Positions 1-64,000 of a stretch of DNA of 64,000 nucleotides are shown piece after piece. The stretch covers positions 62,001-126,000 of the forward strand of contig JALHLU010000007.1 in assembly GCA_022844345.1 (NCBI GenBank), written 5' to 3'. The position numbers and the translations under genes are program-made. The notes beneath the pieces were generated by a model that ran no database searches, was not told where the DNA came from, and was given only the letters and a program-made list of their open reading frames with translations. The DNA is from Hyphomonadaceae bacterium. Lineage in GTDB: Bacteria > Pseudomonadota > Alphaproteobacteria > Caulobacterales > Hyphomonadaceae. Numbering within the stretch: position 1 is the first letter of the stretch; each line of letters opens with the position of its first letter.

Positions 1-1305
1 AGCGTGGAGTGGCGTTACGAGTTTCTGCCCGGTCACGATTTTCTGCTGCGCGTCGATTCCCTCGCCCTGTTGTTTGTCACACTGTCCGTATTCCTCTGGC
101 TGATCACCACGATTTACGCCATCGCCTATTTCGGCCGCGGGCCGAACCTCGCGCGCTTCTTCGGCTTCTTCAACCTTTGTGTTCTCGCAGCGACCGGCGT
201 GGCCATATCGGGAACAGCGATCACGTTTTTCCTGTTCTACGAATTGCTGACGCTGGCGACCTGGCCGCTCATCGTACATCGGGGCGACGAAAAATCGCTG
301 AGGGCGGGGCGGATATATCTGACGTATACCCTGGCGGGTAGCGCAGCGCTTCTGGCCGGCATTTTGTGGTTGAAGGCGCTGGTCGGCCCGATCGAATTCA
401 CTGTCCCGCCTGACCTTGGTGAAGTCTCGCCGATTGCTCTGACGTTGATCTTCATCCTCTGTGTTGGCGGGCTGGGGGTTAAGGCTGCGCTCGTGCCTTT
501 TCACGGCTGGCTGCCTGAAGCGATGGCCGCGCCGGCGCCGGTCAGCGCCTTGCTGCACGCCGTGGCGGTCGTGAAGGCCGGGGCGTTTGGCATTGTTCGC
601 ATCATCTATGATGTCTATGGCGTCGACACGGTCGCCGCGTTGAATCTCGGTTTGCCGCTTGCGGCGCTTGCCTCAGTCACCATCCTGTACGGGTCGCTGC
701 GCGCGCTCATGCAGAGCGACCTCAAGCGGCGTCTCGCCTATTCCACCGTCAGCCAGGTCAGCTACATCATACTTGGGGCGAGCCTGGTGGGGCCTTACGC
801 GGTGATCGGCGGTCTGGTGCACCTGGTGCACCAGGGCGTCATGAAGATCACGCTCTTCATGTGCGCCGGCGCATTGGCGAACCGCATGGGCATCAAGACG
901 ATTGCGGATATTAACGGTGCCGGGCGCTCGATGCCGGTCACCATGTTTGCTTTCACCATTGCCGCCCTTGGCATGATCGGTTTTCCACCACTGGCCGGCT
1001 TCATCTCGAAATGGTATTTGGGCACTGGCGGACTGCAATCGGGCGCGCCTTGGGTGGTTGCCGTATTGGCGGCCTCGTCGCTGCTCAACGCCGCGTATTT
1101 TTTGCCGCTGATTTTCCGAGCCTGGCTGCTCCCGAGGACAGCCGGGACCACTGTGCGGGAGTTTGCAAGCGCCGAAGATTGGATGCTCGTGCTTCCAGCC
1201 GCCGTTACGGCGGCATTGTGCGTGGCAGTAGGCGTCATGGCTGCTTGGGCGTTTAGCCCACTGGGCTGGGCCACGCGCATTGCCGAGACAGGATATCTGC
1301 AGTGA
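1..1305 (+). CDS. Complex I/Mrp-type proton-channel subunit (NuoM/MnhD-like), 5' end outside window
   Basis: Polytopic inner-membrane protein of the antiporter-like family shared by NuoL/M/N and Mrp A/D subunits. Numbering from the GTG at 4, it keeps the conserved membrane Glu (E80 in FFLFYELLTLATWPL), Lys (K160 in GLGVKAALVPFHGWLPEA), H167 and K191 in the APAPVSALLHAVAVVKAG block. The frame is open to base 1 and the protein starts inside what is normally the first helices, so the gene very likely continues upstream; 433 residues is short for the family (about 480-550). It overlaps the next gene by GTGA, implying translational coupling. Whether it carries H+, Na+ or works with a partner such as a DUF2309 protein cannot be told here. 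Confidence 0.85.
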   Translation, partial: SVEWRYEFLPGHDFLLRVDSLALLFVTLSVFLWLITTIYAIAYFGRGPNLARFFGFFNLCVLAATGVAISGTAITFFLFYELLTLATWPLIVHRGDEKSLRAGRIYLTYTLAGSAALLAGILWLKALVGPIEFTVPPDLGEVSPIALTLIFILCVGGLGVKAALVPFHGWLPEAMAAPAPVSALLHAVAVVKAGAFGIVRIIYDVYGVDTVAALNLGLPLAALASVTILYGSLRALMQSDLKRRLAYSTVSQVSYIILGASLVGPYAVIGGLVHLVHQGVMKITLFMCAGALANRMGIKTIADINGAGRSMPVTMFAFTIAALGMIGFPPLAGFISKWYLGTGGLQSGAPWVVAVLAASSLLNAAYFLPLIFRAWLLPRTAGTTVREFASAEDWMLVLPAAVTAALCVAVGVMAAWAFSPLGWATRIAETGYLQ

Positions 1306-3011
1306 CGTCGGAGAGCCTGCTGCTGCCAGCGGCGGTCGCTTGGCCGATGCTGCTTGCCCTGGCAAGCCTGACCCCGGGTTTCAGATCGTGCCTGCGAGCC
1401 GCTTTGCCGCTTGCGCCGCTGCCAGCTTTGGCGGCGGCGTTCCTGGCGCCGCGCGAGGTCTTGGTGAACGCCCCGGAGCTGCTGCTGGGCGGGGGCGGGC
1501 TTATGCTCACCGACGCCGGTGCGGTGTTTTTGGGTGCGGCCGCGGGGCTTTGGTTCTGCGCTGCAATCTATGCGGTGCGCTACATGCGCGACGACGCGCA
1601 CCCCGTCTCCTTCGCCCTGTTCTGGAACTTGGTCTTGGCGGGCAATCTCGGCGTCTTCATGGCCGCCGATCTGGCCAGTTTCTATGTCTTTTTCGCGCTG
1701 TTGTCGCTAATGGCGTACCCGCTCGTCATTCATGACCGCAAGCCTGCGTCCCTTCGCGCAGGCACGGTCTATATCGTTCTTGCCGTGATCGGTGAGACAG
1801 CGCTTCTGGTTGGGTTCATGCTGGCCGCCCACGTCGCTGACGGCGCAATCATGATCGAGGAGGTGCGCGCGGCGCTGACGGCATCGCCGACGCAACCGGC
1901 CACACTCTGGTTCCTGATCGTGGGATTTGGAATCAAAGCAGGTCTGATGCCGCTCCACGTGTGGCTGCCGGTCGCGCATCCGGCAGCCCCCACGCCTGCT
2001 TCGGCGGTCTTGTCTGGCGCCATCGTCAAAGCAGGCATCTTCGGACTGCTCATGTTTTTGCCGCTGGGCGCGACTTTCGAAATGGTGGGGTCGGTTCTCG
2101 CTTTCTTGGGCTTCGCAGGGCTTTTTGCGGCGGCACTGCTCGGTCTAGCTCAGACCAACGCCAAAACAGTGCTCGCCTATTCGACGGTAAGCCAGATGGG
2201 GCTAATCGTCGGCGTGATCGGCGTCGCGCAAGCGGCGGGAACACCGGCCGCCAGCGTCCTGGCGGCGGTTGCGCTCTATGCCCTGCACCACGGACTTGCT
2301 AAAGGCGCGCTCTTTCTCGGCGTGGGATTGGCTCAGCATACTACTGGCGCCTGGCGATGGCTTGTTGTGATGGTTTTGGCCGCAGTCGCGCTGTCGGTCG
2401 CCGGGTTGCCGCTGACGGCCGGCGCTATGGTCAAGGAGGTGATCAAGGAGCCGGCAGGCGCGCTGGGCGCGTCTTTGATCGGGGTGTCGTCACTGACCTC
2501 AGGTCTTATCTTGGCCCGCTATCTGTTTGTCCTGCCCGCGTCAGCAACGCAGACGCGGCCGCCCCTCATGCTGCTCGCTCCCACGGTCGCGTTAGCGGTG
2601 GCTGCGCTCTGCGCACCCTGGATGGTCCTGACCTGGAGCGCGGCGACGATCGATTATGAGCCTTCGGACCTGCTGTCGCAGGTCGTCGACGCTTGGCCGC
2701 TTGGGTTTGCGCTCATTTTGGCAGGCATAGTGGTTCTGCTTCGACTGAAATGCCCAACGCTCCCGGAGGGTGATCTGCTCTTCTTAATGCGGCAGGGGCT
2801 GCTTGGGGCGAACGCGACCTTGCGCCGGGTCGGTCGGTTTGCGCAGGCTATGGCAACCCCGGTGGCGCGAGAGCAGCGGACAAAGCAGCGCGGTGCGGCC
2901 TGGCTTAATTACCTCGACAGTCTCGAACGCGCCGCGCAGGGACAGGCCGCGATCGGCGGGCTGCTGTTGCTGGTCGCTGCGGCGTTAGGGGCCGCACTCT
3001 TATATGGCTGA
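1302..3011 (+). CDS. Second complex I/Mrp-type proton-channel subunit, lacks the TM5 glutamate
   Basis: 569-residue polytopic membrane protein related to its upstream neighbour and to NuoL/M and Mrp subunits. The GTG start overlaps the stop of the preceding gene. It keeps the TM7 Lys (K212 in FGIKAGLMPLHVWLP), H219 and K243 (SGAIVKAGIFG). The segment equivalent to FYELLTLATWPLIVH of its neighbour reads FFALLSLMAYPLVIH, so the conserved channel Glu is replaced by Ala132. The C-terminus ends in a hydrophobic helix with no long lateral helix as in NuoL. It is probably the partner of the first subunit in a two-component ion-translocating module; the transported ion is unknown. Confidence 0.85.
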   Translation: MTSESLLLPAAVAWPMLLALASLTPGFRSCLRAALPLAPLPALAAAFLAPREVLVNAPELLLGGGGLMLTDAGAVFLGAAAGLWFCAAIYAVRYMRDDAHPVSFALFWNLVLAGNLGVFMAADLASFYVFFALLSLMAYPLVIHDRKPASLRAGTVYIVLAVIGETALLVGFMLAAHVADGAIMIEEVRAALTASPTQPATLWFLIVGFGIKAGLMPLHVWLPVAHPAAPTPASAVLSGAIVKAGIFGLLMFLPLGATFEMVGSVLAFLGFAGLFAAALLGLAQTNAKTVLAYSTVSQMGLIVGVIGVAQAAGTPAASVLAAVALYALHHGLAKGALFLGVGLAQHTTGAWRWLVVMVLAAVALSVAGLPLTAGAMVKEVIKEPAGALGASLIGVSSLTSGLILARYLFVLPASATQTRPPLMLLAPTVALAVAALCAPWMVLTWSAATIDYEPSDLLSQVVDAWPLGFALILAGIVVLLRLKCPTLPEGDLLFLMRQGLLGANATLRRVGRFAQAMATPVAREQRTKQRGAAWLNYLDSLERAAQGQAAIGGLLLLVAAALGAALLYG

Positions 3012-3039
3012 AAGGCTGGAAGTGCGTGCGGAAGCCTTG

Positions 3040-3053
3040 TTGACAGTAATCAA
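3040..3053 (+). promoter_or_regulatory. FNR/FixK-type box upstream of usp
   Basis: TTGACAGTAATCAA fits the Crp/FNR-family consensus TTGAN-N4-NTCAA. It ends 70 nt before the usp ATG, a spacing suited to an activator. Four similar sites precede other genes of this locus. Confidence 0.7.
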
Positions 3054-3123
3054 TTCGAGGTCGCACGAAAGCGGTTAACAGGCGTAGTCACCGACGCCGC
3101 GCGGGTAGCCTGGAGAAATCGCC

Positions 3124-4062
3124 ATGCCGCAATTCAAGAACATATTGCTTGTCAGTGACGGCCTTACCGATGAGCGAGAGGCTTTTAAGCAAGCCGCAAG
3201 CCAGGCCAGAAACAACGGCGCATCCTTAAAAGTTGTGACTATTTGTCCGGCCTTCGACAAGGCGCTTTCGTCCTATCAGGTCAAGTTCGAGGCCCTGCTG
3301 GTTGAGCGCGCCCGCGAAAATGTAGCCGCCGCGTGCGCGGCGCTCAAACTCTCGGAAGGCGAGCTCGCTCTCTCCTTCGAAATAGAGGCCGGGGAGGCAC
3401 CGGCGACGCGCATCATCCGCCACGTTCTGCGCAACGGGCACGATCTGGTCATCAAGCAGGCGCCGGCCGCGGAGCTCAAAAGGGGCTTCCAGGCGATCGA
3501 CATGCAATTGCTACGCAAATGCCCGTGCCCAGTTTGGCTGAGCCGGCCGATCGCCGTCTCGCGCGGGGAGATGAAGGTGGCTGTGGCCGTCGATCCCGAA
3601 GGACCGCCCCCGGAGGGCGATGCCCTCGCGGTCCAATTGCTGCGCCTAGCGGGCGCACTGGCCGATGAATGTAATGGCAAGCTTGAAATCGTTTCGGCCT
3701 GGGACTTTCCGTTCGAGGGGTATCTGCGCAAAGGTTCGCGCATCAGGCTCGCCGAGGCGGAGCTGCAGGAGATCGTGCGCGAGACTGAAAAGCGCTGCCG
3801 CGATCAATTAAATGCCTTGATTAAGGCCGCGGCGATCGCCGGCGAGATGCGCCTTTCCCATCTGCGCGGCGTGGCCGGCGAGGCGATTCCAGATTTCGTC
3901 GAGGCGAATGGCATCGATATTCTCGTCATGGGCACTGTCGCGAGGACGGGGATCGCCGGCTTCTTCATGGGCAACACGGCCGAGAATGTACTGCGTAATC
4001 TGAGCTGCTCGTTGCTTGCGTTGAAACCGAATGGGTTTGTGTCGCCGGTCAAGGCTTGGTAG
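3124..4062 (+). CDS. Tandem universal stress protein (UspA family)
   Basis: Cytoplasmic protein of 312 residues with two Usp folds (about 1-145 and 155-300), the UspE-like layout. Domain 2 keeps an ATP-binding-type loop (GTVARTG then MGNTAENV from residue 270); domain 1 is more diverged. ATG 3124 has TGGAG 8 nt upstream. Usp proteins of this kind support survival during energy starvation and hypoxia. It sits 6 bp before the P-type ATPase, so the two are likely one operon, and an FNR-like box lies upstream. Confidence 0.9.
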   Translation: MPQFKNILLVSDGLTDEREAFKQAASQARNNGASLKVVTICPAFDKALSSYQVKFEALLVERARENVAAACAALKLSEGELALSFEIEAGEAPATRIIRHVLRNGHDLVIKQAPAAELKRGFQAIDMQLLRKCPCPVWLSRPIAVSRGEMKVAVAVDPEGPPPEGDALAVQLLRLAGALADECNGKLEIVSAWDFPFEGYLRKGSRIRLAEAELQEIVRETEKRCRDQLNALIKAAAIAGEMRLSHLRGVAGEAIPDFVEANGIDILVMGTVARTGIAGFFMGNTAENVLRNLSCSLLALKPNGFVSPVKAW

Positions 4063-4068
4063 CGCGCG

Positions 4069-6795
<2,727 letters not shown>

Positions 6796-6983
6796 GCGCC
6801 AAAGTGCCCCGACCGCTCGCCTCGTGCTTCATCGTGGTCTTGACGATGAGCGAGCCGCTGACGGGCGCGGTGATGAGCAAGAACACGGAACATGGCCGGC
6901 CGCCAGCGGTGCGAAGGCGAACGGCAGCGCCAGGACGAGCACAATGAGGCTTGATGTCATGTAGCGAATCCTCGGCGCACTCG

Positions 6984-7513
6984 ACCACAGACCAGATCGC
7001 CATAGCCAAGCCGCCGCTGGCAAAATATCTCGACGACTATGCGTGCGATGGCGCCCCGGTCAACGAGACCCTGCTGCGCGATCTCGCCGGCGGTAACTTC
7101 CTCACCGATCGGCGCAACGTTGTCCGCTCGCCGGAGCGGGTACAGGCAAGACCCATCTCGCCATCGCAATTCCCTGCGTCCGCGCTGGGGCTCGCCGCCG
7201 GTTGTTCGACACCGTCGACTTGGTCAACAAACGCGAGGCTGAGACCGGTGACGGGCGGCAGGGCTGCATGGCCGATTACCAGTCCCGCACGGACTTGATC
7301 ACCCTCGATGAACTCGGCTATCTGCCGTTCGCCCAGTCCGGCGGCCAGCTCCTGTTGCACCTGGTAAGCCGGCTCCACGAGCAGAGCTCAGTCATGATCA
7401 CCACCAACCTGGCGTTCGGGGAATGGCCCTCGGGGTTTGGCAACGCCAAGATGACCCCCGTGTTGCTCGACCGCCTGACGCATCACTGCGACATCCTTGA
7501 GACCGGCAATTAA
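6984..7513 (+). pseudogene. istB: Broken istB (IS21-family helper ATPase)
   Basis: Remnant of the AAA+ helper of an IS21-type transposon. One frame reads DQIAIAKPPLAKYLDDY and LLRDLAGG. After a frameshift near 7125 the adjacent frame reads the Walker A region [11 protein letters not shown], then [19 protein letters not shown] (Walker B) and [12 protein letters not shown] before an early stop at 7513. The N-terminal part of IstB, the final residues, istA and the terminal repeats are not seen. It lies between the ATPase and the PHA synthase, so it is an old insertion scar in that block. Confidence 0.8.
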
Positions 7514-7930
7514 AGCTGGCAGTCTAAGATCCGCTCCCCTTAGACCTCACCAGACAGCCAGCATCGGCTGAGACCGCCATGGCCCCGCAGCGTCGCAGCC
7601 GATGTCCTTCAACGCCGCCACAAGGCGGGGTCTCATTTGCAATCCTATCCAGGGTCCCGTTCCAAAGCCGTTTGACACCAGTTTCTTTGCCGCAATCGAG
7701 GTCGAAAAACAGCTTCGGCTTGTCTTCCGCCGAACCGTCAAGCCAGGCACGTGGCCATTGGGCAGTAGAGGCGGTTACCAAAAACTGAGCCTGTAAACGT
7801 GTCCTGACGCCCAGGACAGCGGATGACATCGCCCGCGGGCGAAGAAGCCCTTCTGCAACTGGAAGTGGTGCCGAAAAGTAGCGCTTCCAAGGCCCCGTGG
7901 CCAGCATCCGGCGGGAGCGTTGCGGTTACG
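7514..7930. other. Intergenic stretch without recognisable gene
   Basis: About 420 bp between the istB relic and the phaC promoter. Short open frames exist on both strands, but none has a recognisable motif or ribosome binding site. It probably includes insertion-sequence debris. Confidence 0.5.
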
Positions 7931-7944
7931 TTGACAACCATCAA
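7931..7944 (+). promoter_or_regulatory. FNR/FixK-type box upstream of phaC
   Basis: TTGACAACCATCAA, both half-sites intact, ending 58 nt before the phaC ATG at 8003. Because the site lies inside the longest possible reading frame, it also argues for the shorter phaC start. Confidence 0.7.
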
Positions 7945-8002
7945 TTGCGTGTCTGCCGTCAGGTGGCAGGATAACTTGAACTCGATGCCCACGGAGGACG
8001 GG

Positions 8003-9766
8003 ATGCCCTATCAGGGCGATACGGTGGCGAGATCCAGCGCAGGAGTTGCGGACGCAACGCCTGCGGCGGCGCTGCGAGATATGGACCGGCGCATACGTGG
8101 CCGTATTGCCCAGCTGATGGGTGGTCAATCGCCGTGGGCCGCGTTGCAGGCCTGGGAAGACTGGGCGTTTCATCTCGCTACGGCCCCCGGTCGACAGGTG
8201 GAGCTGGGCTGGCGCTGGGCGGAGGCAATGACGGCGCTCGGTCCGGGCGCAACGGTCGGCGAGAAGTCATTTCGCCCGAAGCCTGGCGATCGTCGATTTC
8301 GCAACGCGGTGTGGGAGACGTGGCCCTACAGTCTTTACGCGCAGACGCAGCTTGCGTTGGAGGAACAATGGGCTTGCGCGACGACGGCCGTGAGAGGCGT
8401 CGCCGAGCATCATGCGCGGCGTACGCGCTTCATGGGGGATTTCCTGCTCAACGCGGTCGCGCCGGTGAACTTCCCTTGGACCAACCCTGAAGTCGTCGCA
8501 AGGACGATAGCGACCGGCGGCATGAACTTCGCGGCGGGCGCGCAGTTGCTTGCTGAGGACGCCGCAAGACTGATGCAGGGGCAGACGCTCAAGGGCATGG
8601 AGGCGTGGGAGGTCGGCGAGACGATGGCGCTGAGCCCGGGCAAGGTCGTCTATCGGAACGAGCTGATGGAGTTGATCCAGTACGCGCCGACGACGGCGAG
8701 CGTGCATCGCCAGCCGGTGTTGATCGTTCCGGCCTGGATCATGAAATACTACATACTCGACCTCACGCCCGAAGATTCACTGGTGAAGTATCTCGTGGAT
8801 GCGGGGTACACCGTGTTCATAATCTCATGGAAGAATCCGGGCAAAGAACTCAGCGCGACGCCGTTCGACGCCTATCGCAGCGAGGGCGTCATGCGGGCGC
8901 TCGAGACGGTTCAGACGCTCGTGCCTGGCGAAAAGGTGCACGGCGTCGGCTATTGCCTGGGTGGAACGGCTCTCGCCATCGCTGCGGCAGCGATGGATCG
9001 TGACGATGACGACCGACTCGCGACGCTCACCCTGCTGGCCGCGCAGACCGACTTCGAAGAGGCGGGTGAACTTCTGATGTTCATCGATGAAAGCCAGCTC
9101 GCCTTGCTGGAAGACATGATGCATGTCTCTGGCTATCTGGACGCGCGCAGCATGTCGGGCGCCTTTTATGCGTTGCGCTCTCACGAGCTGCTGTTTGCCA
9201 AGCTGGTCGAGCGCTACCAGATGGGCGAACCGAGCGAGCCGAGACCGCTGGATGCCTGGCTCGCGGATCCTACCCGCATGCCGGCGCGCATGCATGGCGA
9301 ATATCTGCGCCAGCTCTTTCTGGAAAACCATCTGGCGCAGGGCGACTATGTTGTCGATGGACGCGCGCTTGCGATCAAGGACATAAAGACGACAACGTTC
9401 GCCCTTGGTGCTGACCGCGACCACATCGCACCCTGGCGTTCAGTGTACAAGATCGAACTTTATGGGTCTGCCGAGACCACATTCGTGCTGACGGGGGGCG
9501 GTCACAACTCCAGTGTCATCAGTCCACCAGGCAAGCGCGGCGCCTATCATCGCGTGAGCTCGCGTCCTGCCGGCGGCGCCTACGTCGATCCCGATGTCTG
9601 GCTGGAGCATGCGCCGCAGCAAGAGGGCTCCTGGTGGCCGACCTGGCTGGAGTGGCTGAAGGCGCGCTCATCGACAGCGTCCGTGAAAGCGCGAAAACCA
9701 GGCAATGCGCGCGCCGGTCCGGCCCCGCTCTGCGATGCACCCGGCGAGTACGTGTTCGAGCGTTAG
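8003..9766 (+). CDS. phaC: Class I poly(3-hydroxyalkanoate) synthase
   Basis: Polymerises 3-hydroxyacyl-CoA into PHA at the granule surface. The protein is 587 residues, normal for class I PhaC. The nucleophile box is GYCLGG with C318, and the triad is completed by D473 (GADRDHIAPW) and H501 (GGGHNSSV). The frame is open from 7823, but ATG 8003 has GGAGG 5 nt upstream and gives the normal length. Neighbours are an SDR, a phasin-like protein and an acyl-CoA synthetase, so this is a PHA/acyl-CoA island. An FNR-like box upstream suggests induction at low oxygen. Confidence 0.93.
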   Translation: MPYQGDTVARSSAGVADATPAAALRDMDRRIRGRIAQLMGGQSPWAALQAWEDWAFHLATAPGRQVELGWRWAEAMTALGPGATVGEKSFRPKPGDRRFRNAVWETWPYSLYAQTQLALEEQWACATTAVRGVAEHHARRTRFMGDFLLNAVAPVNFPWTNPEVVARTIATGGMNFAAGAQLLAEDAARLMQGQTLKGMEAWEVGETMALSPGKVVYRNELMELIQYAPTTASVHRQPVLIVPAWIMKYYILDLTPEDSLVKYLVDAGYTVFIISWKNPGKELSATPFDAYRSEGVMRALETVQTLVPGEKVHGVGYCLGGTALAIAAAAMDRDDDDRLATLTLLAAQTDFEEAGELLMFIDESQLALLEDMMHVSGYLDARSMSGAFYALRSHELLFAKLVERYQMGEPSEPRPLDAWLADPTRMPARMHGEYLRQLFLENHLAQGDYVVDGRALAIKDIKTTTFALGADRDHIAPWRSVYKIELYGSAETTFVLTGGGHNSSVISPPGKRGAYHRVSSRPAGGAYVDPDVWLEHAPQQEGSWWPTWLEWLKARSSTASVKARKPGNARAGPAPLCDAPGEYVFER

Positions 9767-9858
9767 CCAGCCAAACCGCTGGGGCAGGCTGACAAGGGGG
9801 GCTAAGCCAAGCCATCAGTGTGCTGGCGAATACTCAACCGAACGTGACCGGAAAGCGT

Positions 9859-10629
9859 TCAACGTGCGGTATAGCCGCCGTCGACAAGCAGCTCCGTGCC
9901 CGTCACGAATTTTGCTTCGTCCGAAGCGAGATAGACGACTGCCCAGGCGATGTCGTCAGGCTCTCCCATATTGCCCAACGGGTGCAGGGCTGCCGTAGCA
10001 GCCTTTGCCGCAGCCATGTCGTCGCCTACAGTCTTGAGATGGTTTTCCACCATGGGCGTCCAGATGAAGCCCGGATGCACAGAGTTTACGCGGATCCTGT
10101 CGGGCGCGTAGATCAGGGCGTCGGTCTTGGACATCAGTCTCACGGCGCCCTTTGAGGCGTGATAGGGCGGCACATCGGGCGCTCCGACGATGCCATAGAT
10201 CGAAGACAGGTTGATGATCGCGCCGCCCCCCGCCTTCTTCAAATGGGGGACAGCGTGTTTGACGCCGAAGAACACGCCCTTCACGTTGACCGCTTGCACC
10301 TCATCCCACTCTGCCTCGGTCAGTTCGTGCGTCGGCTTGTTGGCACCGGCAATGCCGGCATTATTCACCACCACGTCCAGCCGACCGAAATGCGTGGTCG
10401 CCTCGTCGGTCGCGCGCTTGACTTCGCCTTCGTGCGACACGTCGCAATGCCAATAGCGGGCGGAATACCCCTTTTCGCGAAGGCTGGCGGCGAGCGTCTC
10501 TCCCTGATGGTCATGTATGTCGAAAAGGGCGACGGCGGCGCCTTCCTCAGCCATCCGGATTGCGCAGGCCCGGCCAATGCCAACAGCAGCGCCGGTTATG
10601 ATCGAGACTTTGCCTTTGAGGCGGGTCAT
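9859..10629 (-). CDS. Short-chain dehydrogenase/reductase
   Basis: 256-residue classical SDR. It shows the Rossmann motif TGAAVGIG, NNAG, the catalytic Y and K in PPYHASKGAV, and a C-terminal LLVDGGYTAR typical of the 3-oxoacyl reductase / glucose-dehydrogenase-like group. ATG 10629 has AGGAG upstream; the frame extends 10 codons further without support. Its place beside phaC suggests a 3-hydroxyacyl/3-oxoacyl-CoA oxidoreductase (PhaB-like role), but the substrate is not fixed by sequence. Confidence 0.88.
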   Translation of the reverse strand: MTRLKGKVSIITGAAVGIGRACAIRMAEEGAAVALFDIHDHQGETLAASLREKGYSARYWHCDVSHEGEVKRATDEATTHFGRLDVVVNNAGIAGANKPTHELTEAEWDEVQAVNVKGVFFGVKHAVPHLKKAGGGAIINLSSIYGIVGAPDVPPYHASKGAVRLMSKTDALIYAPDRIRVNSVHPGFIWTPMVENHLKTVGDDMAAAKAATAALHPLGNMGEPDDIAWAVVYLASDEAKFVTGTELLVDGGYTAR

Positions 10630-10679
10630 GCTGGTCTCCTGCGTCAGTGCGTTCTTCACGCAAAAGCGGGGTACTGGCC

Positions 10680-10693
10680 TTGCGATTCATCAA
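10680..10693 (-). promoter_or_regulatory. Weak FNR-like box upstream of the SDR
   Basis: TTGCGATTCATCAA: one perfect ATCAA half-site and one degenerate half (TTGCG). It lies 51 nt upstream of the SDR start on the minus strand, the same arrangement as the stronger boxes in this locus. Confidence 0.4.
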
Positions 10694-10786
10694 GCGCCGG
10701 AAGCCAAGGATCATCGCGAGGGAAGGGTTGGACGCATCGGTCAGGCCGGCGGGTGTATCTGCGACACTGCCTCTTTAAGTGGCTGC

Positions 10787-11227
10787 CTAGTGTTCCCTCG
10801 CCAGCACAGTTGTTTCGGCGTGATCAACACGGTTCTGCTTGCGCGTGGCCACTTGTCGTTGAGATGGGTCGGCACCGCCGGCTTGCGCCGCGAAGCTCTT
10901 GGCCGGTGGATCGAGCTGCTCGCGGAGCGCTACCTGAGGCGCGAGCTGCGTGCGCCAGCCGGCGAGGAACTGGTCCTGCTGGTCCCGAACCGAAGTGCGC
11001 CAGAGATCGATGACCCGGCGCGCGCCCGTGAAGTAGGCTTCGGCGAGCTCAATCTGCATGAGGCCGAGTTGTGCGAGGGTGGGCGGGAACCCGAACGCGG
11101 CAGGGGGCGGATTTTGCAGCCCGGGTAGCCCCAAGGCCAACAGCGCTTGGGCAAACGGCGTATCTGGCGCCGGGGACGGCGGCGTTTCGGCTCCGATCGC
11201 GTTATTGGCTTTTGCTCCTGCAGGCAT
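10787..11227 (-). CDS. Small phasin-like protein
   Basis: 146-residue soluble protein. An Ala/Pro-rich N-terminus (about 1-45) precedes an amphipathic helical stretch (IELAEAYFTGARRVIDLWRT, then RDQQDQFLAGWRTQLA) like the coat helices of PHA-granule phasins. The start at 11227 is chosen for AGGAG 8-9 nt upstream; a longer frame to 11437 has no such support and would swallow the FNR-like box. Location between the PHA genes and the acyl-CoA synthetase supports a granule role, but similarity to a named phasin family is weak. Confidence 0.6.
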   Translation of the reverse strand: MPAGAKANNAIGAETPPSPAPDTPFAQALLALGLPGLQNPPPAAFGFPPTLAQLGLMQIELAEAYFTGARRVIDLWRTSVRDQQDQFLAGWRTQLAPQVALREQLDPPAKSFAAQAGGADPSQRQVATRKQNRVDHAETTVLAREH

Positions 11228-11294
11228 TTTCCTGTCTCCTTCATCCGGTTCACGTCGATTGGAGACAGGTTGAGGCCGCCGTCCGGCTCGCGTC

Positions 11295-11308
11295 TTGAGA
11301 TTCCTCAA
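11295..11308 (-). promoter_or_regulatory. FNR/FixK-type box upstream of the phasin-like gene
   Basis: TTGAGATTCCTCAA, a perfect palindrome in its 5-bp arms with a 4-bp spacer, 68 nt upstream of the ATG at 11227. Confidence 0.6.
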
Positions 11309-11429
11309 TCTGGCCCGATCACGATGTCGCACTCTCCAAAACGTGAGGAGCCCGTTGTTGTGAAGCATTCGCACGCGTCCAGGGCAATCTGTGCAACCGG
11401 CAACCTGCCCTGGCAGGGCAAACCTCATC

Positions 11430-14078
11430 TCACGCAAGGGACAACTCGACCCGTGTGAGGTCGGAGTGTTCCGGAACGGGGTGCAGGCGGCCGCCCAGCC
11501 GGCGCGCCATGCCGAGCGCGGCGGTGTTATCCGACAGGATGTCGCCCCAGACCCGCCGCGCGCCGCGCGCGCTTGCGTAGGTTAGCGCGTTGTCGAGGAG
11601 AAGGCGGCCTAGACCGCCAGCCTGTGCCTCGGAACGGACGACAACGAAGCATTCCGCGTTTAGGAAGTCCGGATCGAAGACCAGGCGCGCAAGGCCCGAA
11701 ACGTCTCCTACGCATTCTTCGGCGATCAGGACCATCTCCCGATCATAGTCTATTTGGCAGAGGCGCGCCGCGGTGGATTCATTCACCCGACCGACGGCCC
11801 CATGAAAACGCATCCGCAAATCATCTGCACGCGTTCGGGATGCGAAGTCCAGCAATCGACCTGCATCGTCTGCGCGGACAGGCCTGATCGTGATCTTGCG
11901 GTCACCAAGCGCGAAAGTTCGTACAAGCTCCTGCGGCCATGGGCGGATCGCGAGCCGGTTGGGCGTTTCAGCAGCAGGTCGGATGACGATGCGGGCGTCG
12001 AGAGCAATAGCCCCGTCGGCATCCGCGAGCAGGGGGTTTATGTCGAGTTCGGCGATTTCCGGCAGGTCGATGACTAGTTCCGAAAGAGCGATCAGAACGG
12101 CAGAAACCTTCTCGAGATCTGCAGGTTTGCGATCGCGATAGCCGGCCAGCAGCCGTGCGACGCGCGTTCGCCCGATCATGTCGCGGGCCAGCGCCGTGTT
12201 TAGCGGAGGCAGACCTATCGCCCGGTCTGCGATGATCTCGGTTGCAACGCCGCCATGGCCGAAAAGGATGCACGGTCCGAATATTGGATCGACAACCGTC
12301 CCCAGGATCAATTCCTGCGCATGCGGACGGCGCACCATCTGTTGCACCGTGAACCCGTCGATCGTCGCATCCGGTCGTTCACGTGCAACGCGCTCCAGCA
12401 TCTCGTCGGCGGCGCAACGCACGGCTGCCGGCGTGTCCAGATCCAGTTTTACGCCTCCAACATCGCTCTTGTGCGAGATCTGGCGGGACAGGATTTTCAG
12501 CGCCAGCGCCCCGCCAATCTGAGCCGCCGCTGCTTCTGCGTCCTCAGGTGACCCCACGATTCGGGTCTGCACCACGGGCACTCCATAGGCCGACAGTACT
12601 GCCTTTGCCTCCGGTTCGGTTAGGATGGAACGGCATTCAGCGAGAGCTCCATCGATGATTTCTCGCGCCTTGCCCGTGCGGCCTGCTTCGCGACCCGTCG
12701 AGGTTCGGGCCGGGGTCTCGTAAAGCGCCTGCTGGTTGCGCCCATACTCCCACAAACGGAGGAAGGCGCGGACAGCCTCGTCAGGAGTTTCGTAGTTCGC
12801 AACGCCGCCCGTCGATAGCCTGCGTCTCGGCTCCGCAGTGGTCGCTTCTCCCATCCAGCAACCAAGCATTGGACGTTCAGGATGCCGTGAACGGGCCTCA
12901 AGCGTGGACGTGACCGCATCCATGCTGTCGGCGACGCCGGTCGGACAATTCATCACAAGGATTGCATCATTTGCCGGGTCTGCGGCCAACGCCTCCAGCG
13001 CTACTGCATACCGCGCGCCGTCTGCATCTCCGATAATGTCGACCGGATTGCTGCGCGACCATGTCGCTGGAAGTGTCACGTCCAGCAAGTCACGCGTTGT
13101 GTCGGATATTTGAGCAAGACACCCACCGTGCCTTTCGAGCGCGTCTGCGGCTAGCACACCCAGGCCGCCGCCATTGGTGAGGATGGCCAGTCGATCGCCA
13201 TGCACGCGCAACCCCGAGTCGAGCGTCCCGGCTGCATCGAACAGATCCCTCAATGTATCGACGCGCAGCATGCCAGCTCGCCGGAAGGCCGCATCGAAAA
13301 CGGCGTCAGCGCCAGCGAGCGCCCCGGTATGCGAAGCTGCCGCCTTCGCTCCGGTTTCGCTGCGTCCAGCCTTCACGATAATCACAGGCTTGGCCCGGGC
13401 CGCAATACGGGATGCGGACATGAACTTGCGCGCCGAAGTTACACTTTCGGCGTAGATCAGGATGGCGCGGGTGGCCGCATCCATTGCAAGGAAGTCGAGG
13501 AGGTCGCCGAGATCGACATCCGCCATGTCTCCCAGAGAGACGAGATGGGAAAAGCCTATGTCGTGCCCGCACGCCCAGTCGATCATCGATGTTGCGATTG
13601 CGCCAGACTGTGACAGCAGCGCGAGGCCTCCCGCGCGCGGCGTCATGTGGGAGAAGCTCCCGTTGACCCCGTTCGCCGGCGAGAGGAAGCCCAGGCAGTT
13701 GGGACCGACTATCCGCATGAGGTGAGGGCGCGCGGCATCTAGCAAGGCCTGCTTTTCGACCAGGCTGAACCCGGCTGTAATCACCACCGCGGCCCGGCAC
13801 CCCTTCGCACCGAGCTCCGCCAACAAGCCGGGAACCGTATGCGGTGGCGTCGCGATAAAAGCGAGATCGGGGGTATGAGGAAGCTCCGCCACCGACGCAT
13901 GGCAAGCATGCCCTGACACCTCGGCAGCGCGCGGGTTCACGAACATGACGGGTCCGCCAAATCCGCCGCTCAACAGGTTACGGGCAACGACACGGCCGAC
14001 AGACCCCGGCTGAGCGCTCGCTCCGAGGAGCGCCAACGCACGGGGGGCGAAGAGGGCATCGAGGTTGCGGGTCGTCAT
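11430..14078 (-). CDS. ADP-forming acyl-CoA synthetase fused to GNAT acetyltransferase
   Basis: 882-residue multidomain enzyme. A CoA-binding Rossmann domain (about 1-130, starting LFAPRALALLGASAQPGSVG) is followed by the succinyl-CoA-ligase-like domain with the phospho-His motif ASHTGALAG, an ATP-grasp domain (about 480-700) and a GNAT domain (about 720-882). The first three form an NDP-forming acetate/acyl-CoA ligase that interconverts acyl-CoA + ADP + Pi with acid + ATP. The GNAT part resembles Pat/PatZ-type protein lysine acetyltransferases; in such fusions the ligase part is often a sensor only, but here the His is kept. ATP from acyl-CoA would suit hypoxia, matching the upstream FNR-like box. 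Confidence 0.88.
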   Translation of the reverse strand: MTTRNLDALFAPRALALLGASAQPGSVGRVVARNLLSGGFGGPVMFVNPRAAEVSGHACHASVAELPHTPDLAFIATPPHTVPGLLAELGAKGCRAAVVITAGFSLVEKQALLDAARPHLMRIVGPNCLGFLSPANGVNGSFSHMTPRAGGLALLSQSGAIATSMIDWACGHDIGFSHLVSLGDMADVDLGDLLDFLAMDAATRAILIYAESVTSARKFMSASRIAARAKPVIIVKAGRSETGAKAAASHTGALAGADAVFDAAFRRAGMLRVDTLRDLFDAAGTLDSGLRVHGDRLAILTNGGGLGVLAADALERHGGCLAQISDTTRDLLDVTLPATWSRSNPVDIIGDADGARYAVALEALAADPANDAILVMNCPTGVADSMDAVTSTLEARSRHPERPMLGCWMGEATTAEPRRRLSTGGVANYETPDEAVRAFLRLWEYGRNQQALYETPARTSTGREAGRTGKAREIIDGALAECRSILTEPEAKAVLSAYGVPVVQTRIVGSPEDAEAAAAQIGGALALKILSRQISHKSDVGGVKLDLDTPAAVRCAADEMLERVARERPDATIDGFTVQQMVRRPHAQELILGTVVDPIFGPCILFGHGGVATEIIADRAIGLPPLNTALARDMIGRTRVARLLAGYRDRKPADLEKVSAVLIALSELVIDLPEIAELDINPLLADADGAIALDARIVIRPAAETPNRLAIRPWPQELVRTFALGDRKITIRPVRADDAGRLLDFASRTRADDLRMRFHGAVGRVNESTAARLCQIDYDREMVLIAEECVGDVSGLARLVFDPDFLNAECFVVVRSEAQAGGLGRLLLDNALTYASARGARRVWGDILSDNTAALGMARRLGGRLHPVPEHSDLTRVELSLA

Positions 14079-14166
14079 ATGCCTCTACATGATCTGCGGC
14101 GATATGGCGCTCGTGGCCCACTGGTCGCCCAGCGTGCTCTGATAAAGGTAGCGCGCGCGCGCTTCC

Positions 14167-14180
14167 TTGACCGATGTCAA
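14167..14180 (-). promoter_or_regulatory. FNR/FixK-type box upstream of the acyl-CoA synthetase
   Basis: TTGACCGATGTCAA, perfect 5-bp inverted arms, 89 nt upstream of the ATG at 14078. Confidence 0.65.
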
Positions 14181-14484
14181 TCGAGCGATTGCTGCCCCTG
14201 CGTGGACATCAAGCCAATAGCAAATCGGCAGAGCTTCGTCGTCATTCCGATAGATCAGCTATTGAATCACAGCAGGACATTTAGCGTCACTCCACGGCGC
14301 TTCAGCCGGAATTGGTACAAATAGTCCTCATGGGTTGACGCATCGAGCGTCGCGGCTGCGATCACGCGGTGCTTCTGGAGCACAGCGGTGGCCAGCCTGA
14401 GACGACCGGCGCTGAAGCTCAAGGAAAGACTGAATCGAGATGACACCCAAGGCGCTTGTTTAGTACTTGACGCGAATGCGGGAT

Positions 14485-14670
14485 ACCTCATTCGGGTCGT
14501 CCCCCATCCGCGATCATACTTTTTTGAGCAGGCAATTCTCAAGGGTGAGGTCGGCGATCGCCTCCTTGAGCGCTGTCATAACCGGCAGCTTGAGCGTGAT
14601 TGCGACCATCTGACATTTGACGAATCCGGGGACGAGGCGATCCTTGCCAACCAGTACATCTTCACAGTGG
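14485..14670 (-). pseudogene. IS3-like transposase orfA fragment
   Basis: On the minus strand the translation contains MTALKEAIADLTLENCLLKK, the leucine-zipper-like C-terminus typical of an IS3-group OrfA. A frameshift then gives a MIADGG-type tail, followed by MRYPA, which looks like the first residues of the downstream orfB. The similarity stops abruptly near 14485, so this is a truncated scrap without ends. Confidence 0.5.
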
Positions 14671-14699
14671 CCGGCCAGCGTTTCGGATGACGGCCATTA

Positions 14700-15086
14700 T
14701 CAAGCTTCGCGCACGGTTTCGAAGCTAACCGCCTGCGCCCCCTTTGATGAGTTCCGGTAGAAGCTGGCACGCCCTCGCAGTGCGCCGATCGGGTGAGATG
14801 TAGCGCATCGGCGAAGTCCATGCCCTGCTAGGCAAGCTCGAAAGCGGCAGCGAGCATCGCTCCGTCCTCGATCGTGACGGCCGGAAGTCCGGTGAAATCC
14901 CACAGGGCGCGCGCGACCTGCGTGGACGCCTAGCCATAGGTACTGGACAGCAACCATCCTACTTCAGCAGCACCGTCACGACGCAAAGACCGCTTCGCGA
15001 TCGATCAGTGTGCGGGCGTGCGGCGATTGTTGGGGGTGGTGGCTCGTGAGCTAGCGGACGGTGATGTTGGCATCAATCACGAGCAT
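14700..15086 (-). pseudogene. vapC: Dead vapC toxin gene (PIN domain)
   Basis: Reading the minus strand from ATG 15086 gives MLVIDANITVR then a stop. Downstream frames contain VARALWDFTGLPAVTIEDGA, a stop, then QGMDFADALHLTRSAHCEG and, after a frameshift, FYRNSSKGAQAVSFETVREA with a stop at 14700. These match the start, middle, DFADALH acidic motif and end of a VapC ribonuclease of about 130 residues, and the 387-bp span fits. At least two stops and two frameshifts inactivate it. No intact VapB antitoxin is seen upstream (15087-15400). Confidence 0.75.
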
Positions 15087-15486
15087 AGTGGCGCTTCGCT
15101 TTGGTGAGCACGCCTGCCTCCATCATCTCCAGATCCATTCTTGGCGCACGCGCAGGCAGGGCTCGAGCTGCGCCCGTCTTTGTGCAGACCCGATCCGGCT
15201 GCTCGTGTAACGCAGTTTTTTCGGCAAACCGCCCTCTGTGGTCGTATGGGTCGATGCCCGTAGGCAGGCCGACTATCCAAAACACCAGAGCGCCGTGCCA
15301 ACAACCATCTACCTGGCTGGGGTAATGAACGGGAATGAGGCAATTGCCCGGCAAACACTGCAAGTAGGCATGCCGCCCAACGATGTCGCACCCATCTCGG
15401 TTTGGCGGACGTTTCAGTTGGTCTCACGCCGCGATCTGTAATCCGCAGCCGCTTGTGCGCTTCTTCCTGTCGCCCGCCGCGACCGC
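15087..15486. other. Intergenic stretch at the left edge of the mobile region
   Basis: No frame here has recognisable motifs. It separates the vapC relic from the ParB-like gene and may contain the left boundary of the element. Confidence 0.4.
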
Positions 15487-15522
15487 CGGTCAAGGGACGC
15501 TGGCGCTCTTCGCCCTTGACCG
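15487..15522. repeat. Inverted repeat upstream of the ParB-like gene
   Basis: CGGTCAAGGG and CCCTTGACCG are perfect 10-bp arms with a 16-nt spacer, about 90 nt before the ParB-like start. It could be an operator, a parS-like site or an mRNA leader hairpin. Confidence 0.5.
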
Positions 15523-15612
15523 TCGGCCTTGTGCGGCAGGCGCTGTCAGTCTGGGTCGCGCAAGCGGCCCCGGCTTCGCATTCTGCCGCCGGGAAGCTCA
15601 TCGGAGCATCCC

Positions 15613-17568
15613 ATGACTGCCGAAACCCAAAGCATCCAGTTCATCCCGCTCAACCAGCTGATCCCGTCGCCGCGCAATGTGCGCCGCAAGGATCGCAAGG
15701 CTGATATCGACTCGCTGGCCGCGTCGATCAGCGCGCGTGGACTTCTGCAGAACCTCTGTGTGGTACCGTCCGCCGATTGCAAGTACGAGGTCGATGCTGG
15801 CGGCCGACGCCTTGCCGCCTTGAAGAAGCTGGCGCGTGACAAGACAATTCCGAAAGACTTCGCTGTTCCCTGCCATGTCGTCGGTCTGGAGGAGGGGCGC
15901 GAGGTCTCGCTGATCGAGAATGTCCATCGTGTCGCGATGGACGCGATGGATGAAGTGGACGCCTTTGCGGCGTTGATTGCCGAAGGCGCAACGCCTGACG
16001 ATGTGGCTCGGCGCTTCGGCGTCACGCGCCGGCATGTCGACCAGCGGCTGGTGCTGGCCGGCCTGTCGCCGAAGATCAAGGCGGCGTGGAAGCGCGGCGA
16101 CGTAAGCCTCGAAGCTGCACGCGCCTTCTGTCTCGTTGAAGATCATGCCCAGCAGGAAGCTGTGTTCCGCAGCCTTGGCCGTCCGGTGACCCATGCCGCA
16201 TCGGTTCGGGCGCGTTTGATGGAGGGCCGCATGCGCGCCTCCGACCGTGTTGCACGTTTCGTGGGACTGCATGCCTATGAGTTGGCGGGTGGCGCCGTGG
16301 TGCGCGACCTGTTCGATGCGGACGCCGTCTATGTCGGCGATCCTGCATTGATGACGCAGTTGGCTGAGCAGAAGCTCGACGGCGCGCGGGAGACCTGGCT
16401 GGAGCAAGGGTGGGGTTGGGTCGAGATCAATCTGGGCCAGAGAAGCGGGGAGGGGTACTCCGCCACTCGCCTCCAGCCGGACTGGCGGGAGTGCACCGAC
16501 GCTGAGGAAGCGGAGTTATCGCGCCTTCGCAGCGAACTGGAGGCGCTCGATGCCGCACTCGACGATGACAGCGTGGAGGACGATCCGCGCTGGGAGACGC
16601 GTGACGATCTCGCAGCGGCCATCGAAACCCTGCGGCAGTCGGCCCGTGTATGGGATGCAGACGTGATCGCTCATGCAGGTGTGGTCCTGTCGATCAATCA
16701 CGACGGAGACGTCCAGGCGACTCTGGGCGTTGTTCGTTCGTCCAACGAGAAGACAGTGAAGGCGATCCGCAAGAAGAAGGCGGCCCTCGCCGAGGCGGCC
16801 GAGGGGGAGTCTTCCGAGGAGGGCATGATCGATTCGGAAACCGATGCCGCTTCTGCGGATGAGGGATTCGAGAGCGAATGCCGCCTACCCAAGAGCGTCA
16901 TTCGCGACCTGTCGCAGGCGCGCACACGCGCTATCAGGCTTTTGCTGGCGCGGGATCGCGACACGGCGCTCGCTGTTGCGGTTGCGGCCATGCTCGTGCG
17001 GGCGGTGTTCCGGAGTGATCTGTCTGGAATTGGTGTCGCCGCGCATCCGGCCCATGTCGAGGATATCGACGCTTTCGCGGAGACGCGCAGCGCCATCCTG
17101 GCGCATGCGCCCGAGCACGAGGCGGACGTGCTTGGTTGGTGCCTGGCGCAGCCGTCCGGCACGTTGCTGGCGCTGTTGGCGGTGCTCGTGGCGGATTCCG
17201 TCGATCTGGTGCATGAGAAGGGCGCGCCCTCTGACCGTCGCCGCAACGCGTTGGCCGATACGCTGGCGGAAGCGCTCGATCTCGACATGCGGGAATTCTG
17301 GCAGGCCGATGCCGGGTACTGGACGCGCTTGCCGAAGGCGGAACTCCTCGCGGCGCTGGCCGAGTCGCCGACGCTGGTCGACAAGAGCCAGAAATCCCGC
17401 GACGCAACGATGGCTGCCCACGCCAAGCTGAAGAAGGACGAGTTAGCCGTGCGGGTTGATGAGGCGTTCGCCGGGGCCGGTTACCTGCCGGACCTCCTCG
17501 TGACGTCCGTGCCCCAGGGCGTCATTGAGCTGACCACGGCCGGCGCGGCGGCGATCGCCGCCGAATAG
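15613..17568 (+). CDS. ParB/RepB-like nuclease-domain protein of mobile elements
   Basis: 651-residue protein with an N-terminal ParB/Srx-like domain (IPLNQLIPSPRNVRRKDR, then a degenerate catalytic/CTP box LEEGREVSLIENVHR). A central HTH follows (ATPDDVARRFGVTRRHVDQRL), then a long C-terminal region with acidic stretches (about 290-460) and no recognised domain. The extended size and the neighbours SSB and ArdC are typical of ParB-like proteins on alphaproteobacterial plasmids and integrative elements, where they serve in maintenance or regulation rather than chromosome segregation. ATG 15613 has GGAG 6-8 nt upstream. No ParA is present. A terminator follows. Confidence 0.85.
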   Translation: MTAETQSIQFIPLNQLIPSPRNVRRKDRKADIDSLAASISARGLLQNLCVVPSADCKYEVDAGGRRLAALKKLARDKTIPKDFAVPCHVVGLEEGREVSLIENVHRVAMDAMDEVDAFAALIAEGATPDDVARRFGVTRRHVDQRLVLAGLSPKIKAAWKRGDVSLEAARAFCLVEDHAQQEAVFRSLGRPVTHAASVRARLMEGRMRASDRVARFVGLHAYELAGGAVVRDLFDADAVYVGDPALMTQLAEQKLDGARETWLEQGWGWVEINLGQRSGEGYSATRLQPDWRECTDAEEAELSRLRSELEALDAALDDDSVEDDPRWETRDDLAAAIETLRQSARVWDADVIAHAGVVLSINHDGDVQATLGVVRSSNEKTVKAIRKKKAALAEAAEGESSEEGMIDSETDAASADEGFESECRLPKSVIRDLSQARTRAIRLLLARDRDTALAVAVAAMLVRAVFRSDLSGIGVAAHPAHVEDIDAFAETRSAILAHAPEHEADVLGWCLAQPSGTLLALLAVLVADSVDLVHEKGAPSDRRRNALADTLAEALDLDMREFWQADAGYWTRLPKAELLAALAESPTLVDKSQKSRDATMAAHAKLKKDELAVRVDEAFAGAGYLPDLLVTSVPQGVIELTTAGAAAIAAE

Positions 17569-17587
17569 GCGGTATCATGCTGACATC

Positions 17588-17627
17588 AAAAGGGGCTGCC
17601 AGCAGAACTGGCGGCCCCTTTCTTTTG
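17588..17627 (+). terminator. Rho-independent terminator after the ParB-like gene
   Basis: Arms AAAAGGGGCTGCCAG and CTGGCGGCCCCTTT (one mismatch) with loop CAGAA, followed by a T-rich TCTTTTG. It lies 19 nt past the stop codon. Confidence 0.8.
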
Positions 17628-17700
17628 CAGACCCTGGGTTGGGGGGACGGGCCTGCAAACGCAGAATGTGCGTTGCTCCGCCAGACTGTGCAAGGTGAGA

Positions 17701-19026
17701 TCAATAGAAGTTGTAGGAGTCCTTTGGCAGTTCACCCTCCGGGTCCTGAAGCTCATCCGCTTCAGGAAAGAGCGCAGCCTTGGCGAGAGCAGATTCGATC
17801 CCCGCTTCGTCAAGGGCGGCTTGCGAGAGCCTTAGTCGCTCGCGCACCCATTGGTTCGTTCGGTCGAGGTGAGGTGATTTCTGCTCGGCGCCGGCATGGG
17901 CCAGCCATTCCGTGAGGCGCGCGATCTCCTGCTGGTGATCAGACAGCTCCTTCAGGAAGGCCAGGCGACGGGTCTCCCGCTCTGCGCGACGCCGGGCCGT
18001 CTCGCGCCGGCGTTGCATGTGGGCGTACTGGCGTTGCCACTCTTCGTGACTTTCGCGTCTTTCCTTGACCGCAGCGAGATGAGCACGCAGCCCCAGCGCG
18101 ATGTCGTCGAGCATTCGCTCGACCTTCTGCGTTTTCCCGTCGGACCAGCGCCTGCGAAGACCATCGCCGCCGCTCCTGTCGATCTCGACGACGAGGTGGC
18201 CCAGAAAGATGATGTCCCACTCGGGATAAGGCCGCGTGTAGGAACCCAGATCCACGAGATCGCTGAGCGATTTTTGGCTCCAGCGCCGCTGGAAGCGCTT
18301 TCGTTCCTTCTCCTCCTCGTTCAGTTCTTCCTGCGTCGGGATGTGCTTCTGGCGCCGCGTCTTCTCAACGAGGGTCAGTAAGACGGTGTCAGTCCCGATC
18401 CCCGCTCGCATGGAGGCGCCAGCCGGTTCGAACGCGATGCCATCCTTCTCCAGGCGCCTGGCGAGGCCATCGAGAATGAACATAGCCCGTTCCGCCAATC
18501 CCGCCGAGATGATGACCCCGTGCATGCCTTCATCGCACGCGCGAACGGCGCCATCCTTGGCTGGCCTGCTCTTGCGCAGGGTCAACGCCGTCAGCTTGAT
18601 CGATCGATGCAGATCGACCACCGGGAAGGGCGCTAGCGGCTCCGGTTCAGGGCGATCCTCCTTCGTCTGCATATCTTCGATCCGTGCTTCGGCCAGGACT
18701 TTCGCGGCAGCCTCCGGGAGCCGTGAGGTCGTCGCGACGATCTCAATGGTCGGGTTCTCGGTCTCAGCCCGGGCAAGCGATTGGCGCTCGGCCTTATGCC
18801 CAGCCTGGAGGCGAGCCCAGTAGCCGCGCGGAGGCGACGGAATTCCATGGCGCGCGCACGTCTTGGCCAATCCCACATCGGAAATGCCAAACTCGACGGC
18901 CACGTCGCGCATCGGTCGTGACCAGACAAGTTCGTAGAGGTCCTTTCGCGTGATGGTGCGGAATGAGGGCAAGCTTGGTCTACCTTCTTGGCAGTGGTCC
19001 GTGATTGAGAGCCTGGCGCCGACCAT
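17701..19026 (-). CDS. Unrecognised protein with N-terminal HTH-like segment
   Basis: About 440 residues, opposite in strand to the flanking mobile genes. Near the N-terminus is ITRKDLYELVWSRPMRDVAV followed by a segment with FGISDVGLAKTCARHGIP and PPRGYWARLQAGHKAE. This looks like a helix-turn-helix that I have seen in hypothetical proteins of mobile elements but cannot name. The C-terminal third is a charged Arg/Glu/Gln-rich helix (about 330-400), probably coiled coil. The start is uncertain: ATG 19026 lacks a ribosome binding site, while TTG 18972 has AAGAAGG about 10 nt upstream and begins just before the conserved part. Function unknown; DNA binding is inferred. Confidence 0.65.
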   Translation of the reverse strand: MVGARLSITDHCQEGRPSLPSFRTITRKDLYELVWSRPMRDVAVEFGISDVGLAKTCARHGIPSPPRGYWARLQAGHKAERQSLARAETENPTIEIVATTSRLPEAAAKVLAEARIEDMQTKEDRPEPEPLAPFPVVDLHRSIKLTALTLRKSRPAKDGAVRACDEGMHGVIISAGLAERAMFILDGLARRLEKDGIAFEPAGASMRAGIGTDTVLLTLVEKTRRQKHIPTQEELNEEEKERKRFQRRWSQKSLSDLVDLGSYTRPYPEWDIIFLGHLVVEIDRSGGDGLRRRWSDGKTQKVERMLDDIALGLRAHLAAVKERRESHEEWQRQYAHMQRRRETARRRAERETRRLAFLKELSDHQQEIARLTEWLAHAGAEQKSPHLDRTNQWVRERLRLSQAALDEAGIESALAKAALFPEADELQDPEGELPKDSYNFY

Positions 19027-19116
19027 GGTCAAGCGCATCCAGGATCGCTGGCCGATCCGCCGCCGCCCGCCAAGGCCACGTTTGCTTGTTACGCCCATCA
19101 AGCGTCCGGCGCATGC

Positions 19117-19178
19117 CCGCGCAAGGGGCCGAGGCTTCGGACCTTCGGTCCTGCAGGCCGCACCAACCCCTTGCGCGG
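19117..19178. repeat. Long-range 12-bp inverted repeat upstream of the SSB-like gene
   Basis: CCGCGCAAGGGG (19117-19128) and CCCCTTGCGCGG (19167-19178) are perfect inverted arms. The 38-nt spacer itself holds smaller hairpins (GACCTTCGGTC). It could fold as a cruciform or leader RNA structure, or be a single-strand origin-like element. Confidence 0.55.
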
Positions 19179-19241
19179 TCACCGCTGCGCTTGCTTTCCG
19201 GCCGCTCCTGAAGGGCGTCGCAAACGCGACCCCGGCGGGGC

Positions 19242-19257
19242 TGATCCCGCGGGATCA
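19242..19257. promoter_or_regulatory. 16-bp perfect palindrome before the SSB-like gene
   Basis: TGATCCCGCGGGATCA, with no spacer, ends 14 nt before the ATG at 19272, next to the ribosome binding site GGAAGAG. It is a good operator candidate for a dimeric regulator; the regulator is unknown. Confidence 0.5.
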
Positions 19258-19271
19258 CAAGGAAGAGCATC

Positions 19272-19688
19272 ATGGATCGCGCATCATTCGAACTCATCGG
19301 CAATGTCGGCAAACTCGAGATCAAGCCGATCAAGGGCGACAGACACCTCGCCATCATCTCGCTCGCCACATCCGAACGCTGGAAAGCCGAAGGCGGCGAC
19401 TGGAACGAGAAAACCTACTGGCACCGCGTCGTGGTGTTCGCGCCCGCGAAGGTCGCATTGATCGAGAAGGCCGTGCAGATGGGCACGCGTCTACGGCTCG
19501 TCGGTCAGGTGCGTCCGAGCTCCTGGGAGGATGAGCGCGGCCAGAAACGCTACTCGATCGAGTTCGTCGTCACCGGTTTCGGCGAGGTCGAGATTCTCGC
19601 GCGCGGGAAGCCGAAGGCGGAAGCTGCTTCCGAGGAAGCGCCTGCGGGCGAAGAGGCCCCCAAGGCCAAGCGCAGGAAGGCTGCGTGA
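19272..19688 (+). CDS. Single-stranded DNA-binding protein-like (OB fold)
   Basis: 138 residues. The OB-fold core has ASFELIGNVGKLEIKP at the start, KTYWHRVVVF (SSB-type strand) and LRLVGQVRPSSWED, then VTGFGEVEIL. The C-terminal tail is Lys/Glu/Ala rich (KAKRRKAA) and lacks the acidic DDDIPF tip of housekeeping SSB. This is the accessory SSB type found beside ParB-like and ArdC genes on mobile elements; it may protect transferred single strands. ATG 19272 follows GGAAGAG. Confidence 0.8.
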   Translation: MDRASFELIGNVGKLEIKPIKGDRHLAIISLATSERWKAEGGDWNEKTYWHRVVVFAPAKVALIEKAVQMGTRLRLVGQVRPSSWEDERGQKRYSIEFVVTGFGEVEILARGKPKAEAASEEAPAGEEAPKAKRRKAA

Positions 19689-19695
19689 TGCGCCA

Positions 19696-19719
19696 GACCG
19701 GCCGCGCAAGCGGCCGGTC
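19696..19719 (+). terminator. GC hairpin with GCAA tetraloop after the SSB-like gene
   Basis: GACCGGCCGC-GCAA-GCGGCCGGTC, a perfect 10-bp stem starting 7 nt past the stop. No U-tract follows, so it may be an mRNA-stabilising hairpin or weak attenuator rather than a terminator. Confidence 0.5.
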
Positions 19720-19757
19720 CCCATCCCGTCATTCACCTCATTTCGCAGGAAACACTC

Positions 19758-20132
19758 ATGTCATCCGCTGTATCGACTGCGCTCAAGGCGCAGGACCTCG
19801 ACCAGTTCACGGGAAGCGAGACCTTCTATCGCCATCCGTTGTCCGCTGGATGCGTCTATACTGAAGGCGTCCAGTATCTTGCCGAAACCGGATCGGCCTA
19901 CTGGCTGCTCGACGCCATCCTCTGTCCTCAACCGCACGATCCCGTGCTGCGTGCTGCTGAGTTCCAGGTGTGGACGCTCACCGTCGGTCAGGATCGTTCG
20001 GCCACATTAATCTGCACCGACGGTGACGACGAGCAACTCTACGTCCATCCGATACCGTGGACTGACTTCCCGCTCGACACCGTGACGCTCTGGTTCGCCA
20101 ACCGGACCCTCTACCTACCAAGCGAACACTGA
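19758..20132 (+). CDS. DUF6876-like small protein
   Basis: 124 residues, soluble. It contains LDQFTGSETFYRHPLSAGC, then EGVQYLAETGSAYWLLDAI, and later VWTLTVGQDRSATLICTDGD and LWFANRTLYLP. This pattern matches a small uncharacterised family (DUF6876, recalled from memory) common on mobile elements of alphaproteobacteria and other bacteria. ATG 19758 follows CAGGAAAC. It lies between SSB-like and ArdC genes in the same direction. Function unknown. Confidence 0.7.
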   Translation: MSSAVSTALKAQDLDQFTGSETFYRHPLSAGCVYTEGVQYLAETGSAYWLLDAILCPQPHDPVLRAAEFQVWTLTVGQDRSATLICTDGDDEQLYVHPIPWTDFPLDTVTLWFANRTLYLPSEH

Positions 20133-20152
20133 ACTCTGACCGCAGGTCAGCG

Positions 20153-20173
20153 GCCGGCGGCATCGCCGCCGGC
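20153..20173 (+). terminator. GC hairpin between the DUF6876-like and ardC genes
   Basis: GCCGGCGGC-ATC-GCCGCCGGC, a perfect 9-bp stem 20 nt past the stop, with no U-tract. Similar hairpins follow the other genes of this block. Confidence 0.45.
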
Positions 20174-20215
20174 TTGTCGCTCTTCCCATCATTTCAAACT
20201 CTCAAGGAGGTCGTC

Positions 20216-21112
20216 ATGACCGCCAACGCGAACGTGCAATCTCTCCACGACACCGTGACCGCCCGCATCATCTCGGAACTCGAAGCCGGACGCTTCCCGT
20301 GGGTGCAACCCTGGGCCTCGTCGGGCGGGACGCCCCTTGGGCTCCCGCAGAATGCTTCAACAGGCCGGACCTATTCCGGCGTCAACATCCTGCTGCTCTG
20401 GTTCGCTGCCATCGAGCAGGGCAGGCCCTCGCAACGCTGGCTCACCTTCAAGCAGGCGCTCGCTCTTGGTGGATGTGTACGCAAGGGCGAGAAGGGGACG
20501 ATGGTCGTCTACGCCGACACCTTCGTCCCCAAGGCCGAGCAGGAGAAGGCGAGCGCATCTGGGGAGGATGCCCGCCGCGTCGGCTTCCTCAAGCGGTTCA
20601 CCGTCTTTCACGTCGATCAATGCGATGGGCTTGCCGTGGACCCCGATGCCGCGCCGCTTCCGGGACGGACCGAAGTCCTGCCGCATGTCGAAGCTGTCAT
20701 CGCGGCGACCAAGGCTGACATCAGGATCGGTGGGGAGATGGCGTTCTATTCGCCCTCGCACGACTTCATCCAGGTCCCGCCGCAGAAAGCCTATTTCGAG
20801 CCGATCAATTGGTATCGGACGAAGCTGCATGAGCTGGGTCACTGGACGGGACATGTCTCACGTCTCGATCGCAACTTCTCGGGCCGCCATGGCGGCGAGG
20901 CTTATGCGCGGGAGGAACTCGTCGCGGAGCTTTGCTCCGCCTTCCTGTGCGCCGAACTGGGCGTCGCTCCAACCGTCCGCCATGCCGACTATCTCGGCTC
21001 CTGGCTGCAGGTCCTGAAGGGGGACAACCGGGCAATCTTTCAGGCCGCGTCGATGGCGTCCAAGGCGGCTGACTTCGTCATGGGCCGCCGGGCGTGCTGT
21101 CCGGCAGCATGA
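20216..21112 (+). CDS. ardC: ArdC-family antirestriction protein
   Basis: 298 residues in two domains. The N-terminal ssDNA-binding ArdC domain (about 10-130, with GRTYSGVNILLLW and FKQALALGGCVRKGEKG) precedes a zincin-like metallopeptidase domain with H205-E-L-G-H209 in HELGHWTGH, and AREELVAELCSAFLC downstream, which could supply the third ligand. ArdC proteins shield incoming ssDNA against restriction during conjugation. ATG 20216 has a near-perfect AAGGAGG 5-6 nt upstream, the best ribosome binding site of the element. Confidence 0.9.
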   Translation: MTANANVQSLHDTVTARIISELEAGRFPWVQPWASSGGTPLGLPQNASTGRTYSGVNILLLWFAAIEQGRPSQRWLTFKQALALGGCVRKGEKGTMVVYADTFVPKAEQEKASASGEDARRVGFLKRFTVFHVDQCDGLAVDPDAAPLPGRTEVLPHVEAVIAATKADIRIGGEMAFYSPSHDFIQVPPQKAYFEPINWYRTKLHELGHWTGHVSRLDRNFSGRHGGEAYAREELVAELCSAFLCAELGVAPTVRHADYLGSWLQVLKGDNRAIFQAASMASKAADFVMGRRACCPAA

Positions 21113-21740
21113 CGGCCTCCTCGCCAGGCAAGAGAATCCGCCGCGGGTTGCCTCCCGTGCTGGTCCTGATGTCTGGCGTCATGGGGGCGTGAGGGGTTCG
21201 TGGAGGAGAACTGTGTCGCGGGTGACCATTCTGTCTTTGCGTCCGACAGCTGCGCCCTCCGGGCGAAGCAGCTTCCGGCGTGGATCGTTAGCCTTGCTCG
21301 CCAGGGTCGCACTGCTCTGCGGTGAGACCTCAGCGAAGGCAGGAAGCCGGCCATGCAGCATGCTGCCCACTGCGCGCGAACCGGGTCGCCTCTGTGTGGT
21401 TCTGTTGAGTTCGCACCCCCCACAAGCGTGAGTTCAGTGTGAGCGGAGAGCGCCTGGCGGTCACGCTCGGTCCCGCCGCGCCTTGCGCGGCTCCTTCGGG
21501 CGCGACCCTGGGGGCGCTCCGCGCCGCCAGACGCTCGACGGCGCTTCCCGCCATGCAGCACCGGATAGACCCGGTGCGCAGGCTCCTTGCAGCCTTCATG
21601 TCTGCTGGCCGCCCTGACGGTCGGCGTGGACGTGACTGTCCATGCAGACCGTTTCCGATTTCGTGCGGAACGGGAATTGGTTGCTCAGGTCATCGCAGTG
21701 TGCCGGGCGTGATGGATCGCCTCAAGGGACGACGGGGCCC
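21113..21740. other. Long non-coding stretch of the mobile element
   Basis: No convincing gene in about 630 bp. GCCATGCAGCA occurs twice about 200 bp apart (near 21351 and 21551), and the composition is rich in small GC inverted repeats. It lies between ardC and the relaxase, where transfer origins are often found. Confidence 0.4.
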
Positions 21741-21776
21741 CACGATTTTCTTGGCGATAGAGCCAAGAAAATCGTG
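21741..21776. repeat. Perfect 15-bp inverted repeat, oriT or terminator candidate
   Basis: CACGATTTTCTTGGC and GCCAAGAAAATCGTG with a 6-nt loop (GATAGA). The AT-rich arms stand out from the GC-rich surroundings. It lies about 600 nt upstream of the relaxase and 100 nt upstream of a 53-aa ORF. It could be the relaxase recognition hairpin; a bidirectional terminator is the alternative. Confidence 0.55.
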
Positions 21777-21875
21777 ACCCCCATCGCCGCTGCGCGGTCG
21801 CGCCTGGGCGCGATCCCTTGACCCGCTCCATCACGCCCGCCCGCCGGCATCGTCCTTCAAACACAGGAGACGACG

Positions 21876-22037
21876 ATGTTCACGAAGACCTTCACGCTCG
21901 AGCGCCACATCGAGGAACTGCGTGCCGAATTACGCGGAACTGCGGATGTCGAGGAGGCGCGCACGATCAAGGCCGAGCTGGACGCCATGCTTCTGGTCGC
22001 CGGTGACCTCAACCGCGAGGACGAGAGGATGGCCTGA
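21876..22037 (+). CDS. Small acidic helical protein (53 aa)
   Basis: Begins MFTKTFTLERHIEELRAELR and ends GDLNREDERMA; predicted to be one or two helices rich in Glu and Arg. ATG 21876 has AGGAG upstream. It lies between the inverted repeat and the relaxase on the same strand. Not recognised; an accessory role in mobilization is a guess from location only. Confidence 0.6.
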   Translation: MFTKTFTLERHIEELRAELRGTADVEEARTIKAELDAMLLVAGDLNREDERMA

Positions 22038-22369
22038 CGCGGGCGCGGCGAGAGCGGCGCTTGTCGCTCTCGCTTCTGCCTGGGTGGGTCCCGGCCTGGT
22101 GGCATCCCTCTTGTGCAGCAGAGTTGTCGAGTCACCCGGAAGACGGGGAGGGCAAAGAGGTCATCCAGCGGTCAGCGCGGTAGAAGGCGAGGGAGTGCGG
22201 CAGGGGCGTTTTGCAAGATAAAGATAGAGCGGCGCTTTTTTCAAAAGCGCCTGTCTGCACATAGAGATGAAGCGCGGCGCTTTCACCCGCACGTTGCGTC
22301 GCTGGCGCCGCGCCTCGTTCGTGGAGTGCAAGTGCTCGACGTGATGTCGCATTCTGTCAGATTCGCCTC
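22038..22369. other. Leader region of the relaxase gene
   Basis: About 330 bp without a supported gene between the 53-aa ORF and the relaxase. It contains an A/T-rich patch (TTTTTTCAAAAGCGCC near 22238) in otherwise GC-rich DNA. Confidence 0.4.
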
Positions 22370-24382
22370 ATGGATCGGAAGCCCGGCGACACTGAATTCG
22401 AGCCGAGGATGGGCAGGAGCAGCGGAGATCGCGGCCCCCATCTCGCGCAACTGCGCAAGGCGGTCAGGGTTGCTAAGCCAGTCAGGGCGCCGCGCGCCCC
22501 GTCGTCACCCATCAGTCGGACAGGCGTGCGCGCCCATTTTGCGAAGGGCGTGAAAGCACGATCGACCCCGTCATCTCCAGCCCAGCGGCGGGTGGTGGTA
22601 AAGGCGCGCTATGTCTCACATGGCTCCGCGCGCGGCGCTCCGCTTCGGATGCACGTTTCCTATCTTGCACGGGAAGTGGGGGCTCAGAAGTCGCAGGGCG
22701 AGCCACCTGTCGAGCCGGGGCAGGAGAACGATCTGGAAAGGTCGGTGGACTACCTGGCGCGGGAGGGCCGTGAACACGCTGGCGATTTCACATTTTACAA
22801 CCAGGGGGAGAGCGGCCTCGACGCCCAGAAGGTGACTGCTGCCTGGGTCGATGACAGGCGGCACTTCCGTTTGATCATCAGCGCGGAAGACGGCACGGGG
22901 CTTGGCGACCTCCAGCCCTTCATCCGCGAGGTGATGGCAAATCTCGAAGCTCGGCTGGGGACGCCGCTGGAATGGATCGCCGTCGACCACCACGATACAG
23001 ACAATCCCCATACCCATGTCCTTATCCGCGGTCGGCGCAGCGACGGGCAGGATCTGTTCATTCCATCCAGGCTGATTTCCTCAGGCATTCGGGAGCACGC
23101 TCAGGAGGTCGTGACGCGGGTGCTTGGACCACGCCTGTCCGTCGATCTGGTGCGCGAGCGCGAACGGGAAATCCGCGAAGTCGGCATGACGTCGCTTGAC
23201 CGGGAGTTGACGGCGCAGCTGCGCCGCGCCGGTGGAGAGGTCAGCCGCCCCGATCTTGTCGCCCGACTGGAGCAACTCGAACGCTGGGATCTGGCGACAC
23301 GCCGACCTGATGGCTGGCGGCTTGCCGACGGCTTGACCGCCCAGCTGGGCGCGATGAAGCAGCGCGCCGAAGTCGAGCGCGCTGTTGCGCATCTTCAGCG
23401 CGGCGAAGCGAAAGCGCTCCTGGCCGCCGACGCGAACGCTCCCGTTGTAGGCGAGTTTATTCATGGCAGGCTGGAAGGCGATTTCGGTGACAATTTTCTT
23501 GCGGTCGTGGAGAGCGGGGTCGGTGAGCTGCGGTATGCGCGGTTCGACCGGACAGACGATCTCGCGATCCTGGCTGAGGTTCCATCCGGCGCCATCGTTG
23601 TGTTCGAGCCGGCCGTCGCGCGCCCGCGGCCGTCTGACGAAGCAGTCGCACGCGTGGCGGCCAGAGCTGGGGGGCTCTATTCAGCGACTATCCACGCGAA
23701 CCTCGAAGCTCATGTCGACGCCGGACTCGTCGCGGCCAATGTCCGGCGCCTGGAGGCGATGCGGCGCAGCGGCCTGGTCGAACGGAGGTCGGATGGCGCT
23801 TTCGCGATCGCTCAGAACCATCTCGAACAGGCAACCCGATTTGAAACCGAACTTGTCCGGAAATCGCCAGTGAACGCGCGCGTCGTGAGCTATTGGACCC
23901 TGGCCGAACAGGTCAACGCGCTCGGCCCCACGCATCTCGATCACGTGCTTGCCGGCGAGGCCATGGCTCCGAGCGGAGAAGGCGCATTCGCTCGTCGGTA
24001 CGCGATGGCGCTCCAGCAGCGTCGCCTTTTCATGGTCGAGCAGGGTTGGATGGGCGAGACCGACAAGCGGCTGTCGCCGCCGGCGCTGCGGACCATGGCG
24101 GCCAATGAGCGAGCCGACCTAGCCAAGCGGCTGTCCGGCGAGCTCGGGCTGCGGGTGCTGCCGCAGGCACCGTCCCACGTGAGTGGTGTTTATGCGCGAC
24201 GCATCGATCTCGCGCAGGGCCGCGTCGCTCTCATCGTGCAGGAGCGCCAGGCCTACATCGTCCCGTGGCGCCCCGCGTTGGAGCGGTTCGCTGGCCGTCA
24301 TGTCGAAGGCGTGCTGCGTGGCCAGACCCTGTCATGGGGGCTCGCGCGCGGTTTGGGACCGAACCTTCCGCCAATGGGATGA
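22370..24382 (+). CDS. Relaxase/mobilization nuclease (VirD2-like, DUF3363)
   Basis: 670 residues. The N-terminal relaxase domain (about 70-270) has VVKARYVSHG and MHVSYLAREV, the region holding candidate nicking tyrosines, and the metal-binding motif H208-D-T-D-N-P-H214-T-H216 (HHDTDNPHTH). The remainder (about 280-670) matches the DUF3363 layout of alphaproteobacterial VirD2-type relaxases. It would nick oriT and pilot ssDNA. No coupling protein or type IV secretion genes are in the window, so mobilization would need help. No clear ribosome binding site precedes ATG 22370; a start up to about 50 codons inside is possible. Confidence 0.9.
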   Translation: MDRKPGDTEFEPRMGRSSGDRGPHLAQLRKAVRVAKPVRAPRAPSSPISRTGVRAHFAKGVKARSTPSSPAQRRVVVKARYVSHGSARGAPLRMHVSYLAREVGAQKSQGEPPVEPGQENDLERSVDYLAREGREHAGDFTFYNQGESGLDAQKVTAAWVDDRRHFRLIISAEDGTGLGDLQPFIREVMANLEARLGTPLEWIAVDHHDTDNPHTHVLIRGRRSDGQDLFIPSRLISSGIREHAQEVVTRVLGPRLSVDLVREREREIREVGMTSLDRELTAQLRRAGGEVSRPDLVARLEQLERWDLATRRPDGWRLADGLTAQLGAMKQRAEVERAVAHLQRGEAKALLAADANAPVVGEFIHGRLEGDFGDNFLAVVESGVGELRYARFDRTDDLAILAEVPSGAIVVFEPAVARPRPSDEAVARVAARAGGLYSATIHANLEAHVDAGLVAANVRRLEAMRRSGLVERRSDGAFAIAQNHLEQATRFETELVRKSPVNARVVSYWTLAEQVNALGPTHLDHVLAGEAMAPSGEGAFARRYAMALQQRRLFMVEQGWMGETDKRLSPPALRTMAANERADLAKRLSGELGLRVLPQAPSHVSGVYARRIDLAQGRVALIVQERQAYIVPWRPALERFAGRHVEGVLRGQTLSWGLARGLGPNLPPMG

Positions 24383-24557
24383 AGCATCGCAGAGGAGCGG
24401 CGAAAGCGCGCCATTTGCGCGCTTCAGATGAAAGCGGTGGAAACGACGGCGGGCCTGTGGATGAATTCGAACCGTGGCTGCTCGTGCAATGGTTTGAACC
24501 GCTTCACCTCGCGAAGAGGCTCGTGCAAGCGACATTCAGTTGAGGCTGTTACTTTCA

Positions 24558-24875
24558 ATGAAGTTTCCCAGCGACCTTGTCCCGCAGAAGGCAGTTGCCG
24601 CGGATCTCTGCGTGAGCCTCGTCACGCTGTGGCGAGCGCGACAGAGTGGCATTCCTGACTTCCCTGAGCCGATCGTCATTCGCAACATGATCTTCTGGCG
24701 GAAAGACGACGTCCAACAGCTCGAAGATGCCCTGATGAAGTTTGAGGGCCGTGGCAAGTTCGAAGCCGAGCGTGAACGTGCAACGAGAAACGAGCGCCTC
24801 GTAAGCCGGCTGCCAAAGTTGAAACGACAACGGCGCGTTCGCCAGTCTGACAGCCGGCAACTGGACTTTTTCTAG
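24558..24875 (+). CDS. Small HTH (AlpA/excisionase-like) protein
   Basis: 105 residues. The N-terminal winged-helix-type segment (LVPQKAVAADLCVSLVTLWR then FPEPIVIRNMIFWRKDDV) resembles AlpA/MerR-like excisionases, which recognise DNA and stimulate excision. The C-terminus is very basic. ATG 24558 is chosen over an upstream TTG at 24540. It is convergent with the next gene. Confidence 0.7.
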   Translation: MKFPSDLVPQKAVAADLCVSLVTLWRARQSGIPDFPEPIVIRNMIFWRKDDVQQLEDALMKFEGRGKFEAERERATRNERLVSRLPKLKRQRRVRQSDSRQLDFF

Positions 24876-24884
24876 TGAAATGCT

Positions 24885-25205
24885 TCACCGCCTTTCCCCA
24901 ATGGATTTCGATTTGCGCTTGAGCCTCCCGGGCGCGGCTGCGGGTTTGATCCGACCCATTTCCGTGTCTTTCCGACGTTGATCGACCCAAGCTTCCACTT
25001 CAGCAAGATCCCAGACAGGAATACGCGGCGTGAGGAGTATGCGACGCGGAAAGTCATTACTCTTCTCGAGCTCGTAGATTGTGCTTTCACCGAGTGGCAC
25101 GATCTGACGCAGCTCGCTCTTTCTGACAAACCTTCGTGTCGGAGCATGTCGAGCTTGCATCTGCGCTGCATAGGCATAGGCGGCTTCAAGTCCCGTATCT
25201 TTCAT
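24885..25205 (-). CDS. AlpA-family regulator/excisionase
   Basis: 106 residues on the minus strand. The core FVRKSELRQIVPLGESTIYE with ELEKSNDFPRRILLTPRIPVW and DLAEVEAWVDQRR is the classic AlpA/prophage regulator pattern. Such proteins sit beside an integrase and switch on excision, but none is present nearby. The start at 25205 (MKDTGLEAA) follows AGGTG; the longer frame from 25262 is less likely. The C-terminal tail is Lys/Arg rich. Confidence 0.85.
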   Translation of the reverse strand: MKDTGLEAAYAYAAQMQARHAPTRRFVRKSELRQIVPLGESTIYELEKSNDFPRRILLTPRIPVWDLAEVEAWVDQRRKDTEMGRIKPAAAPGRLKRKSKSIGERR

Positions 25206-25602
25206 TGAGGCACCTTTGGTTGCTGCGTGTGTTGTGCTAGGAATTCCAACACCCGACATCATCGCACGCCCGAGTCGTGAACGGCGGAATCTCCAGCAAA
25301 AAATTTTGACGGTGCGCTTGACGGTGTAGTTCGCGATGACGCTAGCTCACGGTGCTTCGGCGATAAGTGGAGATAGATCGGTGATCTTCGAGTGGGAGTA
25401 GGCGGGCAATAGTCTCGAACAGGCTATCGCCGGGCTTTGATAAACAGAACGACAGGGCGGCTCAGGAGGCTGTCGCCGCCGCCGTACCTCGCTCACGCTC
25501 CACGCGCTCAGAAAATCTGCCGGACAATGTCGGTTTTCAGCAGGTTCGTTCGTCGTTCCGAAGAGACGCCAGAAGGGTGGGGCTCAAGCCGGGAGAGAGA
25601 CG
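25206..25602. other. Intergenic stretch at the right edge of the mobile region
   Basis: About 400 bp with no gene. It holds two direct copies of TTGACGGTG, at 25306-25314 and 25318-25326, after an A-rich run. No tRNA gene or clear attachment repeat was found. Confidence 0.5.
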
Positions 25603-26040
25603 ATGCGCGTTATGGTGTTCGCGAAAGCCAGCGAGGAAAGCAAGATGGATGGCTCGCCCACGCCCGCGATGCTGGAAGCCTTCGCGGCGATGGACCGGTT
25701 CACCGAAGAACTGGTCAAGGCCGGCGTATTCGTAGCTGCCGCCGGTCTCAAGAACGACGCCCAAGGCAAGCGCATCGTCTTTGACGGCGCCGAGCGCACG
25801 GTCACAGATGGGCCATTTGCCGAAACCCGCGAGGTGGTTGCGGGATTCTCGATCTGGGAGGTCAAGGACATGGACGAGGCCATGGCCTGGGCCATGCGCG
25901 CTCCCAATCCCATGCCCGGCAAGAAGAGCGAAATGGAGATCCGGCCCTTTTACGAGGCGGAAGATCTGGCTGCCTTCATGACGCCTGAGGAACTTGCGGC
26001 GGCCCGGGATGGCGAGCGCGGGAAGCTCGGCGTCGCCTGA
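25603..26040 (+). CDS. YciI-like (DGPF domain) protein
   Basis: 145 residues with the family signature TDGPFAETREVVAGFSIWEV near the middle, and RVMVFAKASEES at the start. The YCII/DGPF fold is a ferredoxin-like dimer, often linked to ECF sigma factors or small-molecule chemistry; the reaction is unknown. It is the first normal gene right of the mobile element. ATG 25603 follows GGGAGAGAGACG. Confidence 0.85.
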   Translation: MRVMVFAKASEESKMDGSPTPAMLEAFAAMDRFTEELVKAGVFVAAAGLKNDAQGKRIVFDGAERTVTDGPFAETREVVAGFSIWEVKDMDEAMAWAMRAPNPMPGKKSEMEIRPFYEAEDLAAFMTPEELAAARDGERGKLGVA

Positions 26041-26053
26041 TCCCGCCGTCCGG

Positions 26054-26452
26054 TCAGCGCGACCGCTCTTCGAAATGGCGTACGTCCGCCGCATCCCGGT
26101 CCCAGTCGGCACGCGATGCGCAAAACAGATGCGTGCGAATGCCCGCGCCCAATGGCTCGTCCAGTGTCCCCGCCGTGACATAGACGTTCATGTCGTCCTC
26201 TTCTGCAGGGAGCGGCGTGCCGCACGTTCTGCATCGGGTGATGGTGTAGGTCGGACGCAGCGCATAGGTCTCGCCATGATCCGCGCCGCTCAACCAGCGT
26301 AACCGTTCCTTCGGCACGATCAGGATCGCGTTGCCCACCGACCCCGACGCCTTGCGGCAAAGCGAGCAATGACACATCCAGACGCCGTCGAGATCGCCTT
26401 CGATTTCGTATCGCCGCGCCCCACAAAGACAGCTTCCAGTCCGATTGGTCAT
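26054..26452 (-). CDS. GFA/CENP-V family zinc protein
   Basis: 132 residues with the GFA zinc ligands: C8 and C10 (SCLCGARRYE), C27, C29 and C32 (MCHCSLCRKASG), and a further CRTCGTPL pair. The family includes glutathione-dependent formaldehyde-activating enzyme and many uncharacterised homologues, so a substrate cannot be assigned. It converges with the YciI-like gene, 13 bp apart. Confidence 0.88.
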   Translation of the reverse strand: MTNRTGSCLCGARRYEIEGDLDGVWMCHCSLCRKASGSVGNAILIVPKERLRWLSGADHGETYALRPTYTITRCRTCGTPLPAEEDDMNVYVTAGTLDEPLGAGIRTHLFCASRADWDRDAADVRHFEERSR

Positions 26453-26571
26453 GGCGACGCCTGCATGTTGACGACGACTGAATACCTCAGCACCTGAGGT
26501 ATGCCTAACTGACGCGGCGCTTGCCTTCCACTGCTGCGCCGTCGCATACGGGCGCCATGGGAAAAATCTGA

Positions 26572-26826
26572 ATGGGCCAAGGCAAGCACGAGATCACATC
26601 GCTGGAGCGCCGGGTTAAGCGCCTGGGCTATCGCTATGGCGTGCTCTTGATGAAATGCGCCAAGCCCTTCGGCAAGGTGAAGGAACACGGCGGCTACATG
26701 CTGCGCGAGGAAGAAACCCGGAAGATCGTCTTCGGGAACAAGGGCTACGAATTTTCAGCCACGCTGGAGGAGGTCGAGGAATTCCTCCTCGCCCAGCCCA
26801 AATACCGGGATGACGAGGAACGCTAA
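26572..26826 (+). CDS. Small unrecognised protein (84 aa)
   Basis: Charged soluble protein, MGQGKHEITSLERRVKRLG at the start and a helical C-terminus LEEVEEFLLAQPKYRDDEER. No signal peptide, membrane segment or known motif seen. The stop overlaps that of the convergent lipoprotein gene by a few bases, which supports both frames as real. Confidence 0.6.
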   Translation: MGQGKHEITSLERRVKRLGYRYGVLLMKCAKPFGKVKEHGGYMLREEETRKIVFGNKGYEFSATLEEVEEFLLAQPKYRDDEER

Positions 26827-27185
26827 GCCGGCGCCGCCGGCGCCTTCGTGAACGCGCCGAGCATGCAGGTGTTGCCCGCGTTCAGCACGGTGATGGTCTG
26901 CTGGTTGCCGCACACCTGCATGCCGCGCACATTCCACTGGAACCCGCCCTCGAACTTCAGGCCGCTGCAGTCCCGCTTCAGCGTGTTGATCCACACTTCA
27001 CCCGTGTACATCTCGAAGCGGATTTCCCGGTCGCTCAGGATTTCCTGCTTCTGGATGCGCGCCGGATTGATGCAGACGTTCGCCGTGGCCGCAGCGTCTG
27101 TCGCCGCCGGCGACGCGCAGCCCGCAATCCCCAGCGCCGCGCCAGCAGCTATCGCCGCCGCCAATATTCTCAATTGATGTCTCAT
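26823..27185 (-). CDS. DUF6491-like lipoprotein
   Basis: 120 residues with a lipoprotein signal (lipobox GIAGC, lipid-modified C23). The mature part has NVCINPARIQKQEILSDREI, then a strand pattern with Cys at RDCSGL, VCGNQ and NTCMLG that resembles the DUF6491 family of alphaproteobacterial lipoproteins. Function unknown. Confidence 0.7.
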   Translation of the reverse strand: MRHQLRILAAAIAAGAALGIAGCASPAATDAAATANVCINPARIQKQEILSDREIRFEMYTGEVWINTLKRDCSGLKFEGGFQWNVRGMQVCGNQQTITVLNAGNTCMLGAFTKAPAAPA

Positions 27186-27353
27186 GGGCCGGTCTCCCCT
27201 GATCGCCGGAGACTGCGCCTCTGTGGAGCATTTCGCAATCGGGCAGGCCGCCCACCCACGGCCACGTCAGGTTCCATCAACAGATCAACGGTTGCCCGTC
27301 CGCGCGACGGTCCATAACCTCTGCGCCGAAAAGGGACCGGGAGGGACTGTTCG

Positions 27354-28793
27354 ATGCGACATCTGCCGACGCTTGGCCTCGTCTCCATGCTTGTCGCGCT
27401 CGCAGCGCCAGCCGCAGCGCAGAGCGAGGCAAAACTCGACGCTTGCGAGGCCGCGCCCAGCCATGCCTGCGTGCTCGACCTGATGTGGGACCAGATGCCC
27501 AAGGTCGGCCGCGACTACCAGGCCGAAACAAAACGCGCCTTCATCGACGCAGCCCTGCTCACGGGCGACCAGTCGCTGGTTGATCTCTATCTGGAGCGGA
27601 CGGAGTGGCGGAACCCCGACGCGCTCACCGCGTCCTATATCGCCCTCGCGCGCAGCAAGGGCGATCGCGCCGCGCTCATCGATCACGCCGGCAAGGCGCT
27701 CAGCGGCCTGCGCTATGACTGGTACCAGCTCTCGGCTCTCGCCAACGGTCTTGCCGAGACCGGCGAGATCGAGATGGCCCGCAAGGTTGCGGACCTCATC
27801 CCGCACGGCGACGACGACAGCGTCACCTCCCTCAACCTGCACAGGAACGCGCTCGAACAGATCGCCTTCAACGATCCTGCGCCCGTTATGCCACGCGGCT
27901 GGGCCGACAAACTCGCCAACGACAATGCCTGGTGGGAAGAGGCCGATATCGCCTGGCTCAAGGAGGCCGCCGCCCGCGCCGGCGACGTTTCCACCTTCCC
28001 CCAGGAACTGCAGCAGCGCTATCGCGCCGATGGCTGGAAATACCTCCGCGCCCTTGTGCGGCTTGCTCCGGAGATGACCGCCTCGGGTCCACCCGGCGCA
28101 CAGCTGTTCCGCAGCTATGTCGATGGCTGGGCCGATCCGCGCAACGACGCCATCGCCGAACTCGTCCTCGCCATCGCGATGCGCGCCCACCCCGACGCCC
28201 GCGCCGCCATGCTCGCAGCGTTCGATGCGCGCCAGCCCGCGCCTACGGGGCGCATCGCCCGCCTGCGCGCGCTGGCTAACGATCCTGCCGCCGTCCTTGG
28301 CCTCCCCGACAAGGGCGTGCTGGGTATGGTTGGCGGAAGCTTCGAACAGTCCCAGGCCGCCCGCGCGCTCGGCGCCTACACGCGCGAGGAATTCCTGGCC
28401 AAGGCGCGGGCAGGGGAAGACATGTTCAGCATGGCCCGCCCCGCCGTGCTGCGCGCAGCCCTCGGCCTTGCGCCGGATGAATCCTACGCGCTCGCTATTG
28501 CCCAGCTGATGGCCGAGCTGGGCGAGCCGCGCACCATCGACGGCTACGACTACGCCCAGTACGCCACCGAATGGGCGATGCAGACTTGCCAGGCAGACCT
28601 CTTCAAGGTTGCCGAGTCGCGCCTCGCGCGCCGTGATGGGCACGACACAATGATGTGGGGCGCACGCTTCGATCGCGATCCCGTGCTGGTCGTCCGCTAC
28701 CTCGCAATCGAAGAACGCATCTCCTCGCACATCGGCGATGCGCTGCGGGGGTATCAGCAGATCATCACGCGCGGTTATTGCCCGGCTGGTTGA
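27354..28793 (+). CDS. Secreted helical-repeat protein, unrecognised
   Basis: 479 residues with a signal peptide (LVALAAPAAAQS, cleavage near residue 22). The mature protein is mostly alpha-helical with a repeating Ala/Leu pattern (YIALARSKGDRAALIDHAGK) that suggests a TPR/Sel1-like solenoid, but no consensus repeat could be fixed. Probably periplasmic. ATG 27354 follows GGGAGGGACTG. It is followed 6 bp later by the ArsC-like gene. Confidence 0.7.
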   Translation: MRHLPTLGLVSMLVALAAPAAAQSEAKLDACEAAPSHACVLDLMWDQMPKVGRDYQAETKRAFIDAALLTGDQSLVDLYLERTEWRNPDALTASYIALARSKGDRAALIDHAGKALSGLRYDWYQLSALANGLAETGEIEMARKVADLIPHGDDDSVTSLNLHRNALEQIAFNDPAPVMPRGWADKLANDNAWWEEADIAWLKEAAARAGDVSTFPQELQQRYRADGWKYLRALVRLAPEMTASGPPGAQLFRSYVDGWADPRNDAIAELVLAIAMRAHPDARAAMLAAFDARQPAPTGRIARLRALANDPAAVLGLPDKGVLGMVGGSFEQSQAARALGAYTREEFLAKARAGEDMFSMARPAVLRAALGLAPDESYALAIAQLMAELGEPRTIDGYDYAQYATEWAMQTCQADLFKVAESRLARRDGHDTMMWGARFDRDPVLVVRYLAIEERISSHIGDALRGYQQIITRGYCPAG

Positions 28794-28799
28794 TCCGCG

Positions 28800-29144
28800 A
28801 TGATCACGATCTACGGTCTCAAGACCTGCGACACCACGCGCGCCGCGCGCAAATGGCTTGAGGCTCACAGCGTCGCGCATTCCTTCCACGATGTCCGCGA
28901 GGACGGCCTCACCAAGGCGCTCGTCGAGCGCTGGATCAAGCAGGCCGGCTGGGAGAAGGTGCTCAATAAGGCCAGCACGACCTGGCGCGAACTGCCCGAG
29001 GCCGGCAAGTTCAACCTCGACGCTGACAAGGCCGTGGCGTTGATCCTCGCGCATCCCGCACTGGTCAAGCGGCCCGTGCTCGATCGCGATGGAGAGCTGA
29101 CGATTGGCTTCCGCCCTGCCGCTTACGGCGCCCTGTTCGGGTGA
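28800..29144 (+). CDS. ArsC/YffB-type thioredoxin-fold protein
   Basis: 114 residues of the Spx/ArsC/YffB family. C10 lies in GLKTCDTTRAARKWL, a single-Cys variant, and the C-terminal VKRPVLDRDGELTIGFRPA is the family's conserved cis-Pro region. YffB-type members are probable glutathione-dependent thiol reductases rather than arsenate reductases; no ars genes are nearby. It lies 6 bp after the secreted protein gene and is probably cotranscribed. Confidence 0.85.
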   Translation: MITIYGLKTCDTTRAARKWLEAHSVAHSFHDVREDGLTKALVERWIKQAGWEKVLNKASTTWRELPEAGKFNLDADKAVALILAHPALVKRPVLDRDGELTIGFRPAAYGALFG

Positions 29145-29367
29145 GTGGTTGGTCGCTGTCGCGGAACAGTCACAGGCCGAAACACGTCTGTGGCCGCGAT
29201 CCGGCCCCGCCATGCTCAGACTGAATGCCCGCTGAACGTTCAGGGTATTTTCCGCCCAGAATCAGGATGCGCCGGGAAATATTCTGGCAGTTTTGGCCCG
29301 GCGCTCTGGTTGACCCGCGAGCGCTCACACAGCATAGATTAAGGATCAATATCGGGGGTTTAAAAAC
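29145..29367. other. Intergenic region
   Basis: About 220 bp with no gene; it should contain the promoter of the glycine-zipper protein. A TTGACC element lies at about 29311, but no good -10 follows. Confidence 0.35.
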
Positions 29368-29907
29368 ATGAAAACGTCAAAAACTGCGATCGCTGTCGCG
29401 ATGGCCGGAGCGCTGACCGCGTCGGCTTGCGAGAATATGGAAGAAACGATGGGCATGCTCGGCGCTGTTGCCGGTGCGGGCCTCGCCTATGCACTCGTCG
29501 GCGATGACAACGGCGCCGTGCTCGCTGCTGCGATGCTCGCAGGCGCCGCTGCCGGCGGCTGGCTCGGCTCGAATTTCGGCCGCGGCCTCGACGAGGCCGA
29601 ACGTGAGCGCGTGGCTCAGTCCACGCAGCAGGTCCTCAACCAGGAAGTGCCCACCAACTCGCCGCTGCGCAGCGCCAGCGCCGCCTACTCCTCGCAGGCG
29701 GCCGCAGTCGCGCCGACGGTGAATTGGACGAGCCCCAACAACCCGGACACGGTTTCGGGCCGCACCACGCTGCTGCAGGTCAGCGGTGATGGCGGCGGCG
29801 GCGAATGCCGCACCGTGCGCCAGCTCGTTGTCGTCAACGGCCAGGAAGAACAGCAGGACGCGCAGTTCTGCCGGTCCAACCCGAGCGCCCAGTGGCAGAT
29901 GGCATAG
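29368..29907 (+). CDS. Glycine-zipper outer-membrane/surface-antigen-like protein
   Basis: 179 residues. An N-terminal lipoprotein-like signal (AGALTASAC, Cys21) is followed by a Gly/Ala zipper (GAVAGAGLAYALVGDDNGAV, AGAAAGGWLGSNFG, about 30-70) and a C-terminal strand region with CRTVRQLVVVNGQEEQQDAQ. This is the 17-kDa surface antigen / RT0821-like architecture of alphaproteobacterial envelope proteins. It would sit in the outer membrane facing the periplasm. Confidence 0.8.
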   Translation: MKTSKTAIAVAMAGALTASACENMEETMGMLGAVAGAGLAYALVGDDNGAVLAAAMLAGAAAGGWLGSNFGRGLDEAERERVAQSTQQVLNQEVPTNSPLRSASAAYSSQAAAVAPTVNWTSPNNPDTVSGRTTLLQVSGDGGGGECRTVRQLVVVNGQEEQQDAQFCRSNPSAQWQMA

Positions 29908-30136
29908 TTCAGACGGCTCAACTCTGAGAAGGGTGGAGTGAAGGAAGATGTAAGTGTGTTGGTTCTGGCGGCTGGGGCGTGCGTCCCTGGCCGCCAGTCC
30001 AGGCCGGGTCCGCAGGCAGGCGTTTCCGGCGCCAGACAGAATACCCCGTCATGACGGCGGAGACTCGAAGGGAAGGGTTCGGGATGGTCGGCCGCCAAAC
30101 ATGTGGCCGCGCCCGGAAAGGACGAAGGTGACCGGC

Positions 30137-30889
30137 ATGAAACGGCTGGCAGGAATGATCGTCGCGGGCCTGTTTGCACTCGCTGCCGCGCCCGTCTCGG
30201 CGCAAAGCGGAACGAACGTGCTCGAGTCCGGCGGCAAGATCTGCTTCAGCTCCGGGCGTATGTCTCACGAATCTCCGGCCGACTTTGAGGCGCGCGTCCG
30301 CGCCGAACAATCGATGCCCGGCTGGATCGGCGAAGCGATCCGCAAGATGCAGCAGGGGCCGGAGGTGATGAGTTTCACTTTTCGCCAGATCGGCAATGAT
30401 CGCATCCTCGTCGCAAACGGTGGTGTCGATGCGAATGCCGCCGGCCGCCTCGACCAGGCGCTGAAAACTTACGGTCCAATCCACGAAGTGTGGTTCAATT
30501 CCCCCGGCGGCATCAGCTATCAGGGCGTGCTTATGGGTGATCTCATCCGCGGCCATGGCGCCAGCACGCGCGTCGTCCGCGGCGATGGCTGCGCTTCGGC
30601 CTGCAGCACAGCTTTTCTCGGCGGCGTCATGCGCGAGGTTGAGCCCGGCGCTGTCTATGGCGTTCACATCTACAGCCGCCAGATCTCCGGCACGGTCGTG
30701 TCCGACAGCGACGATCTCAACAACCGGACAGCCGAAGACGTGAAGGCCGCCACGGACCGTGCGCTGTACGTCCAGCGCATGGGAATCGGAAAAACCTGGT
30801 TGTCCATCTGGTCGGATACGCACCCTGGCTGCATGACGTTCATGTCGCAGGACCAGATGCGCCGATCCTTCGTCGACAACCTCGACTAG
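30137..30889 (+). CDS. Periplasmic ClpP/crotonase-fold protein (COG3904-like)
   Basis: 250 residues with a signal peptide ending APVSAQS. The mature part has VWFNSPGGISYQGVLMGDLI, the oxyanion-strand pattern of ClpP-fold proteins, and DGCASACSTAFLGG, where S154 aligns with the nucleophile position. This matches predicted periplasmic proteins of the COG3904 type; proteolysis has not been shown for the family. ATG 30137 follows GAAGGTG; the frame is open further upstream but without a signal peptide. Confidence 0.8.
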   Translation: MKRLAGMIVAGLFALAAAPVSAQSGTNVLESGGKICFSSGRMSHESPADFEARVRAEQSMPGWIGEAIRKMQQGPEVMSFTFRQIGNDRILVANGGVDANAAGRLDQALKTYGPIHEVWFNSPGGISYQGVLMGDLIRGHGASTRVVRGDGCASACSTAFLGGVMREVEPGAVYGVHIYSRQISGTVVSDSDDLNNRTAEDVKAATDRALYVQRMGIGKTWLSIWSDTHPGCMTFMSQDQMRRSFVDNLD

Positions 30890-31131
30890 GGCTGCATCAG
30901 CTGACGTGGATGGGGCCAACCGCTGCCCAACAGCTGCTCTCATTCCCTAGCGGCCTGAAAGGTTGCCGTTGGAAAGTGGCCTTGGCTGACAGCTGACCGC
31001 AGCTCCACCCCATGAAGTTTTTGCAAATGACGACCGCTTAATGCCGCAGGGGATGGACGAAACCCATATCCCGCTCTATGTACCCCGCACATCCAGAACC
31101 CAACGACTTAGCGTTGATTCCGAAAGCCTGA

Positions 31132-31605
31132 ATGCAACCGAAGAACTCGACATTCTCTGAACGGCAAGCCGCATCGGTTGCCGCCAAGAAAGCCCTTCTC
31201 GAAAAATTCAAACCCAAGCCAACGGTCCAGGCGGAAGCGCCGATCGACCACGAGGCTGAACGCCGCGCGCGCGCGGAGGTCCTCCGCGCTGAACGCGAAG
31301 CTGAAAAGCTCGAGCGCCAGCGCGCTCGCGAGGAAGCCGCCGCCGCCGCCGAAAAGGCCCGGCTCGAAGCGCTTGCCGCGGCCGAGCAGGCCCGTCTTGA
31401 CGCCGAGCTGTCCATCGACGCCCAGAAGCGGGCCGAGCGCAAAGCCCGTAAGAAGGAAATCAAGGAAGCGGCCAAGAACAAGAAAGAGACGCGCTCCGTC
31501 TCCAAGCCCGGCGGTCCGCGCGAAGAGCGCGCGGTGGATCCCTTCGAGGAACACCGCCGTTACATCCAGAGCCTCGAGCGCGGCCGCGAACGCCGCCGCG
31601 CCTGA
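31132..31605 (+). CDS. DUF6481-family charged helical protein
   Basis: 157 residues, almost entirely helix and extremely charged. It opens NSTFSERQAASVAAKKALLE, continues with an Arg/Glu/Ala coiled-coil tract (about 40-120) and ends PFEEHRRYIQSLERGRERRR. This matches the DUF6481 family of alphaproteobacteria, of unknown function. A strong terminator follows 25 bp downstream. Confidence 0.8.
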   Translation: MQPKNSTFSERQAASVAAKKALLEKFKPKPTVQAEAPIDHEAERRARAEVLRAEREAEKLERQRAREEAAAAAEKARLEALAAAEQARLDAELSIDAQKRAERKARKKEIKEAAKNKKETRSVSKPGGPREERAVDPFEEHRRYIQSLERGRERRRA

Positions 31606-31629
31606 TCCAGCTCCTCTGATCCATCTCCG

Positions 31630-31668
31630 AAACGGCCCCCGGCATCCCCCGGGGGCCGTTTTGTTTTC
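31630..31668 (+). terminator. Strong Rho-independent terminator
   Basis: AAACGGCCCCCGG and CCGGGGGCCGTTT, a perfect 13-bp stem, loop CATCCC, followed by TTGTTTT. It ends the DUF6481 transcript. Confidence 0.9.
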
Positions 31669-31770
31669 TGGGCCGCGTGGTGGCCGCCTCCCCCAACGGC
31701 GCCGATTGCGCATTTGCGCCAGCTTTGCTCTTGTCCGCCCCGGGGAAGGGTGTGGAAAAGGCGAGCGAAC

Positions 31771-32367
31771 ATGGAAATCTGGTATTTTCCGGCCTTCTTC
31801 GGCGGCCTCGCCTTATTCTTCGGCGCCCACCTGTTCAGCGCCTTCCGTGCGCGCGGGGAGGGCGACATCGCGCTCCGCATGGGCCGCGGCCCCTATATGG
31901 GGCTCTACTCGCTGGTCTCGGGCGTCGGCCTTGCCGCGCTGATCTGGGGTTACGCCTACCTCAAGCCGGGCTGGTTCTACTTCGCCACCCCGCCGGAATG
32001 GACGCGCCATATCGCGATGGCGCTCATGCTCCCGGCCATGATCCTGATCGTCGCCGCCTACATGCGCCCGGTCGGGTTCATCAAGAAGGCCGTGAAGCAT
32101 CCGATGCTCGCCGCCGTGAAACTGTGGGCCGCCGCCCACCTTCTGGTGAACTGGGACCTCGCCTCGATCATCTTCTTCGGCAGCTTTCTCGCTTTCGGCG
32201 TCATCGACCGGATCATGGTCAAGCGGCGCGGGGACATGGGCGCGGCTGCGGCCAAGCCCAACGTGCTGGGCGACCTCCTGTCCATCGCCATCGGAATCGC
32301 CCTTTACCTGCTGCTCGTCTACCAACTCCACGGCGACCTTTTCGGCGCGAATGTGCTGTTGAAGTAG
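31771..32367 (+). CDS. NnrU-family membrane protein
   Basis: 198 residues with about six membrane helices and the NnrU pattern (LFFGAHLFSAFRARGEGDIA at the start, AMALMLPAMILIVAAYMRPV and KHPMLAAVKLWAAAHLLVNW later). NnrU was described beside nitrite/nitric oxide reductase genes, but family members are widespread without denitrification; no nir/nor genes are in the window. The start at 31771 (MEIWYF) is preferred to the longer frame from 31714. Confidence 0.88.
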   Translation: MEIWYFPAFFGGLALFFGAHLFSAFRARGEGDIALRMGRGPYMGLYSLVSGVGLAALIWGYAYLKPGWFYFATPPEWTRHIAMALMLPAMILIVAAYMRPVGFIKKAVKHPMLAAVKLWAAAHLLVNWDLASIIFFGSFLAFGVIDRIMVKRRGDMGAAAAKPNVLGDLLSIAIGIALYLLLVYQLHGDLFGANVLLK

Positions 32368-32590
32368 ACACGACGCCGTCCTTCGCCGAACGGGGAAGGG
32401 GGGCTCGCTACGACTCGCGCGGCCCTCGGGGGTCGGCGGACAGCCCTTAAGGCCTGCCTGTCATGGCGGGCCGGGCTCACCGATTCACCATGTTCATCAG
32501 CGTCCGCGCCGGCCCAACCGCCTCTTTTCATTGCGCCCGCCGCCCATGCGCCCTATGCAGCCGCGAGCTGCCAACAAGGACTCCCGCCCC

Positions 32591-33415
32591 ATGTCCGCCC
32601 AGGTCCAGTCCCGGCGCAAGACGGTCCGCGATATTGCCGCCGCAAAGGGCGCAACACCGCTGGTCTGCCTCACGGCCTACACCGCCCCGGTGGCTGAGCT
32701 GCTGGATGAGCGATGCGATGTCATCCTGGTCGGCGACAGCGTCGGCATGGTGATCCACGGCCTGCCCACCACGGTTGGCGTCACGCTCGAGATGATGATC
32801 CTGCACGGCCAGGCCGTGATGCGCGCCTCGAAGCAGGCTTTCGTCGTCGTCGACATGCCCTTCGGCTCCTACGAGGCCAGCGTCGAGCAGGCCTTCATGA
32901 ACGCCTCGCGGATCATGAAGGAAACCGGCTGCCAGGCCGTGAAGATCGAGGCGGGCGAATACGCCGCCGCGACCGTCCGCTACCTGGTCGAGCGCGGCAT
33001 CCCGGTCATGGCGCATGTCGGCCTGCGCCCCCAGGCCACCAACGTGGATGGCGGCTTCAAGGCGAAGGGCCGGACTGATGCTGAACGCGACCGGGTCATC
33101 GCCGAAGCCGTTGCCGCCGACCAGGCGGGCTGCTTCGCCATGGTGATCGAGGGGGTGGCCGAGGATCTTGCCGCCGATATCACCGCCAGGGTTCGCTGTC
33201 CCACCGTGGGGATCGGCGCCTCCGTCACCTGTGACGGTCAGATCCTTGTAACCGACGACCTTCTGGGCATGTTCGCGTGGACCCCCAAATTCGTCCGCCG
33301 CTATGCCGATCTCCGGGCTGAAATCGGGAAGGCTGTGGATGGATATGCCTCGGATGTGCGGGCCCGCCGCTTCCCCGGTGAAAAAGAGACCTACACCCTC
33401 AAAAAAGGGCCATAA
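32591..33415 (+). CDS. panB: 3-methyl-2-oxobutanoate hydroxymethyltransferase
   Basis: 274 residues. It catalyses the first committed step of pantothenate synthesis, adding a hydroxymethyl group from methylene-THF to 2-oxoisovalerate. Signatures: LTAYTAPVAELLDERCDVIL, the Mg2+ site VGDSVGM and VVVDMPFGSY, the catalytic-site IEAGE and HVGLRPQ. ATG 32591 is preferred over the upstream in-frame start at 32531 because it matches the family N-terminus. It begins a same-strand run with the TPR-like gene, bamB and der. Confidence 0.95.
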   Translation: MSAQVQSRRKTVRDIAAAKGATPLVCLTAYTAPVAELLDERCDVILVGDSVGMVIHGLPTTVGVTLEMMILHGQAVMRASKQAFVVVDMPFGSYEASVEQAFMNASRIMKETGCQAVKIEAGEYAAATVRYLVERGIPVMAHVGLRPQATNVDGGFKAKGRTDAERDRVIAEAVAADQAGCFAMVIEGVAEDLAADITARVRCPTVGIGASVTCDGQILVTDDLLGMFAWTPKFVRRYADLRAEIGKAVDGYASDVRARRFPGEKETYTLKKGP

Positions 33416-33490
33416 TCCCAACGGCTTTGTCGAATTGCCGGGGCGAGCGGTCCCGGCTAGGTTGCCGTTCCTTTTGGAGCACCCCTGCGC

Positions 33491-34228
33491 GTGAACGATA
33501 TTTTTCAGGAAGTCGACAAGGAACTGCGCGGGGAAACTCTCGCCAGCCTGTGGAAGCGCTGGCAGTGGTTCGTCTACGCTGGCGTCGCCGCGCTGATCAT
33601 TGGCGTTGCTGTTTTCGAGATCATGCGCGGCATGCGGGCCGAAGAGATCGCCCGCGCCGGCAAGGTCTATGATGCAGGCTTCGTCGCCGGCGAATCCGGC
33701 GACCTCGCCACCGCCCGCGCCCGCTTCACCGACCTCACCACCGACAAGACCGGCTTTGCCGTGCTCGCCGGTCACATGCTCGCCGGCGTCGAGAAACAGC
33801 TCACCGGCGACAATGCAGCGATTGAGGGCCACCTGAAGCAGGCCGCCGCCGCCGACACCGGCATCCTTGGCGACATGGCCACGCTCAAGCTCGGCTACCT
33901 CAAGGCCGACACCGCCCCGCTAGCCGAACTCGAAGCCACGCTGAAGCCGTTGACCGACAAGGACAACCAGGTCTCGCGTCTCGCGACCGAACTGATCGCG
34001 GTGAAGGCGCTCGCCGAAGGCGACACCGAACGCGCCCGCGACCTCTTCGAAAGCCTCGCCGCCAAGCTTGATGCGCCCCAGGCCATGCAGCGCCGCGTGA
34101 CGCAGGCCTTGGCCACGCTGCCCGTTCGAGAGGTCAATCTCGACGCCCCGGCTGCACCGGCGACTCCCGCTCCCGCTCAGCCCGCTCCCGCGGATGCTGC
34201 ACCGGCCCAGCCCGCACAGGCCCAGTAA
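33491..34228 (+). CDS. TPR-like inner-membrane protein (YfgM/Tol-Pal-type ancillary factor)
   Basis: 245 residues. A cytoplasmic N-terminus (MNDIFQEVDKELRGETLAS) precedes one membrane helix (about 26-45, FVYAGVAALIIGVAVFEI) and a periplasmic helical repeat domain. A Pro/Ala tail (APAAPATPAPAQPAPADAAP) ends the protein. This is the YfgM arrangement, and it is upstream of bamB and der as yfgM is in many proteobacteria. The start is GTG 33491, with TTGGAG upstream. Its stop overlaps the bamB start by one base. Confidence 0.85.
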   Translation: MNDIFQEVDKELRGETLASLWKRWQWFVYAGVAALIIGVAVFEIMRGMRAEEIARAGKVYDAGFVAGESGDLATARARFTDLTTDKTGFAVLAGHMLAGVEKQLTGDNAAIEGHLKQAAAADTGILGDMATLKLGYLKADTAPLAELEATLKPLTDKDNQVSRLATELIAVKALAEGDTERARDLFESLAAKLDAPQAMQRRVTQALATLPVREVNLDAPAAPATPAPAQPAPADAAPAQPAQAQ

Positions 34229-35553
34229 TGTCCTCAGTGATGCGTACCCTGTTCCTGGTTGCCCCGCTTGCCGGGCTTCTCGCCGCCTGCGGCAGCGCCC
34301 CTGTCGTCCTCTCAGAGGAGGAGAAGGCCGCCCGCATCGTCATCAACCCGTTCCAGGAGAACATGACGCCAGACCCGGCGCTCGCCTCCGCCGTCATCAC
34401 GCTGCCCGCGGGTCAGGCCAATGCAGACTGGCCCCAGTCCGGCCTCAACGCCGCCAAGGTCCCCGGCGTTCTCGCCGCCGCGCCTGAATTTCGCGAGGCC
34501 TGGCGCATAGGCATCGGCGAAGGCTCCAGCGAACAGAAACGCATTGTCGCCGCCCCCGTCGTGAAGGACGGCCGCATCTACGTGATCGACGCCGCCCAGC
34601 GCGTCTCCGCCTTCGACGCCGAAAGCGGTAACCGTGTGTGGGAAAACCGCCTCAAGGCCGCCAACCCGCAATGGGACGAATTCTCCGTCGGCGGCGGCAT
34701 CGGCATCTCGGGCGACAAGCTGATCGTCGCCTCAGGCTTCGGCTATGTCGCGGCCCTCAACCTGTCCGATGGCTCCGAGATCTGGCGCCGCACCACCGAA
34801 AGCCCGCTCTCGTCCTCGCCCGCCATCCTCGGCTCGCGCGCCTTCCTCACCTCAACCAACAACGATTTCTACGCCATCGACACTGACACTGGCGAAGTCA
34901 TCTGGAACGATCAGGCCATCGCCGAATCCGCGCGCGTCCTGTCCTCGCCCAGCCCTGCCGCCACTCAGGATATCCTCGTCGTCGGCTATTCTTCGGGCGA
35001 GCTCATCGCCTACCTGCCGGCCAACGGCCGCCGCCTGTGGGCCGACACGCTGACCTCCACCGGCCGCTACACGCCGCTCTCGGTCATCAACGACATCGCC
35101 GGCAAGCCCACCATCCAGGATGGCATCGTCTACGTCGCCAGCCACTCCGGCATCCTCACGGCGATCGACGCCCGCTCCGGCGCGCGCATCTGGAGCCGCA
35201 CATTCGGCTCGCGCCAGGGCCCGGTCATCGGCGGCGAGTATCTCTTCGTCGTCGGCGTCAACGGCAAGGTCGCCGCCCTCAACAAGATCGACGGCAAGAT
35301 CGCCTGGACCAGGGATCTGCCCGAATTCAAGGATGGCAACCGCGAGCATCGCATCGTGTGGACTGGGCCGCTGCTGGCTGACAACCGCCTCGTCATCGTC
35401 TCGTCCGAAGGCGACGTGATCGCCCTCTCGCCGCAGAACGGCGAAACGGTATCCGAGATGAAGGTGGGGCAGGGCATCTACATCGAGCCCATCGCCGCCG
35501 CCGGCAAGATTTTCGTCCTCACGGACAGCGCGACCCTGATCGCAATCAAATAA
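34228..35553 (+). CDS. bamB: Outer-membrane protein assembly factor BamB
   Basis: 441-residue lipoprotein with lipobox LLAAC (C21). The mature part is an eight-bladed PQQ-type beta-propeller; blade motifs include RIYVIDAAQRVSAFDAESG, GYVAALNLSDGSEIWRR and ILTAIDARSGARIWSR. BamB is the accessory lipoprotein of the BAM complex that folds outer-membrane beta-barrels. The start overlaps the previous stop, and der follows after 30 bp. Confidence 0.93.
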   Translation: MSSVMRTLFLVAPLAGLLAACGSAPVVLSEEEKAARIVINPFQENMTPDPALASAVITLPAGQANADWPQSGLNAAKVPGVLAAAPEFREAWRIGIGEGSSEQKRIVAAPVVKDGRIYVIDAAQRVSAFDAESGNRVWENRLKAANPQWDEFSVGGGIGISGDKLIVASGFGYVAALNLSDGSEIWRRTTESPLSSSPAILGSRAFLTSTNNDFYAIDTDTGEVIWNDQAIAESARVLSSPSPAATQDILVVGYSSGELIAYLPANGRRLWADTLTSTGRYTPLSVINDIAGKPTIQDGIVYVASHSGILTAIDARSGARIWSRTFGSRQGPVIGGEYLFVVGVNGKVAALNKIDGKIAWTRDLPEFKDGNREHRIVWTGPLLADNRLVIVSSEGDVIALSPQNGETVSEMKVGQGIYIEPIAAAGKIFVLTDSATLIAIK

Positions 35554-35583
35554 GCCGCGCTTCCCGCGGCCGGAGTAAGTCCC

Positions 35584-36993
35584 ATGACGCTGACGGTGGC
35601 CATCGTCGGTCGCCCGAATGTCGGCAAGTCCACGCTGTTCAACCGCCTCGCCGGGCGCAAGATCGCGATTGTTGACGACCAACCGGGTGTAACACGCGAT
35701 CGCAAGGAGGCTGTCGGCCGCCTTGGCGACATTGATCTCAAGCTGATCGACACGGCCGGCTTCGAGGACGTCAACGACGCCTCGCTTGAAACGCGCATGC
35801 GCCGCCAGACCGAGATCGCGATCAAGGAAGCGGACGTCTGCATCTTCCTGTACGACGCGCGCGTCGGCGTAACCTCGCTCGACGAACGGTTCGCCCAGCT
35901 CCTGCGCAAGTCGGACAAGCCCGTCATTCTCGCCGCCAACAAGTGCGAGGGGAAGCAGGGCGATGAGGGCCTGCTCGAAGCCTGGCGCCTCGGCCTTGGC
36001 GATCCAGCCCCCCTCTCGGCCGAACACGGCGAGGGCATGTCGGACCTCTATGAACTCCTGCGCCAGGCCGAACAGAAGGTCGCCGAAAGCCAGAACCTCT
36101 CGGAGATCGATTTCTCCGAGCCCAGGCCCGAGGAAGAACCGTTCGACCCGGACGCCGAAGCCCCGCCGGTCGACCCCACCAAGCCGATCCGCATCGCCTT
36201 CGTCGGCCGCCCCAACGCCGGGAAGTCCACCCTTCTCAACGGCATCCTCGGCGATGATCGTTTCATCACCGGCCCCGAAGCGGGCATTACGCGCGACAGC
36301 GTTACCGTCGCGTGGAAATGGCGCGACCGCGAGATCCGCCTCGTCGACACCGCCGGCCTGCGCAAACGCGCCAAGGTCCAGGAAAAACTCGAACGCCTCT
36401 CCACGATGGAGACGACCCACTCCATCCGCTTTGCCGATGTCGTCGTCCTCGTGATGGACCCGAAGGACGCCTTCGAGAAACAGGACGTGCAGATCGCCAA
36501 CCTCGTCCTGCGTGAAGGCCGCGGCCTCGTCTACGCCATCACCAAGTGGGATGCGGTCGATGCGCCCGCCGAAGCCCGCAAGGAAATGGAACACCAGGCC
36601 GAAGCGCATCTCCCGCATGCGAAGGGAACGCCGGTCGTCACCGTCTCCGGCCTCAACGGCCGCAACCTCGACAAGCTGATGGACGCCTGCCTCAAGGTCC
36701 ACAAGGACTGGTCGGCCCGCATCAAGACGCGCGACCTCAACGACTGGCTCGGCTACGTCACACAGAAACACCCGCCGCCGGCTCCCAACGGCAAGCGCAT
36801 CAAGCCGCGCTACATGGCGCAGATGAAGACCCGCCCGCCCACCTTCGTGCTCATGGCCAGCCGCGCCAACGAGATGCCCGAAACCTACAAGCGCTACCTG
36901 CTCAACGAACTCCGCGCCGCGTTCGATCTCCCGGGGGTCCCAATCCGCCTCGTCCTGAAGCAGGGCAAGAACCCGTTCGCGGATAAAGCGTAG
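35584..36993 (+). CDS. der: Ribosome-assembly GTPase Der (EngA)
   Basis: 469 residues with two tandem GTPase domains (G1 motifs GRPNVGKST and GRPNAGKST; G3 DTAGFED and DTAGLRK; NKCEG and TKWD for G4) and a KH-like C-terminus (LGYVTQKHPPPAPNGKRIKP, then ANEMPETYKRYLLNELR). Der helps assemble the 50S subunit. ATG 35584 follows GGAGTAAGTCCC. Confidence 0.97.
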   Translation: MTLTVAIVGRPNVGKSTLFNRLAGRKIAIVDDQPGVTRDRKEAVGRLGDIDLKLIDTAGFEDVNDASLETRMRRQTEIAIKEADVCIFLYDARVGVTSLDERFAQLLRKSDKPVILAANKCEGKQGDEGLLEAWRLGLGDPAPLSAEHGEGMSDLYELLRQAEQKVAESQNLSEIDFSEPRPEEEPFDPDAEAPPVDPTKPIRIAFVGRPNAGKSTLLNGILGDDRFITGPEAGITRDSVTVAWKWRDREIRLVDTAGLRKRAKVQEKLERLSTMETTHSIRFADVVVLVMDPKDAFEKQDVQIANLVLREGRGLVYAITKWDAVDAPAEARKEMEHQAEAHLPHAKGTPVVTVSGLNGRNLDKLMDACLKVHKDWSARIKTRDLNDWLGYVTQKHPPPAPNGKRIKPRYMAQMKTRPPTFVLMASRANEMPETYKRYLLNELRAAFDLPGVPIRLVLKQGKNPFADKA

Positions 36994-37001
36994 GTGGCAG
37001 C

Positions 37002-37310
37002 GTGACGCGCGAAGAGCTCATGAGCCTCGTTCCGCGCACCAAGTACGACACCGAATGTGTCCAGGCGCTTGCCGACCTCGGTTATCCGGCGATCGAGCCG
37101 ATCCTGCCAGAGCTTCTGGAGTGGATACAGGACATGAACTGGCTGGTGGCGCTAGTCCTGGCCCCGTTTCTGGCCAGTATCAGCCTGCCTCTCGCGCCCC
37201 GTTTGCGTTTGATCATGACCGGGGATGACAACCTCTGGAAGAATTGGATTCTTAGAGACGTGATCGGCCGCTCGCCCGCGCTACTCGCGGAATTGATCCG
37301 AGGGCGCTGA
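37002..37310 (+). CDS. DUF5071-domain protein
   Basis: 102 residues. It opens LMSLVPRTKYDTECVQALAD and has LPELLEWIQDMNWLVALVLA, the DUF5071 pattern of small helical proteins found in contact-dependent or immunity-like contexts. The start is GTG 37002 with GGTGG upstream. It lies just after der but is probably an independent acquisition. Function unknown. Confidence 0.75.
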   Translation: MTREELMSLVPRTKYDTECVQALADLGYPAIEPILPELLEWIQDMNWLVALVLAPFLASISLPLAPRLRLIMTGDDNLWKNWILRDVIGRSPALLAELIRGR

Positions 37311-37370
37311 TCAAACCGGGACGATGCGATCAAGCCGAGGCGAGCACTGACTAATGATCGCGCGGGTGAC

Positions 37371-38132
37371 CTATGGCCTAGCCCGCAGTTCGGACGACAG
37401 CGATTCAAACTGCCGTTTGAAGCCGACATCGTTGTGCAATGGCAGCCGCAGGATCGGTTCCTTCTGCGCCCAAATCGTGAAGTCCAATTCCTGTCCCAAC
37501 AACAATAGTTCTAACACCTTATCCGCGTTCTCCCGGTCTTCCACGTTCAGCAGGGTCGCGTTGCCGGGCACTGGGCTCGTACGAACCGGAATGAAGCCGG
37601 TCGTCGAGCCACTGGAATGCGAGCGCAGCACCATGGCGAAATAGCCTGCCTCGGTGGCTATCTGCGGCACCACCATGAAGTTGACCAGCTTGTGCAGCGG
37701 CCCAAATGACCCTCGCTGCACGTTGACGATGATCTGGACCTGACAAGAGCCATTGCCAATGTGGCCACCCTGAAAATCGTACTGCATGACAAGTTCGTCG
37801 CGGCGGCGCACCCAGCCCGACCACTTGGCCAACATTTCATCGTCCGACAGTTGATCCGGGGCTCGACCTTCTGGAGCGGCCGGAGGGGGGGAAGGCGCTG
37901 GCCTAGCCCGCGGTTGGTCTTCTGCGTGAGTTTGTTTAGCTGGCTGAGTGGTGTCACTCTTGTTGCTGCGCTTGCCGATGGAAACGCCGATCCAAATCAA
38001 TCCAAGAATGATTGTAAGTGAACCAAAGATATTGATGCTGATTGAGCGAATGAGCAGGTTACCGCTGCCTAGGCCAAAGGCACCGCCACCCAGCCAGATC
38101 ACCATACAGATAAAGAAGAGTGTCCGAACCAT
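37371..38132 (-). CDS. Unrecognised membrane-anchored protein
   Basis: 253 residues. Two membrane helices sit at the N-terminus (LFFICMVIWLGGGAFGLG and IFGSLTIILGLIWIGVSI, about 4-50), followed by a Pro/Ala-rich linker (ARPAPSPPPAAPEGRAP) and a soluble C-terminal domain containing ELVMQYDFQGGHIGNGS. The start MVRTLF at 38132 is chosen over the longer frame from 38204. The soluble domain is probably cytoplasmic or periplasmic depending on topology; no family recognised. Confidence 0.6.
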   Translation of the reverse strand: MVRTLFFICMVIWLGGGAFGLGSGNLLIRSISINIFGSLTIILGLIWIGVSIGKRSNKSDTTQPAKQTHAEDQPRARPAPSPPPAAPEGRAPDQLSDDEMLAKWSGWVRRRDELVMQYDFQGGHIGNGSCQVQIIVNVQRGSFGPLHKLVNFMVVPQIATEAGYFAMVLRSHSSGSTTGFIPVRTSPVPGNATLLNVEDRENADKVLELLLLGQELDFTIWAQKEPILRLPLHNDVGFKRQFESLSSELRARP

Positions 38133-38346
38133 GCCATCCCCCGACGCCGGATGCGGCAACGCCCGCAAGCGTCGAGTTTGGTGCGGAGGCGGGTCGGGTG
38201 TCAAACCACGATGCGAATGCTGACCTCTATGGCCCGCCTTTAAGGCCTACCAAAACGCCAGCCATCATGGGCTGAAATTGAGCCTGTCGGTAGTCCAGAC
38301 GACTGCTACCAGAACCTACGAATTATTTCCGGACATCACTATACCC

Positions 38347-38365
38347 CCTCCCCACAAGGGGGAGG
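38347..38365. repeat. Short GC hairpin (CCTCCCC/GGGGAGG)
   Basis: 7-bp arms around ACAAG in ACCCCCTCCCCACAAGGGGG. This type of C/G-rich hairpin recurs between genes in many proteobacterial genomes; here only one copy is seen. Confidence 0.4.
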
Positions 38366-38513
38366 AGAGAGCAACTCTCACCGATTTGTGGGAGACCGCT
38401 GTTTCAAACCCGTAGGAAACTCAAAAAACTTCGCGCGTGTTTTCAACACACACGCCTCACACCTTGTGGAATGCAGCCGCGCAGAACCCGCCGGGCCCCG
38501 GAATGAGCGCACA

Positions 38514-39134
38514 ATGCTCCCCATGTCCTGGCTCTGGCTCATCCTGCGCGCGTTCTTCCCTGGCGATCCCCTTCGCCAGGTCGCCGAAGGCCTACGTCAT
38601 CGCGCGCTGCAACTCGTCCACGCCGCGAAGGACGAAGCCACCCTCGCCGAACTCCTGATCAACCCGGCCCTGCGCCTCCACCTCGAACTTCTCATCCTCG
38701 ACGCCGAAGACTCCCTCCGCCTCTGGATCGGCATGCGCGGCTGCCAGATCGCCCGCATCCGCCCCGGCCTGCCGCACCGCCGCGCGACGCCCCGCCTCAC
38801 CCGCGCCAAGAGCCTGCCCGAACTCGTCGGCCGCATCGCTTCGCTGGTCATCGCCTGCACCGAGATGGAAGAACGCGCGCAAGCCCACGCTGACAGGCTG
38901 AAACGCCTGCGCGACGCCGATCCGCTCGGACTCGGAGCCCATGGTTCGACGGACGCCGCGCGTTGCGCGGCTGCTCACCATGAGGCGGTGGGTGTGTCGA
39001 GCTTTCAGTCAGGCCTCATGGTGAGCAGCAAGGCCATGCGCAGCATGGCGTTGCGTCCGTCGAACCACGAGGCCGTGCTCACCGCCGCCCCAACACACGG
39101 CCCCCCACACTCGATTGCAGGAGCGACCCCGTAA
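38514..39134 (+). CDS. Unrecognised protein running into a repeat element
   Basis: About 206 residues. The N-terminal 140 residues are coherent and helical (MSWLWLILRAFFPGDPL, HRALQLVHAAKDEATLAELL, LPELVGRIASLVIACTEMEE), with no known domain. From residue 143 (about 38941) the frame reads through a pair of inverted dispersed repeats, which replace or extend the original C-terminus. The start could be ATG 38514 or 38523; neither has a good ribosome binding site. Confidence 0.5.
   Translation: MLPMSWLWLILRAFFPGDPLRQVAEGLRHRALQLVHAAKDEATLAELLINPALRLHLELLILDAEDSLRLWIGMRGCQIARIRPGLPHRRATPRLTRAKSLPELVGRIASLVIACTEMEERAQAHADRLKRLRDADPLGLGAHGSTDAARCAAAHHEAVGVSSFQSGLMVSSKAMRSMALRPSNHEAVLTAAPTHGPPHSIAGATP
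38943..38986 (+). repeat. REP-like dispersed repeat, copy 1
   Basis: Begins GGTTCGACGGACGC and ends GCTGCTCACCATGAGGC. It matches the pattern of palindromic repeats (CTCATGGT...GAACCACGAGG) found in Caulobacter/Hyphomonas-type genomes. Confidence 0.6.
39013..39072 (-). repeat. REP-like dispersed repeat, copy 2 (inverted)
   Basis: Begins GCCTCATGGTGAGCAGC and ends GCGTCCGTCGAACCACGAGG, the exact inverse of copy 1 at its arms (14 and 17 bp). The middle differs (AAGGCCATGCGCAGCATG versus CGCGCGTTGCGCG). Confidence 0.6.
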
Positions 39135-39140
39135 ACGCGC

Positions 39141-39305
39141 CTCGCAGGCTTCACCTGCGAGACCGCGACCCCGTGCGCAAAACGCAAAGGCGCACGGGCC
39201 CAATCCAACCATCGCCGCCGGAGCCAGCCGACCAGGCCTCACCCGGCCCCGATGTGACCTGACCTGAAAACCACCACGTCACAGGCCCGATCTGCGAGAC
39301 CGCGA
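39141..39305. repeat. Hairpins and 14-bp direct repeat between genes
   Basis: CTGCGAGACCGCGA occurs at 39155-39168 and 39292-39305. Just before the first copy is a hairpin (CTCGCAGG/CCTGCGAG, 39141-39161), and a second hairpin CCCGTGCGC/GCGCACGGG spans 39170-39198. There is no gene in this stretch. Confidence 0.5.
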
Positions 39306-39315
39306 ACCCTTGCCT

Positions 39316-40032
39316 CTAGGTTTTCGGCCGCTTTGCAAACACGATCCGCTGCCCATGCAGCGTAAAGCCCGGCTCGAAATACTGGGGCAGGGTCGCTGCC
39401 ACTTCCTGAGGTGTCGGCAACGTCAGCGGGTCTTCGCCCGGCATCGCCTTGAATCGCATCTCGGTGCGCACAGCGCCCGGGTCGAACAGGTTGACGCGGA
39501 TCGGCGTCTTCTCGATCTCGTCGGCATAGCAGGCGATCATCGTCTCGAGCGCCGCCTTGCTCGCCCCATAAACGCCCCAGAACGCGCGCGGACGCGGCAC
39601 GATCCCTGTCGTCACAAACAACGCCCGCCCCGCCTCACTCATCCGCAACAACGGATGCGTCGCGCGGATCAGCCGCCAGTTCGCGGCAAAATTGATCTCC
39701 ATCGTCTCGGTGAAGGCTGCCGGCGAAATCGTCTCCAGCGGCCCCAGCGTGCCGAGCACGCCGGCGTTGCCCAGCAATCCATCCAGCCGCCCGAACCGCT
39801 CCAGCAGCGCGCCAGCCAGCCGGTCGATCGCCGCCATGTCGCGCAGGTCCATCGGGATCAGCGTCGCATTGCGATTTGTCGCCGCCAGGATTTCATCGTC
39901 CAGCGCCGTCAGCGCCTTCTCGGATCGCGCCACGGCGATCACATGATTGCCTGCCTTGGCCAGCTCAAGCGCCGCCGCGCGGCCAATCCCCTTGGAGGCG
40001 CCCGTCACAAGGATGATGCGTTGCGTGCTCAT
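39316..40032 (-). CDS. Short-chain dehydrogenase/reductase
   Basis: 238-residue SDR with TGASKGIG, GNAG in place of NNAG, and catalytic Y and K in GVYGASKAAL. It follows purF by 6 bp on the same strand, an arrangement common in Alphaproteobacteria (purF-SDR), but the substrate is unknown. Confidence 0.88.
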   Translation of the reverse strand: MSTQRIILVTGASKGIGRAAALELAKAGNHVIAVARSEKALTALDDEILAATNRNATLIPMDLRDMAAIDRLAGALLERFGRLDGLLGNAGVLGTLGPLETISPAAFTETMEINFAANWRLIRATHPLLRMSEAGRALFVTTGIVPRPRAFWGVYGASKAALETMIACYADEIEKTPIRVNLFDPGAVRTEMRFKAMPGEDPLTLPTPQEVAATLPQYFEPGFTLHGQRIVFAKRPKT

Positions 40033-40038
40033 GAGGCC

Positions 40039-41553
40039 TCAATCATCCAGCAGCGAAAGCTGCTGTTCCTTGGACGCCATGTCGTGGTCGCGGTCGACCA
40101 GTCGGGTCGGATAATCGCCGGTGAAGCAATGGTCGGCGAACTGCGGCGCGGCGTCGTTGCGCTTGCCCTGTCCCAGCGCTTCGTAAAAGCCGGGCAGGGA
40201 GATGAACGACAGCGAGTCCACCTTCAGGTAGCGTTTCATCTGGTCGATGGTCATCGAGGAGGCGATCAGTTCGTCCTTCGATGGCATGTCGATGCCGTAG
40301 AAATCCGGATGCTTGATCGGCGGGCTGGCGACGCGGAAGTGGATTTCTGCTGCGCCAGCATCGCGGATCATCTGCACGATACGCTGCGAGGTGTTCCCGC
40401 GCACGATCGAGTCATCCACCAGCACCACGCGCTTGCCTTCCAGGATAGGTTTGTTTGGCGCGTGCTTGCGCGAGATGGACTTCTGCCGCCCCGTCTGCGT
40501 CGGCTGGATGAAGGTGCGGCCCACATAGTGATTGCGGATGATGCCGAAGCCGAACGGAATGCCCGAAGCCTCCGCATAACCCAGCCCCGCCGGATTGCCG
40601 CCGTCCGGCACCGGACAGATCAGGTCGGCGTCCACATGCGTTTCGCGCGCGAGGATGCGGCCGAAATTCTGCCGCGTCTCGTACACGCTCTGCCCGTGCA
40701 TGATCGAATCCGGCCGCGCGAAGTAGACATACTCGAAAACGCAGGGGCTCGCCCGCGTGGCGGGGAAGGGCGTCAGGCTCTCGACGCCGTCCTCGGTGAT
40801 CACGACCACTTCGCCCGCTTCGATGTTGCGCACGAAGCTCGCCCCGATCGCGTCCAGTGCGCAGGTCTCCGAACACAGCACAGGCGCGCCGTCGATCTCG
40901 CCCAGAACCAGCGGGCGCAGGCCCCACGGGTCACGCGCGCCGATCATCTTGTCATTGGTCAGCGCCACGAAGGCATAGCCGCCATCCAGCTGGCGCAGCG
41001 CATCGATGAAGCGGTCCTCGATCCGGTTGCGCATCGAGCGCGCCGTCAATTGCAGAACGACCTCGGTGTCCATGGTGGACTGGAAGATCGCGCCGTTCTG
41101 CACGAGCTCGCGATGGATCGCGCGCGCATTGGTGAGGTTGCCATTGTGCGCCACGGCAAGCCCGCCATGGGCAAGATCGGCATAGATCGGCTGGATGTTG
41201 CGCAACACCACGCGGCCCGAGGTGGAATAGCGGTTGTGGCCTATGGCCATCCGGCCGGGCAGGCGGGAGATCGCGCCGGCCTCCTCGGAGAAGTTGTCGC
41301 CCACCAGGCCCATGTGCCGTTCCGACCGGAACGCGCCGCCCTTGGCGTCGAAGGTCACAATGCCGCAGGCTTCCTGTCCGCGATGCTGCAGGGCGTGCAG
41401 CCCCAGCGCGGTCAGCACGGCGGCGTCGTCCCGTCCGAATACGCCAAACACCCCGCACTTGTGGCCCAGGCTGCGCTGTCTCTGGCCGTTCTCTATGCGG
41501 GGACGGAAGTCATCCTCCCAATCCGCGCTGTCGAACTGATCAGGACTGGCCAA
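40039..41553 (-). CDS. purF: Amidophosphoribosyltransferase
   Basis: 504 residues. Ntn-type glutaminase: a 32-residue propeptide precedes the catalytic Cys (C33 in GHKCGVFGVFG), then the phosphoribosyltransferase domain with the PRPP loop VVLVDDSIVRGNT. It makes 5-phosphoribosylamine, the first step of purine synthesis. ATG 41553 follows a GGGAGG-type site. It is downstream of cvpA, as in many proteobacteria. Confidence 0.96.
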   Translation of the reverse strand: MASPDQFDSADWEDDFRPRIENGQRQRSLGHKCGVFGVFGRDDAAVLTALGLHALQHRGQEACGIVTFDAKGGAFRSERHMGLVGDNFSEEAGAISRLPGRMAIGHNRYSTSGRVVLRNIQPIYADLAHGGLAVAHNGNLTNARAIHRELVQNGAIFQSTMDTEVVLQLTARSMRNRIEDRFIDALRQLDGGYAFVALTNDKMIGARDPWGLRPLVLGEIDGAPVLCSETCALDAIGASFVRNIEAGEVVVITEDGVESLTPFPATRASPCVFEYVYFARPDSIMHGQSVYETRQNFGRILARETHVDADLICPVPDGGNPAGLGYAEASGIPFGFGIIRNHYVGRTFIQPTQTGRQKSISRKHAPNKPILEGKRVVLVDDSIVRGNTSQRIVQMIRDAGAAEIHFRVASPPIKHPDFYGIDMPSKDELIASSMTIDQMKRYLKVDSLSFISLPGFYEALGQGKRNDAAPQFADHCFTGDYPTRLVDRDHDMASKEQQLSLLDD

Positions 41554-41571
41554 TGCGGCCTCCCCATGGGT

Positions 41572-42120
41572 TTACTGCGCTGTCGGCTCCGCGGTCGCCA
41601 GCTTGGCCGGACCAGTGAAGAACTCGATGACCGTGGTCAAGCCATCTCCCACCCAACCGGCTGCTTCATTGAGGATGGGATAGCTCTGGCTCTTGGCGAT
41701 CTCCGGCGGTTCCTCCCCCGGCCGCACCATCTGGTGCATCAACAGCAGGAACAGCACCACGGCCAAAAAACCCCGGACCACGCCGAATCCAGCCCCCGCT
41801 ATGCGATCCAGCGCCCCGATTTCGGGTGCAGCATGGATCAGCTTGGACAAACGCTGGCCCACAAAGGCGGCGATGCCATAGGCGGCCAGGAACCCGGCCA
41901 GGAAAAGGATCAGCCCCGGAACGATCGAATCAGGATCCTCGGGCGAGATCATCTGCTGCAGGGGCTGCTGGAAAAGCTTGATGCACAGCCAGGCCGAAAG
42001 CCCGCCAACCATGAACGCGATCACCGAGAACGCCTCGCGAATCAGCCCGCGGCCGATCGACATGACCGCCGACAGCAGGATCACCGCGACCACAACGACG
42101 TCGAACACCCAGGGTGGCAT
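41572..42120 (-). CDS. cvpA: CvpA-family membrane protein
   Basis: 182 residues with four predicted helices and the CvpA opening FDVVVVAVILLSAVMSIGRG. In E. coli cvpA is upstream of purF and affects colicin V export and bile resistance; the same order is seen here (radA-cvpA-purF). C-terminal part is soluble. Confidence 0.9.
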   Translation of the reverse strand: MPPWVFDVVVVAVILLSAVMSIGRGLIREAFSVIAFMVGGLSAWLCIKLFQQPLQQMISPEDPDSIVPGLILFLAGFLAAYGIAAFVGQRLSKLIHAAPEIGALDRIAGAGFGVVRGFLAVVLFLLLMHQMVRPGEEPPEIAKSQSYPILNEAAGWVGDGLTTVIEFFTGPAKLATAEPTAQ

Positions 42121-42132
42121 GCAACTCGCCCT

Positions 42133-43506
42133 CTATTCCGCCCCCCCGCCGAGCACATCGACGAGGTCCTGCAGCCTCGTTACCGCATGGACGGCCATCC
42201 CGTCGACCGTATCCGGCGCCCCGGGGGGAGCAAAAGCCCTTGTGAAGCCCAACCTTGCTGCTTCCTTCAGGCGAGGTTCTATCCGTCCGACCGGCCTTAT
42301 CGCTCCGGAAAGCGCAACCTCGCCGAAAAACACCGATCCGGCCGGAAAGGGCTTGTCGATCAACGCCGAGGCCAGCGCCGCCGCCGCCGCGAGGTCCCCC
42401 GCCGGCTCGGCGATGCGATAACCGCCCGTGACGCTGAGATAGACATCGCGCATCCCGAATCGCAGGCCGCAGCGCGCATCGAACACGGCCAGCAGCATGG
42501 AGAGCCTCGCTCCATCCCAGCCGACGACCGACCTGCGCGGGCTGCCCGCCGACTCAGGCCCGGCCAGCGCCTGCACCTCGGACAGGACGGGCCGCGATCC
42601 TTCCATCGCCGCGAACACGGCGCGGCCAGATGTCTCCGCCTCCGCTCCTGCGAGAAACAGCGACGACGGATCGCGCGAGGGCATGAGGCCGCCTTCGCCC
42701 ATCTCGAACACGCCGATCTCGTCAGTGGGGCCAAAGCGGTTCTTCACCGAGCGCAGGATGCGGAACTGGTGTCCGCGTTCGCCCTCGAAATAGAATACCG
42801 CGTCCACCATGTGCTCCAGCACGCGCGGGCCCGCGATCTGCCCGTCCTTGGTGACGTGGCCGACAAGGATCACGGCGGCCCCGGTCTTCTTCGCAAACCG
42901 CGTCAGCTCCTGCGCGCACGCCCGCACCTGTCCCACAGAGCCAGGCGCCGCTTCGAGACTGTCGGACCACAGCGTCTGCACACTGTCGATCACCACGACT
43001 TCAGGAGCGGAAGCCTTGAGCGCTTTCAGGATCGTGCGCAGGTCCGTCTCGGCCGCAAGCTGCACCGGCGCGGCCGACACGCCCAGCCGCCGCGCGCGGC
43101 CCTGGATCTGCGAGATCGCTTCCTCGCCCGAAATGTAGATCGCCTTTGTGCCGGCCTTCGCCATCGCAGCCGCCGCCTGCAGCAGAAGCGTGGACTTGCC
43201 GATCCCGGGATCACCGCCCACCAGCACGGCCGACGAGCGCGCAATGCCGCCACCGAACACGCGGTCCAGTTCGCCAATCCCGGTCGACAGCCGCGGCGGC
43301 GGCGGCTCGCTCGAGTCAAGCGGGGAGAATTCCACTGTTCCCGCGCGCACCTTCGATCCGGCCGAAGGCGCCGCCAGGCCGCCCGGCGTCGCCACGGTTT
43401 CCTCGACCAGCGTATTCCACGCGCCGCATCCCTCGCACCGCCCGCCCCATTTCGCATGGGCCGTGCCGCAGGACTGACAGACAAAGGCGGTGGTTGATTT
43501 GGCCAT
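42133..43506 (-). CDS. radA: DNA repair protein RadA
   Basis: 457 residues. N-terminal zinc finger C10-C13-C24-C27, RecA-like ATPase with Walker A GGDPGIGKSTLL, the RadA-specific KNRFG motif (VKNRFGPTDEIG) and the Lon-protease-like C-terminal domain. It is a DnaB-type branch-migration helicase used in recombinational repair. It ends 12 bp before cvpA, so radA-cvpA-purF-SDR is probably one operon. Confidence 0.95.
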   Translation of the reverse strand: MAKSTTAFVCQSCGTAHAKWGGRCEGCGAWNTLVEETVATPGGLAAPSAGSKVRAGTVEFSPLDSSEPPPPRLSTGIGELDRVFGGGIARSSAVLVGGDPGIGKSTLLLQAAAAMAKAGTKAIYISGEEAISQIQGRARRLGVSAAPVQLAAETDLRTILKALKASAPEVVVIDSVQTLWSDSLEAAPGSVGQVRACAQELTRFAKKTGAAVILVGHVTKDGQIAGPRVLEHMVDAVFYFEGERGHQFRILRSVKNRFGPTDEIGVFEMGEGGLMPSRDPSSLFLAGAEAETSGRAVFAAMEGSRPVLSEVQALAGPESAGSPRRSVVGWDGARLSMLLAVFDARCGLRFGMRDVYLSVTGGYRIAEPAGDLAAAAALASALIDKPFPAGSVFFGEVALSGAIRPVGRIEPRLKEAARLGFTRAFAPPGAPDTVDGMAVHAVTRLQDLVDVLGGGAE

Positions 43507-43537
43507 GTCAGGTTCGTTCGGCGGATGGCCCTCTTTG

Positions 43538-43852
43538 TCAATCTGCGTTGAACAATGAGGGTAGGTCCCGGTTTCCGTGGACGACCCTTAGAACAACGAT
43601 CTCGGCTTCTGCTCCGGCGTCCACAATCTCGTAGATCGCCAGATAAGGTCGCGCGATCAGGGCCCGGCAGCCATCGCCGATATCCAGGCGTACGCCCCCC
43701 ATGCTTGGCTGATGTGCAAGCCTGTCGAGTTTGTCCAGAATGCGGGAGATCACTCGCTCGGCAACCGCTGCGCTGGCATTGATGGTCAGGTAGTGCTCGA
43801 TATCGACAAGGTCGGCCCGTGCGCTGCGCGAAACCGAAACCCTAGCCGGCAT
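43538..43852 (-). CDS. parE: ParE/RelE-family toxin
   Basis: 104 residues with the ParE/RelE fold (VSVSRSARADLVDIEHYL at the start, RALIARPYLAIYEIVD, VVLRVVHGNRD at the end). It overlaps the antitoxin gene by 11 bp, the usual antitoxin-first order. ParE toxins typically poison DNA gyrase, while RelE types cleave mRNA; sequence alone favours ParE/RelE superfamily only. Confidence 0.85.
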   Translation of the reverse strand: MPARVSVSRSARADLVDIEHYLTINASAAVAERVISRILDKLDRLAHQPSMGGVRLDIGDGCRALIARPYLAIYEIVDAGAEAEIVVLRVVHGNRDLPSLFNAD

Positions 43853-44081
43853 TGCGCTTCCAGCGACCTTCGAACTCGGCGCGCAGATCGCTCAGCGACA
43901 CTCCGCCATTCTCCTCGAAGTCCGCCTTTGCCTCAGCAACAGACCGCCTGAGATCAGCAAGCTTGTGCAGGTAGTTGCGCAGCGCCGCGTCAATCACAGA
44001 CTGCGCATCCGGCGCAAAGCCCTCGGCAACCTCTGCCGCGACAAGCTCCTCAAGATCCTTTGGAAGCGTGATCGTGCTCAT
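43842..44081 (-). CDS. parD: ParD-like antitoxin (ribbon-helix-helix)
   Basis: 79 residues. MSTITLPKDLEELVAAEVAE begins with the short RHH strand, and DAQSVIDAALRNYL is the DNA-binding helix pair; the C-terminal part would wrap the toxin. The start at 44081 places the ATG right at a predicted transcription start. It would repress its own promoter with ParE as co-repressor. Confidence 0.85.
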   Translation of the reverse strand: MSTITLPKDLEELVAAEVAEGFAPDAQSVIDAALRNYLHKLADLRRSVAEAKADFEENGGVSLSDLRAEFEGRWKRNAG

Positions 44082-44087
44082 GGCGCC

Positions 44088-44116
44088 AGTATAGCGTCTT
44101 TCAGCCGGGGTATCCA
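44088..44116 (-). promoter_or_regulatory. Promoter of parDE, possibly leaderless
   Basis: Minus-strand -10 TATACT (44088-44093) and -35 TGGATA (44111-44116) with a 17-nt spacer. The -10 is 6 nt from the ATG, so the transcript would begin at or near the start codon. Confidence 0.45.
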
Positions 44117-44259
44117 GCACCGCCGAGGCGGGCGCGATTCTCGACCAGCCGGCGTTTCAGCATGAAATTTCGGCTTCCTGGAATCTACTTTCCCACCCCC
44201 GGGCAACCTAGCTTATAGTCTACTCCGGCCACCACAGGGGCCAAACGCGAGGGAACGCC

Positions 44260-45309
44260 ATGGCGCGCTATAACAGCATCATCGAAACGGTCGGCCGCAC
44301 GCCTGTCGTGCGGATCAACAAGCTCGCTCCGGAAGGCGTCAATCTCTGGGTCAAGGTCGAGGCCTTCAACCCGCTGGGATCGGTGAAGGATCGCCTGGCC
44401 CTCGGCGTCATCGAGGCGGCGGAAAAGTCCGGCGAGCTGAAGCCCGGCCAGACCGTGGTGGAGATGACATCCGGCAACACCGGCATCGGCCTTGCCATGG
44501 TGTGCGCCGCCAAGGGCTATCCGCTGGTCATCGTCATGCCTGAGAGCTTCAGTGTCGAGCGCCGCAAGCTGATGCGCTTCCTCGGCGCCAAGGTGCTGCT
44601 CACCCCGGCGGCCCAGCGCGCGACGGGCGCCATCGCCAAGGCCGTCGAGCTCTCGAAAGCGCACGGCTGGTTCCTGACCCGCCAGTTCGAGAATTCCGCC
44701 AACCCCGAATATCACGAGAAGACGACCGGGCCCGAGATCATTGCCGACTTCAAGGAGATCGGGCTCGATTACTTCGTCACCGGCTTCGGAACGGGCGGCA
44801 CGCTCAACGGTGTTGCGCGCGTGCTGGCCAAGGAAAGCCCCCGCACCAAGATCGTCGTCTGCGAACCTGCCGATGCGCCCATGCTTACCAGTGGTCAGTC
44901 GCAGCCGCGCAATGCCGATGGCACGCCTTCATCCGGTCACCCGGCCTGGAAGCCGCACCCGATGCAGGGCTGGTCGCCCGACTTCATTCCAAAGATCACC
45001 GGAGAAATCGACTTCAGCCGCGTGCACAAGGTGCTCACTGTCACGAATGCCGAGGCGATGAAGTGCAGCCAGGACCTCGCGGCGAAGGAAGGTATCTTCG
45101 TCGGCATCACGTCGGGCGCCAACCTTGCCGGCGCGCTCGAAGTTGCGAAGATCGCGCCGCCGGGGTCCAATATCCTGACCATGCTGGCCGATACGGGCGA
45201 GCGCTATCTCTCGACGCCGCTGTTTGCCAACATTCCGGCCGAGATGACCGAGGAAGAACTCGCCCTCGTCAAATCGACGCCCTCGGCGCAACCGATCCCG
45301 GCCGCCTAG
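44260..45309 (+). CDS. cysK: Cysteine synthase A
   Basis: 349 residues, PLP-dependent. PLP Lys is K43 in LGSVKDRLAL; the substrate loop TSGNTGIG, the PLP phosphate loop GTGGTLNGVA and the family's MLADTGERYLST are all present. It forms cysteine from O-acetylserine and sulfide. Longer than the usual 310-330 residues by a 25-30-residue insert (SGQSQPRNADGTPSSGHPAW) and a short C-terminal tail. ATG 44260 follows GAGGGAACGCC. Confidence 0.93.
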   Translation: MARYNSIIETVGRTPVVRINKLAPEGVNLWVKVEAFNPLGSVKDRLALGVIEAAEKSGELKPGQTVVEMTSGNTGIGLAMVCAAKGYPLVIVMPESFSVERRKLMRFLGAKVLLTPAAQRATGAIAKAVELSKAHGWFLTRQFENSANPEYHEKTTGPEIIADFKEIGLDYFVTGFGTGGTLNGVARVLAKESPRTKIVVCEPADAPMLTSGQSQPRNADGTPSSGHPAWKPHPMQGWSPDFIPKITGEIDFSRVHKVLTVTNAEAMKCSQDLAAKEGIFVGITSGANLAGALEVAKIAPPGSNILTMLADTGERYLSTPLFANIPAEMTEEELALVKSTPSAQPIPAA

Positions 45310-45398
45310 TCGGGCGGGCGCGTCCTGTCGTATTTCCGTCGGCTGGTTCCCGGCTGATAGCATAAGGCCTGCCAGACTTGGCGAAGGATCCGGTCGCA

Positions 45399-46781
45399 AT
45401 GAGCGCGGACTACGAAAAGCTCTTCGCGGAGATTGCAGCCTATGCAGCCCGGCGGCGAGCGGAGGATTCGTCTCGCTATCACGCGCCGAGCGCGTCCTAT
45501 GCGCAGCAGGTGGGCGGCTTCCAGCTCGACCTGTCGCAAGCGGCCGAGCCCGATCAGGTCATCCGCGAGTTGATGGAGCTGGCCGAACCGGGCCTCGCCG
45601 CCATCACCGCGCCGCGCTTCTTCGGCTGGGTCATGGGCGGCAGCAACCCGACCGGCGTGGCGGCCGACTGGCTCACCTCCATCTGGGGGCAGAACGCCGG
45701 CAACCACATCGCAACTCCAGCCGCCGCCGCGGCGGAGACGGCATCGGCTGCAGCTTTACTCGAACTGCTCGACCTGCCGCGTGAGGCATCCGTCGGCTTC
45801 GTCACGGGCGCCACCATGGCGAGCTTCACCTGCCTTGCCGCCGCACGCGGCGCAGTGCTGCGCCGGGCAGGCTGGAACATCGATGCAGACGGCATGGCAG
45901 GCTGCCCGCCAATCAGCATCGTAGTGGGCGAGGAGGCGCATTCGACCATCTTCGCCGGTCTGAAGTATCTCGGTTTCGGCGAGCGGAATTTCGTGAAGGT
46001 CGCGGTGAACCGCGAAGGCGCGATGGAGATGGATGCCTTCGTTGCCGCGATGAGAACAGTCCAAGGTCCCGCGATCGTCATAGGGCAGGCGGGCCATATC
46101 AACAGCGGCGCGTTCGATCCGTTCGTAGATATCGCGCAGATCGCGCGCGAGCGCGGCGCATGGCTGCACGTCGACGGCGCCTTCGGCCTTTGGGCGAACG
46201 CCACGCAGACGCACCGGCTGCAGTGTGAGGGGCTCGACCTCGCAGACTCATGGTCCGTCGATGGCCACAAATGGCTGCAGACACCCTACGATTGCGCCTA
46301 CGCCATCGTGCGTGACCGCGAGTCCCATCTCCGCGCCATGCAGATCGCAGCCAGCTATCTCCCAACCGCCGCAGGGGCCGACCGTGTCCCCGCCGACTAT
46401 GTGCCGGAGCTGTCGCGCCGGGCGCGTGGCTTTGCGACCTGGGCGATGATCCGCCTTCTGGGCCGGCAGGGGATTGCCGATATGGTGTCGCGTCATTGTG
46501 CGCTGGCGCAGCGGTTTGCCGAGGCGCTCGGCGCCGAGCCTGGCGTCGAGATCATGAACGATGTCGTGCTCAATCAGGTTGCGGTGCATTTCGGCGCCGA
46601 CGCGCAGACCGCGGCCGTGGTTGCCCGCGTTCAGGCCGGCGGCGAATGCTTCGTCGCCGGCGCCTCATGGCGCGGCAAGGCCATCATGCGCATTTCGGTC
46701 ACCAACGAAAACACGACGGAGGCGGACGTCGATCGCTCGGTTGCAGCGATGCTGGAGGCCTGGCGGGCGGTGCGGGGCTAG
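45399..46781 (+). CDS. PLP-dependent group II decarboxylase
   Basis: 460 residues of the aromatic-L-amino-acid / glutamate decarboxylase fold. The PLP Lys is K291 in SVDGHKWLQTPYDCAYAIV, with HVDGAFGLWA upstream as the Asp motif that binds the pyridine N. The substrate cannot be read from sequence; alternatives include aromatic amino acids or 2,4-diaminobutyrate. ATG 45399 has GAAGGA at about 10 nt; a TTG start 7 codons earlier is less likely. Confidence 0.88.
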   Translation: MSADYEKLFAEIAAYAARRRAEDSSRYHAPSASYAQQVGGFQLDLSQAAEPDQVIRELMELAEPGLAAITAPRFFGWVMGGSNPTGVAADWLTSIWGQNAGNHIATPAAAAAETASAAALLELLDLPREASVGFVTGATMASFTCLAAARGAVLRRAGWNIDADGMAGCPPISIVVGEEAHSTIFAGLKYLGFGERNFVKVAVNREGAMEMDAFVAAMRTVQGPAIVIGQAGHINSGAFDPFVDIAQIARERGAWLHVDGAFGLWANATQTHRLQCEGLDLADSWSVDGHKWLQTPYDCAYAIVRDRESHLRAMQIAASYLPTAAGADRVPADYVPELSRRARGFATWAMIRLLGRQGIADMVSRHCALAQRFAEALGAEPGVEIMNDVVLNQVAVHFGADAQTAAVVARVQAGGECFVAGASWRGKAIMRISVTNENTTEADVDRSVAAMLEAWRAVRG

Positions 46782-46966
46782 CGCGGCGTGTAACACCAGA
46801 GGCCGGTGCAAATGCCGAAGACGACTTGCATGACCATATCGAGCACGCCTCCCCCGACCAGGATCGGCAGGCCGACCCACAGGAAGCCCAGCCAGATCGC
46901 CATCGGCGTGATGCGTGGCTCGGGCAGCTTGTGGCCTGCAATCGTCTGGAGCTTGGCGCGGGCCAT
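46778..46966 (-). CDS. Small two-helix membrane protein (62 aa)
   Basis: MARAKLQTIAGHKLPEPRIT followed by two hydrophobic stretches (MAIWLGFLWVGLPILVGGGV and DMVMQVVFGICTGLWCY). ATG 46966 has AGGAT upstream, and the next gene starts divergently at 47024. Not recognised. It ends 3 bp inside the decarboxylase stop region (convergent overlap). Confidence 0.55.
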   Translation of the reverse strand: MARAKLQTIAGHKLPEPRITPMAIWLGFLWVGLPILVGGGVLDMVMQVVFGICTGLWCYTPR

Positions 46967-47023
46967 GGGCGAATCCTGAATCGTGTTCACCATTTGGGAG
47001 CGGGAATCGCTAATTCTTGGCAA

Positions 47024-48001
47024 ATGACCCGCCCAGACGCCCACAAACCTCCTGACGTCCAGATCACCTGGGACGGACTCTCCTGGGAAAAGTGGGAGCA
47101 GGAACTGTCCCGCGCCCCGGCTAGCTACCAGCAGGATTGGTCCTATGGCCGCGCTCTATCGCAACTGTCCCCGACGGTGAAAATACTCCGCGCCTGCGTC
47201 CGTCGCGCCGATGGATCGGTCGTGGCGCTGGCCCAGATCGTCTCGCGACCCTTCGCCATGATCGCCCGCTTCGCGCTCTGCACACATGGTCCTGCCTGGA
47301 TTGGCGAGGTCTCCCGCGAAGAAAAGTGCGCCACCTATCGCGCACTCCGCAAGACAATGCCGCTCGGGTGGCCAAAGCTTCTGGTCATCACGCCCGATGA
47401 ATCACGGGAGGACTCTGCCGGTCTCAAAGGTATGAGCCGCGTGATGACGGGCGATGCAACTGTCCTGCTCGATCTTGAAAAGTCGGAGGAACAACTCCGC
47501 GCTGCGATGGATCAGGGCTGGCGCAACCGCCTGTCCAAGGCCGAGCGTGCGGGCCTCGTCGTTCAGAAGGGTGGACTCAAGCCGGCTCAGTATCGCTGGC
47601 TGCTGGATGCCGAGGCACGGCAGCGCCAGAAGCGCGGCTATCGTGCGATGCCGCTTGAGATGACCGAGCGCTGGCAGGAGTCAAAGTCCGAGGCCGCCAG
47701 GGGCGACAAGGGAGCGGGTCTTGCCGTCTATCGTGTCGACAGCGGCCGTGACCCTGCCGCCGCCATGCTGTTCCTGATCCATGGACAGCGCGCCACCTAC
47801 CATGTCGGCTGGACCAGCGAGGAAGGCCGCAACACAGCCGCCCACAACCTCATCCTCTGGACCGCGATGAAAGACCTCAAGGCGCGCGGCATCCGCGTGC
47901 TCGACCTCGGCGGCGTCAACACCCAGTCAGGCGCCGGCATCGCCCGCTTCAAGCTGGAAACGGGCGGCCGGGTTCTCGAACGCGCCGGAGCGTATGTCTA
48001 A
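47024..48001 (+). CDS. FemAB/GNAT-like peptidyltransferase-type protein
   Basis: 325 residues of the FemAB/FemX acyltransferase group. Motifs: YQQDWSYGRALSQLSPTVKI at the start, MDQGWRNRLSKAERAGLVV in the core, and HVGWTSEEGRNTAAHNLILW followed by IRVLDLGGVNTQSGAGIARF near the end, which matches the FemAB C-terminal GNAT fold. It may add an amino acid or acyl group from a tRNA or CoA; the acceptor is unknown. The stop overlaps that of the convergent ABC permease. Confidence 0.8.
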   Translation: MTRPDAHKPPDVQITWDGLSWEKWEQELSRAPASYQQDWSYGRALSQLSPTVKILRACVRRADGSVVALAQIVSRPFAMIARFALCTHGPAWIGEVSREEKCATYRALRKTMPLGWPKLLVITPDESREDSAGLKGMSRVMTGDATVLLDLEKSEEQLRAAMDQGWRNRLSKAERAGLVVQKGGLKPAQYRWLLDAEARQRQKRGYRAMPLEMTERWQESKSEAARGDKGAGLAVYRVDSGRDPAAAMLFLIHGQRATYHVGWTSEEGRNTAAHNLILWTAMKDLKARGIRVLDLGGVNTQSGAGIARFKLETGGRVLERAGAYV

Positions 48002-49494
48002 GCCGTGTTCTTCCCGAACATCATCGCGATGAACCCGCCCAGCTTGGGCGGCTGGCCCGTGCGCAGAAGGCTCGCCTGGAACAGGCGGCCCAGCAGGATC
48101 ATCTCGATCACCACGAACGCGGCCAGCATCGCGCCCGTCGCAATCACCTCCATCATCGACACGCCCGCCCCCATCCGCGCCAGCATGGCGAACGGCGTGT
48201 AGAGCGGTATCCACGACAGCACGACGGGGAACACCCCGTTGGGCTGCTGCGCCACCGACACCATCATGAACACAACCGGTAGCATGATGATCATCACCAC
48301 TGGCATCAGATAGGACTGCGCATCCTGCAGCGAGTTCGAAAGCGCGCCGATGGCGAGATAAAGCATCGAGATGATCAAGTACCCGGCCACGAAGTAGAAC
48401 AGCATGGCTGCGAACATCCACGGCTCGATCGCCGCCAGCGACGGCTTCACGATATCCGCTACCACGCCCTGCACCGACAGCGCCGCGCCCACCGCTGCGC
48501 CTACCCAGACGCCAAGGATGGTGAGCCCGATGGCGCCAAGGCCGATCAGCTTGCCATGCATGAGTTCGCCCGGATGGATGCTTGCCAGGATGGATTCCAG
48601 CAGCTTGTTGGACTTCTCCTCGATCACGCCCTGCAGCATCATCGACCCCGTGGTCATCACGGTCACCAGCAGCAGGTAGACCATTGCCAGCGGCAGGACG
48701 GAACGGATCACCACCTGCTCACGTCCGGCCCCCTGCTGCGGAGCGCTGAGCATGATCGGTGCGGATATGTTTTCGATCGATGTGGCCGTCTCCGGCGCCA
48801 GCCCGCTCGCCTCCAGCGCCTTGGCCCGCATCACGCGGGTGATCTCGTTGCGGACATTGTCCACCAGCGTGGCGTTGGGCGTGCTGTTGGTCCACATCCG
48901 CACCGGCGAGGCAGGCCCCATATCGTCAGGAATGTAGACCGCCAGCGACAGTGGACGCGGTCCATCCGGCGCTTCGATCGTATCCTTGAGGAAGGGCTCA
49001 AGGCTCTCCTTGAGTGCGTCTGGCCCCTGATCGGCCGCCACGCCCGCAGGCATGGCCGCCTGTACGTAGTTCCGCTTGTCGATCTCGTAGGCGGGCGCTT
49101 CGGATGGCGCATGCGGTTTCACCACCTCCACCGCAGCCACGATGCCGCCCGAGGCGATGAACTGGTCCATCTGGTCGTCCGTGAACCAGCGTTCGCCCTT
49201 CGCCCACAGTGCGTCAGGCTGCACGGAGCCCAGTTTCCACCGTTGCACATAGCCGGACAGCGCCGACAATTCACTGCGCTGGTAATTGATCTCCAGCCGC
49301 CGCTCGATCGCGGGGGCGTAGTCGCCCGATGCGTCCACGATCACGTAAGCGGATTCCTGCGTCGGCCGGAAGAAACGCCCCGCCACCTGCGACAGCCCGA
49401 TCACGACCGGCAACACCAGCAGCATCACCCAGAAGCCGCGCGTGGAGGCGATCTGCTTGTACTCGCGGGCGGCGACGAGAAGGATGTTCCTCAT
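47998..49494 (-). CDS. ABC-2 type transporter permease (NatB-like)
   Basis: 498 residues. N-terminal helix RGFWVMLLVLPVVIGLSQVA, then a large extracytoplasmic domain (about 60-290) and five to six C-terminal helices (LAMVYLLLVTVMTTGSMMLQ, MFAAMLFYFVAGYLIISMLY). This is the NatB/CcmB-like ABC-2 export permease layout. The start at 49494 overlaps the ATPase stop by ATGA. Substrate unknown, possibly a cation or lipid exporter. Confidence 0.88.
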   Translation of the reverse strand: MRNILLVAAREYKQIASTRGFWVMLLVLPVVIGLSQVAGRFFRPTQESAYVIVDASGDYAPAIERRLEINYQRSELSALSGYVQRWKLGSVQPDALWAKGERWFTDDQMDQFIASGGIVAAVEVVKPHAPSEAPAYEIDKRNYVQAAMPAGVAADQGPDALKESLEPFLKDTIEAPDGPRPLSLAVYIPDDMGPASPVRMWTNSTPNATLVDNVRNEITRVMRAKALEASGLAPETATSIENISAPIMLSAPQQGAGREQVVIRSVLPLAMVYLLLVTVMTTGSMMLQGVIEEKSNKLLESILASIHPGELMHGKLIGLGAIGLTILGVWVGAAVGAALSVQGVVADIVKPSLAAIEPWMFAAMLFYFVAGYLIISMLYLAIGALSNSLQDAQSYLMPVVMIIMLPVVFMMVSVAQQPNGVFPVVLSWIPLYTPFAMLARMGAGVSMMEVIATGAMLAAFVVIEMILLGRLFQASLLRTGQPPKLGGFIAMMFGKNTA

Positions 49495-50408
49495 TGCACG
49501 GTCTCCTGCCCGGCGCCGACAAGGTGGATGAAAACGTCGTGCAGGCTGGGCCTCTGGCTCTCGAACGCGCGCAGCGCAAAGCCCTGGGCCGTGCATGTCT
49601 GCAGCAGTTGTCCCGGTGAACTCCCCGGCGCCAGCGAGACCTCCCAGCTTGTCCACCCGGTGTCTGTTTCGCCGCGCTTGGCCGAAAGCACGCCGGGCAT
49701 GCCGGCTGGATCGGCCTGGGACTCAAGGCGCAGCCGGCCGGGCAGGGTGGCGCGCGCTTCTTCCTGGGTGCCCTCGAACACCTTGCGCCCGCGCGCGAGG
49801 AGAACGATGCGATCGGTCAGGCGCTCGGCATGCTGCATGATGTGGGTGGAGAACACGACGGTTGATCCCGCCGCGGCCATCTCCAGCACAAGGTCTTCCA
49901 GCACCTTCTGGTTCACGGGGTCGAGGCCGGAAAACGGCTCATCAAGGATCAGCAGCCTCGGCGAATTCACCATTGCGGCGGCGACCTGCACCTTCTGCGA
50001 CATGCCCTTCGACAATTTCTCGACCATCGACTTGGTCCACTCGGAAAGGCCGAAGCGCTCGATCAGCCGCGTGGCCTCTTTCTTCGCCGTGGCGGCCTCC
50101 ATGCCCTTCAGGCGGCCGAAATAGACGATGGTGTCCAGCACCGTCATCCGCCGGTAGAGCCCGCGCTCTTCCGGCAGGAAGCCGATCTGCGATGCGTTCT
50201 CCCGGCCCGGCTTGCGGCCCAGGACCTCGATGGCGCCGGATGTCGGGCGAATGATGTCCAGCACCATGCGCAGGCTGGTTGTCTTGCCCGCGCCATTGCC
50301 GCCCAGGAATCCGAAAATCCCGCCCTCGGGCACTTCGAACGAGAGATCATTGACCGCCGTGAAGTCGCCAAAGCGCTTCACGACATGATCGAGTTTGAGT
50401 ACCGCCAT
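49491..50408 (-). CDS. ABC exporter ATP-binding subunit (NatA-like)
   Basis: 305 residues. Walker A GGNGAGKTT, an LSKGMSQKVQ signature segment in place of the usual LSGGQ, Walker B LLILDEPFSGLDP and the switch His in VVFSTHIMQHAERL. It pairs with the permease downstream by overlapping ATGA. C-terminal ~60 residues are an extension after the NBD. Confidence 0.93.
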   Translation of the reverse strand: MAVLKLDHVVKRFGDFTAVNDLSFEVPEGGIFGFLGGNGAGKTTSLRMVLDIIRPTSGAIEVLGRKPGRENASQIGFLPEERGLYRRMTVLDTIVYFGRLKGMEAATAKKEATRLIERFGLSEWTKSMVEKLSKGMSQKVQVAAAMVNSPRLLILDEPFSGLDPVNQKVLEDLVLEMAAAGSTVVFSTHIMQHAERLTDRIVLLARGRKVFEGTQEEARATLPGRLRLESQADPAGMPGVLSAKRGETDTGWTSWEVSLAPGSSPGQLLQTCTAQGFALRAFESQRPSLHDVFIHLVGAGQETVQ

Positions 50409-50552
50409 ATATGCCCCGTCCGTCAGCCCGCCCGGTCGCCAGGCTGCTTGCCGCCCGCATCCGTCAGTCGTCCTACCCCTCGCTTTCGCAGGGATAGCCG
50501 GAACTAGTGGCGTGAGTGCCCCCCCCGAGGCAACCGTCTCTCGTCGCGCCCG

Positions 50553-51989
50553 CTATTTTCCGTCAGGCGCAGTGATCGGCCGGGCGTCTTCCCAGCGATA
50601 GGGCAGGATATCGGGCTTCACATAGACCTCGGTCGTGAACTTGAAGGGATATCTCGTCCCGCTCGGATAGGTCAGCTCCACGAAGTAGGCTGTGAACCCG
50701 GCCTCGGGCTTGTCCACATTGGCAACGTATGTCCCGTCCGCCGCAGGCTGCAGCGGCTGCGAGGTGAAGGCCTTGTCGCCCAGCGTCGCGACCCGGAAGT
50801 CGCGCGCCGTGGCGTTCGTGCCCTGCCACAGCAGCACAGCCGATGGCTTGATCGGGCCCGGGTCCACAACCAGCGCGCCATCCTCCCGCACCGTCCATGT
50901 GTATTCAGGCACGGCCCGCCCCTTGATCACCGAGTCATACCAGGCCGTCATGCTCGCATTGATGTCCGTCCCCGCCGTCGAATGCCGCGAGTTCGGCAGC
51001 ATGCGAAGTTGCTTTGAGCCGGGCAGCAGGTGATAGGAATACTTGGTGTTGTCCGGCGGGAAGAACTCGTCGCCCACTGCATTGATGATGAATTTCGGCA
51101 TCATCATCTGCGGCCGCCCGCGATAGTTCAGCGGGTCCTCGATTGTGTTCACCACCGTCATCTTGCGGCCGATCTCGTCGGGGATCAGCTTGTGCCGCAC
51201 ATAATCGCCCAGCGCCGGTGAGAAATAGCCCATCGTCTCCCAGTGGTGGCGCGTGGTTGCGTCCACATCGAGCACGTTGATCACGATCGGGATCATGCCG
51301 ACCACGCGCTCGTCCAGCAGGCCGACCAGCCAGCTGGTCCAGCCGCGCTTTGATCCGCCGGAAACGACGAAGCCATCAATGCTGTGCTTGCCGCCTGCAT
51401 CGCTCGCCAGGAACTGCTGCACGGCCGTCATCGCCGCCGTGCCGCTCTTCACCATGGGCAGGCGCGGCAACGCCTCGGGGTTGGCGGCAGGATCATAGCG
51501 GGCCTGCAGGTAGGCGATCATGTCGTCTTCGCTGCGTGCAACCTCGGGCGTGTCGGCAAACTTGATAGGCTGGTTCGGCGCCTGCCCCAGTTCAGCGATC
51601 ACCGATCCAGTGTCGACGGCCATGAGCGCAAATCGCTCGCTTGGCCCCTTCGGCGCCGCCGAGGTGGTCGAGCCGCCGCCGATGTAGAGGAACGCCTTGT
51701 TGCTGCTCATCGTGTCGGGGATGGTCACGGTCAGCCAGTGCTTCCACACCGGCCGATCCGACTGCGCGGCGCTCATCCACGTCTGCGATGTAAGCTCCAG
51801 CACCGCGCCGTGATAGCCAGCCCCCGTGAACGTCTTCTCGACCTTCCAGGCAAAGCTCGGATCGGGCCTTGCGACATAGGCGTCGAGCACATTCGGCGGA
51901 TTAGCCGGAATCGTTGGCGTGGAAGCGCACGCAGATACGCCCGCAAGAAGCAGCGCGCCAAACGCTGCGGCAAGTGCCCTGAATTTCAT
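50553..51989 (-). CDS. PhoPQ-activated pathogenicity-related (PqaA-type) lipoprotein
   Basis: 478 residues, lipoprotein signal with ACAS near residue 22. The core is an alpha/beta-hydrolase-like domain with SGGSKRGWTSW (Ser nucleophile candidate), NVLDVDATTRHHWETMGYFS and a typical LLPGSKQLRMLPNSRHST. This matches the PhoPQ-activated pathogenicity-related protein family, whose chemistry is not settled. It lies 72 bp downstream of mlaF, in place of the mlaD gene often found there. Confidence 0.85.
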   Translation of the reverse strand: MKFRALAAAFGALLLAGVSACASTPTIPANPPNVLDAYVARPDPSFAWKVEKTFTGAGYHGAVLELTSQTWMSAAQSDRPVWKHWLTVTIPDTMSSNKAFLYIGGGSTTSAAPKGPSERFALMAVDTGSVIAELGQAPNQPIKFADTPEVARSEDDMIAYLQARYDPAANPEALPRLPMVKSGTAAMTAVQQFLASDAGGKHSIDGFVVSGGSKRGWTSWLVGLLDERVVGMIPIVINVLDVDATTRHHWETMGYFSPALGDYVRHKLIPDEIGRKMTVVNTIEDPLNYRGRPQMMMPKFIINAVGDEFFPPDNTKYSYHLLPGSKQLRMLPNSRHSTAGTDINASMTAWYDSVIKGRAVPEYTWTVREDGALVVDPGPIKPSAVLLWQGTNATARDFRVATLGDKAFTSQPLQPAADGTYVANVDKPEAGFTAYFVELTYPSGTRYPFKFTTEVYVKPDILPYRWEDARPITAPDGK

Positions 51990-52061
51990 GCTTCGCTCCC
52001 ATGCCCGGTCTGACGCCGTGTACGGGCAGTGGAGCACAGATCATCGGGTTTGCAAGCGGGC

Positions 52062-52829
52062 CTAAATCGCCGGCTGGATCGGCCCCTCGGCGCGGCCGTT
52101 CACGAACTGGTCGACATGGGCGTTGCCCGAGTTGTCGAGCGCCGACACCGGCCCGCGCCAGATGATGCGGCCCTCGTGCAGCATGGCGACTTCGTCGGCA
52201 ATCTTCCGCGCGCTCGCCATGTCGTGGGTGATGGTGATTGCGGCGGCGCCGAGAGCTTTCACCTGTTCGACGATCAGATTGTTCACCGCATCCGCCGTGA
52301 TAGGATCAAGGCCGGTCGTCGGCTCGTCGAAGAAGATCAGCTCGGGCGAAGCGATGATGGCGCGGGCCAGCGCCACGCGCTTCTGCATGCCGCCGGAAAG
52401 TTCGGCCGGGCGCAGGTCGGCCGCCGATGCGGGCAGGCGCACTTTCGCCAGCGTCTCGATGGCGCGCTGCTTCGCTTCAGCGCGGCTGACATGGTCGCGA
52501 TAGAGCAGCACGAAGGCGACGTTTTCCCACACCGCCATGCTGTCGAACAATGCGCCGCCCTGGAACAGCATGCCCGTGCGGCGGCGTACGGCGTTGATCG
52601 CCTTTGGCGACGTCGCCGGTTCGCCATCGAACAGGATCTCGCCTTGCTCGGGCGTCATCAGGCCAAGTGCGCACTTGATGGTGACGGACTTGCCCGTACC
52701 CGATCCGCCGATGATCACCAGCGACTGGCCAGGCGCCACCGCAAGGTCGACGCCGCGCAGAACCTGCTTGGGTCCGAACGCCTTGTGAACGTTGCGCAGT
52801 TCGATGATGGGAGCGTTCTGTGCGATCAC
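52062..52829 (-). CDS. mlaF: Phospholipid-transport ABC ATPase MlaF-like
   Basis: 255 residues. Walker A IGGSGTGKSVTI, signature LSGGMQKRVALARAI, Walker B LIFFDEPTTGLDP and the switch His in AITITHDMASA. It starts at GTG 52829, overlapping mlaE's stop as GTGA. MlaFE drives lipid trafficking between inner and outer membranes; MlaD/B/C are not seen in the window. Confidence 0.92.
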   Translation of the reverse strand: MIAQNAPIIELRNVHKAFGPKQVLRGVDLAVAPGQSLVIIGGSGTGKSVTIKCALGLMTPEQGEILFDGEPATSPKAINAVRRRTGMLFQGGALFDSMAVWENVAFVLLYRDHVSRAEAKQRAIETLAKVRLPASAADLRPAELSGGMQKRVALARAIIASPELIFFDEPTTGLDPITADAVNNLIVEQVKALGAAAITITHDMASARKIADEVAMLHEGRIIWRGPVSALDNSGNAHVDQFVNGRAEGPIQPAI

Positions 52830-53656
52830 AGCCCGATCCTCACGAAGATGGAGGTCAGTACATAGTTGCTCGCGAGGATCAGGACCGCAGCGCCAACCAC
52901 CGCCAGCGTCGCCGCCCGGCCAACGCCGCCTGCGCCGCCCTTGGACCGGTCGCCCTGGTAGCAGCCCATCAGCGTGATGATGCCGCCAAACACCGCCGCC
53001 TTGATGAGGCCCGACTGGATGTCGCCGCTGGTCACGAACGACCATGAATTGCGCAGGTAGAGCGAGCCGTTGAAATCAAGCGCGCCGACGGCCACCAGCC
53101 AGCCGCCCATCACGCCGATGATGTCGGCCACCAGAACCAGCAGCGGCAGCATCACCACGCCCGCAATCACGCGCGGCGCATAAAGGAAACGCTCGGGCCG
53201 GCCCGACAGGGTCAACAGGGCGTCGATTTGCTCCGTGACGCGCATGGCGCCGATTTCGGCGGCGATGCCTGCGCTGACGCGCCCCGCCAGCATCAGGCCC
53301 GCCAGCACCGGCCCAAGCTCGCGCGTGATGCCCAGCACAACGATGTTGGGCACGAACTGCTCCGCGTTGAAGCGCGATCCACCCTGGTATATGTTGAGCG
53401 CCAGCGCCGCACCGATGAACACGGCCGTGAGGCCGACGACGGGCAGGGAATAATAGCCGATCTTCAGGCACTGCCGCAGAAGCTCGCGGACGTAGATCAC
53501 CGGCGTGACGCATGCCACGAGCACGCGAGCCGAGAAGGCCGAGATGCGGCCAATCTCGCGAAATCCGCCGATCACCGTCCGGCCAATCAGGCGGAACGGG
53601 CGCAGCAGCACGGTTTCCCTTTCAGGGGCGGGAGCGGTCACAGGCGCGGTTGTCAT
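52826..53656 (-). CDS. mlaE: Phospholipid-transport permease MlaE-like
   Basis: 276 residues with five or six helices and the family's conserved ELGPVLAGLMLAGRVSAGIAAEIG loop followed by MRVTEQIDAL. Forms a permease dimer with MlaF. It overlaps the alr gene by 4 bp, so alr-mlaE-mlaF are translationally coupled. Confidence 0.93.
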   Translation of the reverse strand: MTTAPVTAPAPERETVLLRPFRLIGRTVIGGFREIGRISAFSARVLVACVTPVIYVRELLRQCLKIGYYSLPVVGLTAVFIGAALALNIYQGGSRFNAEQFVPNIVVLGITRELGPVLAGLMLAGRVSAGIAAEIGAMRVTEQIDALLTLSGRPERFLYAPRVIAGVVMLPLLVLVADIIGVMGGWLVAVGALDFNGSLYLRNSWSFVTSGDIQSGLIKAAVFGGIITLMGCYQGDRSKGGAGGVGRAATLAVVGAAVLILASNYVLTSIFVRIGL

Positions 53657-54708
53657 TCACCCCCCGAATAGCGGCGATCGAGCCGGGCGCCCAGACGGGT
53701 CAGGACTTCATAGTCGATCGTGTCCATCTGGCTCGCTGCCTCTGCGAGTGGGATATTGGGTCCCAGGAATTCAACGTCATCCCCCGGGAACACGGAAAGT
53801 CCGGTCACGTCGACCACGATAAGGTCCATCGACACGCGTCCCACGATCGGCCGGGACGCGCCCTTGATGTGCGCCTTGCCCCGGTTCGAGGCCGCGCGCA
53901 AGAAACCGTCCGCATAGCCAAGGCCCACCGTGGCCAGCTGAGTGTCGGCCGTTGCAACCCAGCTCGCGCCGTAGCCAACGCTTTCGCCCTTGCGGATGTC
54001 CCTGACCTGAAGGACCGGCGCAGTCAGGGTCACGACGGTATGCGGCGGCGAGCCTTCGGCTGGCGCCGGGCCCCCGCCATACAGGCCAATCCCCGGCCTG
54101 ATTTCATCGAAGTGGAAGTCGGGGCCCAGGTAAGCACCGCCTGTCGCTGACAGGCTCGCCGGCACGCCCGGCCATAGCAGGCGCGCGCGCTGGAAGGCTT
54201 CCAGCTGTTCGGCATTGCGGGGGCTGTCCTCGTCGCCCCGGGCGAGGTGGCTCACCAGCTTCACCGGCTTCGGCAACATGCGCGCGGCGGCGGCCCAGTG
54301 CGCTTCCGACAGCCCGAGGCGGTTCATGCCCGTATCGACATGGAGGGAGGCGGGCCGGGCCTGGATGTTGCCGCTGAGCCACAGGTCGATCTGTTCGAGA
54401 TGGTTGAGCACCGGCACGAGCTGGTACATCGCGAACAGGTCCATCGTGTCTGTGGTCGGCCCGTGGAAAACGCTGATCTCCGGCGCGGCGCCGAGGATGC
54501 GGCGGAGGTTCGCGCCCTCCTGCGGCCAGGCGACATAGAACCGCGAACAGCCTGCCTTCGCCAGCGCCAGCGCGACGGGCTCGGCGCCGAGGCCATAGGC
54601 ATCGGCCTTCACCACAGCGGCCGCACAGGCATTGCCCGCGCGGCGCTGGAACATGCGCCAGTTCGCGACGAGCGCGTCGAGATCAATGTGCAGCCTGGGT
54701 CCAGCCAT
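53653..54708 (-). CDS. alr: Alanine racemase
   Basis: 351 residues. PLP Lys K34 in VVKADAYGLGA, the catalytic Tyr loop SVGYGASWVAT, and family motifs HVDTGMNRLGLS and GRVSMDLIVVDVT. It supplies D-Ala for peptidoglycan. It lies between dnaB upstream and mlaE downstream on the minus strand. Confidence 0.95.
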   Translation of the reverse strand: MAGPRLHIDLDALVANWRMFQRRAGNACAAAVVKADAYGLGAEPVALALAKAGCSRFYVAWPQEGANLRRILGAAPEISVFHGPTTDTMDLFAMYQLVPVLNHLEQIDLWLSGNIQARPASLHVDTGMNRLGLSEAHWAAAARMLPKPVKLVSHLARGDEDSPRNAEQLEAFQRARLLWPGVPASLSATGGAYLGPDFHFDEIRPGIGLYGGGPAPAEGSPPHTVVTLTAPVLQVRDIRKGESVGYGASWVATADTQLATVGLGYADGFLRAASNRGKAHIKGASRPIVGRVSMDLIVVDVTGLSVFPGDDVEFLGPNIPLAEAASQMDTIDYEVLTRLGARLDRRYSGGE

Positions 54709-54765
54709 TGCCGTTGGCTAGTCCGGATTCAGGGCAAGGTGAAGGCGTGTTCGAAGCTTTGCGGC

Positions 54766-56319
54766 TTACTCTTCGCCGTCCGGCAGGAAGGGTTTGCTGG
54801 CGCCTGAACCGCCGCCGCCATGCCCGCCGCCGTGGCCACCGCCACTCTGCCAGCCAGATACCGCGCGGCCGGGCGTGTGATCGAGGTTCGAGAACTTGAC
54901 CCGCGCCGGGTTGAAGCCGACTTCCACCTTGCCGATGGGGCCGTGGCGCTGCTTGGAGATGATGATCTCCGCCACGTTGAACTTGGCGGCCATCGCATCC
55001 TTCCATTCGGCATGGCGCGGGTCGGCGATATCGGGCTCAAGGCGCTCAAGATAATATGCCTCGCGGTAGATGAACATGACGACGTCGGCGTCCTGCTCGA
55101 TCGAGCCCGATTCACGAAGATCGGACAGTTGCGGACGCTTGTCCTCACGCTGTTCCACCGCACGCGAAAGCTGGGACAGCGCGATGACCGGGATGGCGAG
55201 TTCCTTGGCCAGCGCCTTCAGCGACTTGGTGATCTCGGTCACTTCCTGCACGCGGCCATCGCTGCGGCGGCTGCCGGACGGCGTGATCAGCTGCAGGTAG
55301 TCGATGATCAGGAGATCGAGCCCCGATGTGCGCTGCAACCTGCGCGCGCGGGCCGCCAGCTGCGAGATCGAGATGCCGCCGGTGTCGTCGATATAGAGGG
55401 GAATGCCCTCCATCTCCTCGGCGGCGTTGCGGATGTCTTCGTAATCCTTCGGCGTCAGCTCGCCGCGCCGCATCTTGTCGGACGGCACGCCAGACACGTC
55501 GGCAAGGATACGGCTGGCCAGCTGGTCAGACGACATCTCCAGCGAGAAGAAGCCGACAACCGCGCCTTCAGTCGTCTTCATCTGGCCGTTGGGGCCGACC
55601 GCGCGGCGGTTATTCTTGGCGGCGTAGTAGGCGATGTTCGTGGCGAGCGCCGTCTTGCCCATCGAGGGTCGCGCGGCGAGGATCACAAGGTCCGACTTGT
55701 GGAGGCCGCCCAGCTTGCGGTCCAGTTCGGCAAGGCCCGACGGCACGCCCGCAATCTTGCCATCACGCTTGAAGGCCGCGGTTGCTGACTCGATCGACGT
55801 GGTCAGCGCCGAGTTGAAGCTTTTGAAGCCCTGCGCCCCTGCGCCACGTTCTGCGAGGCTGAACAGCTTGCGCTCGGCATCCTGGATCTGGATTTCGCCG
55901 GGCTCTTCCAGTTCGCCCCGCGCGGCCTTGTTGACCATTCCGGCGCCGATATCGATCAGCTCGCGCCGCAGGGATAGATCGTGCACCAGCCGCGCATAGT
56001 CGATGATCTCCGGGCCGAAGGCTGCAGAGTCCAGCAGGTCGGCGAGATACCGGGCGCCGCCGATCTCGACCAGCTTGCCGTCGCGCTCGAAGTGTTCCTT
56101 CAGCGTCACCCCGTCGGCCACACGGCCATTGGAGATCATCCGGTCCAACACCTCGAAGATGATGGAATTCGCCGGGGCGTAGAAATCGCGCGGCTTCAGG
56201 ACGTCGGAGACGCGCTGGTGAGCGTTGTTATCAAACAGGATAGCGCCCAGCACGGCCATTTCGGCCTGCAGGTTGTGCGGCGCAACCGTGTGCGGGGAAG
56301 TTTCGTGGTCTTTCGCCAT
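54766..56319 (-). CDS. dnaB: Replicative DNA helicase DnaB
   Basis: 517 residues. N-terminal primase-interacting domain (PHNLQAEMAVLGAILFDNNA), RecA-like core with Walker A ARPSMGKTALA, LLIIDYLQLI and the arginine-finger region SKQRHGPIGKVEVGFN. A Gly/His-rich C-terminal tail (GGGHGGGHGGGGSGA) is unusual. The dnaB-alr order is common in Alphaproteobacteria. Confidence 0.97.
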   Translation of the reverse strand: MAKDHETSPHTVAPHNLQAEMAVLGAILFDNNAHQRVSDVLKPRDFYAPANSIIFEVLDRMISNGRVADGVTLKEHFERDGKLVEIGGARYLADLLDSAAFGPEIIDYARLVHDLSLRRELIDIGAGMVNKAARGELEEPGEIQIQDAERKLFSLAERGAGAQGFKSFNSALTTSIESATAAFKRDGKIAGVPSGLAELDRKLGGLHKSDLVILAARPSMGKTALATNIAYYAAKNNRRAVGPNGQMKTTEGAVVGFFSLEMSSDQLASRILADVSGVPSDKMRRGELTPKDYEDIRNAAEEMEGIPLYIDDTGGISISQLAARARRLQRTSGLDLLIIDYLQLITPSGSRRSDGRVQEVTEITKSLKALAKELAIPVIALSQLSRAVEQREDKRPQLSDLRESGSIEQDADVVMFIYREAYYLERLEPDIADPRHAEWKDAMAAKFNVAEIIISKQRHGPIGKVEVGFNPARVKFSNLDHTPGRAVSGWQSGGGHGGGHGGGGSGASKPFLPDGEE

Positions 56320-56478
56320 GGCCCCTTCCTTAGGCCAACTGACCCGGGGAATCGCGGGAGAATTCTAGATATCCTCAGCTAGCTTGTCGCTGTTGATGGA
56401 CAGTCCACGATTGGGGGAACGCCATGAAGCTTGACCCTTGTTTCTGTGGCGCATAGGCGGTCTGACAGGAGTTTCATC

Positions 56479-58065
56479 ATGTCCGCCGCAGATATCGCGC
56501 AAGCCGCAAAAGCCTGGCCGTTTGAACAGGCCCGCGAACTGAAGGCGCGCCTCGACAAGCTGGAGAAGGCTGGGCGGCCCAAGGATGCGCCCGTGATCTT
56601 CGAGACCGGCTATGGTCCTTCTGGCCTGCCGCACATCGGAACATTCGGCGAGGTTGTACGCACGACCATGGTGCGCAAGGCGTTCGAAACGCTGACGGGT
56701 GGCCAGTACAAAACTCGTTTGATCTGCGTATCGGACGACATGGACGGCATGCGCAAGGTTCCGGACACGGTTCCCAACCCGGAGAAGCTGCACGCCTTCA
56801 TGCAGAAGCCGCTGACCGTCGTGCCCGATCCCTTCGGCACGCACGAGAGCTATGGCGCACACATGAATGCGCGCCTGCGCGCCTTCCTCGACAGTTTCGG
56901 ATTCGAGTACGAGTTTGCCTCGGCGACCGCGCTCTACAAGTCCGGCCGGTTCGACGCGATGCTGCTGCGCGCCGCCGAGACGTACGATGACATCATGAAG
57001 GTGATGCTGCCGACACTTGGGGACGAGCGCCGCGAAACCTATTCGCCTTTCCTGCCGATCTCCCCCACCACCGGCCGTGTCCTCTACGTGCCGATGAAGA
57101 AGGTGGATGCGAAGGCCGGAACCATAACCTTCGCCGACGAGAATGGCGAAGACACAACGCTCCCCGTCACTGGCGGCCATGTGAAGCTGCAGTGGAAGCC
57201 TGACTTTGGCATGCGCTGGGCGGCGCTTGGCGTCGATTTCGAGATGTTCGGCAAGGACCACCAGGCCAATGCGCCGATCTATTCGAAGATCTGCAAGATC
57301 CTCGGCGCCGAGCCGCCGCAGCAATTCGTCTACGAGCTCTTCCTCGACGACAAGGGCGAGAAGATTTCCAAGACCAAGGGCAATGGCATCTCGGTCGAAC
57401 AGTGGCTGGCCTATGCGCCCGCCGAAAGTCTGTCCCTGTATCAGTGGCAGAAGCCGAAGACCGCCAAGAAGCTCTACTTCGACGTGATCCCGAAGGCGGT
57501 GGACGAATACCTCACCTTCCTCGACGCCTACGCGAAGCAGACGCCCGAGCAGCAGCTCGAAAATCCCGTCTGGCACATCCATGGCGGCAACCCGCCGGCG
57601 AAATCCTCGCCTGTGTCGTTCGCCATGCTTCTGAATCTCGTCTCGGCGGCGAATGCTTCCAACAAGGACGTGCTCTGGGGTTTCATCCGCCGCGAAGCGC
57701 CCAACGCCTCGCCGGAAACGGACCCGCTGCTCGACCATCTCGTTGGCTACGCGCTGAAATACTACGCCGACTTCGTGAAGCCGACGAAGCAGTACCGCGC
57801 GCCCGACGAGAAGGAGCGCGCCGCGCTGGAAGACCTCGCCGCGCGTCTCGAAAGCTGGGACGGGCCGCTCGATGGCGAGAGCCTGCAGACAATGGTGTTC
57901 GCCGTCGGAACCGAACGCCAGTTCGAACCGCTGCGCGCCTGGTTCACCGGAATCTACGAAGTCTGCCTCGGCCAGTCGCAGGGCCCGCGCTTCGGCGGCT
58001 TCGTCGCGCTCTACGGCGTCAAGGAAAGCGCCCAACTGATCCGGGATTCGCTGGCGCGCGCCTAG
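56479..58065 (+). CDS. lysS: Class I lysyl-tRNA synthetase
   Basis: 528 residues with class I signatures: HIGT (H52 in [10 protein letters not shown]) and the KMSKS-equivalent KISKTKG at 295-301. Class I LysRS replaces the usual class II enzyme in alphaproteobacteria and some others. ATG 56479 follows AGGAG; a longer frame from 56431 has no good site. The stop overlaps the convergent small membrane protein gene by 4 bp. Confidence 0.95.
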
Positions 58066-58475
58066 TCGAACGCCAGCACCGAGAACACCACCACAAGCGC
58101 TTGGCATAACACCGCCAGCGGCCCGAGCGTCAGCAGCAACCGGGCCACCTTGGGCGCCCCCTTGCGCGCGCGCTCGTAGACCATCTCGATGCTGATCGCC
58201 GCGAATGTGAGCAGCGCCGCAAAGCCGATCTTCATCCAGAACATGGTCGAGAATTCGATGCCCGGCATGGTAACGGCCATCACGAAGCCCGATGGCCAAA
58301 GCAGGACAAGGCCGACAATCGCTATGCGCGCAAACAGCGGCCCGACCCCGCGCACCGGTCCGCCCTTCTGCTTCTGTGCAGGCGGCGCTGCGAGCAGGAT
58401 CGTGAACCCGCCAAGGCTACCGGTCACGGCCAGCATCAGGCCGAAAAGGTGAAATATCGAAAGGACGTCGCTCAT
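58062..58475 (-). CDS. Four-helix membrane protein
   Basis: 137 residues with four predicted helices ([60 protein letters not shown] and [20 protein letters not shown]). This resembles small DUF2214/CopD-like integral proteins, without a firm family match. Function unknown. Confidence 0.65.
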
Positions 58476-58529
58476 CTGCCTACAGGCAATGCCAGCGTCC
58501 AGTTACCCGAAGGTTTCAGGCCGGCCAGT

Positions 58530-58964
58530 TCAGGTCCGGTTGGGGCAGCGGACCAGTTCGACGGAACGCTGGTCGTTTATGGTCACCCGCAATTGCGACT
58601 GGTTGGGCTGGACGCGGAAGAACAGGAAATCCCGTGTCTCGCGGCCCTGGGAGTGGCATCGGGCGCTGGCTGACCAGCCCTGGCCATCGTCCGTGGCCGA
58701 TTGGAGCATGGGGTCGAACACGCAGAAACGTTGCCGCTTCATACCCATGCGGCGGGCCTCGATCGTCCAGATCTCGCGGACATTGCCGCAGAGTTCGGGG
58801 TTGCCTGCCCAGTTGCCGGTGTAGGCAGGCTCCGCCCCTGCGCGGAAAGCGTCGGGGCTGACGGGAAGCTCGGCTGCCGGGTCCCAATCCTCGTCCGATG
58901 GCGCCTCGCACCCCGCCGCGAGCAGCGCCAGGGCAGCCATTGCAATGCGCGTGGGGTAACGCAC
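58530..58964 (-). CDS. Small lipoprotein, unrecognised
   Basis: 144 residues. The GTG start at 58964 has AGGAG 6 nt upstream and gives the lipoprotein signal with lipobox LLAAGC (LALLAAGCEAPSDED). The mature part contains WAGNPELCGNVREIW, FCVFDPMLQS, ARCHSQG and LVRCPNRT, so four Cys could form two disulfides. No family recognised. Confidence 0.65.
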   Translation of the reverse strand: MRYPTRIAMAALALLAAGCEAPSDEDWDPAAELPVSPDAFRAGAEPAYTGNWAGNPELCGNVREIWTIEARRMGMKRQRFCVFDPMLQSATDDGQGWSASARCHSQGRETRDFLFFRVQPNQSQLRVTINDQRSVELVRCPNRT

Positions 58965-59129
58965 GTCGATACTCCTCAAGCCTTCCAAGTAAGCGCCCAA
59001 TTTCGGCTCGTTGCGCAAGGGGAAAGGTCTGCTGGCGCGAAGTTTTCAGCCGTGAGCCAGTGGCGCGCCCCGGGTTTCTCTGGCTTTTTCGTGCCCTGCG
59101 GGAGACTTCGCTAAAGGGAGTCGCTGGGC

Positions 59130-59390
59130 ATGGACCAGGTGAAAGCGCACGCGGCGGCCATCCGGGCCATCCTTCACCGGGACTGGGACCCCATCGGGTG
59201 CGGCGTGCCCGAGGACGAATACGACAGCTATCTGTGGCCGGTGATGCGGTTGCTGAATGCGGAGGCCTCGCGCGAGGCTCTGGCGGATTATCTGCACACG
59301 GCCGCTCGCGAGTCGATGAGCAGCACAGTGCCCGAAGAGCGCCTGTCTCTGGTGCTCGACAGGCTGCTCGCGCTGGCGCCAGGCAGCTAG
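59130..59390 (+). CDS. DUF1871-like small protein
   Basis: 86 residues. It contains LHRDWDPIGCGVPEDEYDSY, the WDPIG...DEYDSY pattern of small DUF1871-like proteins. Soluble, helical. ATG 59130 follows GGGAGTCGCTGGGC. Function unknown; the convergent YceI gene overlaps its stop by 4 bp. Confidence 0.7.
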   Translation: MDQVKAHAAAIRAILHRDWDPIGCGVPEDEYDSYLWPVMRLLNAEASREALADYLHTAARESMSSTVPEERLSLVLDRLLALAPGS

Positions 59391-60103
59391 GCCGGCGGCG
59401 GCGCCGGACCCGCCATGGCCGGACCCGTGAATTCGGCCTCGATCTCGATCTGCACGTCGTCAAACACGCCCATGGTGGAGCCCGGCGCGGGGATGCCAAG
59501 CGAGACGCCGAAGGCCGAGCGCTTCAGTGTGCCATGCGCCGAAAAGCCGATGCGGGCGTTGGGGTCCTGCGGGTGGCCCTCGTAACCGCCGTTGAAGATC
59601 GCGTGCAGGGTAACGGGCTGGGTGACGCCCTTCATTGTGAGGTTGCCGGCGATGTCTGCAGTGGAGGGGCCGGTTCGGGTAACCCCAGTGGAGACGAACT
59701 GCATTTTTGGCGTGGTCGCCGCGCCTAGCCAGTTGTCGCCCAGCAGTTCCTCCTTGAAGCCAGCTGGCGGCGTGGGCAGCAGCAGGGACGCCAGGTCCAC
59801 CTCCGCAGTCACGGTTGCCGTTTCCGGATTGGCTGGGTCGAGCTGCAGGTCCGCCGTGAAGGTCAGGAACTGTGCGGTGTAGAGCGCAAACCCCAGGTGA
59901 TTGACCTTGAACGTCAGGCTCGCGTGCGAGGGATCAATCCTGTAGGCGCCGGCTGGAAGCTTCGAAACATCCGGCGCCGGCGCGGCAGTTTCGGTCGGAG
60001 CGGCAACGGGCGCGGTGGCCGCCGGCGCCTGTTCGCCAGGGGTGCAACCATTGACGGACAGAAGCCCGATGGCGATGACTGCCGCGGACTGAATGAACTT
60101 CAT
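59387..60103 (-). CDS. YceI-family lipoprotein
   Basis: 238 residues. A lipoprotein-like signal (LLSVNGC) is followed by an Ala/Pro linker and the YceI lipocalin-like barrel: YRIDPSHASLTFKVNHLGFA at the start and IAGNLTMKGVTQPVTLHAIF with FGVSLGI at the end. YceI proteins bind isoprenoids or similar amphiphiles in the periplasm; ligand unknown. Confidence 0.9.
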   Translation of the reverse strand: MKFIQSAAVIAIGLLSVNGCTPGEQAPAATAPVAAPTETAAPAPDVSKLPAGAYRIDPSHASLTFKVNHLGFALYTAQFLTFTADLQLDPANPETATVTAEVDLASLLLPTPPAGFKEELLGDNWLGAATTPKMQFVSTGVTRTGPSTADIAGNLTMKGVTQPVTLHAIFNGGYEGHPQDPNARIGFSAHGTLKRSAFGVSLGIPAPGSTMGVFDDVQIEIEAEFTGPAMAGPAPPPA

Positions 60104-60251
60104 GACGGGCTCCCTCGGGCGCGTGGGCGGTTATGCGGCGCTCTTGTTACAATGACGTTGCCGCCGGTGGGCTTCCGACATTTCGTCCAAAAAGAAACGC
60201 CCCCGGCCTTGCGACCGGAGGAGCAGGGAGAGCGTGGATGGATGCGAGAGT

Positions 60252-60650
60252 TCAGGCCGCCACGTTGTTGCGGCTGACGCCCCGGCGCAAACCGATGAAC
60301 TGCAGCCCTGCGAGAATGAATACCGCCGCCGCCTGCGCGCAGACGAACACCTGCCCGATCAACGTGGGCGCGAAGCTCGGTCCGAAGGCGACGTAGAGGC
60401 TGCCCGCCAGCCAGGCGAAGTTCACGCCGATGATCACCGGCACAAGCGCCGCCGAATTGCTGCGGAGGACGTAGGCGAGCAGCGCCACGAAGGGGACGAG
60501 GGCGACGCCCGCCCAGAACATCAGCCCGGACGGAAGTCCAAACAGCGCGTGCGTCAGGTCTGCTCCAGCGATGAGCGCGATTCCGGCCCCGACGCCCGTG
60601 ATGGCGTCTACGAGGATGACCTTGCGGAGAAAGGGGGAGAGGGTCTGCAT
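60252..60650 (-). CDS. Four-helix membrane protein
   Basis: 132 residues with four predicted helices (VILVDAITGVGAGIALIAGA, LMFWAGVALVPFVALLAYVL, LVPVIIGVNFAWLAGSLYVA, FVCAQAAAVFILAGLQFIGL). ATG 60650 has AAGGAG upstream. Divergently transcribed from the HTH regulator, 113 bp apart, which makes it a candidate target. No firm family. Confidence 0.7.
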   Translation of the reverse strand: MQTLSPFLRKVILVDAITGVGAGIALIAGADLTHALFGLPSGLMFWAGVALVPFVALLAYVLRSNSAALVPVIIGVNFAWLAGSLYVAFGPSFAPTLIGQVFVCAQAAAVFILAGLQFIGLRRGVSRNNVAA

Positions 60651-60763
60651 GTCTGACTCCTTTTTTTGGCGGTTCGATGGAGCGAACATGGCGGGGCCGG
60701 GGAGGGCTGGCGATTACGCCAGAGGTAATGGACCTGCAGAGCCCGTCTCGCTATTTAAGGCGA

Positions 60764-61576
60764 ATGGCACAGCAGATCATCTCAAGCCCGCCCCAGCGCG
60801 TCGGCGAACTCATCAAGGACTGGCGCACCCGCCGGCGCCTCAGCCAACTCGATCTTGCCCTCGAAGCCGGTATTTCCCAGCGCCATCTAAGCTTCGTCGA
60901 AAGCGGCCGGTCCTCGCCCTCGCGCGACATGGTCGAGATGCTGTGCAAGCACCTCGACCTGCCGTTGCGCGAGCGCAATGTGGTGCTGCTGTCGGCTGGC
61001 TTTGCGCCTGCCTATTCCGAGCGGAAGCTGTCCGACCCCTCGATGGCGGCGGCGCGTGCGGCGGTCGAACTCGTACTGAGGGGCCACGAACCAGTTCCGG
61101 CGCTGGCGGTTGATCGCTGGTGGAATCTCGTCATGTCGAATGCATCGCTGGCGCCGCTGCTAGGGCTGGTCGAGAACAAGTCGCTGCTCGAGGGGACGCC
61201 TAATGCGCTGCGTCTCTCGCTTCATCCAGGCGGACTGGCGAAGAACGTCGTGAACCTCGGCTTCTGGAAGGCCCACATCCTGTGGCGACTGGCTCAGCAG
61301 ATCCACGCCACGAACGATGCAAAGCTGATTGCGCTGGAGAAGGAACTTTCCGGCTATCCCGCTCCGCCTCCCGGCCATCGCGAACGCAACGAAGCAGACG
61401 CCATTGCCCTCAACCTCGAACTGAAGGTGGGCGAACACATCCTGTCGTTCATCACGACGACCACCATCTTCGGCACGCCAGCGGATGTGACGCTGTCGGA
61501 ATTGGCGGTCGAGGCGTTCTTTCCCTCGAATGCCGAGACGGCCGCGATCGTTCAGGCGATGGCGGCTGCGGGCTGA
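60764..61576 (+). CDS. XRE-family regulator with MmyB-like ligand domain
   Basis: 270 residues. The N-terminal HTH (about 15-70, RRRLSQLDLALEAGISQRHL) is followed by an MmyB-like C-terminal domain (VPALAVDRWWNLVMSNASLA, then HILSFITTTTIFGTPADVTL) that often binds a fatty acid or other small ligand. ATG 60764 follows TAAGG. Divergent from the four-helix membrane protein gene. Confidence 0.88.
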   Translation: MAQQIISSPPQRVGELIKDWRTRRRLSQLDLALEAGISQRHLSFVESGRSSPSRDMVEMLCKHLDLPLRERNVVLLSAGFAPAYSERKLSDPSMAAARAAVELVLRGHEPVPALAVDRWWNLVMSNASLAPLLGLVENKSLLEGTPNALRLSLHPGGLAKNVVNLGFWKAHILWRLAQQIHATNDAKLIALEKELSGYPAPPPGHRERNEADAIALNLELKVGEHILSFITTTTIFGTPADVTLSELAVEAFFPSNAETAAIVQAMAAAG

Positions 61577-62194
61577 CTACTGGCTGGCCCAGAGGATGCG
61601 GGCCATCCATGCGAGGTTGGTGCGCGACAGCTCGCGCGGCGCGTAGGCGGGGTTCAGCGACAGAAGCTCCACCGTGCGATCGGTCTGCCGGCCCAGCACC
61701 TTCGCCAGCACTTCGCCATCACGCGTGCGCGCCACGATCCTGTCCCCGCGCCGGACCGGAGCGCCGGGCGCGATCACGATGCGGTCGCCATTGCGATAGA
61801 CGGGCTCCATGGAATCGCCGGCGACCTCGAGCGCATAGACCGCTTCATTCCCGAGTCCGGGAAAGCGGACTTCTTCCCAGCCGTCGCCGACCGGAAAGCC
61901 CGCATCATCGAAATATCCGTCATTGCCCGCCTTGGCGAAGCCGAGCAGGGGGGCGGTATGGCCCTGCCGCCCCTCGGCCAGCGCGGCAAAGTCCTCCAGC
62001 GAGGCGCCGACAGCCCCCAGCGCCTTCATCAGGCTCTCGGTCGATAACCAGCGCGGGGAGCCATCCGAGGCGACCCGTTTGGACTTGTTGAAAGCCGTCG
62101 GATCGAGCCCGGCGCGGCGCGCCAGGCCGGATGGCGAAAGGCCGTGCCGCTCCGCCAGCTGGTCCACGGCTTTCCAGAGCTCGGTGTGACGCAT
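61577..62194 (-). CDS. S24/LexA-like phage-type repressor
   Basis: 205 residues. The N-terminal HTH (LAERHGLSPSGLARRAGLDP then TAFNKSKR) is followed by an S24 peptidase domain with S128 (AGDSMEPVYRNGDRIV) and K165 (EVLAKVLGR), the Ser-Lys dyad of LexA/CI autocleavage. It should be cleaved during the SOS response unless that function is lost. The start at 62194 is preferred over 62209. A clear operator lies upstream. Confidence 0.88.
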   Translation of the reverse strand: MRHTELWKAVDQLAERHGLSPSGLARRAGLDPTAFNKSKRVASDGSPRWLSTESLMKALGAVGASLEDFAALAEGRQGHTAPLLGFAKAGNDGYFDDAGFPVGDGWEEVRFPGLGNEAVYALEVAGDSMEPVYRNGDRIVIAPGAPVRRGDRIVARTRDGEVLAKVLGRQTDRTVELLSLNPAYAPRELSRTNLAWMARILWASQ

Positions 62195-62209
62195 GGGTTC
62201 TGATCCCAA

Positions 62210-62237
62210 ATAGGACTGCAGACCTATTTATAGGACT
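62210..62237 (-). promoter_or_regulatory. Putative operator of the S24-type repressor
   Basis: A palindrome, AGACCTATTTATAGGACT (62220-62237), plus an extra half-site ATAGGACT at 62210-62217. The direct spacing of the two ATAGGACT copies is 20 bp, about two helical turns. Both lie within 43 nt of the repressor start. Confidence 0.65.
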
Positions 62238-62422
62238 TTTTTCCCATTCTCAATGGTCGCGTTGGCAAAAGTCGCTTCCCTAGGGGTATGCTTGCCCGGC
62301 GAATCTTGGCGGTTACCCCCAGCGAAGCCATCCGGCCCGTTGAACGCAGGCGGCAAGTATCGCAGAAGGTTGGCGGCCGGGTCCCCGGCTAGAAACACTC
62401 GGCCGTCCGGGCCGCGGAGTCG

Positions 62423-63727
62423 ATGGAACTACTTATCCTCGTATTGCTGATCCTGCTCAACGGCGTCTTTGCGCTGTCCGAGATGGCGATCGTCTCCTCG
62501 CGAAGGCCGCGCCTGAAGGCGATGGCCGACAAGGGCAATGTAGGAGCCAAGGCTGCCCTGAAGCTGCTGGAGGATCCCTCCCGCATGCTCTCCACCGTGC
62601 AGATTGGCATCACCGGCATCGGCGTCATCGCAGGCGCCTATGGCGCCACCGCCCTGTCGGATGACCTCACGCCCTGGATAGCGAGCTTGCACGTCAGCCT
62701 CGTTCCGCATGCGACGACCATCGCCTTCACGCTGGTTATCCTTTTCACGACATACCTGTCGCTTGTCCTTGGCGAACTGATCCCCAAGCGTCTTGCGCTG
62801 GCCGCGCCCGAAGCCCTCGCCTCGGCCATGGCCCCGATGATGGCCATTATCGCAATCGGCGCCTCGCCGCTTGTCGTCATCCTTCGCTTCTCGACCGAAG
62901 GCGTAATCAACCTCCTGGGCCTCAACCGCACGCGGCAGGAAGACGTCACCGAGGAGGAACTCCATTCGCTGATCGCCGAGGGCGAGCGGGCCGGCGTCAT
63001 CGAGGAAGAAGAGCGCGAAATGATCCAGAGCGTGATGCGCCTCGGCGACCGCTCCGTGAAAACGATCATGACGCCGCGAACGGAAATGGTCTGGCTGGAC
63101 CCGGCCGAAACGCGCGAGGAAATCCTCAAGGAGATCGCTGACAGTGGCCATTCGCGTTTTCCGGTTGCGCAGGGCAATCCCGACCAGGTCGTCGGCGTCG
63201 TGCAGACCAAGGAATTGCTGGCGCACCTCGCCCGTACCGGTGTGGTAGATATCAGCGCGGTGATGCACAAACCGTCCTTCGTGCCGGAGACCATGCCGGT
63301 GCTGAACCTGCTCGAAGCCATGCGCGGCAACCCCGTGCGCATGGTCATCGTGTCGGATGAGTACGGCGCCGTGCTCGGTCTCGTGACGGCGGCCGACCTG
63401 CTCGAGGCCATCGCGGGCGATGCGGCCCTGGCAGAAGACGAAGCCCTCTCGCCGCCGGTGAGGCGCGACGATGGCAGCTGGCTCATCGACGGCATGACGC
63501 CGGTCGACGAATTCGAGGAACTCGTCGGCGTGCGCGGCCTCGACGAGGAAGAGGGCTATTCCACCGTTGGCGGACTGGTGATGCACCTCATGCGCGAACT
63601 GCCCAAGGAAGGCGACAAGTGCGAACGCCCGCCTCTGACATTCGAAGTCATGGACATGGACGGCCGCCGCATCGACAAGGTGCTCGTGCGCAAGGCGGAG
63701 CCGATCGACGACGATCCCAGCGGCTAG
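62423..63727 (+). CDS. HlyC/CorC-family CBS-pair transporter-associated protein
   Basis: 434 residues. N-terminal CNNM/DUF21 domain with three or four helices (ILLNGVFALSEMAIVSSRR, IAFTLVILFTTYLSLVLGEL), then a pair of CBS domains (about 200-330, MTPRTEMVWLDPAETREEIL and MVIVSDEYGAVLGLVTAADL) and a CorC/HlyC C-terminal domain. Such proteins affect Mg2+/Co2+ homeostasis; the CBS pair may bind adenosyl ligands. A hemolysin label in databases is historical. Confidence 0.92.
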   Translation: MELLILVLLILLNGVFALSEMAIVSSRRPRLKAMADKGNVGAKAALKLLEDPSRMLSTVQIGITGIGVIAGAYGATALSDDLTPWIASLHVSLVPHATTIAFTLVILFTTYLSLVLGELIPKRLALAAPEALASAMAPMMAIIAIGASPLVVILRFSTEGVINLLGLNRTRQEDVTEEELHSLIAEGERAGVIEEEEREMIQSVMRLGDRSVKTIMTPRTEMVWLDPAETREEILKEIADSGHSRFPVAQGNPDQVVGVVQTKELLAHLARTGVVDISAVMHKPSFVPETMPVLNLLEAMRGNPVRMVIVSDEYGAVLGLVTAADLLEAIAGDAALAEDEALSPPVRRDDGSWLIDGMTPVDEFEELVGVRGLDEEEGYSTVGGLVMHLMRELPKEGDKCERPPLTFEVMDMDGRRIDKVLVRKAEPIDDDPSG

Positions 63728-64000
63728 ACGTTGACGCCCGCACGCTTGAGGCCCAGCGCCACGATGCGGTTCAGCAGGTCCGCATAACTGACGCCTGCGT
63801 GCAGCGCCGCCTGCGCGTATTCCTGGCTCTCGGCGATCTCGGGGTTCGGGTTCGCCTCGATGAAGTAGGGCACGTTGTCCTTCGACAGGCGGAAGTCGAT
63901 CCGGCAATAGCCGTCCAGCTCCAGCGTGTGACAGATGCGCTTGGCCAGCGTGCGGATCCGGGTGGCGACGCTGGTCGGCAGGTTCTCGGCGGGTCCCTGA
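63724..64000 (-). CDS. ATP-grasp D-Ala-D-Ala-ligase-like protein, N-terminus outside window
   Basis: The minus-strand frame open at 64000 reads NLPTSVATRIRTLAKRICHT, then YCRIDFRLSKDNVPYFIEAN and PNPEIAESQEYAQAALHAGV, stopping at 63724. The RIDFR...YFIEANPNPEIAES sequence is the metal- and ATP-binding C-terminus of D-alanine--D-alanine ligase and related ATP-grasp enzymes. It converges with the CorC-like gene with overlapping stops. Whether this is ddl or another ATP-grasp ligase needs the upstream part. Confidence 0.8.
   Translation of the reverse strand, partial: QGPAENLPTSVATRIRTLAKRICHTLELDGYCRIDFRLSKDNVPYFIEANPNPEIAESQEYAQAALHAGVSYADLLNRIVALGLKRAGVNV

What the first reader, a model, noticed from the sequence alone, without database searches (positions are those of the whole stretch)
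3040..14180. Four FNR/FixK-type boxes (plus one weak) define one low-oxygen locus
TTGACAGTAATCAA (3040), TTGACAACCATCAA (7931), TTGAGATTCCTCAA (11295) and TTGACCGATGTCAA (14167) all fit TTGAN-N4-NTCAA, and TTGCGATTCATCAA (10680) is a weaker copy. They lie 51-89 nt upstream of the starts of usp, phaC, the SDR, the phasin-like gene and the acyl-CoA synthetase. TTGAN6TCAA is expected about once per 65 kb by chance, and less in GC-rich DNA. Usp genes are known FNR/Anr targets in other proteobacteria. Putting PHA synthesis, ADP-forming acyl-CoA synthesis and ion pumping under the same switch is an unusual combination.
Basis: partly seen in the sequence, partly recalled or inferred. Interest (0 to 1): 0.75.

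Follow-up and report, generated by a model that had tools for sequence, protein, structure and literature searches.

The report
FixK-box-controlled low-oxygen survival genes
A bacterium carries a block of stress, storage-polymer and ion-pump genes whose start regions share the DNA tag used by oxygen-responsive regulators, so the block very probably switches on when oxygen runs low; similar blocks are already known in Burkholderia and rhizobia.

Summary
The boxes are real. The window holds four exact TTGAN6TCAA sites (0.45 expected), all intergenic, 59-89 nt before usp, phaC, a phasin-like gene and an ADP-forming acyl-CoA synthetase. The fifth (SDR) is a weak one-mismatch site. The genome has 54 exact sites against 19 for the reversed pattern. 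Seven lie in 45 kb of this contig, in two groups 31 kb apart, with two FixK-like regulators among them. In 80 related loci only the 6-nt spacer is enriched (93 sites against 2-22 for ten other spacers), and 11 of 80 have the box within 300 nt of the synthetase. Paralogous promoters keep the boxes while flanks diverge. Box-dense clusters of similar genes occur in the same genus, Sinorhizobium pSymA, Mesorhizobium and Castellaniella. The control is best read as FixK-type: both island regulators match FixK2 best and lack FNR cysteines, and the genome has a FixL-like kinase and a cco/hemN/fixK cluster. The 'unusual combination' claim fails: it recurs, and Herbaspirillum Fnr proteins directly control phaC, phasin and usp genes. 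A well-supported new member of a known kind (lxa locus, FixK regulons). No expression data exist.

The parts
3040..3053 (+). exact FixK/FNR box TTGACAGTAATCAA, 71 nt before usp
3124..4062 (+). universal stress protein (tandem Usp, UspE-like)
   Evidence: Pfam Usp 1.6e-32; NCBIfam UspE below its cut-off
4069..6795 (+). P-type cation ATPase (type IIA-like), 6 nt after usp, so probably in one operon with it
   Evidence: NCBIfam Ca-ATPase models below their cut-offs
7202..7513 (+). IS21 IstB remnant between the ATPase and phaC
7931..7944 (+). exact box TTGACAACCATCAA, 59 nt before phaC
8003..9766 (+). class I-like PHA synthase (phaC), one of three matches in the genome
   Evidence: NCBIfam class I model below its cut-off
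9859..10629 (-). SDR oxidoreductase, substrate undetermined; belongs to an ortholog group (64-73% identity) found in 7 of the 40 related genomes searched
10680..10693 (-). weak one-mismatch box 51 nt before the SDR
   Evidence: exact boxes at -60 and -127 before two orthologs
11295..11308 (-). exact box TTGAGATTCCTCAA, 68 nt before the phasin-like gene
11430..14078 (-). ADP-forming acyl-CoA synthetase with C-terminal GNAT acetyltransferase domain, substrate undetermined
14167..14180 (-). exact box TTGACCGATGTCAA, 89 nt before the synthetase
   Evidence: box within 300 nt upstream of 11 of 80 homologs

Best explanation
The window's first 14 kb are the right-hand box group of a low-oxygen region on contig C7; a left-hand group (usp genes and a CRP/FNR gene) lies at C7:30.7-36.2 kb, 31 kb away. 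The boxed genes carry a FixK/FNR site centred 58-96 nt before the start codon, consistent with class II activator promoters. When oxygen falls, a FixK-type activator (the FixK beside ccoNOP/hemN on C5 and/or the two FixK-like proteins of this region, probably downstream of a FixL-like kinase) binds the boxes and turns on usp plus ion ATPase, PHA synthase and phasin-like gene, and the acyl-CoA synthetase. The likely benefit is survival when respiration stops: reducing power goes into PHA, acyl-CoA is handled through an ATP-linked step, ion balance is held, and Usp proteins protect the cell. Shown: boxes, positions, conservation, candidate regulators. Inferred: binding, oxygen response, physiological role.
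For: Four exact intergenic boxes; 54 exact sites in the genome against 19 for the reversed pattern, strict TTGAYN4RTCAA 25 against 4; 43 of the 53 located sites are outside called genes. Canonical targets carry boxes in this genome: ccoN (box centre 84.5 nt before it) and a MarR gene beside fixK, in a cluster with hemN and ccoOP/fixG. The regulators at C7:34513-35175 and C7:50618-51286 have the ExxSR recognition helix and match FixK2 (4i2o) best of all solved structures, E 4.8e-23 and 1.2e-32. FixL-like PAS hybrid kinase at C5:121116. Spacer-6-only enrichment, 93 against 2-22, and 11 of 80 synthetase upstream regions against 2 hits in all for ten other spacers. A -10-like A/T signal 29-35 nt after the box centre in 130 pooled promoters. 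Paralogous C7/C18 promoters keep 25 of 28 box positions against 121 of 238 flanking ones.
Against: No transcription or binding data. The SDR box is imperfect. 69 of 80 synthetase homologs lack an exact box within 300 nt, among them the three closest (L067, L068, L069; 4 of the 80 have less than 300 nt upstream); 37 of 80 loci have no box at all in the stretch held. None of the 29 other PhaC loci held has an exact box within about 1.5 kb. The box before the C7:34.5-kb regulator is 337 nt from its start, and the C7:50.6-kb regulator and the Mrp antiporter genes have no exact box nearby. The K-box of the hFixL-FxkR-FixK route is absent near fixK. One CRP-family protein with a CxxCx5C motif exists on C10, so direct oxygen sensing is not excluded. 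The genome-wide scan P for the four window boxes alone is only 0.02.
Confidence: 0.8

Rival explanations
1. The boxes bind a different CRP/FNR-family factor with a similar site (NnrR/DNR-like, or the region's own regulators responding to another signal such as NO or redox), so this is not an oxygen regulon as such.
For: Six proteins with the ExxSR helix and no FNR cysteine motif are in the genome (C5, C8, two on C7, C13, C18), two of them in this region. NnrR and FixK sites may overlap (PMC5596199, passages). The signal of the region's regulators is unknown.
Against: The same box precedes ccoN in this genome; both regional regulators match FixK2 better than DNR; comparable loci in S. meliloti and B. 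cenocepacia are low-oxygen controlled (passages).
Confidence: 0.22
2. The cluster is a chance run of an A/T-rich palindrome in intergenic DNA, with no common control.
For: Genome-wide scan P of only 0.02 for the four window boxes; intergenic DNA tends to be more A/T-rich than genes (general knowledge).
Against: Spacers other than 6 are not enriched in the same DNA; boxes are kept between diverged paralogs, occur upstream of 11 of 80 synthetase homologs and are dense in several same-genus and rhizobial loci.
Confidence: 0.03
3. The boxes were active in a donor but are relics here: the region was acquired, is interrupted by insertion-sequence remnants and may be unexpressed.
For: IstB remnant at 7202-7513, IS66 genes at C7:36-39 kb, partial transposase at C7:49.7 kb, patchy distribution in the genus (7 of 15 genomes with a strong synthetase match), two diverged copies of one block.
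Against: The genes behind the window's boxes have long open frames; box cores stay intact between copies while flanks diverge.
Confidence: 0.1

Closest known systems
[quoted passage not shown]
   Same: About 50 clustered genes including six usp genes, acetoacetyl-CoA reductase (phbB) and phosphofructokinase, up-regulated at low oxygen and tied to anoxic persistence; an Anr/FixK-type regulator is suspected (PMC6127331 and PMC9104464, passages). Here: usp genes, SDR, phaC; a PfkB protein next to the synthetase paralog on C10.
   Different: The main text of PMC6127331 has no occurrence of 'acyl-CoA', 'ATPase' or 'phasin', so synthetase, pump and phasin are not seen as shared. Homology to BCAM genes was not tested. 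The primary paper (Sass 2013, PMC3721108) is not held.
FixK-motif-dense 120-kb region of Sinorhizobium meliloti pSymA
   Same: Dense FixK-like motif, over-represented Crp/Fnr regulators without the FNR cysteines, expression linked to the PHB cycle (PMC5596199, passages); FixK controls SMa1147 and SMa1158 among others (PMC3596328, passages). The pSymA stretch 605735-644410 holds a synthetase homolog with a box 69 nt upstream, Usp, P-type ATPase and CRP homologs and 10 boxes.
   Different: The published region includes denitrification and nitrogen-fixation genes; no match to this phaC in my stretch. I did not verify that my stretch lies inside the published region; the record held has no gene annotation there.
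Mesorhizobium sp. B2-1-1 plasmid pB2-1-1, 147593-186268
   Same: Synthetase/GNAT, APH/ATP-binding protein, Usp genes, phasin, P-type ATPases, 11 boxes.
   Different: Carries FixJ and a PAS sensor kinase inside the cluster, plus arginine deiminase and hemA genes.
Fnr regulon of Herbaspirillum seropedicae
   Same: Fnr1 directly regulates phaC1, an operon with phaC2, and phbA2; Fnr3 directly activates a phasin gene; both co-activate uspA_1 and uspA_2 (PMC5934665, passages).
   Different: Described as genome-wide promoter groups; in the passages seen they are not described as one island.

Membership tests
FNR/FixK regulon | TTGA-N6-TCAA palindrome upstream of target starts | tested here: met
FNR/FixK regulon | a CRP/FNR regulator with the ExxSR recognition helix in the genome | tested here: met
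   six such proteins among 14 HTH_Crp_2 matches, two of them in this region; that ExxSR reads TTGA is recalled
FNR/FixK regulon | box centred near -41.5 with a -10 element (class II) | tested here: inconclusive
   pooled A/T signal at +29.5 to +34.5 from the centre in 130 promoters; no mapped transcription starts
FNR/FixK regulon | target genes respond to oxygen through the regulator | not testable with these tools
   no expression data
FNR (Fe-S sensor) as the direct regulator | N-terminal cysteine cluster in a regulator that has the matching helix | tested here: not met
   by regular expression on the frames of the 14 matches: the one CxxCx5C CRP protein (C10:63 kb) lacks ExxSR; the six ExxSR proteins lack the cysteine motif
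hFixL-FxkR-FixK cascade | FixL-like PAS hybrid kinase next to a response regulator that is not FixJ-like | tested here: met
   PAS-HisKA-HATPase-receiver protein C5:121116-122666, PAS matches FixL structures at 1.9e-26; C5:122676-123449 is receiver plus Trans_reg_C. Haem binding itself untested
hFixL-FxkR-FixK cascade | K-box GTTACA-N4-GTTACA upstream of fixK | tested here: not met
   two hits with one mismatch in the genome, none on C5; reversed control 3
lxa-type low-oxygen island | clustered usp genes with PHA-linked and stress or transport genes under low-oxygen control | tested here: inconclusive
   gene kinds met; oxygen response untested; homology to BCAM0275-0323 not tested

The most novel reading that the evidence does not exclude
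The region is a portable, partly self-regulating low-oxygen module: it carries its own FixK-type activators, one of them behind a box and present in two copies, so after transfer it can wire itself into, and amplify, a host FixK/FNR signal. The lxa locus, the pSymA FixK region and this one would then be forms of one modular, horizontally shared class across Proteobacteria, recognisable by spacer-6 boxes around an ADP-forming acyl-CoA synthetase/GNAT gene.
Probability: 0.33. Interest if true: 0.62.

Novelty: new member of a known kind. Interest (0 to 1): 0.42.

Why it matters
It offers a sequence-only way to recognise low-oxygen survival regions, shows PHA synthesis, acyl-CoA metabolism, ion pumping and Usp proteins under FixK-type boxes in distant Proteobacteria, and names regulators and promoters that can be tested directly in an alphaproteobacterium.

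Tried and rejected
Rejected: chance clustering (spacer controls; paralog conservation). Rejected: 'the combination is unusual'. Not found: the K-box of the hFixL-FxkR route. Weakened: the phaC box as a conserved feature of close relatives. None of the 29 other PhaC loci held has an exact box, and same-genus synthetase loci show no match to this phaC; but of 8 PhaC genes within synthetase loci of distant taxa, 3 have a box within 400 nt upstream of the tblastn match, against 0 of 8 for each of seven other spacers. Weakened: the SDR box. 6 of 7 loci with close SDR orthologs have an exact box within about 1.5 kb, against 0 of the 22 loci with more distant SDRs (one search tested 6 of 7 against the first 7 distant loci), but only 2 of the 7 have one directly upstream. 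CRP relatives: 14 of 30 loci held contain a box, against 0-5 of 30 for seven other spacers; this count includes the window's own copy and mixes paralogs. Phasin homologs: none in the loci held. The window usp (3124) and second Mrp subunit gave no hit in the other loci at E 1e-4, so conservation of the usp(3124) box is untested. Same-family locus L175 (32% synthetase) has no box; same-genus L169 (4.8 kb) none, L170 one, L168 two, L166 three. First phasin coordinates used were out of frame and were corrected. Gene calls come from my own codon-usage script and can miss genes; differ by one (10 or 11 of 53 own sites inside called genes) because the score threshold differed. Related loci are not phylogenetically independent, so the P values are rough.
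Full report
Observation. The four boxes exist at the stated places and are the only exact TTGAN6TCAA sites in the window (0.45 expected). All are outside called genes. Box-to-start distances are 71, 59, 68 and 89 nt for usp, phaC, the phasin-like gene and the synthetase, and 51 nt for the weak SDR site. The weak site has a core mismatch, and 19 one-mismatch sites occur in the window.

Genome context. The window is C7:62001-126000 of a 4.19-Mb genome of 18 contigs. A same-genus contig (G010:C255) is identical to a record titled Hyphomonadaceae bacterium, so the host is probably of that family. The genome has 54 exact sites (reversed-pattern control 19) and 25 strict TTGAYN4RTCAA sites (control 4). 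I located 53 of 54; 43 of 53 are outside called genes. Seven lie in C7:30722-76180: expected 0.59, genome-wide scan P 0.00085; for the four window boxes alone the scan P is 0.02. The seven form two groups, three at 30.7-34.2 kb (one of these inside a usp gene) and four at 65.0-76.2 kb, with none between.

Anatomy. The left group holds DabA and DUF6671, three Usp genes, an APH/AAA kinase and a CRP/FNR gene, followed by IS66 genes. Between the groups lie LysR, Bax1-I, DAGK, Usp, MgtC, a second CRP/FNR gene, TerB, a second APH/AAA kinase, patatin, a transporter and an Mrp-type antiporter set that runs into window 1-3011. In the window follow usp and a P-type ATPase 6 nt later, an IstB remnant, phaC, SDR, phasin-like gene and synthetase/GNAT. 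The left block usp - APH/AAA - usp - box - CRP - usp has a second copy on C18 at 79-90% protein identity, and the synthetase has a paralog on C10 at 72%. Beyond the synthetase come ParB and DUF3363 proteins, and later a DnaB gene, which hints at a mobile element next to chromosomal DNA.

Is the box functional? Four tests agree. (a) In 80 named loci around synthetase homologs (1.55 Mb) spacer 6 gives 93 sites and ten other spacers 2-22; 11 of 80 loci have a spacer-6 site within 300 nt upstream of the synthetase, against 2 hits for the ten other spacers together (4 of the 80 have less than 300 nt there). (b) 102 of 114 sites in the named and plasmid loci and 30 of 32 in the eight same-genus and same-order loci used are outside called genes, whereas 52 of 76 sites with spacers 4, 5, 7, 8 and 9 in the same loci are inside genes. 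(c) Between the C7 and C18 copies box positions match 25 of 28 and flanking ones 121 of 238 (Fisher P 5e-5); in the usp promoter the two changes fall on the degenerate positions 5 and 10. (d) 130 promoters aligned on the box show A/T preference 29.5-34.5 nt downstream of its centre, where the -10 element of a class II promoter would sit. In this genome the box also precedes ccoN, a classical FixK target.

Regulator. Fourteen HTH_Crp_2 matches exist, 11 above the family cut-off. Six have the ExxSR helix and none of these has an FNR cysteine motif; one other protein has CSACPVRGTC but no ExxSR. The proteins at C7:34513 and C7:50618 and the C5 FixK all match FixK2 4i2o best (E 4.8e-23, 1.2e-32, 3.1e-21). 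The first of these has a box 337 nt upstream, kept in the C18 copy; the second has none nearby. A FixL-like PAS hybrid kinase lies at C5:121116 with an OmpR-type response regulator beside it, as in the hFixL-FxkR-FixK route (PMC7888657, passages), but the K-box of that route is not found near fixK.

Relatives. 7 of 15 same-genus genomes, own included, have a strong synthetase match. Three of their loci are box-dense, 9, 7 and 6 boxes per 20 kb in L167, L173 and L174; others are not: 3 in 15 kb (L166), 2 in 20 kb (L168), 1 in 12 kb (L170), 0 in 4.8 kb (L169). S. meliloti pSymA and a Mesorhizobium plasmid carry 10 and 11 boxes in 38.7 kb. Of 80 named loci 43 have at least one box and 21 at least two; Usp matches are in 12 of those 21 and in 2 of the other 59. 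PhaC, Usp and P-type ATPase are all matched in 4 of 80 (L107, L110, L114, L137), which are three genomes of Noviherbaspirillum and Castellaniella. Against: 69 of 80 lack an exact box at the synthetase and 37 of 80 have no box in the stretch held.

Known work. The lxa locus of B. cenocepacia (PMC6127331, PMC9104464, PMC3759415: passages), the FixK-motif-dense pSymA region linked to the PHB cycle (PMC5596199: passages), FixK control of SMa1147 and SMa1158 (PMC3596328: passages), Fnr control of phaC, phasin and usp in Herbaspirillum (PMC5934665: passages) and a box TTGAc/t-N4-g/aTCAA with uspA at -41.5 in Sphingopyxis (PMC7713065: passages) show that the kind is known. In the listings of searches I saw no paper that unites these regions as one class; that is a statement about those searches only.

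Verdict. Real, conserved in part, very probably FixK-controlled; ordinary in kind, useful as a clear member and as a hint of a wider modular class.

Noticed in passing
G000 C7:30722-36159 and C18:288-5733 (L176): Two diverged copies (79-90% protein identity) of a usp - APH/AAA kinase - usp - box - CRP/FNR - usp block in one genome.
   Followed up: partly
G000 C10:332-4329 (L020): Second synthetase copy (72% identical) beside a PfkB protein, with boxes on both sides; G003 (L166) has the same spacing of boxes and genes, though its DNA is not identical.
   Followed up: partly
G000 C5:121116-134780 (L179, L022): FixL-like hybrid kinase, OmpR-type regulator, cbb3 oxidase operon, hemN, boxed MarR gene and FixK within 14 kb.
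   Followed up: yes
G000 C7:26478-30124 (L016): DabA inorganic-carbon transporter homolog followed by a DUF6671 protein, just upstream of the first box.
   Followed up: no
G000 C13:32030-37624 (L019): Three strict boxes near a ribonucleotide reductase, a MoaA-like protein, an MFS transporter and a CRP-family regulator: perhaps an anaerobic respiration cluster.
   Followed up: partly
L225-L254 (CRP relatives in related genomes): 14 of 30 short loci around CRP/FNR relatives contain an exact box, far more than other spacers give.
   Followed up: no
window 15529-24382: ParB-like protein and a DUF3363 protein next to the boxed genes, suggesting an integrated mobile element.
   Followed up: partly
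window 39310-43497: 1395-aa open reading frame without any Pfam match; long ORFs overlap it on the other strand, so it may not be a gene.
   Followed up: no
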